Part shown: positions 1 to 57,957 of the stretch, piece by piece
How the letters are laid out: every line of letters starts with the position of its first letter
Numbering within the stretch: position 1 is the first letter of the stretch
Notes under the pieces: model-generated
The model's database searches: none
The model's input: the letters and a program-made list of their open reading frames with translations, nothing else
Told to the model about the DNA's origin: nothing
NCBI GenBank assembly: GCA_005879535.1
Contig: VBKI01000069.1
Location: forward strand, 1-57,957
Direction: 5' to 3'
DNA: 57,957 nucleotides
From: Deltaproteobacteria bacterium
GTDB lineage: Bacteria > Myxococcota > Myxococcia > Myxococcales > 40CM-4-68-19
Made by a program: the position numbers and the translations under genes

Positions 1-222
1 GGCGAGCACTACATCCTCGTCGGCCTCACCGTGGCGATGTCGCTGATCGGCGTCGTGACGTTCGGGACGCTTGCCGGATCGCTTTTGCCGTTTGTGCTGC
101 GCCGGCTCGGCTTCGACCCCGCAAGCGCCAGCGCGCCCTTCGTCGCCACGCTCGTCGACGTGACCGGGCTGATCATCTACTTCACGACCGCGAGCGCTAT
201 CTTGCGGGGAACACTGCTTTAA
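1..222 (+). CDS. mgtE: MgtE-type Mg2+ transporter, C-terminal fragment
   Basis: The open frame enters from the left edge and ends at TAA, giving the last 73 residues. The run [19 protein letters not shown], followed by [17 protein letters not shown], is the conserved end of the MgtE transmembrane domain. The family forms dimeric inner-membrane Mg2+ channels whose pore closes through cytosolic N and CBS domains when internal Mg2+ is high; those domains would lie off the window. Two hydrophobic helices are visible. The 5' part cannot be judged, so an intact gene is assumed. Confidence 0.85.
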
Positions 223-310
223 TCCAGTTTAATCCAGCGGGACCTTCGGCCCTGTTGACAGCGAACGCGGCAGGCGCTCCTTGTGCAACTCCCTACGGAG
301 GGGAACCACC

Positions 311-2062
311 ATGAAATGGATAACGATGGCCGCGGCGCTCGCCGTTCTGCCCCTGTCCGCGCGTGCGCAACAAGCCCCAACCAACCTGAACGAAGCGACG
401 GTCGCGCAACTCCAGTCGATGATGGCATCCGGCCAGCTCACCTCGGTGGCGCTGACCAACTACTACATCAAGCGGATCATCGCGCTGGACCAGAACGGGC
501 CCGGCGTAAACTCGGTGATCGAGCTGAATCCCGACGCGCTGGCGATGGCCAAGACCGCCGATCAGAGGCGCGCCACCGGCAACGTGCTGGGGCCGCTCCA
601 CGGCATCCCGGTGCTGCTGAAAGACAACATCGACACCGGCGACAAGATGCAGACCAGCGCGGGATCGTTCGCGCTGGTGGGGGAGCCGGCAGTACGTGAC
701 TCGACCGTGGCCGCGAACCTGCGCGCCGGCGGGGCGGTGATCCTGGGCAAGACCAACCTGTCCGAGTGGGCGAACTTCCGCTCCTTCGAGTCGGTCAGCG
801 GATGGTCGGGGCGCGGCGGCCAGACGAACAATCCCTATGGCATCAATCGCAACGCCTGCGGCTCCAGCTCCGGCTCGGCCGCCGCGGCCTCCGCCAACTT
901 TACCGCCATCTCCTTCGGCTCTGAGACCGACGGCAGCATCGTCTGCCCCGCCAACGCCAATGGCGTTGTCGGCATCAAGCCCACCGTCGGCCTCACCAGC
1001 CGCGCGGGCGTAGTCCCGATCTCCCACACACAGGACACGGTCGGCCCGCACGGGCGCACCGTCGCCGACGCGGCCGCAGCGCTGGGAGTGGCCCAGAGCC
1101 GCACCTTCGACGGTCGCGATCCGGCAACCGGCGGCGTTCCGCTCGGCTGGCAAGGCGTCCCCGGCAGGACGCGTCCGAAGAACATCCCTACCGACTACAC
1201 CCAGTTCCTCAATCCCACCGGGCTGAAGGGCGCGCGGCTGGGCCTCACCCGCGGCGGGCTGGGCGGCTTCGATCCGTTCGTGCCCACGCCGCAGCCGGTG
1301 GTCGATGCGTTCGAGGCGTCCTTCGCCGCGCTCACCGCGGGCGGAGCGACGGTGATCGACCTCGATGCCGCCGGCTTCACCTTCGCCTCCGCTGACGGCG
1401 AGTTCCTGGTCCTCTGTTTCGACTTCCGCAACGACCTGAAGGCGTACTTTGCCACCCGCGTCGGCGTGCCGGTGGCGGGGGGCACGCTGGATACCGCCAT
1501 CGCCTTCAACAATGCCCACGCGGCCGAGGAGATGCCGTTCTTCAACCAGGACATCTTCGAGTTCTGCAACTCGCTCGCGACCGGCCCCGACGATCCGCAG
1601 CCCGCATTCGGCGGCTTGACGTACAATCAGGCGCTGGCCATCGACCACAACGCGGGCGTGAACGGGATCGACGCGGCGATCGCCCAGTTCCATCTCGATG
1701 CGGTGGTGAGCGCGACCGACAACCCGGCCTGGGCCACCGATCTCGTCTTCGGCGACCACTTCATCTTCGGGACTTCGGGCCTCGCGGCGGGCCCGGGCTA
1801 CCCCATCGTGCAGGTGCCGGCGTCGATGGTGTTCGGCGTGCCGATGGGCATCAGCTTTTTCGGCACGGCCTTCAGTGAGCCGACCCTGATCAAGTTGGCG
1901 TCAGGGTTCGAGGCGTTCACGCAGATCCGGGCGAACAACCTGCCGACGTTTGCGGAGACGGTGCCGTTCAACAATATCCAAGGCACCACGCTGGCGCCGC
2001 CGCACCGCCGCGCCGCCCCCCCGCCGACCGGCAAGAAGGGCCGCACGCCGAAGCACTTGTAG
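311..2062 (+). CDS. Secreted amidase-signature family hydrolase
   Basis: A 583-residue amidase-signature enzyme with a Sec signal peptide (about residues 1-19, ending SARA before QQAP). The Ser-cisSer-Lys catalytic set is visible: Lys104 in GIPVLLKDNID, the Ser-rich loop NACGSSSGSAA around 181-191, and the probable nucleophile Ser209 in ETDGSIVCPA. The family hydrolyses amide bonds; the substrate cannot be read from sequence. The ATG at 311 is chosen because ACGGAGGGG lies just upstream and the signal peptide starts there; an earlier in-frame GTG/TTG-type start at 281 would add 10 unlikely residues. A perfect TTGACA lies at 255-260 but has no good -10 partner. The C-terminal tail is basic and proline-rich. 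Confidence 0.9.
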   Translation: MKWITMAAALAVLPLSARAQQAPTNLNEATVAQLQSMMASGQLTSVALTNYYIKRIIALDQNGPGVNSVIELNPDALAMAKTADQRRATGNVLGPLHGIPVLLKDNIDTGDKMQTSAGSFALVGEPAVRDSTVAANLRAGGAVILGKTNLSEWANFRSFESVSGWSGRGGQTNNPYGINRNACGSSSGSAAAASANFTAISFGSETDGSIVCPANANGVVGIKPTVGLTSRAGVVPISHTQDTVGPHGRTVADAAAALGVAQSRTFDGRDPATGGVPLGWQGVPGRTRPKNIPTDYTQFLNPTGLKGARLGLTRGGLGGFDPFVPTPQPVVDAFEASFAALTAGGATVIDLDAAGFTFASADGEFLVLCFDFRNDLKAYFATRVGVPVAGGTLDTAIAFNNAHAAEEMPFFNQDIFEFCNSLATGPDDPQPAFGGLTYNQALAIDHNAGVNGIDAAIAQFHLDAVVSATDNPAWATDLVFGDHFIFGTSGLAAGPGYPIVQVPASMVFGVPMGISFFGTAFSEPTLIKLASGFEAFTQIRANNLPTFAETVPFNNIQGTTLAPPHRRAAPPPTGKKGRTPKHL

Positions 2063-2070
2063 TGAGGTGA

Positions 2071-2520
2071 TCAGCGCTCCTGGCGCGCGATCTCCTTCAG
2101 GAACCAGCGCTGCTTCTGGTGCACCTGAACGAGACGGGTGAAGAGATCGGCGGTGCCGATGTCGCCGGCCTTGGTGGCGACCTCGGCATCGTCGTGCATG
2201 GCCCGGATCACCTTGTCGTGCGCGGCGATGGCCTCCTCGACCATCTGCTTCACGCCGCGCTCGCCCTGCGAAGGCTCCACGAACGAGGCGGGCAGATACT
2301 GCGCCGGATCGGCGATCGGCTTGCCATCGATCATCAAGGCGCGCTCGGCCAGCTCGTCGACGCTTTCCAGAACCTGGTCGGCGTGCTCCCCGAACAGCAG
2401 GTGGTAGTCGCGGAAGTGCGGCCCGAACGTCAGCCAATGGAACTTTTTGTAGTTGAGGTAGAGGACCAGCGCGCTCGCCTGCTCGCGCCGCAACGCGGTC
2501 ACAACGGGGTTCGTCTCCAT
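2071..2520 (-). CDS. dps: Dps/ferritin-like DNA-protection protein
   Basis: A 149-residue four-helix ferritin-like protein. The Dps signature is clear: KKFHWLTFGPHFRDYHLLFG, then D..DELAERALMIDGKPIAD, which supplies the interfacial ferroxidase His/Asp/Glu residues. The family stores iron with H2O2 as oxidant and protects DNA. The start METNPVVTALR was chosen because upstream in-frame sequence runs into the boxB coding region. It is convergent with the amidase, with 8 bases between stops. A GGAGAA-CGA-TTCTCC palindrome sits just upstream (2543-2557) and is a candidate operator. A benzoate role is not implied; dps may simply flank the box genes. Confidence 0.88.
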   Translation of the reverse strand: METNPVVTALRREQASALVLYLNYKKFHWLTFGPHFRDYHLLFGEHADQVLESVDELAERALMIDGKPIADPAQYLPASFVEPSQGERGVKQMVEEAIAAHDKVIRAMHDDAEVATKAGDIGTADLFTRLVQVHQKQRWFLKEIARQER

Positions 2521-2542
2521 GCAGGCTCGGATGAGCGATAAA

Positions 2543-2557
2543 GGAGAACGATTCTCC
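2543..2557. promoter_or_regulatory. Palindromic operator candidate upstream of dps
   Basis: GGAGAA-CGA-TTCTCC is a perfect 6-bp inverted repeat with a 3-bp centre, flanked by A-rich bases. It lies 22 bases upstream of the dps ATG and 7 bases past the boxB stop, so it is in the only non-coding stretch between them. Its 7-1-7-like geometry resembles Fur/PerR-family boxes, which commonly control dps, but the base composition is GC-richer than the classic sites. The regulator is unknown. Confidence 0.4.
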
Positions 2558-2564
2558 AAAACCG

Positions 2565-3974
<1,410 letters not shown>

Positions 3975-5609
3975 TCAGGTCCTCCGGTAATCGAACTGCG
4001 GGCGTTCCGGCTTGCCGTACATGGTGAGTGCGCCGCGCTCGCCCGTCGCGTTGGGGCGGATGAAGATCCAGTTCTGCCAGGCGGAGAGGCGGCCGAAGAT
4101 CTTGGTGGCGAGGGTCTCCGGACCGGCGAAACGGTAGTTCTGCTCCATGCCGGTGAGCGCGTCGGGGCTGAGGGAGGCGCGCTCCTCCACGGCCACGCGC
4201 AGCTCCTCCTCGAAGTCGATGTCGTCGGCGAACACGGTGGCGAGGCCGAGCTTGTTCGCGGTGGCGCCGTCGATCGGTCCTTCCTTGCCGGCGGCGACGA
4301 TCTTCTGGGCCCGCTGCGGGTCGCCGAGAAAGCGCGTCTCCAGCCGGGAGATGCCGTTCCAGCCGGGGAGGGCGCCGGAGGAAAGCGAACCCGGCCACAC
4401 TTCGACGCCGTCCTTGTCGAGGACGTAGCTGCGGTCGCACGCGAGCAGGAGCTCGAAGAGCGGACCGCTGAAGCAGGACTTCTCGTCCACCACGGCGAAG
4501 AAGCTGCGCGCGGTCACGTCCATGCGGCGCAGGGCGCGCGCCAGGAGCAGTCGGGTTTCACGCAGGATCCACGCGTCCTTCTCCGGCCCCGCCAGCAGCT
4601 CGCCCACGGCGTGCGCCTTCGCCCGGTCACCCTCCGTCCGGACGATGACCAGGCCCACGTTCTCGTGCTCGAACCGCAGCCGCAGCATCGCGTGGTCCAG
4701 CTCGCGCGCCATGCGCAGCGCCCATCCTTGCGCGCCCTTGGCCATGGCTTCCGCGGCGGTCCTTGGAACGTCGCCTGCGGGTGCGCGCACGGTCAGTTCC
4801 GCGATCCGCGTCTTGTCGTTGATCTGCAGGCTCACGTGCCGGTAGTCGCCGATGGGGTCGAGCTGGATCCCCGGTCCGCGGTCCACCTTCGGTGCCTTGG
4901 CCGCAAGATCGCGAGCGCGTTGGGCGATGGTGTCCGCGAACTTGCTCCGCGGAACCACCGCGTCCACCAGTCCCCACTCGACCGCGCGCTTGCCCTTGAC
5001 GCCCTCGGCGAGCGTGGAGAACGCGTCCGCCAGGTCCCGGCGGACCTTGCGCTTGTCGACGACGCGGGTGAGCCCGCCGGTCCCGGGGAGGACGGCGAGC
5101 AGCGGCACCTCGGGCAGCGCCACCGTGGAGGAGCCGTCGTCGACCAGGATGATGTCGTCGCACGCCAGCGCCAACTCGTATCCGCCGCCGGCGGTGGCAC
5201 CGTTGCAGGCGGCGAGAAAGCGGACGCCGCTGTTCTGCGAGGCGTCCTCGATCGCGAGGCGCGTCTCGTTCGTGTACTTGCAGAAGTTGACCTTGAAGGG
5301 ATGCGTGCTGGACGCGAGCATGTAGATGTTGGCGCCGGCGCAGAAGATCTTGTCGTGGGCGCTGGTGATCACGCAGCACTTCACGGAGGGGTGCTCGAAG
5401 CGCAGCCGCTGGATGGCGTCGGCGAGCTCGATGTCGACGCTCATGTCGTAGCTGTTGCTCTTCAGCTCGATCTCGGTCTTTGCGCCGCCGAAGGGCTCCA
5501 CCTTCATGGTCAGGCGGGCGATCTCGCCGTCCACGGCGAGCGCCCAGTGGCGGTACTTCGAGGGATTGGTATCGAACGACAGCTTCGGGACGGCGGCACT
5601 CGTGTCCAT
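3975..5609 (-). CDS. boxC: 2,3-epoxybenzoyl-CoA dihydrolase BoxC
   Basis: A protein of about 544 residues with two crotonase-like halves. The N-terminal half carries FCAGANIYML (oxyanion loop) and a GGGYELALACDDI segment followed by PEVPLLAVLPGTGGL. BoxC hydrolytically opens the epoxide ring of 2,3-epoxybenzoyl-CoA, releasing formate and 3,4-dehydroadipyl-CoA semialdehyde. The start MDTSAAVPKL at 5609 was preferred; an upstream in-frame extension reads through basic, intergenic-looking sequence. It is first in a boxC-boxB operon and is divergent from the XRE-shikimate kinase regulator across an 84-base intergenic region containing paired repeats. Confidence 0.95.
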   Translation of the reverse strand: MDTSAAVPKLSFDTNPSKYRHWALAVDGEIARLTMKVEPFGGAKTEIELKSNSYDMSVDIELADAIQRLRFEHPSVKCCVITSAHDKIFCAGANIYMLASSTHPFKVNFCKYTNETRLAIEDASQNSGVRFLAACNGATAGGGYELALACDDIILVDDGSSTVALPEVPLLAVLPGTGGLTRVVDKRKVRRDLADAFSTLAEGVKGKRAVEWGLVDAVVPRSKFADTIAQRARDLAAKAPKVDRGPGIQLDPIGDYRHVSLQINDKTRIAELTVRAPAGDVPRTAAEAMAKGAQGWALRMARELDHAMLRLRFEHENVGLVIVRTEGDRAKAHAVGELLAGPEKDAWILRETRLLLARALRRMDVTARSFFAVVDEKSCFSGPLFELLLACDRSYVLDKDGVEVWPGSLSSGALPGWNGISRLETRFLGDPQRAQKIVAAGKEGPIDGATANKLGLATVFADDIDFEEELRVAVEERASLSPDALTGMEQNYRFAGPETLATKIFGRLSAWQNWIFIRPNATGERGALTMYGKPERPQFDYRRT

Positions 5610-5642
5610 CGCCCGGAAGCTAGCGCAACGCCTGCGCGATTG

Positions 5643-5689
5643 CAAGCACTATATTGCTTGTAGGCATCATGATTGATGCACTATACTGC
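5643..5689. promoter_or_regulatory. Paired BoxR operator-like repeats in the boxC/boxR promoter region
   Basis: GCACTATATTGC (5646-5657) and GCACTATACTGC (5678-5689) are near-identical direct repeats spaced 32 bp apart, about three helical turns on one DNA face. The first sits inside the 18-bp palindrome CAAGCACTATATTGCTTG (5643-5660). Each overlaps a -10-like hexamer: TATACT (5682-5687) reads towards boxR and TATAGT (complement of 5648-5653) reads towards boxC. BzdR/BoxR regulators are known to bind TGCA-type repeats over promoters and release on benzoyl-CoA. The assignment to the adjacent regulator is inference. Confidence 0.65.
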
Positions 5690-5693
5690 CCAC

Positions 5694-6440
5694 ATGACTC
5701 CCGAGCACCAGGTGCTTCTCTCGGCGGTGGGGGCGGCGGTCCGCCGGCTTCGCGACGACCGGGCGATGACCCGGCGCGACCTGGCGGAGAGGAGTGGCGT
5801 CTCGGAGCGCTTCCTGGCGGAGCTGGAGAGCGGGCAGGGGAACATTTCCGTTGCCCGTCTGCAGGACGTGGCGCGGGCGCTGGGCTCCTCGGCGGGCGAG
5901 CTGCTCTTCGCCGCACAGCACGAGCGGACCGGCCGCGGGGTGGTGGCGCTCGTCGGGTTGCGCGGCGCGGGAAAGAGCACCATCGGCCGCGCGCTCGCGA
6001 GCCGGTTGCGGGTGCCGTTCGTGGAGTTGGATGCGCTGGTGGAGAAGGACGCCGGTCTGGCGCTCGAGGCGATCTTCCAGCTCCACGGCGAGGCGTATTA
6101 CCGGCGGCTGGCGCGCGAGGTACTGACGCGTTTTCTTGCCGAGACGGATGCGGCGGTGCTGGCCACCGGAGGCGGCATCGTCACGGATCCGGGGTCGTTC
6201 AAGCTGCTGCAGAAGCGCTGCCGTACGGTCTGGCTGCAAGCCACGCCGGAGGAGCACTGGCGGCGCGTGCTCGAGCAGGGCGACGTCCGCCCCGGGGCGG
6301 CGAATCCGCAGGCGCAGGTGGAGCTACGGGCGCTGCTCAAGGCGCGTGAGCCGCTCTACGCGCAGGCGGAGATGTCGGTGGATACGTCGCGGGCCGGCGT
6401 CGACGGCGCGGTCGAGGAGATTGCCCGCAAGCTCGGGTGA
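5694..6440 (+). CDS. boxR: BoxR/BzdR-type regulator (XRE HTH fused to shikimate-kinase-like domain)
   Basis: A 248-residue repressor-type protein. Residues about 8-65 form an XRE helix-turn-helix (RRDLAERSGVSERFLAELE, then GNISVARLQDVA). From about residue 82 a shikimate-kinase-like fold follows, with Walker A GLRGAGKST and ATGGGIV. In the BzdR/BoxR family the kinase fold senses benzoyl-CoA instead of acting as a shikimate kinase. Divergence from boxC, with repeats between, supports control of the box genes and autoregulation. ATG 5694 is chosen; TATACT 7 bases upstream would put the transcript start at or next to the ATG, so the mRNA may be leaderless. A TTG at 5673 is the alternative start. 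Confidence 0.92.
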   Translation: MTPEHQVLLSAVGAAVRRLRDDRAMTRRDLAERSGVSERFLAELESGQGNISVARLQDVARALGSSAGELLFAAQHERTGRGVVALVGLRGAGKSTIGRALASRLRVPFVELDALVEKDAGLALEAIFQLHGEAYYRRLAREVLTRFLAETDAAVLATGGGIVTDPGSFKLLQKRCRTVWLQATPEEHWRRVLEQGDVRPGAANPQAQVELRALLKAREPLYAQAEMSVDTSRAGVDGAVEEIARKLG

Positions 6441-6443
6441 GGG

Positions 6444-6608
6444 TCAGCGCGGCCGCCTTCGCCGGATCGCCCGGTGCCAGAGACGCTCGAGGCGCTCGAG
6501 CGTCCGCCATCCCCACTTCTCGCTCCACATTCCCGGGCCTGTGAGCAGCAGGAGCAAGAGCGGCAACCCGAAGACGATGACGAGGAAGTAGCCGATCTCA
6601 GGATCCAC
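6444..6608 (-). CDS. Small single-span membrane protein
   Basis: A short minus-strand frame of 54 residues from GTG 6608 to TGA 6444. It reads VDPEIGYFLVIVFGLPLLLL, then a few more leucines, then TGPGMWSEKWGWRTLERLER and a very basic tail. One clear transmembrane helix (about residues 7-23) is followed by an amphipathic, Trp/Arg-rich segment and RRRRPR, giving a cytoplasmic-positive topology. The composition is natural, unlike the Arg-rich shadow frames here. The GTG lies inside the 3' arm of a perfect hairpin (6601-6642), which would hide it in mRNA. The family is not recognised. Confidence 0.5.
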   Translation of the reverse strand: MDPEIGYFLVIVFGLPLLLLLLTGPGMWSEKWGWRTLERLERLWHRAIRRRRPR

Positions 6609-6642
6609 GGCGCAGTAGATGTGCGCACTGCGCCGTGGATCC
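6601..6642. repeat. Perfect 16-bp inverted repeat
   Basis: GGATCCACGGCGCAGT (6601-6616) and its exact complement ACTGCGCCGTGGATCC (6627-6642) flank a 10-base loop. The structure would be very stable in either RNA. It overlaps the GTG start of the small membrane protein on the minus strand and sits beside a G10 run. There is no T-tract, so an ordinary intrinsic terminator is not indicated. It may be a translation-control hairpin or a mobile-element remnant. Confidence 0.85.
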
Positions 6643-6654
6643 GCCGGGGGCCCT

Positions 6655-6664
6655 GGGGGGGGGG
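6655..6664 (+). repeat. G10 homopolymer run
   Basis: Ten consecutive G residues (C10 on the minus strand), preceded by a second run of five G at 6646-6650. The run lies between the lipoprotein stop (6678) and the 6601-6642 hairpin. Long mononucleotide tracts can slip during replication and cause phase variation, and G-runs can form quadruplex-like structures. It is also the kind of site where assemblies make length errors. Confidence 0.8.
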
Positions 6665-6677
6665 CCGGTCACGCCGA

Positions 6678-7196
6678 TCAGTAGACGAGCTGGAAGTGGG
6701 GCACCAAGGTGAGGCCGGCGCCGCCCGGGACGAACGAGCGCGCCACGTCGAGGTGGATGACCGCGTGCTTGCGCTCCGTGATCCGGCTGACCTTGCCGGT
6801 GAGGCGGAGCGTCTGGCAGCGGGCGTCCACGGTGAAGCTGCCCTTCGAGGTGGTCAGCGTCCCGCCGGCGAAGCCGACGAGAAACTCCACGTCCTCTACT
6901 CCGGCAGGGGCCTGGAAGGTGGCGAGCAGATGGGCGCGGCCGATGTCCGCGAGATCAACCTCGGGCGTCTGCACCGCGTTCGCGAGCACCGCGCCGCCGC
7001 CCGTCACCTGCACGGACTCGATTCGCAGCTTCGCGGAGAGGAAATCTCCCGCGTCGTCTCCGGCCAGGCGCAGGCTGAACGTCGGGCCATCGCCGGACGT
7101 CACCGTGGTGGTCTGCGTGAGGTCGTAATTCGATCGCCCGCAGCCGTAGACCAAAAAGCCCAGCAGGAGGGCGATTCCCATTCCGAGGCGCGTCAT
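6678..7196 (-). CDS. Predicted lipoprotein, unknown function
   Basis: A 172-residue protein with a lipoprotein signal: MTRLGMGIALLLGFLVYGC, the lipobox Cys at residue 19. The mature part is beta-rich with alternating hydrophobics (FSLRLAGDDAGDFLSAKLRIESVQVTG) and an ATFQAPAGVEDVEFLVGFAGG segment, typical of extracytoplasmic beta-sandwich proteins. I do not recognise the family. It starts 4 bases after the stop of the upstream secreted protein (7201-7653), so the two are almost certainly co-transcribed and may act together in the envelope. Confidence 0.75.
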   Translation of the reverse strand: MTRLGMGIALLLGFLVYGCGRSNYDLTQTTTVTSGDGPTFSLRLAGDDAGDFLSAKLRIESVQVTGGGAVLANAVQTPEVDLADIGRAHLLATFQAPAGVEDVEFLVGFAGGTLTTSKGSFTVDARCQTLRLTGKVSRITERKHAVIHLDVARSFVPGGAGLTLVPHFQLVY

Positions 7197-7200
7197 CGCG

Positions 7201-7653
7201 TTACTCCTTCCCGCCGGCGTAGTCGTCACCCATGCAGATCAGGCGCGCCGCGCACTGCGCGACGCCACCGTCGAACAGCACCTGGAACGCGTCCTCGAAG
7301 CTGCTCGTGCACGCTTGAGCACGCGACAGCCTGAAGCACTCCGCCTCGCTCCGGATCGTGACCGTGGCATCGAGCTCCGTCGATTCTCCGACCTGGAGCG
7401 TGAACGGCGTTTCCGGCGTGACCTTTACGCCCATCCGCGCGAACAGGTCGTCGCGTACCGACAGCGCCGTCGACGCATCGGTCGGATGCGTGTTCGTGAC
7501 GACCACCTTGATATGAAGCGTCGCCGGGTACGCCTCGACGACGTGGACGACCTCACCTTCGATCGTCTTCTCACAAGCGAATTCGTGTGCGCTCGCCGCT
7601 TCCGACAGCGCCACGGCCGCGGCCGCCGCGGCGATCTTTGCCTTTTTCATCAT
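7201..7653 (-). CDS. Secreted protein of unknown function
   Basis: A 150-residue protein starting MMKKAKIAAAAAAVALSEAASA, a Sec signal peptide with likely cleavage after SASA/AHA. GGGAGGGGAC lies just before the double ATG. The mature region looks like a beta-sandwich domain, with paired Cys residues (FACEKTIEG; ECFRLSRAQACTSSF; QCAARLICMGDDY) that could form disulphides in the periplasm. It is first of a two-gene unit with the lipoprotein at 6678-7196. No family is recognised. Confidence 0.75.
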   Translation of the reverse strand: MMKKAKIAAAAAAVALSEAASAHEFACEKTIEGEVVHVVEAYPATLHIKVVVTNTHPTDASTALSVRDDLFARMGVKVTPETPFTLQVGESTELDATVTIRSEAECFRLSRAQACTSSFEDAFQVLFDGGVAQCAARLICMGDDYAGGKE

Positions 7654-7817
7654 GTCCCCTCCCGCCAGCCCTTCGGCCCAGCTGAACGTGACGGTAATCA
7701 CACCGGGTGCGAGCGGGTAGTCGCTCGCCTACATTTCTGCTGTCCGGATGCGAACGCTCGCCTGCCGCAAGGGCGATTCCGGGGGCATGACGGGACATGA
7801 CGCAGTGCGGCCCGTCC

Positions 7818-7899
7818 GGGGCGAGTTGAGGACTGAACACTCGAACTCGCCCCGGGGCGAGTTGGAAACTGAACAATGCAACTCGCCCCGGGACGAGTT
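7818..7899. repeat. Tandem 36-bp palindromic repeat, two and a third units
   Basis: Three copies of the arm GGG(G/A)CGAGTT start at 7818, 7854 and 7890, an exact 36-bp period. Units 1 and 2 each end in AACTCGCCCC, so each folds into a 10-bp hairpin whose loop conserves ACTGAACA. The unit junction is a perfect 20-bp palindrome. It lies in the 253-base gap between the convergent/tandem genes at 7653 and 7907. Apart from this repeat the gap shows no gene. The origin is unknown; a REP-like or transposase-mobilised palindrome is possible. Confidence 0.85.
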
Positions 7900-7906
7900 A
7901 CCCGCG

Positions 7907-8716
7907 TTATTTCCCTGAGAACTCCGGGGTGCGGCGGGCGTTGTACGCCGCCAACCCCTCCTTCGCGTCCTGCCCCTCGAAGAGCCGCTGCTGAAGCTCC
8001 CTCTCGAGAGCCAGACCCTGCTCGAGACCGACTTCCAGCCCAGTCGTCACCGCCCGCTTGATGAAGCCGACCGCACGCGCCGCCTTCGCGGGAGGGACGA
8101 ACTTGCGCGCGTACTCCAGCGCGCGCCCGCGGAAATCCGCCGCTGGCACATCCACCACCGTGTTGACCAGGCCGAGCGCCCTCGCCTCCTCCACCGGGAA
8201 CGTCGCCGCCTCCGCCATCAGCTCGATGGCCTTGGCCCTCCCGACGGCGCGGGCGAGACGTTGCGTCCCCCCGGTGCCCGGCAGCACTCCCAACGTCACC
8301 TCCGGCAGCCCGATCTTCCCCGCGTTGGCGCGCGCGATGCGCAGGTCACACGCCAGCGCAATCTCCAGCCCGCCCCCAACGCAGTGCCCGTTGATCGCCG
8401 CGATCACCAGCTTGGGCGTCTGCTCCAGCCTGCACAGCGTCTCGTTCGCGTGCAGGCAGAAGTTGTACTTGAAGTACGGATCCGCCCCTTCCAGCATCTT
8501 GATGTCCGCCCCGGCGCAGAAGAACTCTGTCTTCCCGCCCGCCGACGCGCCGGTGATCACGATGGCGTGGACGCCGGGATCGAAGCGCGCCTGCAGCACC
8601 TGCGCGTCGAGCTCCCGCATCATCTCGTAGCTGTACGTGTTCGCGGGAGGCGCATTCAGCTCGAGGAGCGCGATCCCGCCTTCCGTCCTGGCGTTGACGA
8701 GTGGCATGGCGGCCAT
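7907..8716 (-). CDS. Enoyl-CoA hydratase/isomerase family protein
   Basis: A 269-residue crotonase-fold enzyme. The oxyanion-hole segments are FFCAGADIKML (about 65-75) and NGHCVGGGLEIALACD. The catalytic-region glutamate falls in GKIGLPEVTLGVLPGTGGTQRL. It would hydrate or isomerise an enoyl-CoA in the cytosol. It is last in a minus-strand operon with a thiolase (9381-10574) and an unknown protein, which suggests a role in the beta-oxidation-like conversion of dehydroadipyl-CoA to beta-ketoadipyl-CoA below the box enzymes. That substrate is inferred from location. Two starts are possible, 8716 and 8707 (MPLVNAR). Confidence 0.9.
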   Translation of the reverse strand: MAAMPLVNARTEGGIALLELNAPPANTYSYEMMRELDAQVLQARFDPGVHAIVITGASAGGKTEFFCAGADIKMLEGADPYFKYNFCLHANETLCRLEQTPKLVIAAINGHCVGGGLEIALACDLRIARANAGKIGLPEVTLGVLPGTGGTQRLARAVGRAKAIELMAEAATFPVEEARALGLVNTVVDVPAADFRGRALEYARKFVPPAKAARAVGFIKRAVTTGLEVGLEQGLALERELQQRLFEGQDAKEGLAAYNARRTPEFSGK

Positions 8717-8741
8717 CTACCACAACCGCCATCGCCGGGGC

Positions 8742-9338
8742 TCAGCGCCGCAGCGCGCCCATCTCCTTCTCGATCTGCAGCGACTGCTCCATCGCGTCGG
8801 CCCATTCGCCGGGGTCGTTCGTCACGATGGCCGCAGCCGGATCGACGATGGCGGCGCCCAGCGCGCTCGCGAACAGGCTGACGAGGTTCTGGAAGGGATG
8901 GATGCGCTCTTGCTGGTCCAGCCTGCCGCTGGCGATGCTTACGTACGTCTGCGCGTTCTGCTGCAGATGGCTCGCGGCCTCCGAGAGCTCCTGATCGCGC
9001 CCGCCGATGTGATCGAGCAGCGCCCGGTGCGGGCTCGCGGGATCCCGCATGTCGAAGATCTGGACCAGGCAGTCGTGCGGCGCCGCCTCGGCGTTGCCGG
9101 CGACGGTGATCCGCCAGCTGCGTTGCGCGGCCAGATCCTGCGCCGAGGGGCTCCCGAGCGGCGCCAGCGTCAGCGACGCGCCGGCGTCCTCCTGCTTCAT
9201 GGAGTTGACGCAGGCATCGACCAGCCGCCCGAAATCCTTCGGCTTCAGTGCGTGTCCGGTGAACAGTCCCACCATCCGCGCGGGGCGCTCGGAATCGACC
9301 AGCGTCTGCAGGTAGAGCTGGTCCTTGCGGCCGGCCAT
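8742..9338 (-). CDS. Protein of unknown function between thiolase and enoyl-CoA hydratase
   Basis: A 198-residue soluble protein with no signal peptide or membrane helix (MAGRKDQLYLQTLVDSERPA at the N-terminus). Alternating strands and helices end in a charged helix (EWADAMEQSLQIEKEMGALRR). I do not recognise the family. The segment HPFQNLVSLFASALGAAIVDPAAAIV looks like a buried helix pair. It lies 42 bases downstream of the thiolase and 25 bases upstream of the enoyl-CoA hydratase, so it shares their transcript. Confidence 0.7.
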   Translation of the reverse strand: MAGRKDQLYLQTLVDSERPARMVGLFTGHALKPKDFGRLVDACVNSMKQEDAGASLTLAPLGSPSAQDLAAQRSWRITVAGNAEAAPHDCLVQIFDMRDPASPHRALLDHIGGRDQELSEAASHLQQNAQTYVSIASGRLDQQERIHPFQNLVSLFASALGAAIVDPAAAIVTNDPGEWADAMEQSLQIEKEMGALRR

Positions 9339-9380
9339 GCAGGCACTCTCGCCCCGCACGCCGCGCGCGTCAACGACGCG

Positions 9381-10574
9381 TCAGAAGGCCTCGACGATCA
9401 CCGACACCCCCTGGCCCACTCCGACGCAGAGGGTGGCGAGCCCGTACTTTCCGCCGCGCGCTTTCAGCGCGTGCGCGAGGTGACCGAGGATGCGCGCGCC
9501 GCTCATGCCCAGCGGGTGCCCCATGGAGATCGCGCCGCCGTCCACGTTGACGCGCTCGGGATCGAGCTTCAGCTCCTGGATCACCGCCAGCGACTGCGCC
9601 GCGAACGCCTCGTTCAGCTCCACCAAATCGAGCTTGCCGACCGACAGCTCCGCCTTCTTCAGCGCCTTTTGCGTCGCCGGAACCGGTCCCATCCCCATCT
9701 CCCGAGGATCCACTCCGGCGCTCGCCGCCGCCACCACCCGCGCGATCGGCTTCAATCCCAGCTCCGCGGCCTTGCGCGCCGAGGCGAGAAGGATCGCCGC
9801 CGCGCCGTCGTTCAGCGAGCTGCTGTTGCCCGCCGTCACCGTTCCTCCGTCGCGAAAGGCGGCCTTCAGCTTCGACAGCTTCTCCATCGAGGTGTCGGCG
9901 CGCGGCCCTTCATCGCGCTCGACCACCAAGGCCTGCTTGCCGGGAACCGTCACCGGCAAGAGCTCGGCGCGGTAGCGTCCCGCCTCCTGCGCCGCCAGCG
10001 CGCGCTGGTGCGAGCGCAGCGCGAACTCGTCCTGCTTCGCGCGCGGGATGCGGTACTTGGTGGCCACGTTCTCCGCCGTCTCTCCCATGCTCTCCAGCGG
10101 GAACCGCTGCGCCATCTTCGGGTTGGGAAAGCGCCAGCCGAGGGCCGTGTCGTAGGTCTGCAGCGAGCCGCCCGCGAAGCCCTCTGTGGGCTTCGCCACC
10201 GCCCACGGCGCTCGCGTCATGCTCTCGACGCCGCCCGCGATGCAGAGGTCCATCTCGCCCAGCCGGATCGCGCGAGACGCTTGCACCGCCGCCTCCAGCC
10301 CGCTGGCGCAGAGACGGTTGACGGTCACACCGGGAACATGCTCGGGAAGTCCGGCAAGCAGCAGCGACATGCGCGCGACGTTGCGGTTGTCCTCCCCCGC
10401 CTGATTCGCGCACCCGAAGAAGACCTCGTCCACCGCCGCGGGCTCCACCGCAGGGCTGCGCCGGAGCAACTGTTCGATCACGTACGCGCCGAGATCGTCC
10501 GGCCGGACCCCGGAAAGCGCACCGCGCAACTTTCCCACCGGCGTGCGAACCGCGTCGATGATTACCGCGTCCAT
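9381..10574 (-). CDS. Acetyl-CoA acyltransferase (thiolase), possibly beta-ketoadipyl-CoA thiolase
   Basis: A 397-residue thiolase of normal length. The acyl-accepting Cys89 is in [12 protein letters not shown], the catalytic His is in [12 protein letters not shown], and the second Cys is in [11 protein letters not shown]. It thiolytically cleaves a 3-ketoacyl-CoA. The box pathway ends with beta-ketoadipyl-CoA cleavage to succinyl-CoA and acetyl-CoA, so this enzyme may serve that step; a general FadA-type role is equally compatible. The start [12 protein letters not shown] at 10574 is only 18 bases from the divergent peroxiredoxin start, so each promoter must overlap the other gene or lie within that gap. 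Confidence 0.92.
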
Positions 10575-10592
10575 TTCGACTACCATCCCTTC

Positions 10593-11063
10593 ATGCACTT
10601 GCGCGAGGGCGACCCTGCCCCCGATTTCAACCTGAACGGCGTGCCGCCCGGCGCGTACCACCTCGCCGACCAGCGCGGCAAGGTGGTGGTTCTAGCGTTC
10701 TATCCGGGAGATTTCACGCCGGTCTGCCTGCGCCAGCTGCAGCACTACGAAGCGCAGCGGGAGCGTCTGGTCTCGACGGGCGCGACGCTCTGGGCCATCT
10801 CGACCGACGATCTGGAGCTGCACGAGCGCATGGCCAAGAGCTACGCGCTGAGCTTCCCGCTGCTGGCGGATCTGCAGGGGAAGGTGGCGGCTCTGTACGG
10901 GGTCCGCGGCCTGCTCGGAACCGCGCGGCGCTCGGTTTTCATCGTCGATGCGCAGGGCATCATCCGGTACAGCAAGGAAGAGCCACTCTCGCTCAGCTAC
11001 CGCAGCGTCGACGACATCCTCAACGCGCTGCGCGACAGCGGCCTGCTCCCCGCCGGTCAGTAG
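10593..11063 (+). CDS. Peroxiredoxin (AhpC/TSA, one-Cys PrxQ-like)
   Basis: A 156-residue thioredoxin-fold peroxidase. The peroxidatic site is [12 protein letters not shown] (Cys45), matching the PxxxTxxC motif. No other cysteine exists in the protein, so it is a one-Cys type needing an external thiol. It would reduce H2O2 or organic hydroperoxides in the cytosol. It diverges from the thiolase and converges on the K+ channel gene, overlapping it by 7 bases at the 3' end. Confidence 0.9.
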
Positions 11064-11911
11064 GTCGCGCGCACCGTGTCGTGGAGCCTGGTGTAGTCGA
11101 GCTGTATCCGTCCGTCGGGCTTCGGCGAGAGCATGTCCGCGAACCGCTCGCCGAACCGGAAATCCTCCGGCATGTACCGGTGGAGCGCATGCATCGTCTG
11201 GTAGGTGGTACCGTCGATGCCGGAGACGGCTACGTTCAGCTCCACGTCGGCGGTTCGCAGCGATTCGGGCGTCATGTTCTCGAGTGGGCTGCCTTCGATG
11301 ATCCGGTGGAGCACGAGCCAGCTCCGCCCAAGGGCGGAAGATCGATCGCGCACCAGCGGCAGGTCGTACAGGCGGTAGAAGAAGATGCCTTCCTTCGTCG
11401 TCTCCGCCCGGATGAAGGTGACGCGCACCTGTGCCTCGACGATGAAGTTCCTGCGCCGGTTCGCCAGCCGGATGGCCAGCGTGCGCACGCCGTCCTGGAG
11501 ATAGATTGCCACGCCGCGCGCGAATTCGAGCCTCGCCACCGGAATGGAGAACTTCGTGAACACGATGCCGGTGGCCAGCGCGACGGCGACGAGCGAGGCG
11601 ATCGACTCGAGGGTGACCACCATGTGCGCCGCCGTCGATTGCGGATACATCGCTCCGTAACCGATGGTTCCCAGCGTCTGGACGCTGAAGAAGAACGCGT
11701 CGGCGAACGACCCGGGCCGGGCGTTCGCGATACCGCCGGTAAGCAGGAAGGCGAGGGCGAAGAGCACATCGATCGCCAGGACCATCCCGGCGATGGCGAG
11801 CAACGTCAGCGACCAGGGAGCGCGCAAGAGCTGGTGATAAACGTCGCTCCAGACGTCTTTGGGCGCGTTGACGACGTCGATGCCGGTGTCCTCGGGGACG
11901 GGAGAGGCCAT
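11057..11911 (-). CDS. Inward-rectifier K+ channel (KirBac type)
   Basis: A 284-residue channel subunit. TM1 is about residues 34-58, the pore helix and selectivity filter are FFFSVQTLGTIGYG (filter TIGYG at 82-86), and TM2 is about 97-120. The C-terminal 160 residues form the Kir immunoglobulin-like cytosolic domain (RVTFIRAETTKEGIFFYRLYDLPLVRDRS). KirBac channels are tetramers gated by ligands or lipids and conduct K+. The family is complete and of normal length. No operon partner is evident. Confidence 0.93.
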   Translation of the reverse strand: MASPVPEDTGIDVVNAPKDVWSDVYHQLLRAPWSLTLLAIAGMVLAIDVLFALAFLLTGGIANARPGSFADAFFFSVQTLGTIGYGAMYPQSTAAHMVVTLESIASLVAVALATGIVFTKFSIPVARLEFARGVAIYLQDGVRTLAIRLANRRRNFIVEAQVRVTFIRAETTKEGIFFYRLYDLPLVRDRSSALGRSWLVLHRIIEGSPLENMTPESLRTADVELNVAVSGIDGTTYQTMHALHRYMPEDFRFGERFADMLSPKPDGRIQLDYTRLHDTVRATY

Positions 11912-11940
11912 GCCTCTCGAGATGTACAGCCTGGAGCGAT

Positions 11941-11977
11941 AGCCCGCAAAGCCGCACTTCCGCTGCGGCAGCGGGCT
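11941..11977 (-). terminator. Stem-loop, probable terminator
   Basis: AGCCCGC (11941-11947) pairs with GCGGGCT (11971-11977), and GCCGCA (11951-11956) pairs with TGCGGC (11964-11969). This makes a bulged 13-bp stem downstream of the small secreted-protein gene (12000-12254) and upstream of the K+ channel gene. A further partial copy of the arm (GCGGCGGGCT) lies at 11990-12000. There is no clear U-tract, so termination is likely but unproven. Confidence 0.45.
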
Positions 11978-11999
11978 AGCAACCCGGTGCGGCGGCGGG

Positions 12000-12254
12000 C
12001 TACTTGTTGTCCGTCGCGTTCTTCACGTCCTTCTTGACGTCGTTCTTCGTGTGCCGCGCGTCCTTCTTCGCGTTGCGCACCTTCCGCTTCGCGTGGCGCT
12101 TCGTCTTCTCCGCGCCGCTGTCCGTCTTCAGTGCGTCCTTCGCGCTGTCCGAGACATTGGCGGCATTGTCCTTGATGTCCTTCGCCGTGTCGCTCTCCGC
12201 GACCACAGGCAGCGCCAGCCCGATGGCCAGTGCCGCGACGATTCCCTTCAGCAT
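12000..12254 (-). CDS. Small secreted Lys/Asp-rich protein
   Basis: An 84-residue protein with a signal peptide (MLKGIVAALAIGLALPVVA) followed by a highly charged, low-complexity helical region: heptad-like Asp/Ala/Ser stretches first, then KTKRHAKRKVRNAKKDARH. There are no cysteines. Such proteins are usually periplasmic and disordered or helical, resembling YtxH/entericidin-like stress proteins only in composition. Function is not recognised. It stands alone on the minus strand between the K+ channel and the Ser/Thr-rich protein. Confidence 0.65.
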   Translation of the reverse strand: MLKGIVAALAIGLALPVVAESDTAKDIKDNAANVSDSAKDALKTDSGAEKTKRHAKRKVRNAKKDARHTKNDVKKDVKNATDNK

Positions 12255-12365
12255 CCGATTCCCCTTCTTCGCAAGGCCGGCCGGGTGGCCGGGGGTCCTC
12301 CGAGAAGCTGCGCATGCGACGTTCGCTGCACAACGACCCGGAGAACGCCTGCCCGCGTCCGCCAG

Positions 12366-13203
12366 TTACCGATCCTTCGGCTGGCCGCTGGGGGAGGAGG
12401 CGGGATCCTTGGTGTCGGTGGGCTTCGTCGTATCGGTCGGCTTCGTCGTGTCGGTCGGCTGACCAGTCACGTCGCCAGGCTTCGACGACATGCCCGGATC
12501 GCGGTTCGTCCCCTTGCTATCGTCGGTCGTGCTGGGGCTCGCAGGCCGCGCGACGCTGCCCGATGTCGCGCGTGTCGTTCGTCGTGCCCGTCTTGCTCTG
12601 CGGTGCCGACGGCGAGGCCGGGCTCGTCTTCGTATCGTCCGCCGACGGCGTGTCCGACGGAGAGGTCTTCGCCTTGTGCATGGTGCTCTCGCCGCTGCGG
12701 CCCTGCGAGGTGCGCTTGTGCTTCTTGATCTTCTTGCCGTTGGAGGACGAGCTCGGCACTGACTCGGTCGAGCTGCCCGCGGCATTTTCGCCGCTCTTTA
12801 CGTTGCCCGAGCTCTCGTTGCCCACGCCCGTCGAGGTCGAAGCGGCCCCGCGGCTCGGCACTGCGCTCGAAGAATTGTCCGGGGGCGGGGAAGTGTCGTT
12901 CGAGCCGCGACCCTCCTGCGGCTGGTGGGTCTTCGAGCCGGTGTCCGCGGGCGTCGCCGAATTGCTCGCCGGGTTGCTGCTGGGCAGGCTGCTGTTCGAC
13001 GACGAGGTGTTCGAAGAATTGCCGGGCAGGGCACTGCTGTTCTGGTCCGCCGGAAGCACCGCGCTGCCCTTGTCTTCCGACGACTGGCTGTTCGGGGTCG
13101 CCGTGCTTCGGGTGTCGCTCGTTCCTGCTCCGGTGCTGGTCTGCGCACGCGCGCCGAACGCCGTCAGCGCGAGCGCGAACGCTGCTGCTGCGATGATCCT
13201 CAT
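12366..13203 (-). pseudogene. Ser/Thr/Pro-rich secreted protein, probable frameshift
   Basis: The reading frame starts at 13203 (MRIIAAAAFALALTAFGARA, a clear signal peptide, with AAGGAG upstream) and continues as a low-complexity Ser/Asn/Thr-rich protein. At about 12540-12580 the protein-like composition moves to another frame. The original frame turns Arg/Cys-rich (RRAACEPQHDRR) and stops at 12517. The other frame carries a natural-looking tail (ARPASPSTTDDSKGTNRDPG, later TDTTKP repeats) ending at 12366. A one-base indel, real or from sequencing, is the simplest reading. If it is not a frameshift, the protein is 228 residues. It is probably a disordered cell-surface protein. Confidence 0.6.
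12412..12461 (-). repeat. 18-bp tandem repeats encoding TDTTKP
   Basis: Two full and one partial copy of an 18-bp unit (12412, 12430 and 12448) encode repeated TDTTKP in the distal frame of the Ser/Thr-rich secreted protein. Preservation of the repeat frame supports this being real coding sequence downstream of the suspected frameshift. Confidence 0.7.
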
Positions 13204-13339
13204 GGAGTCTCCTTGTTGGGTTTCGGAGACTGTGGAGATTCCCGCAGGTGAATCCAACCGACGAGGGCCGGGTGGCCCGAAGCACGAAGAGGGAGGAGCC
13301 CGCACGGCCCCTCCCTCTGCAGCTACGGACAGGCGCGGA

Positions 13340-13720
13340 TCAGGCCGAGAACGACGATCCGCAACCGCAGGTGTGCTTGGCGTTCGGGTTCTTGAAGCTG
13401 AACCCGCTTTGGCCGAACTGCCCTTCGACGTAGTCGACTTCCACGCCGAGCAGGTACATCGAGCTCATCGGGTCGACGAAGCATTTCACGCCCTGGATCT
13501 CGAAGACCATGTCGCCGGGCCGCTCGTCCTTCTCGATGTCCAGGCTGTACTGGAAGCCCGAGCACCCGCCGCCGACGACGGCGACGCGCAGGCCGGAGCC
13601 CTGCAGTCCCTCGCGCTCGATGGTCTCCTTGACCATGGCGGCGGCTTTGTCCGTCAACCGGACAGGAGTGGGAACTTCGGAGGGGTTTTCGGTCTGCGGA
13701 TGGACGGTCTGGGTTTCCAT
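13340..13720 (-). CDS. A-type iron-sulfur carrier (IscA/ErpA family)
   Basis: A 126-residue HesB-family protein. The three cluster cysteines are present: Cys53 in GGGCSGFQY, and Cys118 and Cys120 in HTCGCGSS. A-type carriers deliver Fe-S clusters to apo-enzymes, relevant here given the two complex I clusters and the Fe-S Rrf2 regulator nearby. The N-terminal 20 residues are an unstructured extension. The gene stands alone, with its stop about 136 bases from the Ser/Thr-rich protein start. Confidence 0.92.
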   Translation of the reverse strand: METQTVHPQTENPSEVPTPVRLTDKAAAMVKETIEREGLQGSGLRVAVVGGGCSGFQYSLDIEKDERPGDMVFEIQGVKCFVDPMSSMYLLGVEVDYVEGQFGQSGFSFKNPNAKHTCGCGSSFSA

Positions 13721-13751
13721 GGGATCAGTATATTCAGATGCGTGCAGAAGA

Positions 13752-14444
13752 CTAGGGATTCAGGGACCGGCCCCCGTCAATGGTGAGGATTTCGCCCGTG
13801 ACGAATGGCTCCTGCGCCAGGAACAGCACGGCCCGCGCGGCATCTTCCGGGGTTCCGATGCGCCCGAGCGGGATGCGCTTCGCGAGCGGTCCGGAATCCA
13901 TCCCTTCCGGGGGAAGCACCGTACCCGGCGCCACCCCGTTCACGCGCACCTCGGGCGCCCACTCCAGCGCCAGCAGCCGGGTAAGCGCGGCGAGACCGGC
14001 CTTCGACGCCGTGTAGTGCGCGTAGCCCTTCCACACCTGCGTGGTCCCGCAGACGTCGAGAACGGTGACGATGCTGCCCCGCGCAGCGCGCAGGTGAGGC
14101 AGCGCCGCCTGCATCAGGTAGAAGGGGCCGACCAGGTTCGTGGCCAGCATCGCCTCGAACTGTTCCCGGCCCAGGCGCTCCGAAGGCACCTTCTCGAAAC
14201 GCGCCGCGCTGCATACGAGCAGGTCCAGCCCGCCGAGGGCGCGCGCCGCGTCCGCGACGATGCGCTCCGGATCACGTGCCTGATCGCCTTCGATCAGCGG
14301 CGCGCCGCCCAGCAGCGCGGAGGTCGCCTCCGCCTCGGCGCGCGAGGTCCGGTAATGCACCGCGACCCGGTAGCCGGCGCCGTGCAGCGCGAGCGCGATC
14401 GCGCGTCCCACGCGCTTCGCCGCGCCTGTGACCAACGCTTGCAT
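13752..14444 (-). CDS. SDR oxidoreductase, pteridine-reductase/FolM-like
   Basis: A 230-residue short-chain dehydrogenase. The cofactor motif is TGAAKRVG, the TGxxxRxG variant typical of PTR1/FolM dihydromonapterin and pteridine reductases, not the usual TGxxxGxG. The catalytic YTASKAG and the C-terminal LTIDGGRSL are intact. NADPH-dependent pteridine or enone reduction is likely; the exact substrate is not determinable. It is divergent from the coiled-coil RelE-like gene at 14478, with 33 bases between starts. Confidence 0.85.
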   Translation of the reverse strand: MQALVTGAAKRVGRAIALALHGAGYRVAVHYRTSRAEAEATSALLGGAPLIEGDQARDPERIVADAARALGGLDLLVCSAARFEKVPSERLGREQFEAMLATNLVGPFYLMQAALPHLRAARGSIVTVLDVCGTTQVWKGYAHYTASKAGLAALTRLLALEWAPEVRVNGVAPGTVLPPEGMDSGPLAKRIPLGRIGTPEDAARAVLFLAQEPFVTGEILTIDGGRSLNP

Positions 14445-14477
14445 CCGGAGAGAATACGCTCTCTATTGCGCGCCGCG

Positions 14478-15734
14478 ATGGGGAAGAAGACGAAGGCGAC
14501 CAAGTCGAAGGCGGAAGCAGCCGCGGTCGCGCCTCCCCCAGACGCGGAAATGATCCCCATCTCCAGCGCGCCGCTCCCGCTGAAGCAGCTCGATGCGCGC
14601 GCGCTCGGTGAGTTCCTCGAGCTCTGCTTCGGCGATCGACGGCTTCTCGAGCTGTGCGGCGAGCTGCGCCTCTATAGCCCCGGCTACCGCCTCGAAGCGA
14701 TGCCGCCGAACCAGGTGGCGCGAATGCTCGCGGACGAAGCTCGCGCCGCCGAGGACGCGGCGAACCTGCTCGAGAAGGCCATCCGGGAGGCGCTGCGCAA
14801 CCCGGTGCTGGAGGGCAAGCCGCTGGCCGACGAGCAGTACCGCGACCTGCTCGAGCTGTTCACCGGTGATCCATTGCAGCACCTCGCCCGCGTCGCCTGG
14901 CGCGCGCTGATCGACGAAGACGAGAAGCTGCGCGCCTACGCGCTCTCCGCCATCGACCTCGGCGTCGAGGCGCTCGACGCTCCCGCGAAGGCCGCCGCTC
15001 CGCAGCGGAAGCCGCAGCTTCCGGCGGACGTGCTGGAGCTGCGCAAGCAGCTGGAGGAAGCGCGCAAGACCGCCGATCGCGCCGGCAAGGAACGCGATTC
15101 GCTCCGCGAGCAGCTCGCGTCGGCGCGAGCGGACATCGTCGAGCGGGAGAAGAGCGTCGCCGACCTGCGCGAGGAGCTTTCGCAGGTGCGCGCCGAGCTG
15201 ACCCGCGTATCCGCGGACCTGGCCCGGCTGACCGCCGCCGGCGAGGGGAGGGCGCTGGCCGAGGCCCGCCGGCTCGCCGACGAGAGCCGCTCGCTTTCCG
15301 AGCGCCTGCGCACCGCGGTGGAGGAACGCGACGCCCTGCGCGCCCAGGTCGCGCAGGCCCAGCGGGCCACCGCCGCAGCGTCCCCGCCAGTCAACCTCGC
15401 GCCGGTCGTGGAGGAAGAGGCGCTTCCCAGCGCGGAAGAAGCTTCCACGTTCCTGATTCCGATCTTCACCCGCGAGTTCTACGACTCGATCCAGCGCTGG
15501 GATCGCAGGATGCAGCGGGCCGCGTTCGACAAGGTCTCATTGCTCGCGCGCGACTGGCGGCATGGATCGCTGCGTGCCATCGCCCTGGAAGGACTTCCGG
15601 GGTACTACCGCATCCGCATCGCCACCGACGTACGTCTGATCTACCGGCGCGGCGAGGGAAAGACCGTCGAGATCCTCTCCCTGATCGACCGGGAGGACCT
15701 CGATCGATACATCCGGCAAGCGAGGACCCGATGA
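14478..15734 (+). CDS. Coiled-coil protein with C-terminal RelE/ParE-like domain
   Basis: A 418-residue protein in three parts. Residues about 33-165 are a helical domain of unknown family. Residues about 185-297 are a long Glu/Arg/Ala coiled coil. Residues about 325-415 resemble the RelE/ParE ribonuclease-toxin fold, with IFTREFYDSIQRWD, then ALEGLPGYYRIRIATDVRLIYRR and VEILSLIDREDLDRYI. RelE toxins cleave mRNA on the ribosome, but the small-toxin architecture with an antitoxin is absent here. Its TGA overlaps the rhodanese ATG (ATGA), and a CPBP protease follows. A host regulatory or RNA-binding role is more likely than a free toxin; this is inference. Confidence 0.8.
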   Translation: MGKKTKATKSKAEAAAVAPPPDAEMIPISSAPLPLKQLDARALGEFLELCFGDRRLLELCGELRLYSPGYRLEAMPPNQVARMLADEARAAEDAANLLEKAIREALRNPVLEGKPLADEQYRDLLELFTGDPLQHLARVAWRALIDEDEKLRAYALSAIDLGVEALDAPAKAAAPQRKPQLPADVLELRKQLEEARKTADRAGKERDSLREQLASARADIVEREKSVADLREELSQVRAELTRVSADLARLTAAGEGRALAEARRLADESRSLSERLRTAVEERDALRAQVAQAQRATAAASPPVNLAPVVEEEALPSAEEASTFLIPIFTREFYDSIQRWDRRMQRAAFDKVSLLARDWRHGSLRAIALEGLPGYYRIRIATDVRLIYRRGEGKTVEILSLIDREDLDRYIRQARTR

Positions 15735-16039
15735 ACGAAATCGATGCCCGATCGCTGCAGCAGAAGCTCGCGGGAGCGAACCCGCCGCTGATCGTCGACG
15801 TGCGCAATGTGCCGGAGCTGGCCGAAGGACGGATCGAGGGCAGCGTGCACATCCCCATGAACGAGCTGCCCGCCCGGCTGGCGGAAGTCCCAGAAGGTCG
15901 TGACGTGGTCACGGTCTGCAAGAAGGGCATGCGCTCGTTCAACGCGGCGGGTTGGCTCCGGCAGATGGGGCGGAGCGCCGTCAGCCTGCAGGGCGGAATC
16001 GATCAGTGGAAGGCGCTCGGACTGCCGGTGGCGCGCTGA
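15731..16039 (+). CDS. Single-domain rhodanese
   Basis: A 102-residue rhodanese-homology domain. The catalytic loop is VTVCKKGMRS with Cys63, and the conserved entry IVDVRNVPELAEGRIEGSVHIP is intact. These proteins carry a persulfide and transfer sulfur to cyanide or protein acceptors. It is translationally coupled to the upstream coiled-coil/RelE-like gene (4-base ATGA overlap) and to the CPBP gene downstream. Confidence 0.9.
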   Translation: MNEIDARSLQQKLAGANPPLIVDVRNVPELAEGRIEGSVHIPMNELPARLAEVPEGRDVVTVCKKGMRSFNAAGWLRQMGRSAVSLQGGIDQWKALGLPVAR

Positions 16040-16716
16040 ACCGCAGTCCGACGCGGGAGGCGCTGGCGGCCTGGGGCGCCGTGATCGGCAGCCTCGCACT
16101 GCTCCAGCTGCTCGTGGAGTTTCTGCCGGCGCTGAAGGGCGTGGTGGGCGCAGTCGCAGTGGCGGCATTTCTCTACGTGCCCCTGCGCCTGCTCGAGCGC
16201 CGCGGACACGACGCGCACGACGCGGGCTGGCGATTCGACCGCCTGCGGCAGGATCTCGTCTGGTCGCTCGCCGTCTGCGCCATCGTGCTGCCGGCCTTCG
16301 GGGCCCTGTTCGTCCTGTTCGGGAGATGGTTCGCATATCTGCCGCCGGAAATGCGGCACTGGATCGCCCCTTACGGTCGCGTCCGCCCGTTCCGTCTGGA
16401 GGTGCCGCTTTCGTGGGAGTTCGCAGGGCAGGTGGCGGGGAACGCCGCAGTCGCGTTCTCCGAGGAGTTCTTCTACCGCGGTTACATGACCTTTCGGTTC
16501 GAGGAGCGGTGGCGCCCGCTGCCGAGCGCCGTAGCCGCGGCGGCGCTCTTTGCCGTCGGGCACCTGCTGACGCCGGCGCCGTGGCGGCTCGCGGTCTTCT
16601 TTCCGGCGCTTCTCTTCGCCTGGGTCCGCAACCGCACCGGAACCATCGTCGGCGCATCGATTGCGCACTTCCTCTGCAACGTCTGGTTGCTGGTGCTCGA
16701 ACACTCGATGTTCTGA
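16036..16716 (+). CDS. CPBP-family intramembrane metalloprotease (CAAX/Abi type)
   Basis: A multispan membrane protein of about 226 residues with the three CPBP motifs in order: EEFFYRG (EExxxR), FAVGH (FxxxH) and ASIAHFLCN (HxxxN). The family includes Rce1-like prenyl endopeptidases, bacteriocin-immunity proteases and myxosortases. Six or so hydrophobic segments are visible. The start is uncertain: CTG 16036 overlaps the rhodanese stop, GTG 16081 would trim 15 residues, and an upstream frame to 15952 is inside the rhodanese gene. It converges on the serine hydrolase with no gap. Confidence 0.8.
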   Translation: MNRSPTREALAAWGAVIGSLALLQLLVEFLPALKGVVGAVAVAAFLYVPLRLLERRGHDAHDAGWRFDRLRQDLVWSLAVCAIVLPAFGALFVLFGRWFAYLPPEMRHWIAPYGRVRPFRLEVPLSWEFAGQVAGNAAVAFSEEFFYRGYMTFRFEERWRPLPSAVAAAALFAVGHLLTPAPWRLAVFFPALLFAWVRNRTGTIVGASIAHFLCNVWLLVLEHSMF

Positions 16717-17811
16717 TCATCGTTGCACACGCGCGCCGACCTCGCGGTCGACGACGTTGAGCGTCCGCTTCACGTCGAATGCGGTGGCGTTCGTCAGCAG
16801 AACGGTGCCGACTTCGGCCTCGGGATAGATGCGCATCTCGCAGTGGAATCCGCCGCCTCCCCCTTCCTTGAAGTAGAACCGCGTCCCACCCAGGTCGCCG
16901 ATGTGCCACCCGAGCGTCATCGGAACGGGCTTTCCACCCGCTTGCTGCTGCTCGAAGAACAGATGTCGCCTCGAATCGTCGAAGAGAACGGAGCGTGGAC
17001 GCAGTTGGTCCTGAAGAAACTTCCCGAATCCGCGAGCGGTTCCCACCAGCCCCCCGAAGGCCGGGCCGTTCAGGTAATGGGGCTCGATCCGGAGCCATTT
17101 GCCTTCGTAGTCGCCGATGAGCTCGCCGGAGATGAGGAATCCCTTGAGCAGGTTCATCAGCGAGTACTTCTCCAGGTATCCATTGGCGTGCGGGACGGAC
17201 GCCGCAATGGCGTAGCCCACCTCGTCGGGTGCGATCCCCAGCGGTCCGAGGACGTGCCGCGCGACGAAACCGGTGAACGCTTCGCCGCTGGCGTACTCGA
17301 CGATTCTTCCGAGCAGCCAGTAGCCGATGTTCGAATAGGCGTATCGGGTGCCGGGCGCCGAACGCAGCCGGGGGCTTGCGGCGAGGACCGCGGCGAGCGA
17401 CCGACCCTCCTCGAACCTCGCGTGCTGCGCGGCCGGGTGCACCCAGCGCAGGGGGATCGGATTCGGGATCCCGGACGTATGTGACAGGAGCTGGCGGACC
17501 GTAATGTCCGCGGCGTAGGGAACCTCGGGCAGATGGCGGCGGATCGATTCGTCGAGCCCGAGCTTGCCGAGGCCGATCAGCTGCAGCGTCGCCGCGGCGG
17601 TGATCGTCTTGCTCATCGAGTACGCCATCAGCGTCGTGCGGGGCTCGATGGGAATGCGTCGGGCGATGTCCGCCCAGCCACCGGTGAGCTCGAACAGCGT
17701 GTCTCGCGCGTCGACGGCGAGATACTGCAGCCCCGGCGTTGCGGACGCCTCGATCGACGAATCGAGCGAGCGCCGGACCGCAGCCTCAGTGCGGGACTGG
17801 TTTCGCGGCAC
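16717..17811 (-). CDS. Beta-lactamase-fold serine hydrolase (class C-like)
   Basis: A 364-residue protein of the penicillin-binding/class C family. The SxxK nucleophile is S65-M-S-K68 in AYSMSKT and the YxN-type second motif is Y159-S-N. Relatives are esterases, D-amino-acid peptidases and transpeptidase-like proteins. No signal peptide is evident, so it may be cytoplasmic, which argues against cell-wall beta-lactam resistance. It overlaps the SDR gene by 26 bases and is the last of a three-gene minus-strand operon. The start is GTG at 17811. Confidence 0.88.
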
Positions 17812-18595
17812 TCTGGGGAGCAGGGTTGAGCGAGGCGGCGACGGCGCGTACCGCCGATCGCGGGCTGACGCGCAGCAGCTGCACGCCGAACTTGTTCTTC
17901 ATCCCATGGACCACGATCGGCTTGCCGGCCATCATCGCGCGGTACCCCTGGCGCGCGACGATGGCCGGGGACGCCGCGCCCATCCGGAAGAGGCGCGATC
18001 GATCGTTTCCCGCGACGGTGGAGAATTCGGTGGCCGTGGCGCCCGGGCAGCTCACGGTGGCGGTCACTCCCGTGCCTCGCAGCTCGTACGAGAGCGCCTC
18101 CGTGAACGAGTTCACGAACGCCTTGCTCGCGTAGTACGCCGCCATGAACGGCCCGGGCTGGAACCCGGCCGTCGATCCGATGTTGAGGATGCGTCCGCTC
18201 TTTCGCGCGATCATCGCCGGCAGCAGTGCGCGGGTGAGAGAGACCAGCGAGACGACGTTCACCTGGATCATCTCCAGCTCGCGGTCCGCATCGATCTCGG
18301 CGAATGCCCCGCTGGTCCCAAAGCCGGCGTTGTTCACGAGGAACGCCACCTCCAGCCCGATGCGGCGCAGATCCTCGAGCACGCGCCCCGGCCCGTCGGC
18401 GGACCCGAGGTCGGCCGCGATGACGTGCGCCCGGACGCGATGCTTCCCTTCGAGCTCCTTGGCCAGTGCCTCGAGCCGGTCGCGCCTACGCGCGACCAGG
18501 ACGACGTCGAACCCGTCGGCTGCGAACAGTTTCGCGTACTCGAGCCCGAGACCGGCCGACGCGCCGGTGATCAGCGCGGCATTCCCGCTGGACAT
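17786..18595 (-). CDS. Short-chain dehydrogenase, SDR family
   Basis: A 269-residue SDR with the classic NAD(P)-binding [13 protein letters not shown] and catalytic YYASKAF. A helix-rich C-terminus follows, rich in Pro/Ala at the end. The Arg-rich [10 protein letters not shown] after strand 2 favours NADP. The substrate is unknown. It lies 10 bases after the upstream amidotransferase-like gene and overlaps the serine hydrolase, so it is translated within that operon. Confidence 0.88.
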
Positions 18596-18605
18596 GACGA
18601 CTCCT

Positions 18606-19430
18606 CTAGAGCGACCGGACGTCGGTCAGACTCCGCGGGATGGCGATCACTTCGCGCTCAGCCACTTCGCGGAACCCATCGGTGGACGCCGCTCCGGAGA
18701 GCACCATCGCTGCGTGCAGCATGCGGTGCGACTTCACCCGCGGGTCCAACTCGTTCGCACCGGGGCCGATCTCACAGCGGGCGCACGGAATCAGCCCGTC
18801 GATCACGCCGACGAGTAGCGGATGCCCGCGGCGAAGCGCCGCCATGACGCGCCCGTTGCTGACCACCGCGGCGATGCCCGGGAGCGGTTGCCCCAGCTGC
18901 TCGAAGGCGCGCTCCGCTTCGCCGACGGCGGCGGCCAGCGCGCGGGCAGCGGTCTCTGCGTCCAGCTCGTGGTCGTCGAGACGTCCGACGTCGCGCAGCC
19001 GCGACAGGAAGGTGAAGAACAGGCCCTCGGCGGCGGAGTCGCCCTTCACCGAGCGCCGCAGATAGTCGGGGAGACCCTTGACGAGCGCGGGCCGGATCGG
19101 CGCCAGCGACTCGGGTTGGCCGGCGGTGGCGAACAGCCAGCGCTTGAAGCGGAACGGCAACGTCGTCTGCTCGTTGAACGAGCGCGAAGACGACCCCGCG
19201 GTCCCGCTGCAGATCAGCGCTGCCTCGCTCTCCACTCCGTCGGCGACCTTCTCGGGCAAGACGGCCTGCCCGCCGAGCGGCCGCTTGCGCAGCAGCAGAT
19301 CATCGCTCTGGAAAAAGCCGACGCCAGCGGCACGCTCCGCGGACCCGAGCGAAACGCGGCCCGCGAGCCTTCGCAGCACGCAGCCGAGGAGCGTCGCATC
19401 GGATTGATGGGTGGCGAGGAACTCTGCCAA
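18606..19430 (-). CDS. GATase-II-like protein lacking the catalytic cysteine
   Basis: A 274-residue protein with the layout of YafJ/EgtC-type class II glutamine amidotransferases: an N-terminal strand, [19 protein letters not shown], a [21 protein letters not shown] segment, then WLFATAG and [13 protein letters not shown]. True family members begin Met-Cys, the Cys being the nucleophile; here the N-terminus is MAEFLATHQ and the usual AHNG is ATAG. Catalysis is therefore doubtful. The start is a TTG (19430) after GAGGGAGGGC. A wrong start hiding the Cys is a possibility, but no Met-Cys occurs upstream in frame before the intergenic region. Confidence 0.6.
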
Positions 19431-19550
19431 AAAAACTGCCCTCCCTCATTCGCAATGTGCGTCTTGTAGGATCGTAGCGCACCCCTCGAGCGCACGCCAA
19501 TTGGTCGATCTTTGGACCCCCCTCGGGGCCACGGTAGACTCGCGCCACTT

Positions 19551-21158
19551 ATGGCCGAACCCGGCGACGTCGCTATCGGCATCGACCTGGGGACCAGCTA
19601 CAGCTGCGTCTCCATCATCGAAAACGCCCAAACCGCCGTGATCCCGAACGAATGGGGCGAGCGCACGCACGCGAGCGTCGTCAGCTTTCTCGAGGACGGC
19701 ACGGTGCTCGTCGGCAACAGCGCCAAGCGCAACATCATCACCAACGCCGACAACACCGTGTACAGCGCCAAGCGCCTGATCGGCCGCTTCTACTTCTCCG
19801 ACGAGGTGAAGAAGGCCCAGGCGGTGATGCCGTACAAGATCATCGAGGGCGAGAACAACTCCGTCCGCATCCAGATCCGCGAGAACGTCTACTCGCTGCC
19901 CGAGATCTCCGCGCTGGTGCTGAAGGAGATGAAGTCGATCGTCGAAAACTACCTCGGGCACGAAGTGAAGAAGGCGGTGGTCACCGTTCCCGCCTACTTC
20001 AACGACAACCAGCGCCAGGCGACCAAGGACGCGGGGCGGATCGCCGGGTTGGAAGTCCTCCGCATTCTCAATGAGCCGACGGCCGCCGCGCTCGCCTACG
20101 GCTTCGGCAAGGACATTACGCAGAAGATCGCGGTCTACGACCTGGGCGGCGGCACCTTCGACATCTCCATCCTCGAGATCGGCAAGGACGTCTTCGAGGT
20201 GCTCTCCACCGCCGGCGACACGTACCTGGGCGGCGACGACTTCGACGACCGGATCATGACCTGGCTTGCCGAAGGCTTCCTCAAGCAGCACGGGATCGAC
20301 CTGCGCCTCAACAAGTACTGCCTGCAGATGCTCAAGGAGGCCTCCGAGCGCGCCAAGATCGACGTCGGCCGCGACGGCGTCGCCAAGATCCACGTCGAAG
20401 GCATCTGCCAGGATCCGGCGGGCAAGGTGATGGATCTCACCGCCCAGCTGACCGAGGCCGAGTTCAACCGGATGGTGATGGACCTCGTGCAGCGCACGTT
20501 CAAGGTCTGCGACGAGGCGCTGCAGAGCGCGAAGATGACCGCGCAGGATCTGGATGCCGTCATCCTCGTGGGCGGGCCGACCCGCCTGCCGATCATCCGC
20601 ACCTCGGTGAAGCACTACTTCGGCAAGGACGTGATGGCCGGCATCGACCCCGACGAGGTGGTCGCGATGGGCGCCGCCATCCAGGCGAACAGCCTGCTGG
20701 AGGCGAAGGGCGAGGGCGCCGGGTCGCACTACCTCCTCGACGTCACGCCGCTCACGCTGCGCGTGGGCACGGTCGGCGGCTACACCGACAAGATCATCGA
20801 CAAGAACACGCCCATCCCGATCGAGCGGAGCAAGTCGTACACCACCAACCGCGACGGCCAGGAGAAGGTGAAGATCCGCGTCTACCAGGGCGAGTCGAAC
20901 AAGGCGTTCGACTGCGAGATGCTCGGGGAATTCGAGTTCTCCGGGTTTCGCATCGGCTACCGCGGTGAAGTGCGCATCGAGGTGACGTTCGAGATCGACA
21001 CCAACGGCATCGTCAGCGTCACCGCCGCCGACGTAGAGACGGGGCAGAAGACCTCCTGCACGATCCGGTTGTCGTCGGGTCTGACCGAGGACATGATCCA
21101 GGCCGCCCAGTCGAAGAACGCGCGGACCACCCTCGCGCGCGGTGAGGCCGCCGCCTGA
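19551..21158 (+). CDS. Lidless Hsp70 (DnaK paralog)
   Basis: A 535-residue Hsp70. The ATPase domain has GIDLGTSYSC, YDLGGGTFDIS and ILVGGPTRLPIIR; the substrate-binding beta domain begins DVTPLTLRVG. It ends at DMIQAAQSKNARTTLARGEAAA, so the C-terminal alpha-helical lid and the EEVD-like tail of a normal 610-640-residue DnaK are missing. The start MAEPGDV at 19551 is preferred to an earlier Pro-rich extension. It is translationally coupled to a J-domain gene (TGATG) and a CvpA-like gene. Myxobacteria carry several specialised DnaK paralogs, so a housekeeping DnaK role is unlikely. Confidence 0.93.
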   Translation: MAEPGDVAIGIDLGTSYSCVSIIENAQTAVIPNEWGERTHASVVSFLEDGTVLVGNSAKRNIITNADNTVYSAKRLIGRFYFSDEVKKAQAVMPYKIIEGENNSVRIQIRENVYSLPEISALVLKEMKSIVENYLGHEVKKAVVTVPAYFNDNQRQATKDAGRIAGLEVLRILNEPTAAALAYGFGKDITQKIAVYDLGGGTFDISILEIGKDVFEVLSTAGDTYLGGDDFDDRIMTWLAEGFLKQHGIDLRLNKYCLQMLKEASERAKIDVGRDGVAKIHVEGICQDPAGKVMDLTAQLTEAEFNRMVMDLVQRTFKVCDEALQSAKMTAQDLDAVILVGGPTRLPIIRTSVKHYFGKDVMAGIDPDEVVAMGAAIQANSLLEAKGEGAGSHYLLDVTPLTLRVGTVGGYTDKIIDKNTPIPIERSKSYTTNRDGQEKVKIRVYQGESNKAFDCEMLGEFEFSGFRIGYRGEVRIEVTFEIDTNGIVSVTAADVETGQKTSCTIRLSSGLTEDMIQAAQSKNARTTLARGEAAA

Positions 21159-21694
21159 TGGATGAGGGATTCGAGATCGAGGCGCAGGCGCTCGCCCAGG
21201 TCCTCGACGAGCTGGACTACTTCCAGGTGCTCAAAGTGGCGCAGAGCGCCAGCCCGGGCGAGATCAAGGCCGCGTACTACCGCGAGTCGCGGTCATATCA
21301 TCCGGACCGCTTCAGCACCCTGCCGCCGAGCGACATGAAGGAGAACATCGGCCGCATCTACAAGCGCATCAACGAGGCCTACGTCTGCCTTCGCGACGAC
21401 ACCAAGCGGACGAAGTACCTCGCCGACGTTCTCGGCCCCGACCGGCAGAAGAAGCTGCGCTTCGTGGAGGCCAGCGAGCAGGAGCTGAAGAAGGAAAAGG
21501 AGCAGGAAGTGGGAGCGACGCCGCAGGGCCGCAAGTTCTACATGGCGGGCCTCGCGGACATGGCGGCGCAAAAGTTCTCCTCCGCCGAGCGCAACTTCAA
21601 GATGGCGCTCACTTACGAACCCAACAACCCCAACTTCAAGGCGAAGCGGGACGAGGCGGGCAAGCTCATCAAGAACGATATGAGCATCCGGTGA
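21158..21694 (+). CDS. J-domain co-chaperone with C-terminal extension
   Basis: A 178-residue protein with a DnaJ domain near residues 18-85. The HPD motif is H48-P49-D50 (SYHPDRF). A C-terminal region (FSSAERNFKMALTYEPNNPNFKAKRDE) resembles a tetratricopeptide repeat unit. No Gly/Phe or zinc region is present, so this is a class III J-protein. It overlaps the lidless Hsp70 gene by one base and surely stimulates that chaperone's ATPase. Confidence 0.9.
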   Translation: MDEGFEIEAQALAQVLDELDYFQVLKVAQSASPGEIKAAYYRESRSYHPDRFSTLPPSDMKENIGRIYKRINEAYVCLRDDTKRTKYLADVLGPDRQKKLRFVEASEQELKKEKEQEVGATPQGRKFYMAGLADMAAQKFSSAERNFKMALTYEPNNPNFKAKRDEAGKLIKNDMSIR

Positions 21695-22194
21695 ACGCGT
21701 TCGACCTGTTCTGTCTGGTCCTCGTCCTCGCCTTCGGCATCTGGGGCGCGTTCCGCGGCCTCCTCCGGCAGATCTTCGGCCTGATCGGATTCGTGGGCGG
21801 CATCGTGCTCGCCCGCCTCCTGGCGCAGAGCTTCGGCGACGCGTTCGCGAAGGATCTCGGCCTTCCCGTCGCCGTGGCCACGGCGGCAATGGCCATCGCG
21901 CTCTTCCTCGTCGCGGAGATCGCCGCCAAGCTCATCGGCAGGTTCCTGCACAAGCGGATGACCGGCGGCTTCACCAAGACGGTGGAACGCGGCGGCGGCT
22001 TTCTCGTCGGCACCGGCAAGGGCCTCCTGGTGGCGTGGGTGTTCGCTTCGCTGATCGCGCTCTTGCGGCCGCACCTGGAGCATCTGGAGACCGAGACTTC
22101 CCTCGCAAAGCTCGACCTGCCGCACTCGCACGTGCTTTCGGTGGCCCGCGAGGTGAACCTGATCACCGAGCTGCGCGGTCCCCGCAAGACGTAG
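21691..22194 (+). CDS. CvpA-family membrane protein
   Basis: A 167-residue protein with four hydrophobic segments (first LFCLVLVLAFGIWGAFRGLL) and the CvpA-family spacing, including a GRFLHKRMTGGF loop and a GGGFLVGTGKGLLVA helix. CvpA proteins are linked to colicin V production and inner-membrane stress or permeability. The GTG start overlaps the J-protein stop (GTGA), so the three genes form one operon. How a membrane protein relates to the Hsp70 pair is unknown. Confidence 0.85.
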   Translation: MNAFDLFCLVLVLAFGIWGAFRGLLRQIFGLIGFVGGIVLARLLAQSFGDAFAKDLGLPVAVATAAMAIALFLVAEIAAKLIGRFLHKRMTGGFTKTVERGGGFLVGTGKGLLVAWVFASLIALLRPHLEHLETETSLAKLDLPHSHVLSVAREVNLITELRGPRKT

Positions 22195-22491
22195 CGCCTT
22201 CCTGCGCAGGCGGTGCCGGAGAATGACCTATCGTCGAGGGATCGCGATCGCGCGGCGGCGGCGGGTAAATCAAGGTGTGCCGCAGCTCCCGTGAATGAGG
22301 CGACGACGCCAGCATTGAACACGAGATACACCCATACCCCATCGTGCTCGAAAATTCCCGCAAGCTCCCCTTGGCAACTGGCACACGCCGATCCTAGCTG
22401 GCCTTCGTGCCGCAGGTGAGAACAACGGGAAGGCGAAAGTCAGGGGCGCGTTGTTTGATCTTGAATTGGGGAATAATCCTGACTGCCCGGA
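22195..22491. other. 297-base stretch without a gene
   Basis: This gap between the CvpA gene and the protein at 22492-23025 shows no open frame with protein-like composition and no tRNA-like fold. It contains CGCCT-TCCTGCGC-AGGCG (about 22197-22214), a short stem right after the operon, possibly part of a terminator. Confidence 0.5.
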
Positions 22492-23025
22492 TCAGCGGGT
22501 GGGCCAGATGCATTCGACGTCGATGCGCGTGGCCGGGACGCCGAGCGCGACGTCGCGGGTGGCGAACAGCACGAACTCGGGTGACGGCCCGAGCACCATC
22601 TGCCGCATCCAGAGCGAGCCCGCCACGCCGGCAAGCTCTCCGAACAGCTCGGCGTAACGCATCCCCTGCGGCTTGCCGAACCAGTGCGCCACTTTCGCGT
22701 CGACGAACTCCGCCGGCCCTTGCTGCAGCTCGTAGACCCCGCCTGCGCCGCCGCCCGCCATGGCCGCGATGTCGTCGTGTGGCGCCCGTCGCGACCCGCT
22801 CACCGCGCCTTCGTTGAGCATCCCGAGATCGGCAAAGCCGGAGACCCGATACCAGTCCAGATATGCCGGGCCGGGCAGCCACGGAGCGGCGGCGTGGCGC
22901 ATCGAGTGCCCGCCCAGGTAGCCGAGAGGTTTGTCCGACTCCATCGCCTGGAAGAACTCCCCAAGATGCCGCTCGTAGTCGGCCGCTCCCTCGCGCGGCC
23001 AGTGCCAGAACGTGTACGCGAGCAT
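22492..23025 (-). CDS. Conserved-looking protein of unknown function
   Basis: A 177-residue soluble protein rich in aromatic residues, starting MLAYTFWHWPREGAADYERH. The middle, WLPGPAYLDWYRVSGFADLGM, and the end, VALGVPATRIDVECIWPTR, read as natural protein in a single frame. No signal peptide and no known motif is seen. It starts 8 bases after the stop of the ClpX-like gene, so it is probably co-transcribed with it. Confidence 0.65.
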   Translation of the reverse strand: MLAYTFWHWPREGAADYERHLGEFFQAMESDKPLGYLGGHSMRHAAAPWLPGPAYLDWYRVSGFADLGMLNEGAVSGSRRAPHDDIAAMAGGGAGGVYELQQGPAEFVDAKVAHWFGKPQGMRYAELFGELAGVAGSLWMRQMVLGPSPEFVLFATRDVALGVPATRIDVECIWPTR

Positions 23026-23032
23026 CCCTGCC

Positions 23033-24145
23033 TCAGTCGCGCAGCGCTTGCGCGTCGAGCTTCTTCAGGCGCGAGTGCGCGTACCGGCGGTCGATCACCA
23101 GCTGCTCCCCGCGCTTCTCCGGCGCGTCGAACATCACGTCGGCGAGGAGCTCCTCCATGATGCTGCGCAGGGCGCGCGCCCCCAGCTTCTTCTCCACCGA
23201 GTACTCGACGATGGCCCGCAGCGCGCCTTCCTGCAGCTCCAGCTCCACGCCGTCGATCTGCAGCGCCTCCCGGTACTCCCGCGCAAGCGCATCCGGGGGC
23301 TCGGTAAGGATGCGATAGAGCTCCTCCGAGCTCAGCTCCTCGAGCTGGACCTGGACCGGAAGCCGTCCGAGCAGCTCCGCGAGCATCCCGTACTCGATCA
23401 GCTCCTTCACCCGCAGACGCGAGGCGCCCATGCGGCGCCCGGAGCTGCCGAAACCAACCTGGCGATCCACCTGCACCTGGTGCAGGTCGGTGAACGTGCC
23501 CGCGCAGATAAAGAGGATGTCGCTGGTGTCGACCTGGACGAAGTCGTGCTTGTTCCAGTGCTGGGTCACGTTGAGGGGCACGAAGATCTCGCGCCCTTCG
23601 AGAAGCTTGAGCAGGGCCTGCTGCACGCCTTCGCCGCCGATGTCGCGGCTGCCGGCGCCGGTGCGCGCGCTTCCGCTTCGGCGCGCGATCTTGTCGATCT
23701 CGTCGATGAAGATGATCCCGCGCTGGGTGGCGTCGATCGAGTGGCCGCTCTTGAAGAGCAATTCCGCCACCATCACCTCGACATCCTTCCCGTAATAGCC
23801 GGCCTCGGTATATTCAGTGGCGTCCACGACAGTGAACGGCACCTCGAGCAGGTCGGCGAGCTTGCGAGCCATGTGCGTCTTCCCCGAGCCGGTGGGACCC
23901 ATAAGCAGCACGTTCGACTTGCGCAGCAGCGTCGCCTTGCCCAGACGCCGCTGCTCGATGCGCTTGAGGTGCTGGTGGGCCGCGGTGGCGACGGAGCGCT
24001 TTGCGGCCGCCTGGCCGATCACGTACCGGTCGAGGTGGTCGAAGACCTGCCGCGGAGTGAGGATTTTGATGTCGTCGCGGGCAGGCGGCATGCGCCTCGG
24101 CCCGCCGGACGGAGGGAATGAGCGCGTGCGGTCGTCCTTCGGCAT
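23033..24145 (-). CDS. ClpX-like AAA+ unfoldase lacking the zinc domain
   Basis: A 370-residue ClpX-family ATPase. Walker A is GPTGSGKT (83-90), Walker B is IIFIDEID (144-151) and pore loop 1 is GYYG (116-119; GYVG in standard ClpX). QVGFGSSG sits where the ClpP-docking IGF loop of ClpX falls. The N-terminal Cys4 zinc-binding domain, which dimerises and recruits adaptors, is absent; the gene starts MPKDDRTRSF followed by a disordered region. An upstream in-frame extension has no zinc-finger cysteines either. It may work with ClpP on a different substrate set. No clpP is adjacent. Confidence 0.92.
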   Translation of the reverse strand: MPKDDRTRSFPPSGGPRRMPPARDDIKILTPRQVFDHLDRYVIGQAAAKRSVATAAHQHLKRIEQRRLGKATLLRKSNVLLMGPTGSGKTHMARKLADLLEVPFTVVDATEYTEAGYYGKDVEVMVAELLFKSGHSIDATQRGIIFIDEIDKIARRSGSARTGAGSRDIGGEGVQQALLKLLEGREIFVPLNVTQHWNKHDFVQVDTSDILFICAGTFTDLHQVQVDRQVGFGSSGRRMGASRLRVKELIEYGMLAELLGRLPVQVQLEELSSEELYRILTEPPDALAREYREALQIDGVELELQEGALRAIVEYSVEKKLGARALRSIMEELLADVMFDAPEKRGEQLVIDRRYAHSRLKKLDAQALRD

Positions 24146-24264
24146 GACGAGCAGCATACCGCACCTTTGCGCCCGCACGGGCGGCCGGCTCCCGGGCGCT
24201 CCGCGCTTGCGAGGGTCGGATGCGGCACCCAGCTTCCCTTCGGACATCCAGAGGAGACAACCCG

Positions 24265-24555
24265 ATGACGCTTCGGAAATGGATCACTTTCGCTTCCGCG
24301 GCCGCGATGCTCGCCAGCGTGGGCGCCTGCAAGGATACCGGCGGAGGCGGCACGAAGACGACGAGCCCTGAGGGCCGCCGCGGCGAAACCTTGCCGAGGG
24401 CGCGCGGCGCGGATGCAGGCAGCGACATGACCACGGGCACCGGCACTCCGGCGACCAGCCCGGGCGCCCCGACCAGCCCGACCACTCCGACCAGCCCGAG
24501 CTCGACGCCCCCCTCGAGCGACACGAGCGGCAGCAGCTCGGACACGAAACGGTAA
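24265..24555 (+). CDS. Small predicted lipoprotein, Ser/Thr/Pro-rich
   Basis: A 96-residue protein with a lipoprotein-like signal (MTLRKWITFASAAAMLASVGAC, Cys at about 22), then a Gly/Thr-rich stretch and a Pro-Thr-Ser tail (TSPTTPTSPSSTPPSS). GAGGAGA lies 9 bases upstream of the ATG. The mature part is disordered. It diverges from the ClpX-like gene and converges on the aminotransferase. Confidence 0.7.
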   Translation: MTLRKWITFASAAAMLASVGACKDTGGGGTKTTSPEGRRGETLPRARGADAGSDMTTGTGTPATSPGAPTSPTTPTSPSSTPPSSDTSGSSSDTKR

Positions 24556-24581
24556 CGGCTGCATTTCGCAGGCGTCCCCGG

Positions 24582-24634
24582 GCGCCGTCCCGGTGTGCGG
24601 TGGAGCCTCCTCGTAACCGCCGCCGGGACGGCGT
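24582..24634. terminator. Convergent-gene hairpin, possible bidirectional terminator
   Basis: GCGCCGTCCCGG (24582-24593) and CCGGGACGGCGT (24623-24634) pair over 11-12 bases with a 29-base loop. They lie in the 117-base gap between the convergent lipoprotein and aminotransferase genes. There is no T-run. Confidence 0.45.
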
Positions 24635-24672
24635 CGCAAGCGCCGGACCCGGCCGCGGTCCCCCTGCAGCGC

Positions 24673-25974
24673 TCAGCCCACTGCTTTTCTGAGGGCAGTC
24701 TCCACGCGGGGTAGCGCGGCGTCGATGTCGCGCATCGAGACCGCTCCCACGCTGAGGCGGAACCAGCCGTTCTCGCCGCTCAGGCCGAACGCCTGGAACG
24801 GCACCACCGCGAACCCGGCTTCCTCGAGCAGGTACTTGCGGACCTGATCGTTGGTGCGGAACCCGCGCTTCCCGATCAGATCGAACTGGACCGAGAGGTA
24901 GATCGCCCCCTGCGGAGGGATGTCGCGCACCGGCAACCCCGATGCGGTCATGCGTGAAAACCCCTCGTGGAGCCGGTCGAGGCGCTGCTGGAGCCTGCCC
25001 TTGTGCTCGCGAAGGTAGGCGTCCATCGCGGCGTGGTCGCGCAACAGCTCCGCCGTGGCCACCTGCTCGGCGCGCGGCGCCCAGGCCCCGACGTGGCCGA
25101 GGATGTCGCGGATGGCGCCGATCACAGCCCGGGGCCCGATGCACCACCCCACTCGCACTCCGGTGGCGGCGAACGCCTTGGAGATGCCGTCGACGAACAC
25201 CGTGTATCGGGCCACCTCCGGGAGCGCGCGCACGGGAATCTCGTGGCGGGCGCTGCCGAAGGTCAGCATCCAATAGACCTGATCGTAGAGAAGATAGAGC
25301 GGCTTTTCGCCCGCGCGATCGCGCCGGCGGTTCTCGTCCACCACCACCTCGCTGATGCGGACCACCTCTTCCGGCGAGAGGACCGTGCCGGCGGGATTGA
25401 GCGGGGTGTTCAACGCGATCAGGCGCGCCGTCTTCAGCACCGGCTTCAGCGACGCGGCCGTGGGAAGAAAGCCGTGCTCGGGCGCCGTCTCCAGCGGCAC
25501 GCCCCTCGCGCCCACCAGGTGGCAGTAATGGTTGTTGTTCCAGCTCGGCACCGGGTACACGACGGTATCGCCCGGCTCCACCAACGCGCGGTAGGTGGCG
25601 TAGATCACCGGCCGCGAGCCTCCTGCGATCACGATGCTCTCCAGCGGCACCTCGATCTGCAGCCGCTCGCGCCAGAACTCGCGCACGGCCTCCCGCAGGC
25701 GCAGGACGCCATCGCTGGGAGGGTAGTTCGTCTCGCCCGCGGCCAGCGCGCGCAGGGTTCCGTCGCGGAGGCAGTCGGGAATGGGGAACTCCCGCGAGGA
25801 GAAATCTCCGACGGTGAAGTTGGCGATCTTCTGCCCGGCGGTGATCGCGGTGCGGATCTCCGAGGCGATGCGGAGGATCTCCGATCCGATCAGCCCCTTG
25901 GCCATGCCGGAGAGGCCGCGGCGAGGGTCCGGGCCCTCGAGGTCGAGCTGCAGCTTCTCCATGGCGCCGCCCAT
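24673..25974 (-). CDS. PLP-dependent class I/II aminotransferase
   Basis: A 433-residue fold-type I aminotransferase. The PLP Lys is in VDGISKAFAATGVRVGWC, the substrate-binding Asn in LNTPLNPAGTVLS and the PLP-phosphate region in GGSRPVIYA. The C-terminal Arg in WFRLSVGAVS fits a carboxylate-binding role. It is most like aspartate/aromatic aminotransferases; amino-acid specificity cannot be fixed. Start MGGAMEKL at 25974 or MEKLQLDL 12 bases later. Confidence 0.9.
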   Translation of the reverse strand: MGGAMEKLQLDLEGPDPRRGLSGMAKGLIGSEILRIASEIRTAITAGQKIANFTVGDFSSREFPIPDCLRDGTLRALAAGETNYPPSDGVLRLREAVREFWRERLQIEVPLESIVIAGGSRPVIYATYRALVEPGDTVVYPVPSWNNNHYCHLVGARGVPLETAPEHGFLPTAASLKPVLKTARLIALNTPLNPAGTVLSPEEVVRISEVVVDENRRRDRAGEKPLYLLYDQVYWMLTFGSARHEIPVRALPEVARYTVFVDGISKAFAATGVRVGWCIGPRAVIGAIRDILGHVGAWAPRAEQVATAELLRDHAAMDAYLREHKGRLQQRLDRLHEGFSRMTASGLPVRDIPPQGAIYLSVQFDLIGKRGFRTNDQVRKYLLEEAGFAVVPFQAFGLSGENGWFRLSVGAVSMRDIDAALPRVETALRKAVG

Positions 25975-26006
25975 CTACCACAGATTTGTCGGTACAATCG
26001 CCGCGG

Positions 26007-26402
26007 GTGCGGCTCAAAGCGCTGGTGTGGATTCTGCGTTCCGGACCTTCCGGACCTTCCATCCTGCTCCTCGAGCGGCCGCCGCATCGGGGCGGCGGCG
26101 AGCATCCCGTCACCGGAAAGGCCGATCCGGGCGAGACCGCGGCGGACTGCGCGGCCCGCGAATCGCTTGAAGAGACCGGCCTGCGCGGCGAGCTCGTCGA
26201 TCTGGGATACGCGCACCGGTACCGCGGCAGGAAGGCGATGTTCGAGGAGCGTGCCTTTCTCCTCCGCGTCGCAGAGGATGCTGCGCCGGCACTCTCCGAC
26301 GAGCACGTCGGGTACCGCTGGGCGTCAGCGAAGGACGCGCGCAGCGCCATGCACTGGAACGCGCACGCCAAGGCGCTCGATCTCGCGCTGAAGGCTTTTT
26401 AG
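26007..26402 (+). CDS. Nudix hydrolase
   Basis: A 131-residue Nudix protein. The full box GKADPGETAADCAARESLEE (GX5EX7REUXEEXGU, about residues 37-59) is intact. Family members hydrolyse nucleoside diphosphates linked to another moiety, with Mg2+. The sequence resembles dihydroneopterin-triphosphate-type Nudix enzymes, but this is not firm. GTG 26007 is the chosen start; TACAAT at 25993-25998 would place transcription start almost at the GTG. It overlaps the Rrf2 gene 3' end by 4 bases. Confidence 0.88.
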   Translation: MRLKALVWILRSGPSGPSILLLERPPHRGGGEHPVTGKADPGETAADCAARESLEETGLRGELVDLGYAHRYRGRKAMFEERAFLLRVAEDAAPALSDEHVGYRWASAKDARSAMHWNAHAKALDLALKAF

Positions 26403-26857
26403 CCCCTCGCGGGAATTCCGAGCGAGATGGGCACCGGGTCCGCCGGCTCGGAAGCGAGCTGCGCCAGCGACGTGCGCCGGTACACTTCCAGCATCCGATC
26501 CTGCCCCACCTTCCAGATCTGGTACATCGTGCAGCCTGCGCTCACGTCGCAGCGGTCCTTGTGGTCGAGGCAGACGTTGAGCTGCACCGGCCCCTCCACC
26601 GCCTCGATGACCTCGAGGAAGGAGATGTCCCGGGCAGGCCGCGCGAGCTGGTACCCGCCGTGAGCGCCGCGGCTCGATCGGACGAGGCCCTTCCCCGTCA
26701 GGACGTTGAGGATCTTGGCAAGGAACTCGCGGGGAATGTGCAGCGTCACGGAAAGATCCTGCAGCGACGCGATCTTCGCCGCCGGTAGCCCGGCGAGGTG
26801 GATCATCGCCCGCAAGCCGTAGTCGATCTTGCGGCTGATCTGCAGGACATGCTGCAT
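26399..26857 (-). CDS. Rrf2-family Fe-S transcriptional regulator (IscR-like)
   Basis: A 152-residue Rrf2 protein. The winged HTH spans about residues 1-80 (GLVRSSRGAHGGYQLARPARDIS). Three cysteines, C96, C103 and C109 in VCLDHKDRCDVSAGCTM, form the cluster-binding set seen in IscR/NsrR-type members. It would sense Fe-S status, NO or oxygen. Start MQHVLQIS at 26857, 40 bases from the divergent PHP gene, which it may regulate. The partner of the A-type carrier at 13340-13720 could be among its targets, but that is speculative. Confidence 0.9.
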   Translation of the reverse strand: MQHVLQISRKIDYGLRAMIHLAGLPAAKIASLQDLSVTLHIPREFLAKILNVLTGKGLVRSSRGAHGGYQLARPARDISFLEVIEAVEGPVQLNVCLDHKDRCDVSAGCTMYQIWKVGQDRMLEVYRRTSLAQLASEPADPVPISLGIPARG

Positions 26858-26897
26858 GGTAGGGAGATAACCAGCGAGGCAAAGGAGCGTCAACAGA

Positions 26898-27755
26898 GTG
26901 ATCGACCTTCACTCCCATACCCTGCACAGCGATGGCGATCGCTCGCCCGCCGAGCTCTTCGCGGAAGCGAAGGCGGCGGGAGTGACGGTCCTGGCCGTCA
27001 CCGACCACGACACCGTTTACGGGCTGGGGGAATGTCGCGATGCGTCAGAAGCGGTCGGCGTGCGGCTCGTCCCCGGCATCGAGCTCTCATGCGAGCTGCA
27101 CGGGCGCGAGGTCCACGTCCTCGGTCATCTGATCGACTTCGAATCGCAGGCTCTCGGTCGGCTCGCGACCGACATGCTGGCGGAGCGGCGCGAACGCATG
27201 GAGCGCATGGTCGGCCTTGCCCAGGGGATGGGCTTTTCCGGCGTCACCATGGACCGCGTGATCGCCGCGAGCGGCGGCGAGAACCTCGGGCGCCCGCATC
27301 TCGCCCGGGCGCTGGTCGACTGCGGACATGCGGAGAGCATCAAGGATGCGTTCGACCGCTTTCTGCACACCAACGGTTCTCTCTGGGTCGATCGCCGCCG
27401 CCTACCGGTCCCCGAGGCGATCCGCCTCGTCCACGACGCCGCGGGCACCGCGACCATCGCGCATCCCGGCGCGAACGGAATCTCGCGGCAGGAGCTGCGG
27501 GCGCTCGTCGGCGAAGGCCTCGACGGCGTGGAGGCGTGGCACCCCGAGCATCCGCCGAACCAGGCGGAGGCGTTCGTGCGGTGGGCGGAAGAGCTCGGCC
27601 TGGTGGTCACCGCCGGCAGCGACTATCACGGCCCCGGCGTTCAGCCGGATCGACATCTCGGGGATCGAACGCTGTCGCCAGAAAGGTTTGCCGCGCTGGA
27701 AGATCGGGCTAGGCGCTACGCACCAGAAGGTCGTCGTCCTCCTCGAGCACGATGA
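26898..27755 (+). CDS. PHP-domain phosphoesterase (YciV/RNase AM-like)
   Basis: A 285-residue PHP enzyme. The metal-ligand motifs HSHTLHSDG, VTDHDT, PGIELS, IAHPG and GSDYHG are in order, as in the YciV/TrpH group that acts on nucleoside 3',5'-bisphosphates or 5'-RNA ends. GTG start at 26898 with AAAGGAG upstream. The last 47 bases overlap the convergent RelE-like gene. Confidence 0.9.
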   Translation: MIDLHSHTLHSDGDRSPAELFAEAKAAGVTVLAVTDHDTVYGLGECRDASEAVGVRLVPGIELSCELHGREVHVLGHLIDFESQALGRLATDMLAERRERMERMVGLAQGMGFSGVTMDRVIAASGGENLGRPHLARALVDCGHAESIKDAFDRFLHTNGSLWVDRRRLPVPEAIRLVHDAAGTATIAHPGANGISRQELRALVGEGLDGVEAWHPEHPPNQAEAFVRWAEELGLVVTAGSDYHGPGVQPDRHLGDRTLSPERFAALEDRARRYAPEGRRPPRAR

Positions 27756-28035
27756 CGTGCTCGATGGAGAGCGTTCGCGTGTCCTCGGAAATCGAGTAGC
27801 GCACGCACACGCGCCCGAGCTGCAGCGTGAGCAGCTGCGGCGCTCCCGCCGCCACCCACGTCGTGCCCGTATTCGCGGGCGTCAGATCTGCCAGTTCGGT
27901 GATCTCTTCGATCATCTGGCGCAATCGCTGCTGCATTTCACGCGATAGCTGGCTCAGCTTCTCTGAGGCGGCGGGCGATGCCCGTACCCGGAAGAAGGAG
28001 TCCGTCAGCCAGTCGCTCCAGACAGTCGCTCGCAC
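27709..28035 (-). CDS. Lone RelE/ParE-like protein
   Basis: A 108-residue protein. Sequence pattern FRVRASPAASEKLSQLSREM, then RLRQMIEEITELAD, then GRVCVRYSISEDTRTLSIEHV matches the RelE/ParE toxin fold, with the beta-sheet core and the central helix pair. No antitoxin gene precedes or follows. The family contains both RNA-cleaving RelE and gyrase-poisoning ParE; catalytic residues cannot be assigned here. GTG start. Overlap with the PHP gene end weakens confidence slightly. Confidence 0.6.
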   Translation of the reverse strand: MRATVWSDWLTDSFFRVRASPAASEKLSQLSREMQQRLRQMIEEITELADLTPANTGTTWVAAGAPQLLTLQLGRVCVRYSISEDTRTLSIEHVIVLEEDDDLLVRSA

Positions 28036-28159
28036 AACGAGGGCTCGTTGTGCAAGAAGGCCGCCACCAGCCCGTTCTCCTCTCAGCGGACGGCAATTCC
28101 GATCCGTTCGCCGCCGGATAAGACCGAAAAAAGTGCAGCCCAGCGGTCTGGTTCACCGG

Positions 28160-28181
28160 AAAAGGTGCCGATTTTCACCTG
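28160..28181 (-). terminator. Weak terminator candidate after nuoN
   Basis: On the minus strand AGGTG-AAAATCGG-CACCT is followed by TTTT, about 42 bases beyond the nuoN stop. The stem is only 5-6 bp. The surrounding 28036-28222 gap otherwise shows no gene and is AT-rich near 28205-28235. Confidence 0.35.
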
Positions 28182-28222
28182 CCGTCGCGATTCCGGCGGT
28201 AAATCTTTCCAAAAGTATATAA

Positions 28223-29758
28223 TTACGACAAATTTCCGCTGCCAAAGGCACCGGCCGCCCACCGGACCAATGGCGCCCAGTAAATCCCGAGGACGAGGAC
28301 GGGCACTGCCAGGGCGACGAGCAGGCCAGTGTACACCGCAGGCACCGCGAGCGGCCGCTCGTCCACGGCTTCTTCGAGGTACATCGCCTTGATGATGCGC
28401 GCGTAATAGAAGAGCGAGACCGCGCTGTTCACCACGCCGATCACCGCCAGCAGCACGTTCCAGAACCCACCGCGCTGCACGAGGGCGGCGAAGATGAGGT
28501 ACTTGCCGGCGAAGCCCGCGAACGGCGGAATGCCGGTGAGGCTGAAGAGGAAGACGGTCAGCGCGAGCGCCGCGATGGGGGCCTTGCTCCCCAGGCCGCG
28601 GAAATCGCCGATGTCCTCGCCGCCGGTCACGCGCGCCACCACGATGATCACCAGGAACGCGCCAACATTCATCAGCACGTAGACCATCAGGTAGACGAGG
28701 ATGCTCTGCACGCCGGCCGTGCTCGCGGCGGCGAGGCCCATCAGCAGATAGCCGGCGTGGGCGATGGAGCTGTAGGCCAGCATCCGCTTCAGGTTGTTCT
28801 GCACGATGGCGGTGAGGTTCCCCAGCGTCATCGTGATGGCGGAGATGATCCCGATGATCGCGGGCCAGGGAAGATCGGTGATCGGCGCGTATCCTCCGCC
28901 CGGCATCTGGCGCTCGAAGGCGGCGAAGAAGAAGCGGATGGCCACCGCGAAGCCAGCGGCCTTCGGTCCCACGGAGAGGAACGCCGTGAAGGGCGTGGGT
29001 GCTCCCTCGTACACGTCCGGGCACCACATGTGGAACGGGACGCTCGCGATCTTGTACCCCACGCCGGCGAGGACGAAGACCACCGCCACGACCAGAGCGA
29101 GCTGCGCTGCCGGCTGTCCGCCGAACGTCTGCGCCATGAAGAGGCGGCTGGTGACGTCGGCGAGCTGCGAGCCGATTCCGCCCGCTCCGGTCACGCGCGT
29201 GGTCGCGAAGAGCCCGTAGAGGATGCTCATCCCGTAGAGCATGACGCCCGAGGCGACGCCGCCGTAGATGACGTACTTGAGTGCGGCCTCGTTGGCCTTG
29301 CGGTCGGCGCGCCGGAAGCTGGTGAGGACGTAGCTGACCAGTGAGACCGTTTCGACCGACAGGTAGATCATCAGCAGATCGGTAGAGCTCGCCATCAGGA
29401 ACATGCCGAGCAACAGCGCGAAGAGCAGGGCAATGAACTCCCCCATCCGCGCCACCGAGATCTGCGCGCTCTTGGGAACGATGATCACCGTCAGCACTGC
29501 CGCTCCGAGAAAGAGCCAGGCGAAGAACATCCGCAGCGGATCGTGCTGGAGCAGGCCGCCGAAGAGCGGCACATCTCCTCGCGGAGTGACCGCCGTCGCG
29601 ACCCCGGTGAGCGCCAGCCAGAACAGGGCACCCACGACCAGCGACGGAACCCGCCACTTGCTGCGCCGGACGATCAGGTCCTGCACGAGCATCGCCAGCA
29701 CCGCGACGGTGAGGACGCTCTCGGGCCAGAAGAAACGCAGCGAGTGGAGGTTGTCCAT
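28223..29758 (-). CDS. nuoN: Complex I proton-pumping subunit NuoN (cluster 1)
   Basis: A 511-residue antiporter-like membrane subunit with about 14 helices. The family core (KAPFHMWCPDV-like SVPFHMWCPDVYEGAPTPFT) and KMLAYSSIAHAGY are present. NuoN, M and L move protons when quinone is reduced. It is the last gene of an 11-gene minus-strand operon, 3 bases after nuoM. Confidence 0.95.
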   Translation of the reverse strand: MDNLHSLRFFWPESVLTVAVLAMLVQDLIVRRSKWRVPSLVVGALFWLALTGVATAVTPRGDVPLFGGLLQHDPLRMFFAWLFLGAAVLTVIIVPKSAQISVARMGEFIALLFALLLGMFLMASSTDLLMIYLSVETVSLVSYVLTSFRRADRKANEAALKYVIYGGVASGVMLYGMSILYGLFATTRVTGAGGIGSQLADVTSRLFMAQTFGGQPAAQLALVVAVVFVLAGVGYKIASVPFHMWCPDVYEGAPTPFTAFLSVGPKAAGFAVAIRFFFAAFERQMPGGGYAPITDLPWPAIIGIISAITMTLGNLTAIVQNNLKRMLAYSSIAHAGYLLMGLAAASTAGVQSILVYLMVYVLMNVGAFLVIIVVARVTGGEDIGDFRGLGSKAPIAALALTVFLFSLTGIPPFAGFAGKYLIFAALVQRGGFWNVLLAVIGVVNSAVSLFYYARIIKAMYLEEAVDERPLAVPAVYTGLLVALAVPVLVLGIYWAPLVRWAAGAFGSGNLS

Positions 29759-29761
29759 GAC

Positions 29762-31360
29762 CTATTGCAGCGGAACCAGCAGGGTGCGGAGCGACCCCTG
29801 GATCAGGTTGATGATCGCAGCGGGGTAGAAGCCGAAGAGGATGATCAGGGCGCCCAGCGGATAGAGGGTGAGCCGCTCGCGCCAGTTCACGTCGGGCAGC
29901 GAGGTGTAGGCCGGGTTGAGCTGGCCCAGCATCATTCGCTGGATCGCCCAGAGGTAGTACGCCGCGGTGATGATCACCGAGAGCGCCGAGATGATGGTCA
30001 GCGTCTGCCAGGTGGACAGCGATCCGAGGAAGACGGTGAACTCGCTGACGAAGCCGCATAGTCCCGGTAGCCCGAGCGAGGCAAAGAACGCCAGGCCGAG
30101 CAGGCCGGCGTACTCGGGCACCTGCTTGGCCAGACCGCCGAACCCTTCGATGTTGCGGTGGTGGGCGCGGTCGTAGATCACGCCGACGATGAGGAACAGC
30201 ATCGGGCTGATCAGCCCGTGCGTCCACAGGTTGAGCACCGCTCCGTCGATTCCCTGCTGGGTGAAGGCGCTCATCCCCAACAGGCAGAAGCCCATGTGCG
30301 AGACGGAGGAGTAGGCGATCATCCGCTTCAGGTCCTTCTGCGCCAGGCAGACGAACGCGGCGTAGACGATGTTGATGGTGCCGAACACGGCCATCGCGTA
30401 CGAGGCCCATTTCGTCGCCTGCGGCAGGATGGCGAAGTTGAAGCGGAGGATGCCGTAGATGCCCATCTTGAGGAGCACCCCGGCGAGGATCACCGAGATG
30501 GGCGTCGGCGCTTCCACGTGCGCGTCGGGGAGCCAGGTATGGAAGGGGAACATCGGGATCTTCACCGCGAACCCGATGAACAGCGCCACCCACGTGACCT
30601 TGATGAAGGACATCCCCAGCACGAGCGGCGCGGAGAGGTATCCGCCGGCCCGGCCCCACTGGGCCATCTTCACCATGTTGAACGTGTGGACGGTGCGGCC
30701 GTCGAGCAATTCGGTGGGCCCGTTGTAGTAGAGGCCGATGACGGCGAGGAGGATCAGCACCGAGCCGGCGAGGGTATAGAGGAAGAACTTGATCGCCGCG
30801 TACTCCTTGTTGGAGCCGCCCCAGATGCCGATCAGGAAGTACATCGGCAGCAGCATCACTTCCCAGAAGACGTAGAAGAGGAACATGTCCATGGCGACGA
30901 ACACGCCGATCATCCCGGTCTGCAGGATGAGCAGCAGCGCCATGTAGCCGGGCACTCCGTGCTGCGTAAAGTGGTGCTCGTCGAGGTGCGCGTTGCCCGG
31001 CCACCACGGCATGGACGCGATGGTGGCGATGAAGCTGATCAGCGCCGAGAGGATCACCAGCGTGATGGAGATGCCGTCGACGCCGACGAAGTATTCGATG
31101 TTGTAGGCGGGGATCCAGCGCACGTGCTGGACGAACTGCAGCCCCGGATTCGAGGGGTCGTACAGCTTCCAGAGCAGGAGCGCGAGCAGAAGCGTCAGCC
31201 CGGAGGCGACGAAGGTGATCACGCGGCAGGCCTGGTCCGAGGCCCCCTTTGACAGCGCCCCGCTCGCGCGCAGCCCGAGCACCGGGAGGATCAGAGCCGC
31301 TCCGAGGAGCGGCATGAAGGTGATCGAGGTGAGCAGCGCGGAGGTAGTCGGAAGGTTCAT
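29762..31360 (-). CDS. nuoM: Complex I proton-pumping subunit NuoM (cluster 1)
   Basis: A 532-residue multispan subunit with the ND4 signature: the KIPMFPFHTWLPDAHVEAPT loop and LKRMIAYSSVSHMGFCLLG. It is preceded by nuoL with a 6-base gap. Length and helices are normal for the family. Confidence 0.95.
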   Translation of the reverse strand: MNLPTTSALLTSITFMPLLGAALILPVLGLRASGALSKGASDQACRVITFVASGLTLLLALLLWKLYDPSNPGLQFVQHVRWIPAYNIEYFVGVDGISITLVILSALISFIATIASMPWWPGNAHLDEHHFTQHGVPGYMALLLILQTGMIGVFVAMDMFLFYVFWEVMLLPMYFLIGIWGGSNKEYAAIKFFLYTLAGSVLILLAVIGLYYNGPTELLDGRTVHTFNMVKMAQWGRAGGYLSAPLVLGMSFIKVTWVALFIGFAVKIPMFPFHTWLPDAHVEAPTPISVILAGVLLKMGIYGILRFNFAILPQATKWASYAMAVFGTINIVYAAFVCLAQKDLKRMIAYSSVSHMGFCLLGMSAFTQQGIDGAVLNLWTHGLISPMLFLIVGVIYDRAHHRNIEGFGGLAKQVPEYAGLLGLAFFASLGLPGLCGFVSEFTVFLGSLSTWQTLTIISALSVIITAAYYLWAIQRMMLGQLNPAYTSLPDVNWRERLTLYPLGALIILFGFYPAAIINLIQGSLRTLLVPLQ

Positions 31361-31366
31361 GTCGGG

Positions 31367-33766
31367 TTACCGAATGACGTACTGGATGATGACGAACGCG
31401 ATGGCGCCGCCGAGAGCGCCGTAGAGGTAGGCCTGGATGTGGCCGGTCTGGATGCGCCGCAGCGCGCGGCCGCTGTTCCAGGTGAGCGAGGCGAGGCCGT
31501 TCACGGCGCCGTCGACGATGTACTTGTCGATTCCCGCGTCGACGTAGGCGACGGAACGGCCGAGGAGGCCCATCAGATTGACGAGCCCGTCGATCAGGTT
31601 CTGGTCCACCCAGTACATGGCGCGGGAGAAGAGCAGGGCGCCGCGCACGATCGTCACCTGGTACAGCTCGTCGACGTAGTACTTGTTGTAGACGAGCCCC
31701 CAGGCGCGCGGGAACGTCGCCTTCAGGCGCGCCGGGATGCTGCTCTTGTTGTCGTTGTAGAGCAGGTACGCGAAGACGAAACCGCCGCCTGCCACCACGA
31801 CCCCGCCGATGAGCTGGAAGAGCAGCTCGGTCGAATGCGACGCGTGCGCAAATGGCACCAGCTCGGCCGCGGGCAGGCTGGGCGAGAGCCACTGCTCGAG
31901 CAGCGGCTCATGGCCGCCCCAGGCCGATGGCCAGCCGAAGATGAAGCCCGCCAGCACCGCCCCCGCCGCCAGGGCGATGAGCACGTACGTCATCGTCTTC
32001 GGCGATTCCTGAGGGAGACCTCCGCCGTGGTGGCCGTGATCGTCGTGCACCGCCGCGGCGCCGTGGCTCGCATCGTGCTGGTGCGGCGCGTCGGTCGCCT
32101 GCACCTGCGCGACCGCGGCGCCGTGGCTCGGCGCGGCGTCGGCAGCGCCGGCGTGGAGATGCGCGGACATCGCGTGCGGGTCCTCGAGCCGCTCCTTGTC
32201 CTCGTGTCCTTCGCCGCCCCGGTACGAACCGGTGAAGGTCATGAAGTACGAGCGGAACATGTAGAAGCTGGTCCCCAGCGCGGCGACCGTTCCCACCAGC
32301 CAGATCGCCGGCCCGAGCCATTCGGCCATCAGGCCGCGGGCGGTGAAGGCTTTCCAGAGGATCTCGTCCTTCGAGTAGAAGCCGCTCGCCACCGGGAAAC
32401 CGGCGATGGCAAGGCAGGCGGCGAGGTAGGTCCAGCGCGTAATCGGCGTGTACTCGCGCAGCCCGCCCATCTTGCGCATGTCCTGCTCGTGGTGGCAGGC
32501 GAGGATGACCGAACCGGATGCGAGGAAGAGGCAGGCCTTGAAGAACGCGTGCGTCATCAGGTGGAAGACGCCGGCCCAGTACGCTCCGACTCCCACGCCG
32601 ATGAACATGAACCCGAGCTGCGAGACGGTGCTGTAGGCGAGCACCTTCTTGATGTCGTACTGGAAGAAGCCGATCGACGCGGCGAAGAGCGCCGTCAGGC
32701 AGCCGACCGTCGCCACCACCGTCATCGCCGGCGGGCTGAGGGCGAAGAGGAAGTTGAGCCGCGCCACCATGTAGACGCCCGCCGTCACCATCGTCGCCGC
32801 GTGGATGAGGGCGGAGACCGGAGTCGGCCCGGCCATCGCGTCGGGGAGCCAGACGTACAGGGGGATCTGGGCGCTCTTTCCCGCCGCCCCGACGAAGAAC
32901 AGGATGCAGACCACGGCCAGGACCGGGAAGCCCCAGAAGGTCATCTTCTTGAGGCGCTCGGCCATCCCGCTGGACTCGTCGGCGATCTGGTTGCGCAGCT
33001 CGCGGAACTCGACCGTCGGCCCGAGCTTCACGCCGCTCGGCGCCGTCCTGGGCAGGACGGGAGCGACTCCGCGCACGGCTCCGCTCAGGCCCTTCTCGGG
33101 CACGTACTTGTTGGTCCCATGGGCCCATGTGCCCGAGAGCGACCAGAAGAGGATGAAGAGACCGATGATGAAGCCGAAATCGCCGAACCGGTTCACCACG
33201 AAGGCCTTCATGCCTGCCTTCGCCTTCTCGATGTCCTCGTACCAGAAGGCGATCAGGCCCCAACTACAAAGGCCTACGCCTTCCCAGCCGAAGAACATCA
33301 CCAGAAAATTAGAACCCATCACCAGGAGCAGCATCGAGAAGACGAACAAGTTCAGCCACATGAAGAACCGCCAGTAGGCCGGTTCGTCCGCCATGTAGCC
33401 GACGGAGTAGACGTGGATGAGCGTCGCCACGTGGGTGACGATCATCGTCATCAACATGCCGAGAGGATCGAGGCCGAAGCTGAGGTCGGCCTTCAGCGCC
33501 CCCGACTGCCACATCGTCCAGAGGTGGTCCTCGAAGAAGCGCTCGTGTGGGTGAGCGAAGACCATCTTCCAGAACGCCACTTCCGCGACCACGCAGGAGA
33601 GCACCATGGCCCCGACCGCGATGGCGTGGACGGCGCCCTTGCCAAACTTTTTCTGCAGCCGCGCCCCGAGGAAGGCGTTGAGCGCGGTCCCGAGCAGCGG
33701 AAAGGCCGGGATCAGCCAGAGCCAGCCGACCTGAACCGCGTTCGCGATCGCTTCCTTGTGTTCCAT
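31367..33766 (-). CDS. nuoL: Complex I proton-pumping subunit NuoL (cluster 1), with His-rich linker
   Basis: A 799-residue ND5-type subunit, longer than the usual 610-680. The antiporter core (AQIPLYVWLPDAMAGPTPVSAL; KKVLAYSTVSQLG) is normal. The extra length is a soluble insert at about residues 520-588 rich in His, Ala and Asp (HQHDASH and HDDHGHHGGG segments), located before the C-terminal helices that carry the lateral arm. The His cluster may bind metal; this is inference. A further extended region (residues 220-260) lies between helices. Confidence 0.93.
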   Translation of the reverse strand: MEHKEAIANAVQVGWLWLIPAFPLLGTALNAFLGARLQKKFGKGAVHAIAVGAMVLSCVVAEVAFWKMVFAHPHERFFEDHLWTMWQSGALKADLSFGLDPLGMLMTMIVTHVATLIHVYSVGYMADEPAYWRFFMWLNLFVFSMLLLVMGSNFLVMFFGWEGVGLCSWGLIAFWYEDIEKAKAGMKAFVVNRFGDFGFIIGLFILFWSLSGTWAHGTNKYVPEKGLSGAVRGVAPVLPRTAPSGVKLGPTVEFRELRNQIADESSGMAERLKKMTFWGFPVLAVVCILFFVGAAGKSAQIPLYVWLPDAMAGPTPVSALIHAATMVTAGVYMVARLNFLFALSPPAMTVVATVGCLTALFAASIGFFQYDIKKVLAYSTVSQLGFMFIGVGVGAYWAGVFHLMTHAFFKACLFLASGSVILACHHEQDMRKMGGLREYTPITRWTYLAACLAIAGFPVASGFYSKDEILWKAFTARGLMAEWLGPAIWLVGTVAALGTSFYMFRSYFMTFTGSYRGGEGHEDKERLEDPHAMSAHLHAGAADAAPSHGAAVAQVQATDAPHQHDASHGAAAVHDDHGHHGGGLPQESPKTMTYVLIALAAGAVLAGFIFGWPSAWGGHEPLLEQWLSPSLPAAELVPFAHASHSTELLFQLIGGVVVAGGGFVFAYLLYNDNKSSIPARLKATFPRAWGLVYNKYYVDELYQVTIVRGALLFSRAMYWVDQNLIDGLVNLMGLLGRSVAYVDAGIDKYIVDGAVNGLASLTWNSGRALRRIQTGHIQAYLYGALGGAIAFVIIQYVIR

Positions 33767-33777
33767 GGTCGCTTGGG

Positions 33778-34095
33778 CTACTCGCGGAGCAGATCGGTTT
33801 CCTGCACGTCGATGGTGCGGAAGGTCTGGTAGATGGCCAAAACGATGGCGAGGCCGATGGCCGCTTCCGCCGCCGCCAGCACGATCACGAAGATGGAGAA
33901 CACCTGCCCTGTGATCTTGCCGGGCCCTTCCACGTAGTGGTTGAAGGCGATGAAGTTCACGTTGGCGGCGTTGAGGATCAGCTCGACGCCCATCAGGATG
34001 CCGACGGCGTTGCGGCGCGTGACCACGGTCACCATCCCCAGGGCGAAGAGGACGGCGCCGACGATGAGAAAGTGAGGTAGACCGATGCTCGTCAT
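33778..34095 (-). CDS. nuoK: Complex I membrane subunit NuoK (cluster 1)
   Basis: A 105-residue, three-helix protein. The start MTSIGLPHFLIVG overlaps the nuoJ stop (ATGA). The conserved Glu in GILMGVELILNAAN and Glu in AAAEAAIGLAI, both needed for proton coupling, are present. Confidence 0.95.
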   Translation of the reverse strand: MTSIGLPHFLIVGAVLFALGMVTVVTRRNAVGILMGVELILNAANVNFIAFNHYVEGPGKITGQVFSIFVIVLAAAEAAIGLAIVLAIYQTFRTIDVQETDLLRE

Positions 34096-34970
34096 TCGAG
34101 GACCGCGTCGGATTGTTCCTTGATTTCCTTGCGCGCGATGATCACCGCGCCGACCAGCGCCGCGAGCAGCACCACCGAGGCGACCTCGAACGGCAAAAGG
34201 AAGTCGGTGAGGAAGGCCGTGCCCAGCGCCGCGCTCACCGGCTCGTAGGACCGCGAGGGCGCCTCCTTCCAGGGGGTCATCACCGCCATGTACGCGAGGG
34301 TGCCGACGGTCGCGGCCGCCAGCGCAGCGCCGATCGGCAGCCCGAGGTGCGCGTTGGTCAGACTCGGGTCGCCGCCGATCTGCTTGGTGAGCATGATGGC
34401 GAAGAGGATCAGCACCAGGATCCCGCCGACGTAGATCAGGACCTGCGCCACCGCGGGAAAGTCGGCCCCGAGGAAGACGTAGAGGCCGGCGACGCCGAGG
34501 AAGGCGAAGAGCAGCGCCCAGGCGGAGTAGATGATGTTGCGCGAGAATGCGCATCCCGCCGCGCCGGCGATGGTCATCAAGGCGAAGGCGTAGAAGAGAA
34601 AATCCGTCAGGTGCACCAGCCCGATGAACTGCCCGGCGGCGTCGAAGAGCAGCGGCGCGACGATGGCGCCGACGAAGTACGCGACGAGGAACAGGACGCC
34701 GAACGCCGCGGCGGAGAACACCAGCAGCGAGAGCCCGGAAAGCGGAACGGTGCGGAAGAGGAACCCGTTCAGCCCCCAGATCACGCAGGTGACGGCGACG
34801 TACTCGAGCAGCAGGGTGGGTGCGAGGCCGAGGTGCGCGAATCGGTTCAGTACGGCTACGCCGACGATCCCTGCAAGCCCCGCCGCAAGCACGCCGAGAC
34901 GCACGAGAACTGCGCGTAAATGCGAGGGAACTTCCGGCAAGATGATCCTCCGCCCGAGAGCGCGGTGCAC
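34092..34970 (-). CDS. nuoJ: Complex I membrane subunit NuoJ (cluster 1), N-terminally extended
   Basis: A 292-residue form of a protein usually about 170-200 residues. The conserved core is VLIYVGGILVLILFAIMLT in the second half. The first about 120 residues add extra hydrophobic helices (AGLAGIVGVAVL; LLVFSAAAFGVLFLVAYFVG). If the true start is internal, the extension would be lost, but no well-placed internal start stands out. GTG start at 34970, directly after nuoI. Confidence 0.88.
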   Translation of the reverse strand: MHRALGRRIILPEVPSHLRAVLVRLGVLAAGLAGIVGVAVLNRFAHLGLAPTLLLEYVAVTCVIWGLNGFLFRTVPLSGLSLLVFSAAAFGVLFLVAYFVGAIVAPLLFDAAGQFIGLVHLTDFLFYAFALMTIAGAAGCAFSRNIIYSAWALLFAFLGVAGLYVFLGADFPAVAQVLIYVGGILVLILFAIMLTKQIGGDPSLTNAHLGLPIGAALAAATVGTLAYMAVMTPWKEAPSRSYEPVSAALGTAFLTDFLLPFEVASVVLLAALVGAVIIARKEIKEQSDAVLE

Positions 34971-34971
34971 T

Positions 34972-36174
34972 CTACTTTGGCGGCGGCTTGGTGCCTAGCA
35001 TGATTTCGTACAGCTTGGCGCGGGTATCCTCGCCGCCGGGAGCGCAGCGGCCCAGGTCGGTCTGGCCCTCGTAGACGATGCCCTTCGTGTAGCCGTCGCA
35101 GTCCGGATATTCGCAGTCGCCGCAGTCCGTGCCGGCCATCGCGTCGAGCACCACTTTGTAAAGCTCGTCCTTCGGCAAGGTCTGCGCCAGCGGCGGCCCT
35201 TTAGGCTTCTCGGGCTCCTTTGCACTGCCGGGCGCAGGCGCCGGCGCCTCGTGCTTTGGCTCGGCGGCGCCCGGAACGACCCCTGTCTTCAGCGAGACGA
35301 GAATGGTCTCCAGCATCGCTTTGGAGTCGGCCCCGCCCGGCGCGCACTTCTCGGTGCTGGTGTCCTTGCCCTGCGCGATCGCGTTGGAATACCCGAAGCA
35401 GTCCGGATAGCCGCAATCGCCGCAGTCGGTGCCGGCCATCGCCTCTTCGAGCACTTTCTGCAGCTTCGGCTTGTCTTCCTTGACCTGCAGGGCGCGCGCG
35501 GCGAGCTGGCGGCCCATCGCGGCCACATCCAGCCCCGCAGCCTTGGGCTTGCCGTGATCGGCCTTCGCCGTCTCCTCCTTCGAGGGAAACGGGGGCGGCG
35601 GAGCATCCCAGGCCTTGATCAGCTTGCGGGTGATCTCCCCGAGCTGCTGGCGCGGAAAGGCCTCCGCGCCTTTCGGCGGCTTGTAGGGAACCGCCGGCAC
35701 CAGCGGATCGGGCACGAAGCGCAGCGTGAGGTTGTTGAAGTGCATCACCGCGCCTTCGAACTCGCGCGTGTGCTGGATGGCGCCGGTCGGACAGGGCTCG
35801 ACGCAGAGCCCGCAGTACATGCACTTGCCGATGTCGATGTCGAACCGCTCCATCCGGAGCTTGGGCGTAATCTTTCCGTCGCCCTTGAGGATGTCGATGT
35901 TGATGACCTGAATCGGGCACGCGCGCTCGCAGGCCTGGCACGCCGTGCAGATGTCCATGTCCACTTCCAGGAAACCGCGGTAGCGCGCCGGGATCGTATG
36001 GTGCACGGGCACCGACATCCGGTCCGGGTACTGCGAGGTGATCGGCTTCCGGAACATGTAGCTGAGCGTGACGCTCATGCCCTCCCAGAAGCTCTTCGCC
36101 GTGTCGCGGACGTTCTTCACGTACGCGCCGAGGGCGCCGGGAGTCTGTGGGGGAGGGAGCAGGGTCTCAGCCAT
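34972..36174 (-). CDS. nuoI: Complex I Fe-S subunit NuoI (cluster 1) with two RnfB-type Fe-S domains
   Basis: A 400-residue NuoI; the usual length is about 140-230. Residues 1-170 are standard NuoI with two [4Fe-4S] motifs: C76, C79, C82, C86 (CTACQACERACP) and C118, C121, C124, C128 (CMYCGLCVEPCP). After a Pro/Lys-rich linker come two copies of the RnfB-type Fe-S motif, C251, C254, C259, C277 (AGTDCGDCGYPDCFGY...CAPGG) and C351, C354, C359, C377 (AGTDCGDCEYPDCDGY...CAPGG), exactly 100 residues apart. That motif binds one [4Fe-4S] in RnfB, where it takes part in ferredoxin electron transfer. The tail may therefore be an alternative input for a complex lacking NuoEFG; the function is inferred. 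Confidence 0.95.
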   Translation of the reverse strand: MAETLLPPPQTPGALGAYVKNVRDTAKSFWEGMSVTLSYMFRKPITSQYPDRMSVPVHHTIPARYRGFLEVDMDICTACQACERACPIQVINIDILKGDGKITPKLRMERFDIDIGKCMYCGLCVEPCPTGAIQHTREFEGAVMHFNNLTLRFVPDPLVPAVPYKPPKGAEAFPRQQLGEITRKLIKAWDAPPPPFPSKEETAKADHGKPKAAGLDVAAMGRQLAARALQVKEDKPKLQKVLEEAMAGTDCGDCGYPDCFGYSNAIAQGKDTSTEKCAPGGADSKAMLETILVSLKTGVVPGAAEPKHEAPAPAPGSAKEPEKPKGPPLAQTLPKDELYKVVLDAMAGTDCGDCEYPDCDGYTKGIVYEGQTDLGRCAPGGEDTRAKLYEIMLGTKPPPK

Positions 36175-36180
36175 CTCGGG

Positions 36181-37410
36181 TCACCAGTTGGAGGTGAAGT
36201 CGAACTTGTCGCCGGTGTCGCGAAGGTTGTGGGCCACGCGCTGGACGAACATGATCACGGCCACCGCCGCCGCTCCCGCGAGCAGGAAGTGCATGGCCAT
36301 TCCGACGGCCGGCGCGGCCCGGACGATCAGCATCCACCCGGCCACGAAGAGCACCCCGACGAAGCTGGCCGGCACCAGGTACTTCCAGCACATGTTCATC
36401 ATCTGATCGACGCGGATGCGCGGCAACGTCCAGCGCAGCCACATCACCACGAAGACGAAGAACAGCGTCTTGCCGGCAAACACCAGGACCGAGGCCACCT
36501 CGGCGAAGAAGGCCGTCCAGCCGGTGAGCGCGTCGAGCCGCTCGGCGGGGAAGAACGGCACCTGCCAGCCGCCCATGAACATGGTGACGGCCAGCGCCGA
36601 CATCACCCAGAGGTTTCCCCACTCCACGAGGAAGAAGTAGGAGAACCGCATCCCCGAGTACTCGGTGTTGTAGCCGGAGACCAGCTCCGATTCGGCCTCC
36701 GGCAGGTCGAACGGCGTCCGGTTGCCCTCCGCCAGCGCGCTGATGAAGAAGATGAAAAAGCCGGCGGTCGCGGCCGGGTTGTCGAAGATGAACCACTGCC
36801 AGGGCCAAGGCCCCTGGGCGCGGATGATGCCCTGCGTGGACATGGTGCCCGCGAGCAGCACCGGGATCATCAGCGCCATCCCGGCGGGGATCTCGTAGGA
36901 GATGATCTGCGCGGCGCTGCGGATGGCGCCGAAGAGGCTCCACTTCGAGTTGGAGCTCCAGCCCGACATGATGATCCCCACCACGATCAGCGCGGTGACG
37001 GCGAGGATGTAGAAGATCCCGATGTTCATGTCGGCGATGACCAGCCGGTGGCTGAAGGGCAGCGCCACGAACACGCAGGCGAACCCGACCATCATGAAGT
37101 AGGGCGCCGCCCGGAAGAGCACGTTGTCCGCTTCGGCCGGGATCAGGTCTTCCTTGAAGAGCAACTTCACCGCGTCCGCGATCCACTGCAGGAACCCGGC
37201 CGGGCCGACGCGGTTCGGTCCTACGCGGCTCTGCATCCGAGCGGCGATGCGCCGCTCGGCCCAGGAGAAGATCCCGCCGGTGATGGCGGCGAAGTTGATC
37301 ACGATGAACGAGAACAGCCCCATGAAGCCGACGTAGACGAACTGCGTCCAGGGCCAGGTCGCGGGGTCGTATCCCCACCCGCGGATCAGGTTGTCGATGA
37401 ACCCCTGCAT
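36181..37410 (-). CDS. nuoH: Complex I quinone-channel subunit NuoH (cluster 1)
   Basis: A 409-residue ND1-type subunit. The signature SWAERRIAARMQSRVGPNRVGP and LPEAESELVSGYNTEYSGMRF are conserved, and Glu-rich loops shape the quinone site. Immediately follows nuoD (no gap) and precedes nuoI by 6 bases. Confidence 0.95.
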   Translation of the reverse strand: MQGFIDNLIRGWGYDPATWPWTQFVYVGFMGLFSFIVINFAAITGGIFSWAERRIAARMQSRVGPNRVGPAGFLQWIADAVKLLFKEDLIPAEADNVLFRAAPYFMMVGFACVFVALPFSHRLVIADMNIGIFYILAVTALIVVGIIMSGWSSNSKWSLFGAIRSAAQIISYEIPAGMALMIPVLLAGTMSTQGIIRAQGPWPWQWFIFDNPAATAGFFIFFISALAEGNRTPFDLPEAESELVSGYNTEYSGMRFSYFFLVEWGNLWVMSALAVTMFMGGWQVPFFPAERLDALTGWTAFFAEVASVLVFAGKTLFFVFVVMWLRWTLPRIRVDQMMNMCWKYLVPASFVGVLFVAGWMLIVRAAPAVGMAMHFLLAGAAAVAVIMFVQRVAHNLRDTGDKFDFTSNW

Positions 37411-38589
37411 CTAGCGATCGATCTCCGGTGCGACGACGTCGAGGGAAGCGATCAGCGCCACCAGGTCGGCGATCATCAGGCCGCGGGAGAGCGCGTCGAT
37501 GATGCCCATGGCGGTGAAGCTGCCGGTCCGGATCTTCACCCGGTGCGCGTTCTCGCCCGGGCCGGCGACCACGTAGTACTGCATGTCGCCGCGCGCGCTC
37601 TCGATGCGGCTGTACGCCTCGGTGCCCTCCGGGATTTTGATCTTGCGCGGCACCTTCCCCATGATCTGGCTGTCCTTGGGGAGCTGGGCCAGCGCCTGGC
37701 GGAGGATGCGGCAGCTCTGGCGCATCTCCTCCACGCGGCACCAGAAGCGGTCCCAGGCATCGCCCATCGTTCCGACTTCGCCCTTGCCCACCGGCACGTC
37801 GAACTGGAAGTCCGGATAGACCGAGTAGGGCAGGGCCTTGCGCACGTCGAAGCTCAGACCGCACGCGCGCAGGTTGGGACCCACCAGGCAGTAGTCGATG
37901 GCCATCTGAGCGGGGATGGGCGCGAGATGCGCCAGCCGCTTGATGAAGATCTCGTTGTAGGTGATCAGCCGGTTGAACTCGTCGAGGATCTTCTCGAAGT
38001 GGTCGAGGAAGGTCGAGACCTTGTCCTCGTACCCGCTGGGCAGGTCGAAGGCGACCCCCCCGATGCGCAGGTAGTTGTAGGTCAGCCGCGCGCCACAAAG
38101 CTCCTCGAGCAGATCGTTGATGAACTCGCGCTCGCGCAGCGCGTACGGGAAGGGCGTCACCGCGCCGATGTCCATCGCCATGGTGCCGACGGAGATCAGG
38201 TGGCTGGAGATGCGGTTCAGCTCGCAGGCGATCACCCGGCAATACTCGGCGCGCCTGGGGATCTGCATGCCGAGCAGGCGTTCCACCGCCATGGCCCAGC
38301 CCTGATTGGCGAACATGGCGGCGATGTAGTCGACGCGGTCGGTGTAGGGCATGTATCCGTTGTACGTGCAGCGCTCGCCGATCTTCTCCAGGCTGCGGTG
38401 CAGGTACCCGACCTCGGGGATGGCGCGCTTCATCACCTCGCCATCGGTCTGGACGAGGAAGTTGATCACGCCGTGGGTGCTCGGATGCTGCGGCCCCATG
38501 TTGAGCAGCATGTCCCCGCTGATCTCGATGCGGCGGAGAACCTCCTTGTTCTCCATGTCCATCGTGGGGACTTCGAGGGGCTTGCTCAC
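37411..38589 (-). CDS. nuoD: Complex I 49-kDa subunit NuoD (cluster 1)
   Basis: A 392-residue quinone-site subunit. The [12 protein letters not shown] signature, the [NiFe]-hydrogenase-like fold and Asp/His residues are intact, ending in [24 protein letters not shown] start overlapping the nuoC stop (GTGA). Confidence 0.95.
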
Positions 38590-39155
38590 TGCGGCAGCTC
38601 CTTCTTCGAGGCCGCGGCGGCTTCAGCGGCCTTCTTCTTCAGCTCGTCGAGGCGGACGTAGCCTTCCAGCGAGTTGTCGCGCGTGGTGGTGATGTTGTGC
38701 CACTGCGCCTGCTCCGCGTAGTCCTTCCGCAGCGGGTTTCCCACCCAGTCGTCCGGCATCATGATCCGGCGCAGGTCGGGATGTCCGGTGAACTGGACCC
38801 CCATCAGGTCGTACTGCTCGCGCTCGAGCCAGTCGGCGGACTTCCAGAGCGATTCGATGCTGGCGATCTCCGGCTTTGCCCGATCGAGCTGCACCTTGAG
38901 GACGAAGGCGTGCCTCCTCCGGTAGCTCCAGAGGTGGTAGACGACCTCGATCTGGTTCCTCTTCGGCCAGTCGATGGTGGAGAGGTTCATCAGGCAGTCG
39001 AAGGCCAGGGCCTCGTCCTCCTTCGCGTACCGGCAGATCTCCACGATGTCCGCCGCCTGCACCACGAGGAACGGGTCCTTGTTCGCGGGGGAAAGTGCGC
39101 CAATGCGCTCACCGAACTTGCCGGCGAGGCGCTGCTGAATCTCTTCGAACGTCAT
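38586..39155 (-). CDS. nuoC: Complex I 30-kDa subunit NuoC (cluster 1)
   Basis: A 189-residue hydrophilic subunit. [24 protein letters not shown] with GNPLRKDY is the family signature. The C-terminus is a charged helix ([21 protein letters not shown]). NuoC and NuoD are separate genes here, as in the second cluster. Confidence 0.93.
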
Positions 39156-39701
39156 CTAGGCGGTCACCTTGTAGTCGACGCCCAGGGAGGGCTGACCCTG
39201 GCCGACCTTCTGGCGCGCGCTGAACCACCGCTCGCGGACGATCTTGTCCTGCACCCGCATCAGGCCTTCGGTCAGCGCCTCGGGACGGGGCGGGCAGCCG
39301 GGTACGTAGATGTCCACCGGCACGAGCTTGTCGACGCCCTTGCAGACCGAGTAGGCGTACTGGAAGAGGCCGCCGCAGGAGGCGCAGGAGCCCATGGAGA
39401 TGACGTACTTCGGCTCGGCCATCTGCTCGTAGAGCAGGCGGCAGCGCTCGGCCATCTTGTAGGTCAGGGTTCCGGCGACGATCATCAGGTCGCTCTGGCG
39501 CGGCGTCGCCCGGGGGACGGATCCGAATCGGTCGATGTCCGCCCGCGGACCGCCGGTCTGCATCAGCTCGATCCCGCAGCAGGCGAGCCCGAAGAGCAGG
39601 TAGAAGATGCTGCTCTTGCGCGCCAGGTTGATGATCTCGTCGATGAACGAGGTCTTGCTGGTGATGATGGAACCGAAGTCCTGCTGGTAATCCCTGGCCA
39701 T
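39156..39701 (-). CDS. nuoB: Complex I Fe-S subunit NuoB (cluster 1)
   Basis: A 181-residue protein that carries the N2 [4Fe-4S] cluster. The ligands lie in [17 protein letters not shown] and [10 protein letters not shown]. Start MARDYQQDF at 39701, just after the nuoA stop. Confidence 0.95.
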
Positions 39702-39703
39702 CT

Positions 39704-40159
39704 CTACGCCGCCTTCTTTTCGTCTTTGCCCTGGAGGGGCTTCTGCTTCTGGTCCCGGATCGACTGCAGCACGTCCTGCTTCAGCCCCTTCACCCACTCC
39801 AGATCGCCCATGGCCCACACGTAGGCGAGGCCCACGGCCAGGATGGCGACGAAGACGAAGATCTCGATGAAGGCGAGCAGCCCCTGGCCCTTCTCGATGA
39901 ACGCCTTGTAGACCGACGCCACGGGGAACATGAACGCGATCTCCACCTCGAAGATCACGAACACCAGCGCGATCAGGTAGAAGCGCGGATTGAAATTGAA
40001 CCAGGCGTGGCCGATGGGCTTTTCGCCGCACTCATAGATCATCGACTTCTCTCGCGTGGGCGCATGCGGGCGCAGGAAGCGCCCAGCGACCAGCGAGCCG
40101 AGGACGAACAGGACCGCCGTGGCGGAGAAAAGCAGAACGTTGGCGAAATGGAAGGGCAT
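39704..40159 (-). CDS. nuoA: Complex I membrane subunit NuoA (cluster 1)
   Basis: A 151-residue three-helix protein. The conserved [28 protein letters not shown] is present, with an acidic FEVEIAF segment and a Lys-rich C-terminal tail. GAGGAG lies 4 bases upstream of the ATG. It is the first gene of the 11-gene operon, so the promoter must be in the 40160-40451 gap. Confidence 0.93.
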
Positions 40160-40451
40160 CCGCTCCTCGAAAAACCCGCGAATTTCGAGGGGCAGAGTCT
40201 ACGGCCGAAGGGGTCCAAGTCAAGCGTGCTGGCCGCTCCAGTCGAGTGGGAACGGCTGGTGTCCGGCGGTGCGGCAATCAGCCGCGGAGTCGAGCCGCCG
40301 GGCAAGCGGTGGGGGTCGGGGTGTGCCCGACTGCGTTCCCTGGAGCGGTCTGGAGTCCGGCAGCGACGTTGACCTCCAAATGGGCATGGTCCCTGGACTT
40401 TGGTCGCCGCGCTCCCCTGTGGCAAGCTGTCGCGAGTCCGAGGGGAGAAGC
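40160..40451. promoter_or_regulatory. Divergent promoter region of nuo cluster 1 and a lipoprotein gene
   Basis: This 292-base GC-rich gap separates nuoA (minus) from the lipoprotein gene (plus). It must hold the promoter of the whole 11-gene operon. Ribosome sites GAGGAG (before nuoA) and GGGGAGAAG (before 40452) are visible, but no confident -35/-10 pair or operator could be read. Confidence 0.4.
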
Positions 40452-40985
40452 ATGGGCCGCCGCGTCGTTCCACGACTTGCGCTCGCCGCAGTGTGCCTGG
40501 CCGCGCTCGTCGCGTGCGTAGTGAACCTGAGCTTCGACATGGACCAGCCCGGGCTGGCGCTCCAGACCGGGGGTGCCGGGCCCGTCTCGCAGTGGACGCT
40601 GGTCGACCTCGGCAGCAATAGCGACGTCCGCGCGCACCAGAGCGATATCCAAAGCCTCGATATGGAATCCGTGGACGTCACCGTCACGTCGGTCAATACG
40701 GCCAACAACCTGGCCACGATGCTTTTCGGCACAGTCTCGCTCCGTAAGGTCCTCGACGATGCCTCGACTGAAGTGAAGATAGGCGATCTACAGGCCTTTC
40801 AGGCCGTGAAGAACGAGCACCGCCGCATCAGCGGCAACCCGGCGCTCGACGCCTTCCTCCTCGAGCGCCTGCACGATGGCGGCAAGTTCTACCTCCTGAT
40901 CAGCGGGACGACGGACGGCCGGACGGACCTGGTGCTGGACGTCGTCCTGCACGCCTCGATGGGGTACAACACCGGTCTGTTCTGA
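40452..40985 (+). CDS. Predicted lipoprotein, unknown function
   Basis: A 177-residue protein with lipobox LVAC (MGRRVVPRLALAAVCLAALVAC, Cys at 22). The mature part has several beta-strand-like segments and ends LVLDVVLHASMGYNTGLF. The ATG has GGGGAGAAG upstream. No family is recognised. Divergent from nuoA. Confidence 0.7.
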   Translation: MGRRVVPRLALAAVCLAALVACVVNLSFDMDQPGLALQTGGAGPVSQWTLVDLGSNSDVRAHQSDIQSLDMESVDVTVTSVNTANNLATMLFGTVSLRKVLDDASTEVKIGDLQAFQAVKNEHRRISGNPALDAFLLERLHDGGKFYLLISGTTDGRTDLVLDVVLHASMGYNTGLF

Positions 40986-41044
40986 GACGCGGGGAGCGGC
41001 CGGGCAGCCTGCCTAACCGCGTTGACACGCCCTAGTTTTTCAGC

Positions 41045-42544
41045 GTGGCCATCCTGCAGGCGCTGATCAGCTATCTGGGCAAGTCGGCGGGCAAGGCTCT
41101 GAACGCCATCTTCGGCTGGGCCGTCCTGGCATTGTTCGGCACCACCTCCGCGAAGGAACAAACGCTGCTTTCGGCGGTGGTCGCGGCTGCCGCGGCATGG
41201 CCCATCCTGCTGCTCGGCGTGATCGTTCCCAAGATCGCGCTGCTCATCGTCGCATTCGTTCCGATGGGCAAGTCGGTGCCGAGCTTCTGGCTGCGACTGA
41301 TCTGGATCGCGCTCGCCGTCCTGGTGCCCATCGTCGTCGGCAGCGTGGTGGCGAAGCGCGGCTCGCAGGAGACGATGCCGGAGCCGGGCTGGAAGAAGTT
41401 CCTGCGCGGCTTTCCGGTCACGCTCGCGCTCGCCTGCGCCTTCCTGCTCATGCTGGTGGTCGCGCCGATCCTGCGCATTGCCACGGTGATCCGCCGCCGC
41501 GAGATCGTGCGCATTCCGGCAGTGATGGACAAAGGGATCACGGCGCTGACGATGGCGGCCTTGGCCGACACGCTGGAGCGTCACGGCATCGCGCTGCGCT
41601 CGGCGAAGGCGCCCTGGTACCAGACGGCACCGGCGAAGATCCTGCTCAAGATCGGCGGGCGCCCGTTCGCGGCGATGGCCAGCGAGCACGTCGAATACCG
41701 GCGCAATCCGCAGCTCGAGCTGACGGTCCTGCCCAACGAGACCATCCTGCGCGGCGTCCCCGTGTTGGTCGGCCAGGCGCGGGCCCTCTGCACGGAGGTG
41801 TACGGACCGCGGCCGATCATCCAGACCTTCGACGCGGGCGCGCGCGAGCTGGAGTGGCACGCGAAGCGGGTATGGGCCATCTACCTCGAGCAGCCGGACG
41901 CGCACGAGCGATCCGACGTGCTCGAGCATCGCGTGACGGAGCTCTCGGCGCAGCTGTCGCGCCTCAACCTGCCCTGGGACGAGTGGCAGATCATCTACCG
42001 CCTGCTCCTGCAGGTGGACCGCGCCGTGCACGGCGACGAGCCGCTGCTCGAGCACGCACAACGAGTGGAGGAGAGGGACATGGCGGACGAGAAGGCGCTG
42101 CCTGCGCCGCGCAACATCGAGAAGCTCCCCGCACGACGACAGGGGTTGCAGACAACGGTTCCCATGTCGGTCGAGGGGATGTCGAACCGCGAGCTGATCG
42201 GGCACGTGATCGAAAACGCGACCCAGCTCGCCAAGAAAGAGATCGAGCTGGCCAAGTCCGAGCTGCGCGCCGACGTGAAGAAGGAAGTGGCGATGGTGAA
42301 GGGGCTCGGCGTGGCCGGCCTCTGCGCGATCTGGGCGGTGAGCCTGATGCTCGTCGCCATCGCGCTCGCTCTCGGGAACGTCATTCCGGAGTGGGCGGCG
42401 GCGCTGATCGTCGCCGGCGTGGTGCTCGCGGTAGGGACGGTGGCCGGCCTGGTCGGGTGGGGAAAGCGGGTCAAGAAGCCGCTGGAGGCGACGCGGCGCA
42501 GCCTCAAGGAGGACGCACTGTGGGCGAAGGAACGTCTGGCGTGA
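41045..42544 (+). CDS. Membrane protein with C-terminal Holin-X-like domain; possible internal start
   Basis: A 499-residue frame. The first 345 residues contain three hydrophobic segments (about 45-150) and a soluble alpha/beta domain of no known family. From about residue 380 a Holin-X-like (Phage_holin_3_6-type) domain follows: NRELIGHVIENATQLAKKEI, a long charged amphipathic helix, then two helices around VAGLCAIWAVSLMLV and AALIVAGVVLAVG. An ATG at 42080 with the strong GGAGGAGAGGGAC just before it lies at the join, so a separate 154-residue Holin-X protein is also likely. The GTG start of the next gene overlaps the stop. Confidence 0.75.
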   Translation: MAILQALISYLGKSAGKALNAIFGWAVLALFGTTSAKEQTLLSAVVAAAAAWPILLLGVIVPKIALLIVAFVPMGKSVPSFWLRLIWIALAVLVPIVVGSVVAKRGSQETMPEPGWKKFLRGFPVTLALACAFLLMLVVAPILRIATVIRRREIVRIPAVMDKGITALTMAALADTLERHGIALRSAKAPWYQTAPAKILLKIGGRPFAAMASEHVEYRRNPQLELTVLPNETILRGVPVLVGQARALCTEVYGPRPIIQTFDAGARELEWHAKRVWAIYLEQPDAHERSDVLEHRVTELSAQLSRLNLPWDEWQIIYRLLLQVDRAVHGDEPLLEHAQRVEERDMADEKALPAPRNIEKLPARRQGLQTTVPMSVEGMSNRELIGHVIENATQLAKKEIELAKSELRADVKKEVAMVKGLGVAGLCAIWAVSLMLVAIALALGNVIPEWAAALIVAGVVLAVGTVAGLVGWGKRVKKPLEATRRSLKEDALWAKERLA

Positions 42545-42987
42545 AAGAGGGGAACGGCGCGGCGTCCGCTGCTCAGGAGCGCGCTCCACGGGAGATCGAG
42601 CGCGATATCGAGCAGCTGCGCACGCGCCTCGACCGCTCGCTGGCGGAGTTGGATCGGCGCCGCCACGAGCTGATGAACGTGAAGCTGCAGATGCGCAAGC
42701 ATCCGGTGGTCTTCATCGGTGCCGGCGCGGTGGTGGTGCTGCTGCTGGGAGGAGTCGGGTTCGCGATCTACCGCTCGCACAAGCGGGAGGAGATCCCCCA
42801 GAAGGCGAAGCGGCTGCGGATTGCCATCGGGCGCGCGGTGGACGAGCCGCACAAGGTGGCGCGCGGCGACGCGCCGGTCTGGGAGAAGATCGTCGCCGCC
42901 GTGGGGACCACCATCGCGGTGAGCCTGACGAAGAAGATCATCGAGCGGACCTGGAACGAAACAGTCCAGCCGTCACGCAGCCGCTGA
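42541..42987 (+). CDS. DUF3618-like envelope protein
   Basis: A 148-residue protein with EIERDIEQLRTRLDRSLAEL near the N-terminus, the DUF3618 pattern. It has one membrane helix (VVFIGAGAVVVLLLGGVGFAI) and a basic C-terminal half. GTG start overlaps the upstream stop. DUF3618 and Holin-X proteins commonly occur as neighbours; their role is unproven, perhaps envelope stress. Confidence 0.8.
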   Translation: MKEGNGAASAAQERAPREIERDIEQLRTRLDRSLAELDRRRHELMNVKLQMRKHPVVFIGAGAVVVLLLGGVGFAIYRSHKREEIPQKAKRLRIAIGRAVDEPHKVARGDAPVWEKIVAAVGTTIAVSLTKKIIERTWNETVQPSRSR

Positions 42988-43003
42988 TCTCCTGCGCGAG
43001 GGG

Positions 43004-44203
43004 ATGCGTACCGTTCCGATCCTGATCGCCGCGCACGTCTGCTCGATGCTCGGGTTCTCCACGTTCGCGGCGCTGCTCCCGCAGCTTCGCGACGAGTGGT
43101 CGCTCAGCAACGCGCAGGCGGGCATCGTGGGCGGGGTGTTCTTTGGCGGGTACATCGCCTCGGTCTCGTACTGGACCGCGCTGACGGATCGGGGCGATGG
43201 GCGGAGGGTCTACGCCGTGGGCAGTCTCGTCGCTGCCGCCGCCAGCGCGGGTTTCGGGTGGCTCGCGAGAGGATTTGCCAGCGCGCTCCTTTTCCAGGCG
43301 CTGCTGGGCGTCGGGATCGCCGGCACGTACATGCCCGGGCTGCGGCTGCTCTCGGACCGGATCTCCGGATCGAAGCAGAGCCGATCCATCGCCTTCTACA
43401 CGGCGTCCTTCGGCCTCGGAACGGCGCTGTCGCTGGCGCTGGCGGGCGCCGTCGCATCGCGCGCCGGCTGGAAGGCGGCGTTCCTGGTCGCCGCCGTGGG
43501 ACCGCTGATCGCCGGCACTCTGGTGGTCGCGCTCCTGACTCCGCTCCAGCAGGCGGGAGCGCCGGGGCGATCGATGGCGTTGATCCCGTTTGCCTCGTGG
43601 GGACCCATCCTGCGGCAGCGAGAGGTGGCCGGGTACATCGTCGGCTATGCGGTGCATTGCCTGGAGCTGTTCGGGTCCCGCAGCTGGATGGTCGCTTTCC
43701 TCACCTTCTGCGCCGGCTTGCGCGCGGGCGGGCCAGGATTTCCCTGGAGCGCCCAGTCGATCGCCGCCGTCGTCAATCTCATGGCGGTGCCGGCGTCGAT
43801 CGCGGGAAACGAGATCGCGCTGCAGGTGGGTCGCCGCAAATGGATCCTGCTGGCGATGGCCGCGTCGGGCGCAAGCGGAATCGTGCTCGGGTTTTCGGCC
43901 CGCTGGCACTGGATCGTGGTGCTGGCGATCCTGGCGGCGTACTCGATGATGGTGATGGCGGAGTCGGCGACGCTCACGGCGGGGCTCGTCGCGGCGTCTC
44001 CGCCGGAGCTGCGCGGCTCGGCGATGGGCCTCTATTCGCTCGCCGGATTCGGCGGCGGGATGCTCGGTCCGGTGATCTTCGGCGCTGCGCTCGACGTCGC
44101 GGGTGGCGCCGCGAGCACCACGGCCTGGGTCGTCGCATATGCGGCGATCGGCAGCGGCTGCCTCGCGGCCCCCGTGGTGGCGCGCTGGTTCGCTCGAAAC
44201 TAA
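43004..44203 (+). CDS. MFS transporter
   Basis: A 399-residue 12-helix permease. The first loop motif DRGDGRRVYAVGSL and RLLSDRISGSKQSRSIAFYT are MFS signatures. It has a short central loop and no obvious substrate hint. Last 4 bases overlap the convergent SCO-like gene. Position near FabG/PanE-type genes gives no clue. Confidence 0.9.
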   Translation: MRTVPILIAAHVCSMLGFSTFAALLPQLRDEWSLSNAQAGIVGGVFFGGYIASVSYWTALTDRGDGRRVYAVGSLVAAAASAGFGWLARGFASALLFQALLGVGIAGTYMPGLRLLSDRISGSKQSRSIAFYTASFGLGTALSLALAGAVASRAGWKAAFLVAAVGPLIAGTLVVALLTPLQQAGAPGRSMALIPFASWGPILRQREVAGYIVGYAVHCLELFGSRSWMVAFLTFCAGLRAGGPGFPWSAQSIAAVVNLMAVPASIAGNEIALQVGRRKWILLAMAASGASGIVLGFSARWHWIVVLAILAAYSMMVMAESATLTAGLVAASPPELRGSAMGLYSLAGFGGGMLGPVIFGAALDVAGGAASTTAWVVAYAAIGSGCLAAPVVARWFARN

Positions 44204-44832
44204 CCCTGGGCCCGGTCTTCGAGCAGTAGCGTCTTGATGTCGTTGAGCAAGACCTGCGTCTGCAGAAACGACGTGCTGTAGATCTCCCGCACCGAGCCGC
44301 GCCGATCGATGAGGAACACCTTCAGCACGTGCGAGAGCGAGCCGGTGCCCGCGCGCGGCATCCACACATCCTGACCGAGGCCGCGCAGGAGCGGCTCGGT
44401 CTCGCTGCGCGAGCGGGTGGTGAGGAAGTGCCATGGCACTCCGCCGCCGCCCGACACGAATCCGCGGCGGTACGCGCGCATGACCGCGGGGGTGTCGTGA
44501 TCCGGATCGAAGCTGAGGCTGACGAAGCGCAGCTCCGGAACCAATCCGGGCTGCTCGTCGATGCGCTCCTTCAGCTCTTTCATTCGATGCGTTGCGAGCG
44601 GACAGCCCATCCCGTCGGTGCACTTCGTGTAGATGAGGCTCAGGACCGTCACCTTGCCGGTGGTGAACTGCGAGAACGGCCGGGCCTTGCCTTGCGCATC
44701 GAGGACTGTCCCCGCAGGCGCGGAGATGATGTGCTGCAGCTTGTACGTACCCGGCGCAGGAGGCGCGAAGTCCTGCGCCAGCGCCGCCGCCGAGGCAAGC
44801 AGCAGAGCCAGGGGGCCTGGTGTCTTCATCAT
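44200..44832 (-). CDS. SCO1/SenC-like protein with unusual cysteine spacing
   Basis: A 210-residue secreted thioredoxin-fold protein with a signal peptide (PGPLALLLASAAALAQ). Copper-type ligands are in YTKCTDGMGCPLA and the conserved His in GSLSHVLKVFLID. Normal SCO proteins have CxxxCP; here the spacing is Cx5CP. It is downstream of, and overlaps by ATGA, the SBP56 gene. In methanethiol-oxidase operons an SCO-like gene sits beside the SBP56 gene and is thought to assist copper loading, so the same role is likely here. Confidence 0.85.
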   Translation of the reverse strand: MMKTPGPLALLLASAAALAQDFAPPAPGTYKLQHIISAPAGTVLDAQGKARPFSQFTTGKVTVLSLIYTKCTDGMGCPLATHRMKELKERIDEQPGLVPELRFVSLSFDPDHDTPAVMRAYRRGFVSGGGGVPWHFLTTRSRSETEPLLRGLGQDVWMPRAGTGSLSHVLKVFLIDRRGSVREIYSTSFLQTQVLLNDIKTLLLEDRAQG

Positions 44833-46106
44833 TGGGAGTCGAATGCCGTCTTCAACGCCTTCGACCCGAGCTTCATGTGGTGGGCGCGCCCGAGCTTCTG
44901 CTGGAGGAAGTCGACTTCGAACGCCTGGGTCAGCTCCTTGCCGTCCCACTTGAACCCGCGGAGGAACTGCTCGTTGTCGGCGCCCTTCTTGTCCCAGTTC
45001 GCGAGCAGCGACGAGGTGATATAGACGCGCTTGCCGTCCCAGCTCTGCGAGATCATGTTCACCTGCTTCCCCGTCGCCTTCTCGTAGGCCTGGACCGGCT
45101 TCTCCGGATTGCTGAGGTCGAAGTACCGGGTCTTGCCGTCCATGAATGTGTTGACCCAGAGCCCCTTTCCGTCCGCGCTGATGCTGATGTCCACCGGCAA
45201 GGGGATCTTCGCCGGATCACCGATGTCGGCGACGGCCTGCCCCTGCCAGTTGCCGCTCGCATCCTGCTTGATGAGCCAGAGCTTGGAGGTGAGCGCGGCG
45301 GCGGTGACGGCCCAGTTGTCCTGGGGATTGAGCGACCAGCGGATCTCCAGGGGCGCTCCCGGCACGGCGAGGATCTTCGTCGGTTTCATCGCCTTGAAGT
45401 CCCAGAGGGCCATCGTGCTTCCAAAGTGCTTCATCGCCTCCTGGTCTTTCACCAGCGTGCCGAAGTCCATCATGTAGTTCTTCTGTCCCGTGAAGCTCGA
45501 GGTGAGCATCACGTTCTTCTTGGGATTGATCGCGATGTCGTAGCCATAGCCGTCCCCACCTCCCTCGGTCGGCATCGGGTACTTGGCGATCAGCTTGCCG
45601 TTGTTGTTGTAGAGCGCCATCCCCGTCACACCGCCCTGATCCTTGGAGTTGGAGAGCGCCTGGATCAGCATGCGCCCCGGCAGCGCATAGAAGGTGTGCG
45701 GCCCGACATATCCGGTCTTGGCCGGCAGATCGGAGATGGTCTTCACCAGTCGCGGCTTCGCCGGATTCTTCGAGATGTCGAACACGTAGATCTTGCTGTC
45801 ATCGAGCCCACCGGCCCAGAGGAACCGCCGGTCGTCGGTCAGGCCCATGTGATGCGCTTCACCGCGCGCAGCCACCGAAGCGCTCGAGATGACCTTGCCG
45901 TAGCTGCTCGACCGCGGATTGACGTCCACGGTGACGAGCTTGTCCGACCCGTCACCGAGCCCCTCGATCCCCAGGGCCCAGACGTACACGTAGTCCTCTT
46001 GTCCTTTGATCAGGTTCCCGACGTAAGGCGAGTTGCAGGTCTCGTCCGCGACGGCGATCGAGCTCGCGCCGATCACGAACACCACGATCCAGAAATAGCG
46101 GGCCAT
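44829..46106 (-). CDS. SBP56 / selenium-binding protein, methanethiol-oxidase-like, periplasmic
   Basis: A 425-residue beta-propeller protein with a signal peptide (MARYFWIVVFVIGASSIAVA). Family segments include EAHHMGLTDDRRFLWAGG, VGPHTFYALPGRMLIQALSN and KLGRAHHMKLGSKALKTAF, with metal-binding His candidates. SBP56 homologs in bacteria include MtoX, a copper methanethiol oxidase that makes H2S, H2O2 and formaldehyde. The export signal and the SCO partner fit MtoX. A mauG-like gene usual in mtoX operons is not here. An upstream frame without signal-peptide character was rejected. Confidence 0.85.
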   Translation of the reverse strand: MARYFWIVVFVIGASSIAVADETCNSPYVGNLIKGQEDYVYVWALGIEGLGDGSDKLVTVDVNPRSSSYGKVISSASVAARGEAHHMGLTDDRRFLWAGGLDDSKIYVFDISKNPAKPRLVKTISDLPAKTGYVGPHTFYALPGRMLIQALSNSKDQGGVTGMALYNNNGKLIAKYPMPTEGGGDGYGYDIAINPKKNVMLTSSFTGQKNYMMDFGTLVKDQEAMKHFGSTMALWDFKAMKPTKILAVPGAPLEIRWSLNPQDNWAVTAAALTSKLWLIKQDASGNWQGQAVADIGDPAKIPLPVDISISADGKGLWVNTFMDGKTRYFDLSNPEKPVQAYEKATGKQVNMISQSWDGKRVYITSSLLANWDKKGADNEQFLRGFKWDGKELTQAFEVDFLQQKLGRAHHMKLGSKALKTAFDSQ

Positions 46107-46275
46107 GCGCTCATCCCCTTTCCAAGCGCCCCTGCCGTGCTGCTCCTGGGTGCGCGCGCTGTCAAGACGCGGGCCGTCGAGGCCTTTGCACAGGGCATTT
46201 CCTTTCCTCGGTACTGCCACGCATTTCGCTGCCGGCAGACACTGGTTATAGGATGGCCAGAGCGCTGGGGGGCGC

Positions 46276-46686
46276 ATGCAGCATCCTCTGCAAATCGTTC
46301 TGGTGGTCGACGACCACAGGGATACGGCCGAGATGATCGCGGAGTTCCTCCGCGAAGTCGGATTCGATTCCCATACCGCAAACACCGGCTTGGATGCCTT
46401 GCGCATCTACGACGCGCTGCGGCCCGCCTTGATCATCACCGACGAGTCCCTTGCCGGGACCATCGCGGGCTCGGAGCTTGTCCGCGTCCTCCGGCGCAAG
46501 TACGGCCCGGCGGTCGGCCGCGCTCTGTTTCTCACTGGGGCGCCTGACACGGTGAGCTCGCTGCCGACGGACGTCGTACTGGAGAAGCCGGTGGATCTGG
46601 AGACCTTGATCGCTGCGGTCCGGTCGATCCTCGGCGGCCCGCCCGCCGCGCGCGAATCGGGAGCGGCTGCCTCGGCTCGTCGTTGA
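46276..46686 (+). CDS. Single-domain response regulator (receiver only)
   Basis: A 136-residue CheY-like protein. Acidic pair D12, D13; phospho-acceptor D56 (IITDESLAG); Thr87 and Lys104 (EKPV) complete the active site. It has no output domain; a disordered Ala/Arg tail follows. Divergent from SBP56, with a 169-base gap. No histidine kinase is nearby. Confidence 0.9.
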   Translation: MQHPLQIVLVVDDHRDTAEMIAEFLREVGFDSHTANTGLDALRIYDALRPALIITDESLAGTIAGSELVRVLRRKYGPAVGRALFLTGAPDTVSSLPTDVVLEKPVDLETLIAAVRSILGGPPAARESGAAASARR

Positions 46687-46777
46687 TTCGGGACAGAGTG
46701 CTTCTAGATTGGCGAGCGGAGGTCTGACCGAGGACCGTTCGTGGCTACAAGAAAGGGCGAGCGACTACCGAGGGCGC

Positions 46778-46969
46778 ATGGACCGAAAAGAATTGATCGC
46801 GGAGATCAAGTTGTTGAATCGACTTCTCGATGAGGCACACAACCGCGCTGTTGCTCAGTTTGCCTTGATCGACAAGCTCACGGCAGCGAGCCTCCATGTT
46901 CAGGGTCTCTTGAAGAAGCTCGCGCTGGAAGGCTCGGGCGCCGCCAAGAGGCGACGCAATAAGGGCTAG
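46778..46969 (+). CDS. Small helical protein, unknown function
   Basis: A 63-residue frame, MDRKELIAEIKLLNRLLDEA at the N-terminus and a basic RRRNKG end. It looks like a helical hairpin with no signal or membrane segment. A GAGGGCGC lies just before the ATG. An upstream TTG at 46709 would give 86 residues. It is short and could be spurious, but codon composition is protein-like. Confidence 0.4.
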   Translation: MDRKELIAEIKLLNRLLDEAHNRAVAQFALIDKLTAASLHVQGLLKKLALEGSGAAKRRRNKG

Positions 46970-47005
46970 AGCCAAGCCGTGCCGCCGGTGACGGCCCCGC
47001 GCCAA

Positions 47006-47758
47006 CTACATGTACAGGCCGCCGTTCACGCGGAGCACTTCCCCAGTAATGAACCCCGCCCGGTCCGACGCCAGGAACGCGATCGCCTCCGCCACCTCCC
47101 GCGCCGTCCCCGCGCGCCCCAGCGACGCTCCCTCTGCCATCGCCTTCTTCGCCGCCTCCGGCAGTTCCTTCGTCATGTCCGTCTCGATCCACCCCGGACT
47201 GACCGCATTGACCCGGATGTTCCGGCTGCCCAGCTCCCGCGCCAGCGACTTGGTGAACCCGATCAGCCCCGCCTTGGCCATCGAGTACACCGTCTGCCCC
47301 GCGTTCCCCTGCTCGCCGACGACGCTGGTCAGGTTCACGATGCTCCCCGACCGCTGCCTCATCATGGGGCGCACCGCCGCCTTGCACAGGTGGAAAACGC
47401 TGGCCAGGTCGACGTCGAGCATCCGCCTCAGGTCGTCGGCCTTGTAGCGCATGATCAGGCCGTCGATGGAGATACCCGCGTTGTTCACCAGCACGTGCAG
47501 CCCGCCGAGCTTCTCCACCGTGTCGTCGATGGCCTTCGCGCACGCCTCGGGGTTCGCCACGTCGAACTTCAGCAGTTGGATCGCGGCCGCCCCGGCTCGC
47601 TCGCACTCCGCTCTCGCTTCGTTCGCCGCCGTGTCGTTCCCCGCGTAGGCGATCGCCACTTTCGCGCCGCCCTCCGCGAGCCGCACTGCCGCGGCGCGAC
47701 CGATCCCGCGCGATGCGCCGGTCACGAGCGCCACTTTGTTCTCGAAGTCCTTGGGCAT
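47006..47758 (-). CDS. fabG: 3-oxoacyl-[ACP] reductase FabG-like SDR
   Basis: A 250-residue SDR. TGASRGIGRAAA is the NADP site, Ser-Tyr-Lys are in LTSVVGEQGNAGQTVYSMAKAG, and SPGWIETDMT and the C-terminal RVNGGLYM are typical of FabG, the fatty-acid chain-elongation ketoreductase. A paralog such as acetoacetyl-CoA reductase cannot be excluded. It is alone, divergent from the receiver gene at 47936. Confidence 0.88.
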   Translation of the reverse strand: MPKDFENKVALVTGASRGIGRAAAVRLAEGGAKVAIAYAGNDTAANEARAECERAGAAAIQLLKFDVANPEACAKAIDDTVEKLGGLHVLVNNAGISIDGLIMRYKADDLRRMLDVDLASVFHLCKAAVRPMMRQRSGSIVNLTSVVGEQGNAGQTVYSMAKAGLIGFTKSLARELGSRNIRVNAVSPGWIETDMTKELPEAAKKAMAEGASLGRAGTAREVAEAIAFLASDRAGFITGEVLRVNGGLYM

Positions 47759-47935
47759 GGGGCGCCTCATAGCAGAAATGAACACTCCCGCTGCGATCCG
47801 GGCGGCCGAATGCATGCCCGAGGACCATCGGGCGCTGACCGCTTGCACTCCTCCGGGCTTCGCGGTACGTGCGACCACGGACGCGAGGAGCGCCATGTAA
47901 TCGCGGATTTGGGGGATGGGACGGCGGCGAGGCGG

Positions 47936-48286
47936 ATGGAAATTCTGAATGTCCTGGTAGTCGAAGACGACGCCGATCTCAGGTTTTTGATCGGCGACAT
48001 CTTTCGTGACGTCGGTTGTTCGGTTCGCGATGCCGAGCATGGCCAGCAAGCCCTCGACGTGCTGGAGGGGTGGCGGCCCGACGTGATCGTGCTCGACGTC
48101 GCCATGCCCGTGATGGACGGGTTCACGTTCCTCGCGCAAAAACGGCAGGTTCCTGACCTGACCGACATTCCGGTCGTCGTCGTCAGCGCGACCGCGCGGG
48201 GGCCCATCGACGGGGTCGAATACGTGCTCGCCAAGCCGGTGGACGCGAACCAGCTGCTCCTGGCGGTAAAGCAGCTCGCCGCCTGA
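47936..48286 (+). CDS. Single-domain response regulator (receiver only)
   Basis: A 116-residue CheY-like receiver. Active-site residues: D11, D12; phospho-acceptor D54 (VLDVAMPVMDG); Ser84 (VVSATA) and Lys100 (LAKPVD). There is no output domain. The longer upstream extension of this frame overlaps the FabG gene in antisense and was ignored. The second lone receiver in 2 kb; no kinase adjacent. Confidence 0.9.
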   Translation: MEILNVLVVEDDADLRFLIGDIFRDVGCSVRDAEHGQQALDVLEGWRPDVIVLDVAMPVMDGFTFLAQKRQVPDLTDIPVVVVSATARGPIDGVEYVLAKPVDANQLLLAVKQLAA

Positions 48287-48344
48287 ACCACCTCCAGAGA
48301 TGCATTGCGGCATCCGCCGCGCTCTGGTACGTCGCCTCCGGCAA

Positions 48345-49253
48345 ATGCACATCGGCGTGATCGGCCTCGGCGCCATCGGCGGCGTCACTGCGCAACGACT
48401 GCTGGGGGCCGGGCTCGACGTCGCGCTCGCGGCGGGCCGGCACGCGGCCGAGATGGCCGACAAGTTCCCCCAGGCTCGAATCGGCGCGACCCTTCCCGGA
48501 TCCGACCCATACGGACTGATCCTGCTTTGCGTCCGCAGCCCGGAGATCGAGACGGCGCTGACCCCCGCCGTGCCCCTCCTCAAGCCGGACGGAGCGGTCG
48601 TCTGCCTGCAGAACGGCTTTCCCGAGGAGCGCGTCGCGAAGCTCGTCGGCATGCAGCGCGTGCTGGGCGCCGTCATCGGGTGGTCCGCCACGATGACCGA
48701 GCCCGGCGAGTACGTCGTGACGGGAGGGGGCAAGTTCACCCTGGGCGGCGCCTCCCCGCGCCTCGAGCATGCGCGCCTCGTGCTCCAGCACGCCTTCCCG
48801 GTGCGCGTCACGAACAACCTCCAGGGCGCGCGCTGGAGCAAGCTGGCGATGAACTGCGCCATGTCGACGCTGGGCGCCGTCAGCGGACTCTCCCTCGGCG
48901 AGCTCGCTGCGCGCCGCGAGGTCCGCTCGCTCGCGCTGCGCGTCATCGCCGAAGTCGTCCACGCCGCCCAGGCGCGCTCTGTCCGGATGGAGCCCATCGC
49001 CGGCATCCGGCCCGACGCGTTGGTGAAGCTTCCGGCGCCCGTGGCGCACGCCTCGATCTGGCTCGCGGCGCAGCTCCGGCCGTCGCAGAAGTCCGGGATG
49101 ATCGCCCGCCTGCAGCAGGGCCGTCCCTCCGGCGTGGAGGACCTGAACGCGCTGATCGACGGTTCCCTGAACCGCGCGCTCGTGCGGCAAGTGCAAGAGA
49201 TTGAAAAGGGCCAACGTCGCATCTCGCCGCAGAACCTGGCGGAGCTTTCGTGA
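48345..49253 (+). CDS. Ketopantoate reductase (ApbA/PanE)-like protein
   Basis: A 302-residue Rossmann protein. The glycine motif IGLGAIGG opens the sequence and the substrate domain has KLAMNCAMSTLGAV and SGVEDLNALIDGSL. PanE reduces 2-dehydropantoate for CoA synthesis; homologs may act on other oxo acids. The start MHIGVIG at 48345 is preferred to one 45 bases earlier. Its end overlaps the YfhO-like gene start by 4 bases. Confidence 0.85.
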   Translation: MHIGVIGLGAIGGVTAQRLLGAGLDVALAAGRHAAEMADKFPQARIGATLPGSDPYGLILLCVRSPEIETALTPAVPLLKPDGAVVCLQNGFPEERVAKLVGMQRVLGAVIGWSATMTEPGEYVVTGGGKFTLGGASPRLEHARLVLQHAFPVRVTNNLQGARWSKLAMNCAMSTLGAVSGLSLGELAARREVRSLALRVIAEVVHAAQARSVRMEPIAGIRPDALVKLPAPVAHASIWLAAQLRPSQKSGMIARLQQGRPSGVEDLNALIDGSLNRALVRQVQEIEKGQRRISPQNLAELS

Positions 49254-51466
49254 AAGGCTGGCGCGGCGCGTACGTCGCCGCGGCCGTGCTCGTCGTCGCC
49301 TACCACTACCGCCTGGCGCTCCCCGGCATCGCGCTGATCAACAACGACTTCCGCAGCCTCTTCATCCCCCTGCGCGCCTGCCTGCAGAACACGCTGCGCG
49401 AAGGTTCCTGGCCGTTCTGGCAGCGGGGCATGTTCCTCGGCTATCCGATCCTCGGCGACATCCAGTTCCAGCTCTTCAATCCTTTCACCTGGCTGACGCT
49501 GCCGCTGCACCCGGCGCGCGGCATCACGGTGCAGTCGCTGATCGAGCTTTGTCTCTGCAGCGCCGGGATGGCCTTCTGGATGAAGCAGCGCGGCCTGAAA
49601 GCGACAGAGGCCGTGTTCGCCGGCGCCGCATTCGCGCTCTGCCTCAAGCAGACGGTCCACCTGCATCACTGGACGTTCGCTTCCTCGACCTGCGCCTGGC
49701 CCTGGATGCTGGCCGGCCTCGACGGCTTCGCCGCCACAGGCCGCGCCCGCTTCGCCGTGCTGACGGCGCTCGCCACCGCGGGAACCTGGATCGGGAGCTC
49801 GCCGCAGATGGCGTACTTCGGCACCGGCCTCGCCTTCCTCTATGCGCTGGCGCTCGCTCCGGAGCTCCTCCGCCGCAGCCGCGAGCACGCCGCGGTCGGT
49901 CTCTGTGCAATTCCCATCGGCGTCGCCTTGGCCGCGCCGCTGCTGCTCCCGGTCCACGAGATGAACGCGCTCGGTCCCCGCGGCGCCGGCGTGACCTACC
50001 GATTCGCCGCTTCCTGGAGCTGGCCGGATCGCTCCGTGTGGACGGCGATGCTGCTGCCGCGCGCCTGGGGAGGGCGCCCCGATTTTCGCGGCCCGATGAA
50101 CTACTGGGAGCTTCAGGGCTACCTGGGCCTGCTTCCCATGGCGCTGCTCTTTGCCACTCCGTTGCGCCAGCGCCGCAACTGGCTGCTGCTCGCCGTCGCC
50201 CTTCTCGGTGTCTGGGTCTCCTTCGGCGAACATGCCTGGCTCGATCTGCACCGCTTCGCCGTCCGCTGGGCGCCGGGATACGGCGGCTTTCGCAATCCGA
50301 CCCGCGCGCTGATGCTGACCGCGTTCTGCGTCGCGGCCCTCGCCGCCGAAGGCCTGGACCGCCTGCGCGAGCAGCCGCGCGCCAGATGGCTGGTGCTCGC
50401 CGGGCTCGGCATCGTCGGCATCTGCGTCGCGCTCGCCGCGGCCTTTCCCGCCGGCTACTTCATCCAGGGCTTGCGCGACGACGCGGAGGTGGCGGTCTGG
50501 CTGCTCGCCGCATCGGCCGTGTGGGCCTTCTTCGCCCGCGCCGACTGGCGCTGGGCAGCCGTCGCCATTCCGCTCTTCATCGCCGACGTCAAAGTCCAGT
50601 GCTGGGACTCTCCGGAGGTCGGGCCGGCTGCCCGCGAGGCGCGCGCACTGGAACCGTTCGCCGAGACTGTGCCGAAGGCGCCCCTACCGCGCCGGGTCGC
50701 CGCCGTGCTCGAGTGGGAGGAAGCGAACGCCGTGCTCACGCGCGGCTGGGAAGGCGTCACCGGCTACGGCCCGACGCCCATCGAACGCGTCCTCCGCCTC
50801 TTCGAAGCGACTTGGACCGGCGCCATCCGGCCACAAAAGCAGATCAACGAGGACGAGAACTTCCCCCGCTTCCGCACCGACTCGCCGCTGACGCCGCTCT
50901 TCGCGGCGCCGTTGCTCGTCGCTGACCGCGAGGCCAGCGTCCCCGCCATCGCCCGCGACGGCGCCGTCCGCCTCTACCGCCTGCCCGCCCTGCCGCGCGT
51001 CTTCTGGACGGGCGCATGGCAACAAGCCTCCGACGAACGCTCGTCGTTTCTATTGGCCCAGGCCGCGAGGGGCGCGCTGGCCGTGCTCCCGGAGCCGATC
51101 GCGCAACCGTCGGGTCCACCGGGGCCGGCAACAGCCGCCGAGCACGTCGAAGTCCGCGCCAACGAGGTCACCGCGCAGCTCGCCGCGCCCGCCGACGGCC
51201 TCGCCGTGGTGCTCGAGCCCTGGTTCCCCGGCTGGAAGCTCACCGTGGACGGCGCACCCGCCCCGCTGCTGCGCGCGAATTTCCTCTTCATGGCGACGCC
51301 GCTGAAAGCCGGCGTGCACACGTTGCGCCTCACCTACTTCCCCGCTCGCTTGCTCCCTGGGATCGCCGTCGCCATCCTCGCGGCCGCACTGCTGGTTCTC
51401 CTCTGTAAACTCACGATGCACCGCGTTGACACCCGATCCACCGGCGGCTATTTTCCGCCGCCCTGA
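49250..51466 (+). CDS. YfhO-like polytopic membrane protein
   Basis: A 738-residue protein with about 12 helices in the first 450 residues, then a large soluble C-terminal domain and a final helix. The early acidic loop INNDFRSLFIP and repeated WPWML/GYLGLLPM segments recall YfhO/GT-C membrane glycosyltransferases. GTG start overlapping the panE-like stop. It ends 2 bases before nuoA of cluster 2, so the two may share a transcript. Confidence 0.75.
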   Translation: MKGWRGAYVAAAVLVVAYHYRLALPGIALINNDFRSLFIPLRACLQNTLREGSWPFWQRGMFLGYPILGDIQFQLFNPFTWLTLPLHPARGITVQSLIELCLCSAGMAFWMKQRGLKATEAVFAGAAFALCLKQTVHLHHWTFASSTCAWPWMLAGLDGFAATGRARFAVLTALATAGTWIGSSPQMAYFGTGLAFLYALALAPELLRRSREHAAVGLCAIPIGVALAAPLLLPVHEMNALGPRGAGVTYRFAASWSWPDRSVWTAMLLPRAWGGRPDFRGPMNYWELQGYLGLLPMALLFATPLRQRRNWLLLAVALLGVWVSFGEHAWLDLHRFAVRWAPGYGGFRNPTRALMLTAFCVAALAAEGLDRLREQPRARWLVLAGLGIVGICVALAAAFPAGYFIQGLRDDAEVAVWLLAASAVWAFFARADWRWAAVAIPLFIADVKVQCWDSPEVGPAAREARALEPFAETVPKAPLPRRVAAVLEWEEANAVLTRGWEGVTGYGPTPIERVLRLFEATWTGAIRPQKQINEDENFPRFRTDSPLTPLFAAPLLVADREASVPAIARDGAVRLYRLPALPRVFWTGAWQQASDERSSFLLAQAARGALAVLPEPIAQPSGPPGPATAAEHVEVRANEVTAQLAAPADGLAVVLEPWFPGWKLTVDGAPAPLLRANFLFMATPLKAGVHTLRLTYFPARLLPGIAVAILAAALLVLLCKLTMHRVDTRSTGGYFPPP

Positions 51467-51468
51467 AG

Positions 51469-51849
51469 ATGGACTATCTCTCTCCGTACATTCCGATCCT
51501 CGTCCTGCTCCTGCTCACCGGCGTGCTCTGCACGGCCATCGGCGTGCTCGCGACGGTGCTCGGCCCCAGGCGGATCACGCGGATCAAGGAGACGGCGTTC
51601 GAGTGCGGGTCGCCTTCCACCGGCGATCCACATGCGCGCCATTCGGTGAAGTTCTACCTGGTCGCGCTGCTCTTCATCGTCTTCGATATCGAGAGCGTGT
51701 TCATCTACCCGTGGGCTGCGCTCCTGCGCGACCTGCACGGCGAAGGGCTGGGCTGGTTCGCCTACTTCGAGATGCTGTCGTTCATGGTGACGCTCGCGCT
51801 GGGCCTCGTCTACGTTTGGCGCAAGGGCGCTCTGGAGTTCAACCTGTGA
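51469..51849 (+). CDS. nuoA: Complex I membrane subunit NuoA (cluster 2)
   Basis: A 126-residue three-helix subunit. KETAFECGSPSTGDPHARHS with VKFYLVALLFIVFDIESVF is the family signature. Only 2 bases follow the YfhO-like stop. It starts the second, plus-strand nuo cluster and differs markedly in sequence from the cluster 1 NuoA. Confidence 0.94.
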   Translation: MDYLSPYIPILVLLLLTGVLCTAIGVLATVLGPRRITRIKETAFECGSPSTGDPHARHSVKFYLVALLFIVFDIESVFIYPWAALLRDLHGEGLGWFAYFEMLSFMVTLALGLVYVWRKGALEFNL

Positions 51850-52511
51850 GCGACGACCAGTACCGCCTGCCCATCCTCAAGCCAGAAGGAAACGTTCCGG
51901 AGTCGCCGCGGGTCGGCGGCGAGGAGCAGAACGTCCCGGTGCTCGCCACCCGGCTCGACGACGCCATCGGCTTCTTCGAGAAGAACCTCTCCGATGTGCT
52001 GGGCTGGGCGCGCAAGAACTCCATCTTCCAGTACCCCTTCGTCACCGCCTGCTGCGGCATGGAGTACATGAGCGCGATGGCAGGCCGCTACGACATCGCC
52101 CGCTTCGGCGCCGAGTTTCCCCGTTTCACCCCGCGTCAGGCCGATCTGCTGATGATCGTCGGCACCATCAACGTGAAGCAGTCCCCGGTGCTCAAGCGCG
52201 TCTACGATCAGATGACGGAGCCCAAGTGGGTGATGGCCTTCGGCGTCTGCGCCAGCTCGGGCGGCTTCTACGACAACTACGCCACCCTGCAGGGCGCCGA
52301 CCGCGTCATCCCCGTCGACGTCTACGTCCCCGGCTGCCCGCCGCGGCCGGAGCAGGTGCTCGACGGCCTCAAGATCCTCCAGGACAAGATCCAGAACCAG
52401 CGGCACCGCGCGGCCACCATGGAGAGGGCGCCGGAGGTGCAGCTCGATCTCGCCGCCCGGCAGCGCGAACACAAGACCCGGAGCTTCCTCGGCAAGCTGC
52501 TGGGGAAATAG
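51846..52511 (+). CDS. nuoB: Complex I Fe-S subunit NuoB (cluster 2)
   Basis: A 221-residue N2-cluster protein: TACCGMEYM, FGVCASSGG and [11 protein letters not shown] hydrophilic N-terminal extension of about 50 residues and a Lys/Arg tail distinguish it from the cluster 1 NuoB. GTG start overlaps the nuoA stop. Confidence 0.94.
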   Translation: MSDDQYRLPILKPEGNVPESPRVGGEEQNVPVLATRLDDAIGFFEKNLSDVLGWARKNSIFQYPFVTACCGMEYMSAMAGRYDIARFGAEFPRFTPRQADLLMIVGTINVKQSPVLKRVYDQMTEPKWVMAFGVCASSGGFYDNYATLQGADRVIPVDVYVPGCPPRPEQVLDGLKILQDKIQNQRHRAATMERAPEVQLDLAARQREHKTRSFLGKLLGK

Positions 52512-52514
52512 GCC

Positions 52515-53177
52515 ATGTCCCAGGCGCTGATCGATCTCGTGCGGGAGAAGTTCCCCGAGGCCGTGGTTTCCTCCCACAGCCACCGCGGAGACGACGTGGT
52601 GACGGTCAAGCGGGAGAACCTGGTCGAAGTGATCGATTTTCTGCGCAACGATCCGCAGACCGATCTGAAGCTGCTCCGCCAGATCGCCGGCGTCGACCTG
52701 CTCACGTACCGCAGCGAGATGTCCGGCGGCGCCGCGCTCGCCTCCATCGAGGTGCCGGCGTACGACGTGCAGAACAAGCCCAAGGTCGAGCCGCGCTACC
52801 AGGTCGCCTACAACCTCTATTCGATCACCAGGCACCACTCGCTGCGCGTGCGCGTCGAGCTGCGCAGCGACGACCTGAAAGTGCCCTCGATCACCTCGCT
52901 CTACCGGACCGCCGACTGGTGGGAGCGCTACGTGTACGACATGTTCGGGTTCGAGTTCACCGGGCACCCGAACCTTACGCGCCTCTTGATGTACCCCGAG
53001 TTCGTCGGCTTCCCGCTGCGCAAGGACTATCCCGTCCGCAAGCGCCAGCTCCTCGTCCCCGAGCTGGACTTCCCCGACCTCGTGCGCGGCCCCGGCCCCG
53101 GTCCGGGCGGCGCCGGCGTCCCGATGAGCCAGACGCACGTCGGCCGCGAGAACGTCGATCCGAGCACCTATGACTGA
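52515..53177 (+). CDS. nuoC: Complex I 30-kDa subunit NuoC (cluster 2)
   Basis: A 220-residue subunit. The family signature reads WWERYVYDMFGFEFTGHPNL and then GFPLRKDYPV. The Pro/Gly-rich C-terminal end (PGPGPGGAGVP) is not conserved. Overlaps nuoD by 8 bases. Confidence 0.93.
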   Translation: MSQALIDLVREKFPEAVVSSHSHRGDDVVTVKRENLVEVIDFLRNDPQTDLKLLRQIAGVDLLTYRSEMSGGAALASIEVPAYDVQNKPKVEPRYQVAYNLYSITRHHSLRVRVELRSDDLKVPSITSLYRTADWWERYVYDMFGFEFTGHPNLTRLLMYPEFVGFPLRKDYPVRKRQLLVPELDFPDLVRGPGPGPGGAGVPMSQTHVGRENVDPSTYD

Positions 53178-54444
53178 GCCCGATCGACGCGCCGAAGGCG
53201 CAACCATAGCGTCCCCTGGGTTTTCGGGGACTGAGGCGCTCCAGGACCAGGATCCGCTCTCGCTGGAAGCGGAGATCCCGACCACCCCGATGACGGTGAA
53301 CCTGGGTCCCTCGCATCCGGCGATGCACGGGACGGTGCGTCTGACGGTGACGCTCGACGGCGAGACCATCGTGGAGGCCATCCCGGAGATCGGTTTTCTC
53401 CACCGCGGCTTCTCCAAGTCGTCGGAGAACTCCACCTGGCACCAGGTGCTGCCCTACACCGACCGGCTGAACTATGTCTCGCCCATCCTCAACAACACCG
53501 GCTACATCATGGGCGTCGAGAAGCTGATCGGGCTCAAGCCGACCGAGCGCGCCGAGTACCTGCGCGTCCTGGGCGGCGAGATCAGCCGCATCTGCGACCA
53601 CCTCACCTGCGTCGGCGCCATCGGCCTCGAGCTGGGGGCGTTCACCGTCTTCCTCTACGCGATGGAGGCGCGCGAGCTGCTCTGGGACCGCATTTCCGAG
53701 CTGTGCGGGGCGCGAGTGACGGTTTCCTGGACGCGCATCGGCGGCGTCGCCACTGACACCCCGCCGGGCTGGGAACAGCGGGTGCGCGACTGCCTTCCGC
53801 GGGTGATGGAGCTGACCAACGAGATCGACACGCTGCTCACCCGCAACCGCATCTTCATCGACCGCACCCGCAACGTCGGCGTGATCTCCGGCGACGAGGC
53901 GATCGACTGGGGCTTCACCGGCCCCTGCTTGCGCGCCTGCGGCGTCAACTACGACGTGCGCAAGGCGCATCCCTATTCGGTCTACGACCGGATGGACTTC
54001 GAGATCCCGCTGGGGAGCCGCGGCGACACCTATGATCGATACGTGCTGCGCATCGAGGAGATCCGGCAGTCGCACCGGATCGTCCTGCAGTGCCTGGAGC
54101 AGATGCCGCCGGGACCCATCATCATCGACGACTGGCGCTACGCGCTCCCGCCCAAGAAGGACGTCTTCGGCTCCATCGAGGGCGTGATGGCGCACTTCAA
54201 GCTGATCATGGAGGGCATCCCGGTGCCCGCCGGCGAGGTCTACGTCTACACCGAGGGCGCCAACGGGGAACTGGGCTTCCACATCGTCTCCAACGGGAAG
54301 GGCAAGCCGTACGCGATCCAGGTGCGGGGGCCGGGATTGCCCATCCTCTCGGCGTTGCCGCGGCTGATCAAAGGACACGCAGTGGCCGACCTGATTCCGA
54401 TCTTCGACTCGATCAACATGATCGGCGGCGAGGTGGAACAGTGA
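53170..54444 (+). CDS. nuoD: Complex I 49-kDa subunit NuoD (cluster 2)
   Basis: A 424-residue subunit with NLGPSHPAMHGTVRLTV, the equivalent of the [11 protein letters not shown] motif, and FSKSSENSTWHQVLPYTDRL. It has a 40-residue N-terminal extension. It is followed directly by nuoG, not by nuoE/nuoF. Confidence 0.94.
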   Translation: MTEPDRRAEGATIASPGFSGTEALQDQDPLSLEAEIPTTPMTVNLGPSHPAMHGTVRLTVTLDGETIVEAIPEIGFLHRGFSKSSENSTWHQVLPYTDRLNYVSPILNNTGYIMGVEKLIGLKPTERAEYLRVLGGEISRICDHLTCVGAIGLELGAFTVFLYAMEARELLWDRISELCGARVTVSWTRIGGVATDTPPGWEQRVRDCLPRVMELTNEIDTLLTRNRIFIDRTRNVGVISGDEAIDWGFTGPCLRACGVNYDVRKAHPYSVYDRMDFEIPLGSRGDTYDRYVLRIEEIRQSHRIVLQCLEQMPPGPIIIDDWRYALPPKKDVFGSIEGVMAHFKLIMEGIPVPAGEVYVYTEGANGELGFHIVSNGKGKPYAIQVRGPGLPILSALPRLIKGHAVADLIPIFDSINMIGGEVEQ

Positions 54445-56180
54445 GCGACTCGGGCGCCGTCACCACCGGGGGAGGGCAGCCCGGAGCCGCGAAGGGCCAG
54501 GCGCAGATTCCGGCGCCGCCCAAGAAGGTCAAGCTGCTCGTCGACGGCATCGAGGTGGAAGCCGACTCGCGCGACAACCTGATCGAGGCGGCTCGACGCA
54601 TCGGCGTGGCCATTCCGTACTTCTGCTACCACCCGCGCCTCTCCATCGCCGGCCAGTGCCGCATGTGCCTCGTCGAGACCAGTGACGCTCCCGGCCGCCT
54701 CGTCCCCGGCTGCCAGGTCCGGGTCAAGGAAGGCCTGAAGGTCACCACGAACTCGCCCGCGGTGAAGGACAACCAGCGCGGCTGCATGGAGTTCCACCTC
54801 ATCAACCACCCGGTGGACTGCGCCATCTGCGACCAGAGCGGCGAGTGCAAGCTCCAGGATTACTATATGGAGTACGACCACCAGCCCTCGCGCATCCGCG
54901 TCCAGAAGCTGAACAAGCCGAAGCGCGAGATCTTCGGGCCGATGGTGGTCTACGACGCCGAGCGCTGCATCATGTGCACGCGCTGCGTCCGCTTCATGGA
55001 CGAGATCGCCAAGGAGCCGCAGCTCGCGGTGGTGGAGCGCGGCTCGCACTCGCTGATCGCCACGTTCCCGGGGCAGCCGCTGGACAGCAAGTACAGCGGC
55101 AATACGGTGGACATCTGCCCCGTCGGCGCGCTCCTGAACCGCGACTTCCGCTTCCAGTCCCGCGTCTGGTTCGTGAACAAGTCGCCCGCCATCTGCACCG
55201 GCTGCGCCAACGGGTGCAACGTGTACGCGGAGAGCCGCGGCAACGTGATGTACCGACTGCTTCCCCGCCGCAACGAAGAGGTGAACCAGGTCTGGATGTG
55301 CGACGAAGGCCGGCTTACCTACCACGCCACCAACGACAAGCGCGTCGAGTGGGCCCGTACCGGCGAGGGCGATTCGGCCGCGTCGGTAGGCCCGCGCATC
55401 GCGGTGGATCGCGTCGTCGAGCTGCTCAAGCCGCTGGCGGGGCGGGGCGGAATCGGCGTCGCCGTCTCGGCGCAGTGCACGAACGAGGAGGCTACCGCCG
55501 CGTTCCAGCTCGGAGCGCACCTCGGCGCCACGCATTACTTCATGGGCGGGCAGCGCGCGGGCGATTCGGACGACTTTCTCATCCGGGCCGACAAGAATCC
55601 GAACACCGCCGGGGTCCGCCTCGCTGCCGAAGCGTTCGGGGTCAAGCTGCACGACATCCAGGCCGTCGATCAGGTCAAGGCGCTCGTCGCCATGCGCACC
55701 GACGGCCTCCTGCCGGACAGACTGGGGCACCTCGAGGTCTTCGTCGCCATTTCCCAGAACGAGGACGCCGCGTCGTCGGAGGCCCACGTCACGCTGCCCT
55801 GCAAGAGCGTCTACGAGCAGGACGGCTCGCTGATCAACTGGTACGGCCGTCTGCAGCGCACCTGGGAGTCGGTGCCGGCGCAGCGCGCCGACGCAGCCCC
55901 GGGCTGGTCCTGGGCGGACGGCATCCTGAAAGGCCTCGGCGCCTCGGGCCTCGAGAGCGCGGCGGCGGCGTTTCGCGCGCTGGCGGAGAAGTCGCCGCAC
56001 CTCAGCGGCCTCTCGTTCGACGATCTCCCGGAGGATGGAATCGTGCTCGAAGGCCTGTTGCCCTCGGAATGGCCTGCGCGCGCCCCGCGGCCGGCTCCCG
56101 GCGCGCATTCCGTCCGGGGTCCGCAGACCACGCCTCCCGGCACCAAGGTGGGAGACGAGGCATCCGGAGGCTCGCGGTAG
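54441..56180 (+). CDS. nuoG: Complex I Fe-S subunit NuoG (cluster 2), short form
   Basis: A 579-residue NuoG; most are about 690-910. Cluster motifs are present: [2Fe-2S] FCYHP.LSIAGQCRMCLVE, HxxxCxxCxxxxxC (HPVDCAICDQSGECKLQD), CIMCTRCVRF...CPVGAL, and CTGCANGCNVY with MCDEGRLTY for the N7-type cluster. The C-terminal molybdopterin-oxidoreductase-like part is cut back to about 250 residues and has a low-complexity end. GTG start overlaps the nuoD stop. NuoE and NuoF are missing between nuoD and nuoG, so the NADH module must come from another locus or be absent. Confidence 0.92.
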   Translation: MSDSGAVTTGGGQPGAAKGQAQIPAPPKKVKLLVDGIEVEADSRDNLIEAARRIGVAIPYFCYHPRLSIAGQCRMCLVETSDAPGRLVPGCQVRVKEGLKVTTNSPAVKDNQRGCMEFHLINHPVDCAICDQSGECKLQDYYMEYDHQPSRIRVQKLNKPKREIFGPMVVYDAERCIMCTRCVRFMDEIAKEPQLAVVERGSHSLIATFPGQPLDSKYSGNTVDICPVGALLNRDFRFQSRVWFVNKSPAICTGCANGCNVYAESRGNVMYRLLPRRNEEVNQVWMCDEGRLTYHATNDKRVEWARTGEGDSAASVGPRIAVDRVVELLKPLAGRGGIGVAVSAQCTNEEATAAFQLGAHLGATHYFMGGQRAGDSDDFLIRADKNPNTAGVRLAAEAFGVKLHDIQAVDQVKALVAMRTDGLLPDRLGHLEVFVAISQNEDAASSEAHVTLPCKSVYEQDGSLINWYGRLQRTWESVPAQRADAAPGWSWADGILKGLGASGLESAAAAFRALAEKSPHLSGLSFDDLPEDGIVLEGLLPSEWPARAPRPAPGAHSVRGPQTTPPGTKVGDEASGGSR

Positions 56181-57683
56181 ATGGCCGAGGTGACCACACC
56201 CGTCGCGCGGCTCGCCTCCGAGGACTTCGGTCCGAAGATTCCCCCGAAGCCCGTGTATTCGACGTGGCTGAGGCAGTCGGTCCTGGGGTGGGGCGCCTTC
56301 GCCGGCTTCCTTCTCGCGATGTCCTGGCTGTTCCTCGCCCTCACCCGTCTGATCATCGGGATCGGCGAACAGATTCCGGTGAGCTGGGGCCTTTCGCCGG
56401 CCATCGGGACGATCCTCTCGCTGATCGTCGTCCTGGTGATGATCACGGCCACGCTGCTGACGATGGCCGACCGCAAGTGGTCCGCGCTGATGCAGGACCG
56501 CGTGGGCCCCAACCGCGCGCGCTTCTCCATCATCCCCGGCCTGCGCGACAAGCCGCTGAAAGGCATCCCGCACATCGTCGCCGACGTCCTGAAGATGCTC
56601 TTCAAGGAGGACTTCATCCCCGAAGGAGCGGTGCCCAATCGCTTCCTCTTCAATCTCGCCCCGCTGCTCGCCTTCGCCCCGGCGTTCATGCTCTTCGCGG
56701 TGGTTCCCGTGAGCCCGGAGGTGACGTTCTTCGGCGCGCGCTTCCAGCTCCAGGTGGCGAGGGTCGACTGGGGCATGCTCTACGTCTTCGCTCTCGCGTC
56801 GATCGCTGTGTTCGGGACGGCGCTCGCCGGCTGGACGTCGAACAACAAGCTCGCGCTGCTCGGCGGCCTGCGCGCCTCTGCCCAGCTCGTCAGTTACGAA
56901 GTCACGCTCGGTCTGACGCTGGTGGGCGCCTTCATCGTCTTCGGGAGCCTGCGCCTCGACACGATGGCCCTCTTGCAGGGGATGACCGAGCCCGGATTGC
57001 GCGCCGCCGCTGCGTTCGCCAACCGCGCCGGCGACTTCCTCGCCCGCGACGATTCGTTGCTGTTCGGCTGGCTACCTTCCTGGGGCGGGGTCTTCCAGCC
57101 GGTGGGGATGATCCTTTTCCTGGTCGCGGCGCAGGCAGAGATCAAGCGCGCGCCGTTCGACACGCCGGAGGGCGAGAGCGAGATCATCGGCTACTTCCTC
57201 GAGTACTCGGGGCTGAAGAGCGGGATGTTCTATATCGCCGAGTACGCCGAGACCGTGGTGATCGCCGGCATCGTCACCACCATCTTCCTCGGCGGCTATC
57301 ACATCCCCTGGCTCGAGCCCACCATCGTCCGCACCACCGAGGGCTGGCTCGGCGCGAGCGGAATCGCCTGGCTCGCGGTGCTGCAGGTCTTCACCTTCAT
57401 CCTCAAGATGCTGGCCATCATCTGGGTGATGTTCGTGGTCCGCTGGGCATTTCCGCGCTTCCGCTACGACCAGATCATGCGGCTCGGCTGGAAGATGATG
57501 CTGCCGGTCTCGCTCACGAACGTCGCGCTCACCGCGGCCGTGTTCCTCTGGGCGGGACGCGACGGAGTAGCCTGGATGGGCATCATCCAGTGGATCGCGT
57601 TTCTCTTCTTCATCGGCTTCTCCGCCCGCGCGCAGCCCAGCGCGGAGCCGGGAAGCCACTCCTCCACGGTGGTGGAACATTGA
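56181..57683 (+). CDS. nuoH: Complex I quinone-channel subunit NuoH (cluster 2), long form
   Basis: A 500-residue ND1-type protein, longer than the usual 320-400. The core ADRKWSALMQDRVGPNRARF and FDTPEGESEIIGYFLEYSGL is conserved. Extra length is an N-terminal segment and a loop near residues 270-315 (FANRAGDFLARDDSLLFGWL). It begins at the base after the nuoG stop. Confidence 0.93.
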   Translation: MAEVTTPVARLASEDFGPKIPPKPVYSTWLRQSVLGWGAFAGFLLAMSWLFLALTRLIIGIGEQIPVSWGLSPAIGTILSLIVVLVMITATLLTMADRKWSALMQDRVGPNRARFSIIPGLRDKPLKGIPHIVADVLKMLFKEDFIPEGAVPNRFLFNLAPLLAFAPAFMLFAVVPVSPEVTFFGARFQLQVARVDWGMLYVFALASIAVFGTALAGWTSNNKLALLGGLRASAQLVSYEVTLGLTLVGAFIVFGSLRLDTMALLQGMTEPGLRAAAAFANRAGDFLARDDSLLFGWLPSWGGVFQPVGMILFLVAAQAEIKRAPFDTPEGESEIIGYFLEYSGLKSGMFYIAEYAETVVIAGIVTTIFLGGYHIPWLEPTIVRTTEGWLGASGIAWLAVLQVFTFILKMLAIIWVMFVVRWAFPRFRYDQIMRLGWKMMLPVSLTNVALTAAVFLWAGRDGVAWMGIIQWIAFLFFIGFSARAQPSAEPGSHSSTVVEH

Positions 57684-57957
57684 TGGAACATCCCAAGGAC
57701 GAGCGCGCAAGTCCCGGACCGCAGCCCGATCTCAGCTTCGGCGAGCGTCTGTACCTGCGCGAGGCGATCAAGGGGATGGGAGTGCTGGCGAAGCACTTCT
57801 GGACCAACCTCTTCGGCTTCCGCGACCCCGCGCCGGAGGTCCTGGACCGCAAGGGCCCCGGGGTGAACCTGGTCTCGACGATCAGTTATCCCGACGAGCG
57901 CAAGCCCTACCCGCCGGGCTACCGCGGCATGCACCGCCTGGTGCCGCGCGTCGACGG
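57683..57957 (+). CDS. nuoI: Complex I Fe-S subunit NuoI (cluster 2), N-terminal fragment
   Basis: The first 91 residues before the window ends, starting MEHPKDERASPG. The segment YPDERKPYPPGYRGMHRL, then VPRVDG, is the NuoI region just before the first Cys cluster. ATG overlaps the nuoH TGA by one base. Whether this copy also carries RnfB-type tails cannot be seen. Confidence 0.85.
   Translation, partial: MEHPKDERASPGPQPDLSFGERLYLREAIKGMGVLAKHFWTNLFGFRDPAPEVLDRKGPGVNLVSTISYPDERKPYPPGYRGMHRLVPRVD

Follow-up and report, generated by a model that had tools for sequence, protein, structure and literature searches.

A NuoI subunit fused to two RnfB-type iron–sulfur domains in an 11-subunit complex I of Myxococcota

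Introduction

Which donor feeds electrons to a complex I that lacks the NADH module, outside photosynthetic organisms? A published account of 11-subunit complexes treats their donor as an open question and knows of none common to them (PMC11238625), and a tailed NuoI encoded in the stretch of DNA analyzed here (the window; 57,957 nucleotides, positions 1 to 57,957 of contig VBKI01000069.1), from a soil-dwelling member of the Myxococcota, bears on this question. Specifically, the electron-entry subunit carries domains of the type found in a ferredoxin-driven enzyme, and does so in one, two or no copies across related species. The 11-subunit complex I and the FdI domain of RnfB are each known, but their fusion was absent from the papers searched; our literature search returned no description of a NuoI with FeS or RnfB domains, in keeping with the first-pass annotation, which knew of no such form. 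If the reading developed below is correct, a tethered arm would be one concrete donor answer for 11-subunit complex I enzymes, and complex I and Rnf, both ancient energy-coupling machines, would be seen to swap parts.

Architecture of the fused subunit

The gene occupies positions 34972–36174 and encodes 400 residues, as the first-pass annotation had it, although the reading frame lies on the minus strand; read from 36174 to 34972 the frame is free of stops, and the plus strand of the same interval holds a stop. The NuoI core (residues 1–189; 35608–36174, minus strand, as are all parts of the gene) contains both ordinary ferredoxin motifs of the form CxxCxxCxxxCP, at residues 76–87 and 118–129, corresponding to clusters N6a and N6b, and a Pfam Fer4_7 match at residues 76–132 is consistent with a ferredoxin-type core. 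A first linker rich in Pro, Ala and Lys (residues about 190–216; 35527–35607), with low model confidence and low conservation, leads to the first RnfB-type FeS domain (residues 217–298; 35281–35526; pLDDT about 75–96), which contains C251, C254, C259 and C277. A second linker, rich in Pro, Ala and Glu and the least conserved of all stretches (residues 299–328; 35191–35280), then leads to the second RnfB-type domain (residues 329–396; 34987–35190), with C351, C354, C359 and C377. All eight cysteine positions had been named before and are exact in the minus-strand translation, and the motif, CxxCx4Cx17C, is of the PF04060/FdI type. The proposal that two such domains follow the ordinary NuoI motifs is borne out by Pfam, in which PF04060 scores 40.3 bits against a gathering cut-off of 23 over two stretches (E-values 6.7e-8 and 1.2e-5), the sole PF04060 matches in the 5.16-Mb genome.

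Curated family models divide on this protein. The NCBIfam RnfB model TIGR01944 is passed with 91.2 bits against a cut-off of 68.7 (best stretch, residues 219–292), and the NCBIfam NuoI model TIGR01971 is missed at 94.8 bits against a cut-off of 113.05, although a NuoI model ranks first by E-value among the curated families and the gene lies between nuoH and nuoJ. Automatic annotation may therefore label these fusions as RnfB, a possible reason for their having been overlooked.

The two tail domains are well conserved. Alignment of 12 tail domains from several families revealed 15 columns without variation, among them the PGG and the four cysteines; the two-domain forms retain all eight cysteines. 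Among five two-domain genomes, mean pN/pS was 0.30 for the core, 0.24 for the first FeS domain and 0.20 for the second, with 0.43 and 0.64 for the linkers; purifying selection on both FeS domains is thus at least as strong as that on the NuoI core, and the linkers are loose. Together with recurrence in independent genomes, this selection rules out an assembly artefact or chance: the gene encodes a NuoI with two PF04060 domains attached, and the fusion is real and under selection. In AlphaFold2 models the tail forms two separate helical domains predicted with confidence (mean pLDDT of 81 for the tail alone) and joined by linker with values below 50, predicted to be disordered, and the combination of compact domains and disordered linkers is supported by pLDDT, secondary structure and linker divergence. 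A Foldseek search with the full model matched NuoI relatives alone, and a search of the PDB with the tail model matched no related fold.

An 11-subunit operon beside a second complex I

The fused gene is the sixth of 11 genes in a minus-strand cluster (40159–28223) with the order nuoA-B-C-D-H-I-J-K-L-M-N. It is preceded by nuoA (39704–40159), nuoB (39156–39701), nuoC (38586–39155), nuoD (37411–38589) and nuoH (36181–37410), and followed by nuoJ (34092–34970), nuoK (33778–34095), nuoL (31367–33766), nuoM (29762–31360) and nuoN (28223–29758). The NuoL of this operon has 799 residues, against 650 in the copy on contig C67, and features a His-rich stretch (HDDHGHHGGG and neighbours) and further insertions. 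The fused gene sits in this nuo operon instead of beside rnfA, C, D, E and G partners.

The lack of nuoE, nuoF and nuoG that the first-pass annotation noted holds for the operon and fails for the genome. A second complex I locus, ABCDGH(I), occupies 51469–57957 on the plus strand of the same window, comprising nuoA (51469–51849), nuoB (about 51850–52511), nuoC (52515–53177), nuoD (53170–54444), nuoG (about 54440–56180), nuoH (56181–57683) and a nuoI that begins at 57683 and is cut off by the end of the contig. The genes nuoE, nuoF, nuoJ, K, L, M and N are found on the minus strand of contig C67 (L002, 7139–14912), and the two pieces probably represent one split 14-subunit complex I. The tailed complex is therefore a second, paralogous complex I beside a complete NADH-dehydrogenase complex I. 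Two genomes of the order that consist of a single contig, G012 and G023, likewise pair the 11-gene operon with a canonical A-B-C-D-H-I locus that is divergent, and NuoF is present in 143 of the order's 145 genomes.

In one alternative reading, the tail domains bind clusters but dock and relay for a single partner enzyme instead of free ferredoxin, candidates for the partner being a hydrogenase, a formate dehydrogenase, a 2-oxoacid oxidoreductase or NuoEF from the second complex I. A role as docking platforms for several donors has been proposed for 11-subunit complexes (PMC11238625), NuoE and NuoF are indeed encoded elsewhere in the same genome, and the offset from core to FeS domain is nearly constant across homologues (115–126 residues in most), which fits a defined reach. 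However, the operon has no accompanying donor gene, the NuoE, F and G genes are part of a full second set that has A, B, C, D, H, I and J–N genes as well, and one homologue (G165) has a linker of ~170 residues; we regard a dedicated docking arm as rather unlikely.

Distribution of the tail

The fusion recurs, with one or two FeS domains, in at least 12 further Myxococcota genomes, and independent MAGs bear the same fusion at 75–94% identity. NuoI of this type occurs in 40 of the 145 genomes of the order at E ≤ 1e-15, the match in one of them (G123) being weak. Two FeS domains are present in G000, G004 (a fragment), G005, G006, G009, G010 and G036, and one in G003, G011, G038, G039, G040 and G084; zero are present in G007, G089, G138 and the large family f2, which we take from its placement to be probably Anaeromyxobacter and in which a long Ala/Pro tail is often found instead. 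In the Anaeromyxobacter-like proteins (L026, L029, L031, L035 and L036) this tail is long, variable, rich in Ala, Pro and Lys, and free of FeS domains, resembling a tether minus its cargo. In G003 (L009, 1501–2580, plus strand) Pro/Ala-rich sequence stands in place of the second FeS domain and the terminal LGTKPPPK is retained, as if by internal deletion. Any PF04060 match was found in 14 genomes of the order, and in 13 of these all matches fall inside the NuoI tail; the one other genome, G139 (L127, L129 and L130), encodes an RnfB with RnfC nearby, together with hydrogenase-type E/F/G-like clusters.

A scan of named genomes recovered 13 fusion loci, all from Myxococcota or from MAGs labelled Deltaproteobacteria or Proteobacteria, plus one weak match in a Caldisericota MAG. 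The scan patterns were fairly strict and missed the diverged fusion of G154, so confinement of the fusion to Myxococcota is not established by the scan. Searching 195 genomes of the phylum brought in two more, G154 and G190 (whose locus is L073), and in G165 a degenerate form. The diverged NuoI of G165 (L117, about 2822–4180, plus strand) ends in a degenerate CxxxC FeS-like domain after a linker of ~170 residues, and has lost one cysteine from the first core ferredoxin motif.

On a tree of the NuoI core, NuoH and NuoD from 34 genomes, the presence of the tail requires at least seven changes; the tail has thus been gained or lost repeatedly, which marks it as a modular accessory. In a tree of the FeS domains, whose shortness limits what it can say on a single origin of the second domain, the four second domains of f1 cluster together and that of G036 is unplaced. 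Mapping the tail against nuoEFG, as the first-pass annotation had suggested, placed every tailed NuoI with a readable neighbourhood beside 11-subunit genes and none beside NuoEFG, so that the co-occurrence which would count against an alternative input arm was seen at none of these loci.

Patchy presence also invites the reading that the tail lies off the electron path, as an appendage for assembly, stability or redox sensing, or as a remnant being lost. The number of changes on the tree, the FeS-free tails of the Anaeromyxobacter-like proteins, the replaced second domain of G003 and the degenerate motif of G165 are all consistent with this. Such a role is nonetheless unlikely in view of the selection on both domains, which equals or exceeds that on the core, and of the eight cysteines, all of which are kept in two-domain forms. 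A different candidate, that every complex without NuoEFG strictly depends on the tail to replace its NADH module, was rejected, given that many sister complexes are without a tail.

Relation to known complexes

The tail profile matches the solved RnfB chains 8ahx (4.5e-8), which we take to be the RnfB of Azotobacter, and 7zc6 (1e-6). The latter is the RnfB of C. tetanomorphum, in which FdI is highly mobile, is flanked by two flexible, solvent-exposed linkers and very likely contains a [4Fe-4S] cluster, its movement being proposed to enable electron transfer (PMC9588780). The NuoI tail thus shares its cysteine motif with a mobile domain held between flexible linkers. In Rnf, FdI stands between the membrane anchor and the ferredoxin domains, with RnfA/E receiving its electrons (PMC9588780), whereas the tail described here hangs from NuoI, is free of an anchor and is present in two copies. 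The RnfB of T. maritima is said to be FdI alone (PMC9588780). The N-terminal FeS domain of the corrinoid/iron-sulfur protein large subunit (4djd) belongs to the same motif family and is reported to have an FdI-like fold with a [4Fe-4S] cluster (PMC9588780), but serves another function, and its match to the tail profile is very weak (E 0.84).

With phmmer, the fused protein matched NdhI, NuoI and NDUFS8 chains, and the best match of the core was to cyanobacterial NdhI (8.4e-24), followed by Thermus (1.6e-17) and E. coli (1e-13). The NuoD of the operon has Thermus Nqo4 as its best match, about equal to NdhH, and displays no clear preference for NDH-1. Photosynthetic NDH-1 likewise lacks the NADH module, and there ferredoxin feeds N6a in NdhI, the nearest relative of the NuoI core by sequence, directly (PMC7021789). 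In contrast to the fused subunit, NdhI has no FeS tail, and helpers such as NdhS are located at the donor site; a search of the present genome with PF11623 (NdhS, the ferredoxin-site helper) returned no match. The nuoABCDHIJKLMN complex of Desulfitobacterium hafniense (PMC11238625) is identical in gene set and gene order and also lacks NuoEFG; it differs from the complex described here, in which NuoI bears RnfB-type FeS domains, one or two in number, and beside which the genome encodes a complete 14-subunit complex I.

Candidate donors and a proposed mechanism

To probe possible donors, we compared genomes with and without the complex for 2-oxoacid:ferredoxin oxidoreductase (POR; PF01558). Within the order POR occurs in 37 of 39 genomes with the complex versus 31 of 106 without (Fisher 2e-13, with ancestry left uncorrected), outside the order in 19 of 19 genomes with the complex versus 16 of 31 others, and overall in 56 of 58 versus 47 of 137; shared ancestry and lifestyle are confounders here. 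The genome under study has three PF01558 matches, and G036 has two FeS domains yet zero POR matches. A motif search of the loci that were read turned up no ferredoxin gene next to the operon.

Insofar as the core is nearest to NdhI, the tail is nearest to RnfB and POR co-occurs with the complex, a ferredoxin-type donor acting through tethered carriers is favoured. We accordingly consider it somewhat probable that the tail domains are mobile, tethered [4Fe-4S] carriers on a complex I without NuoEFG, supplying N6a with electrons taken from a donor of the ferredoxin type. What follows on the clusters, the passage of electrons along the tail, the donor and the direction is inferred. Each FeS domain would most likely use its four invariant cysteines to hold one [4Fe-4S] cluster, and the domains, on their flexible Pro/Ala-rich tethers, would swing to collect electrons in the cytoplasm; the donor would most likely be ferredoxin that 2-oxoacid:ferredoxin oxidoreductases have reduced, or one of these enzymes directly. 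The domains may then deliver the electrons to N6a in the NuoI core, at the apex where NuoG would sit if present, from where transfer would proceed through N6b and N2 to quinone as NuoH, L, M and N pump protons. The built-in input arm envisaged by the first-pass annotation therefore stays plausible in a weaker form; many sister 11-subunit complexes are without the tail, which consequently cannot be essential to electron input, and a complex I without NuoEFG does not need it. The broader proposition, of a complex I fed by covalently tethered, swinging [4Fe-4S] domains of the Rnf family that were repeatedly gained or lost and replace the rigid NADH module, we advance tentatively, as a possibility falling a little short of an even chance.

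The same path could also run in reverse, with quinol and the proton gradient yielding reduced ferredoxin, and this may be the main function of the tail: reduction of a low-potential carrier via the FeS domains. The anatomy allows either direction, Rnf itself is reversible (PMC9588780), and the genome is without an Rnf-type PF04060 protein of its own; sequence, however, cannot reveal direction, and we judge reverse flow as the tail's purpose to be improbable.

Two further features lie near the 11-gene operon. Slightly downstream, an Rrf2-type regulator (26399–26893, minus strand) has cysteines in mid-protein, and Fe-S or redox regulation is possible. Elsewhere in the window, a gene resembling those for selenium-binding protein or methanethiol oxidase (44829–46406, minus strand) is followed by a SCO1/SenC-like gene (44200–44949, minus strand), both recognized by eye.
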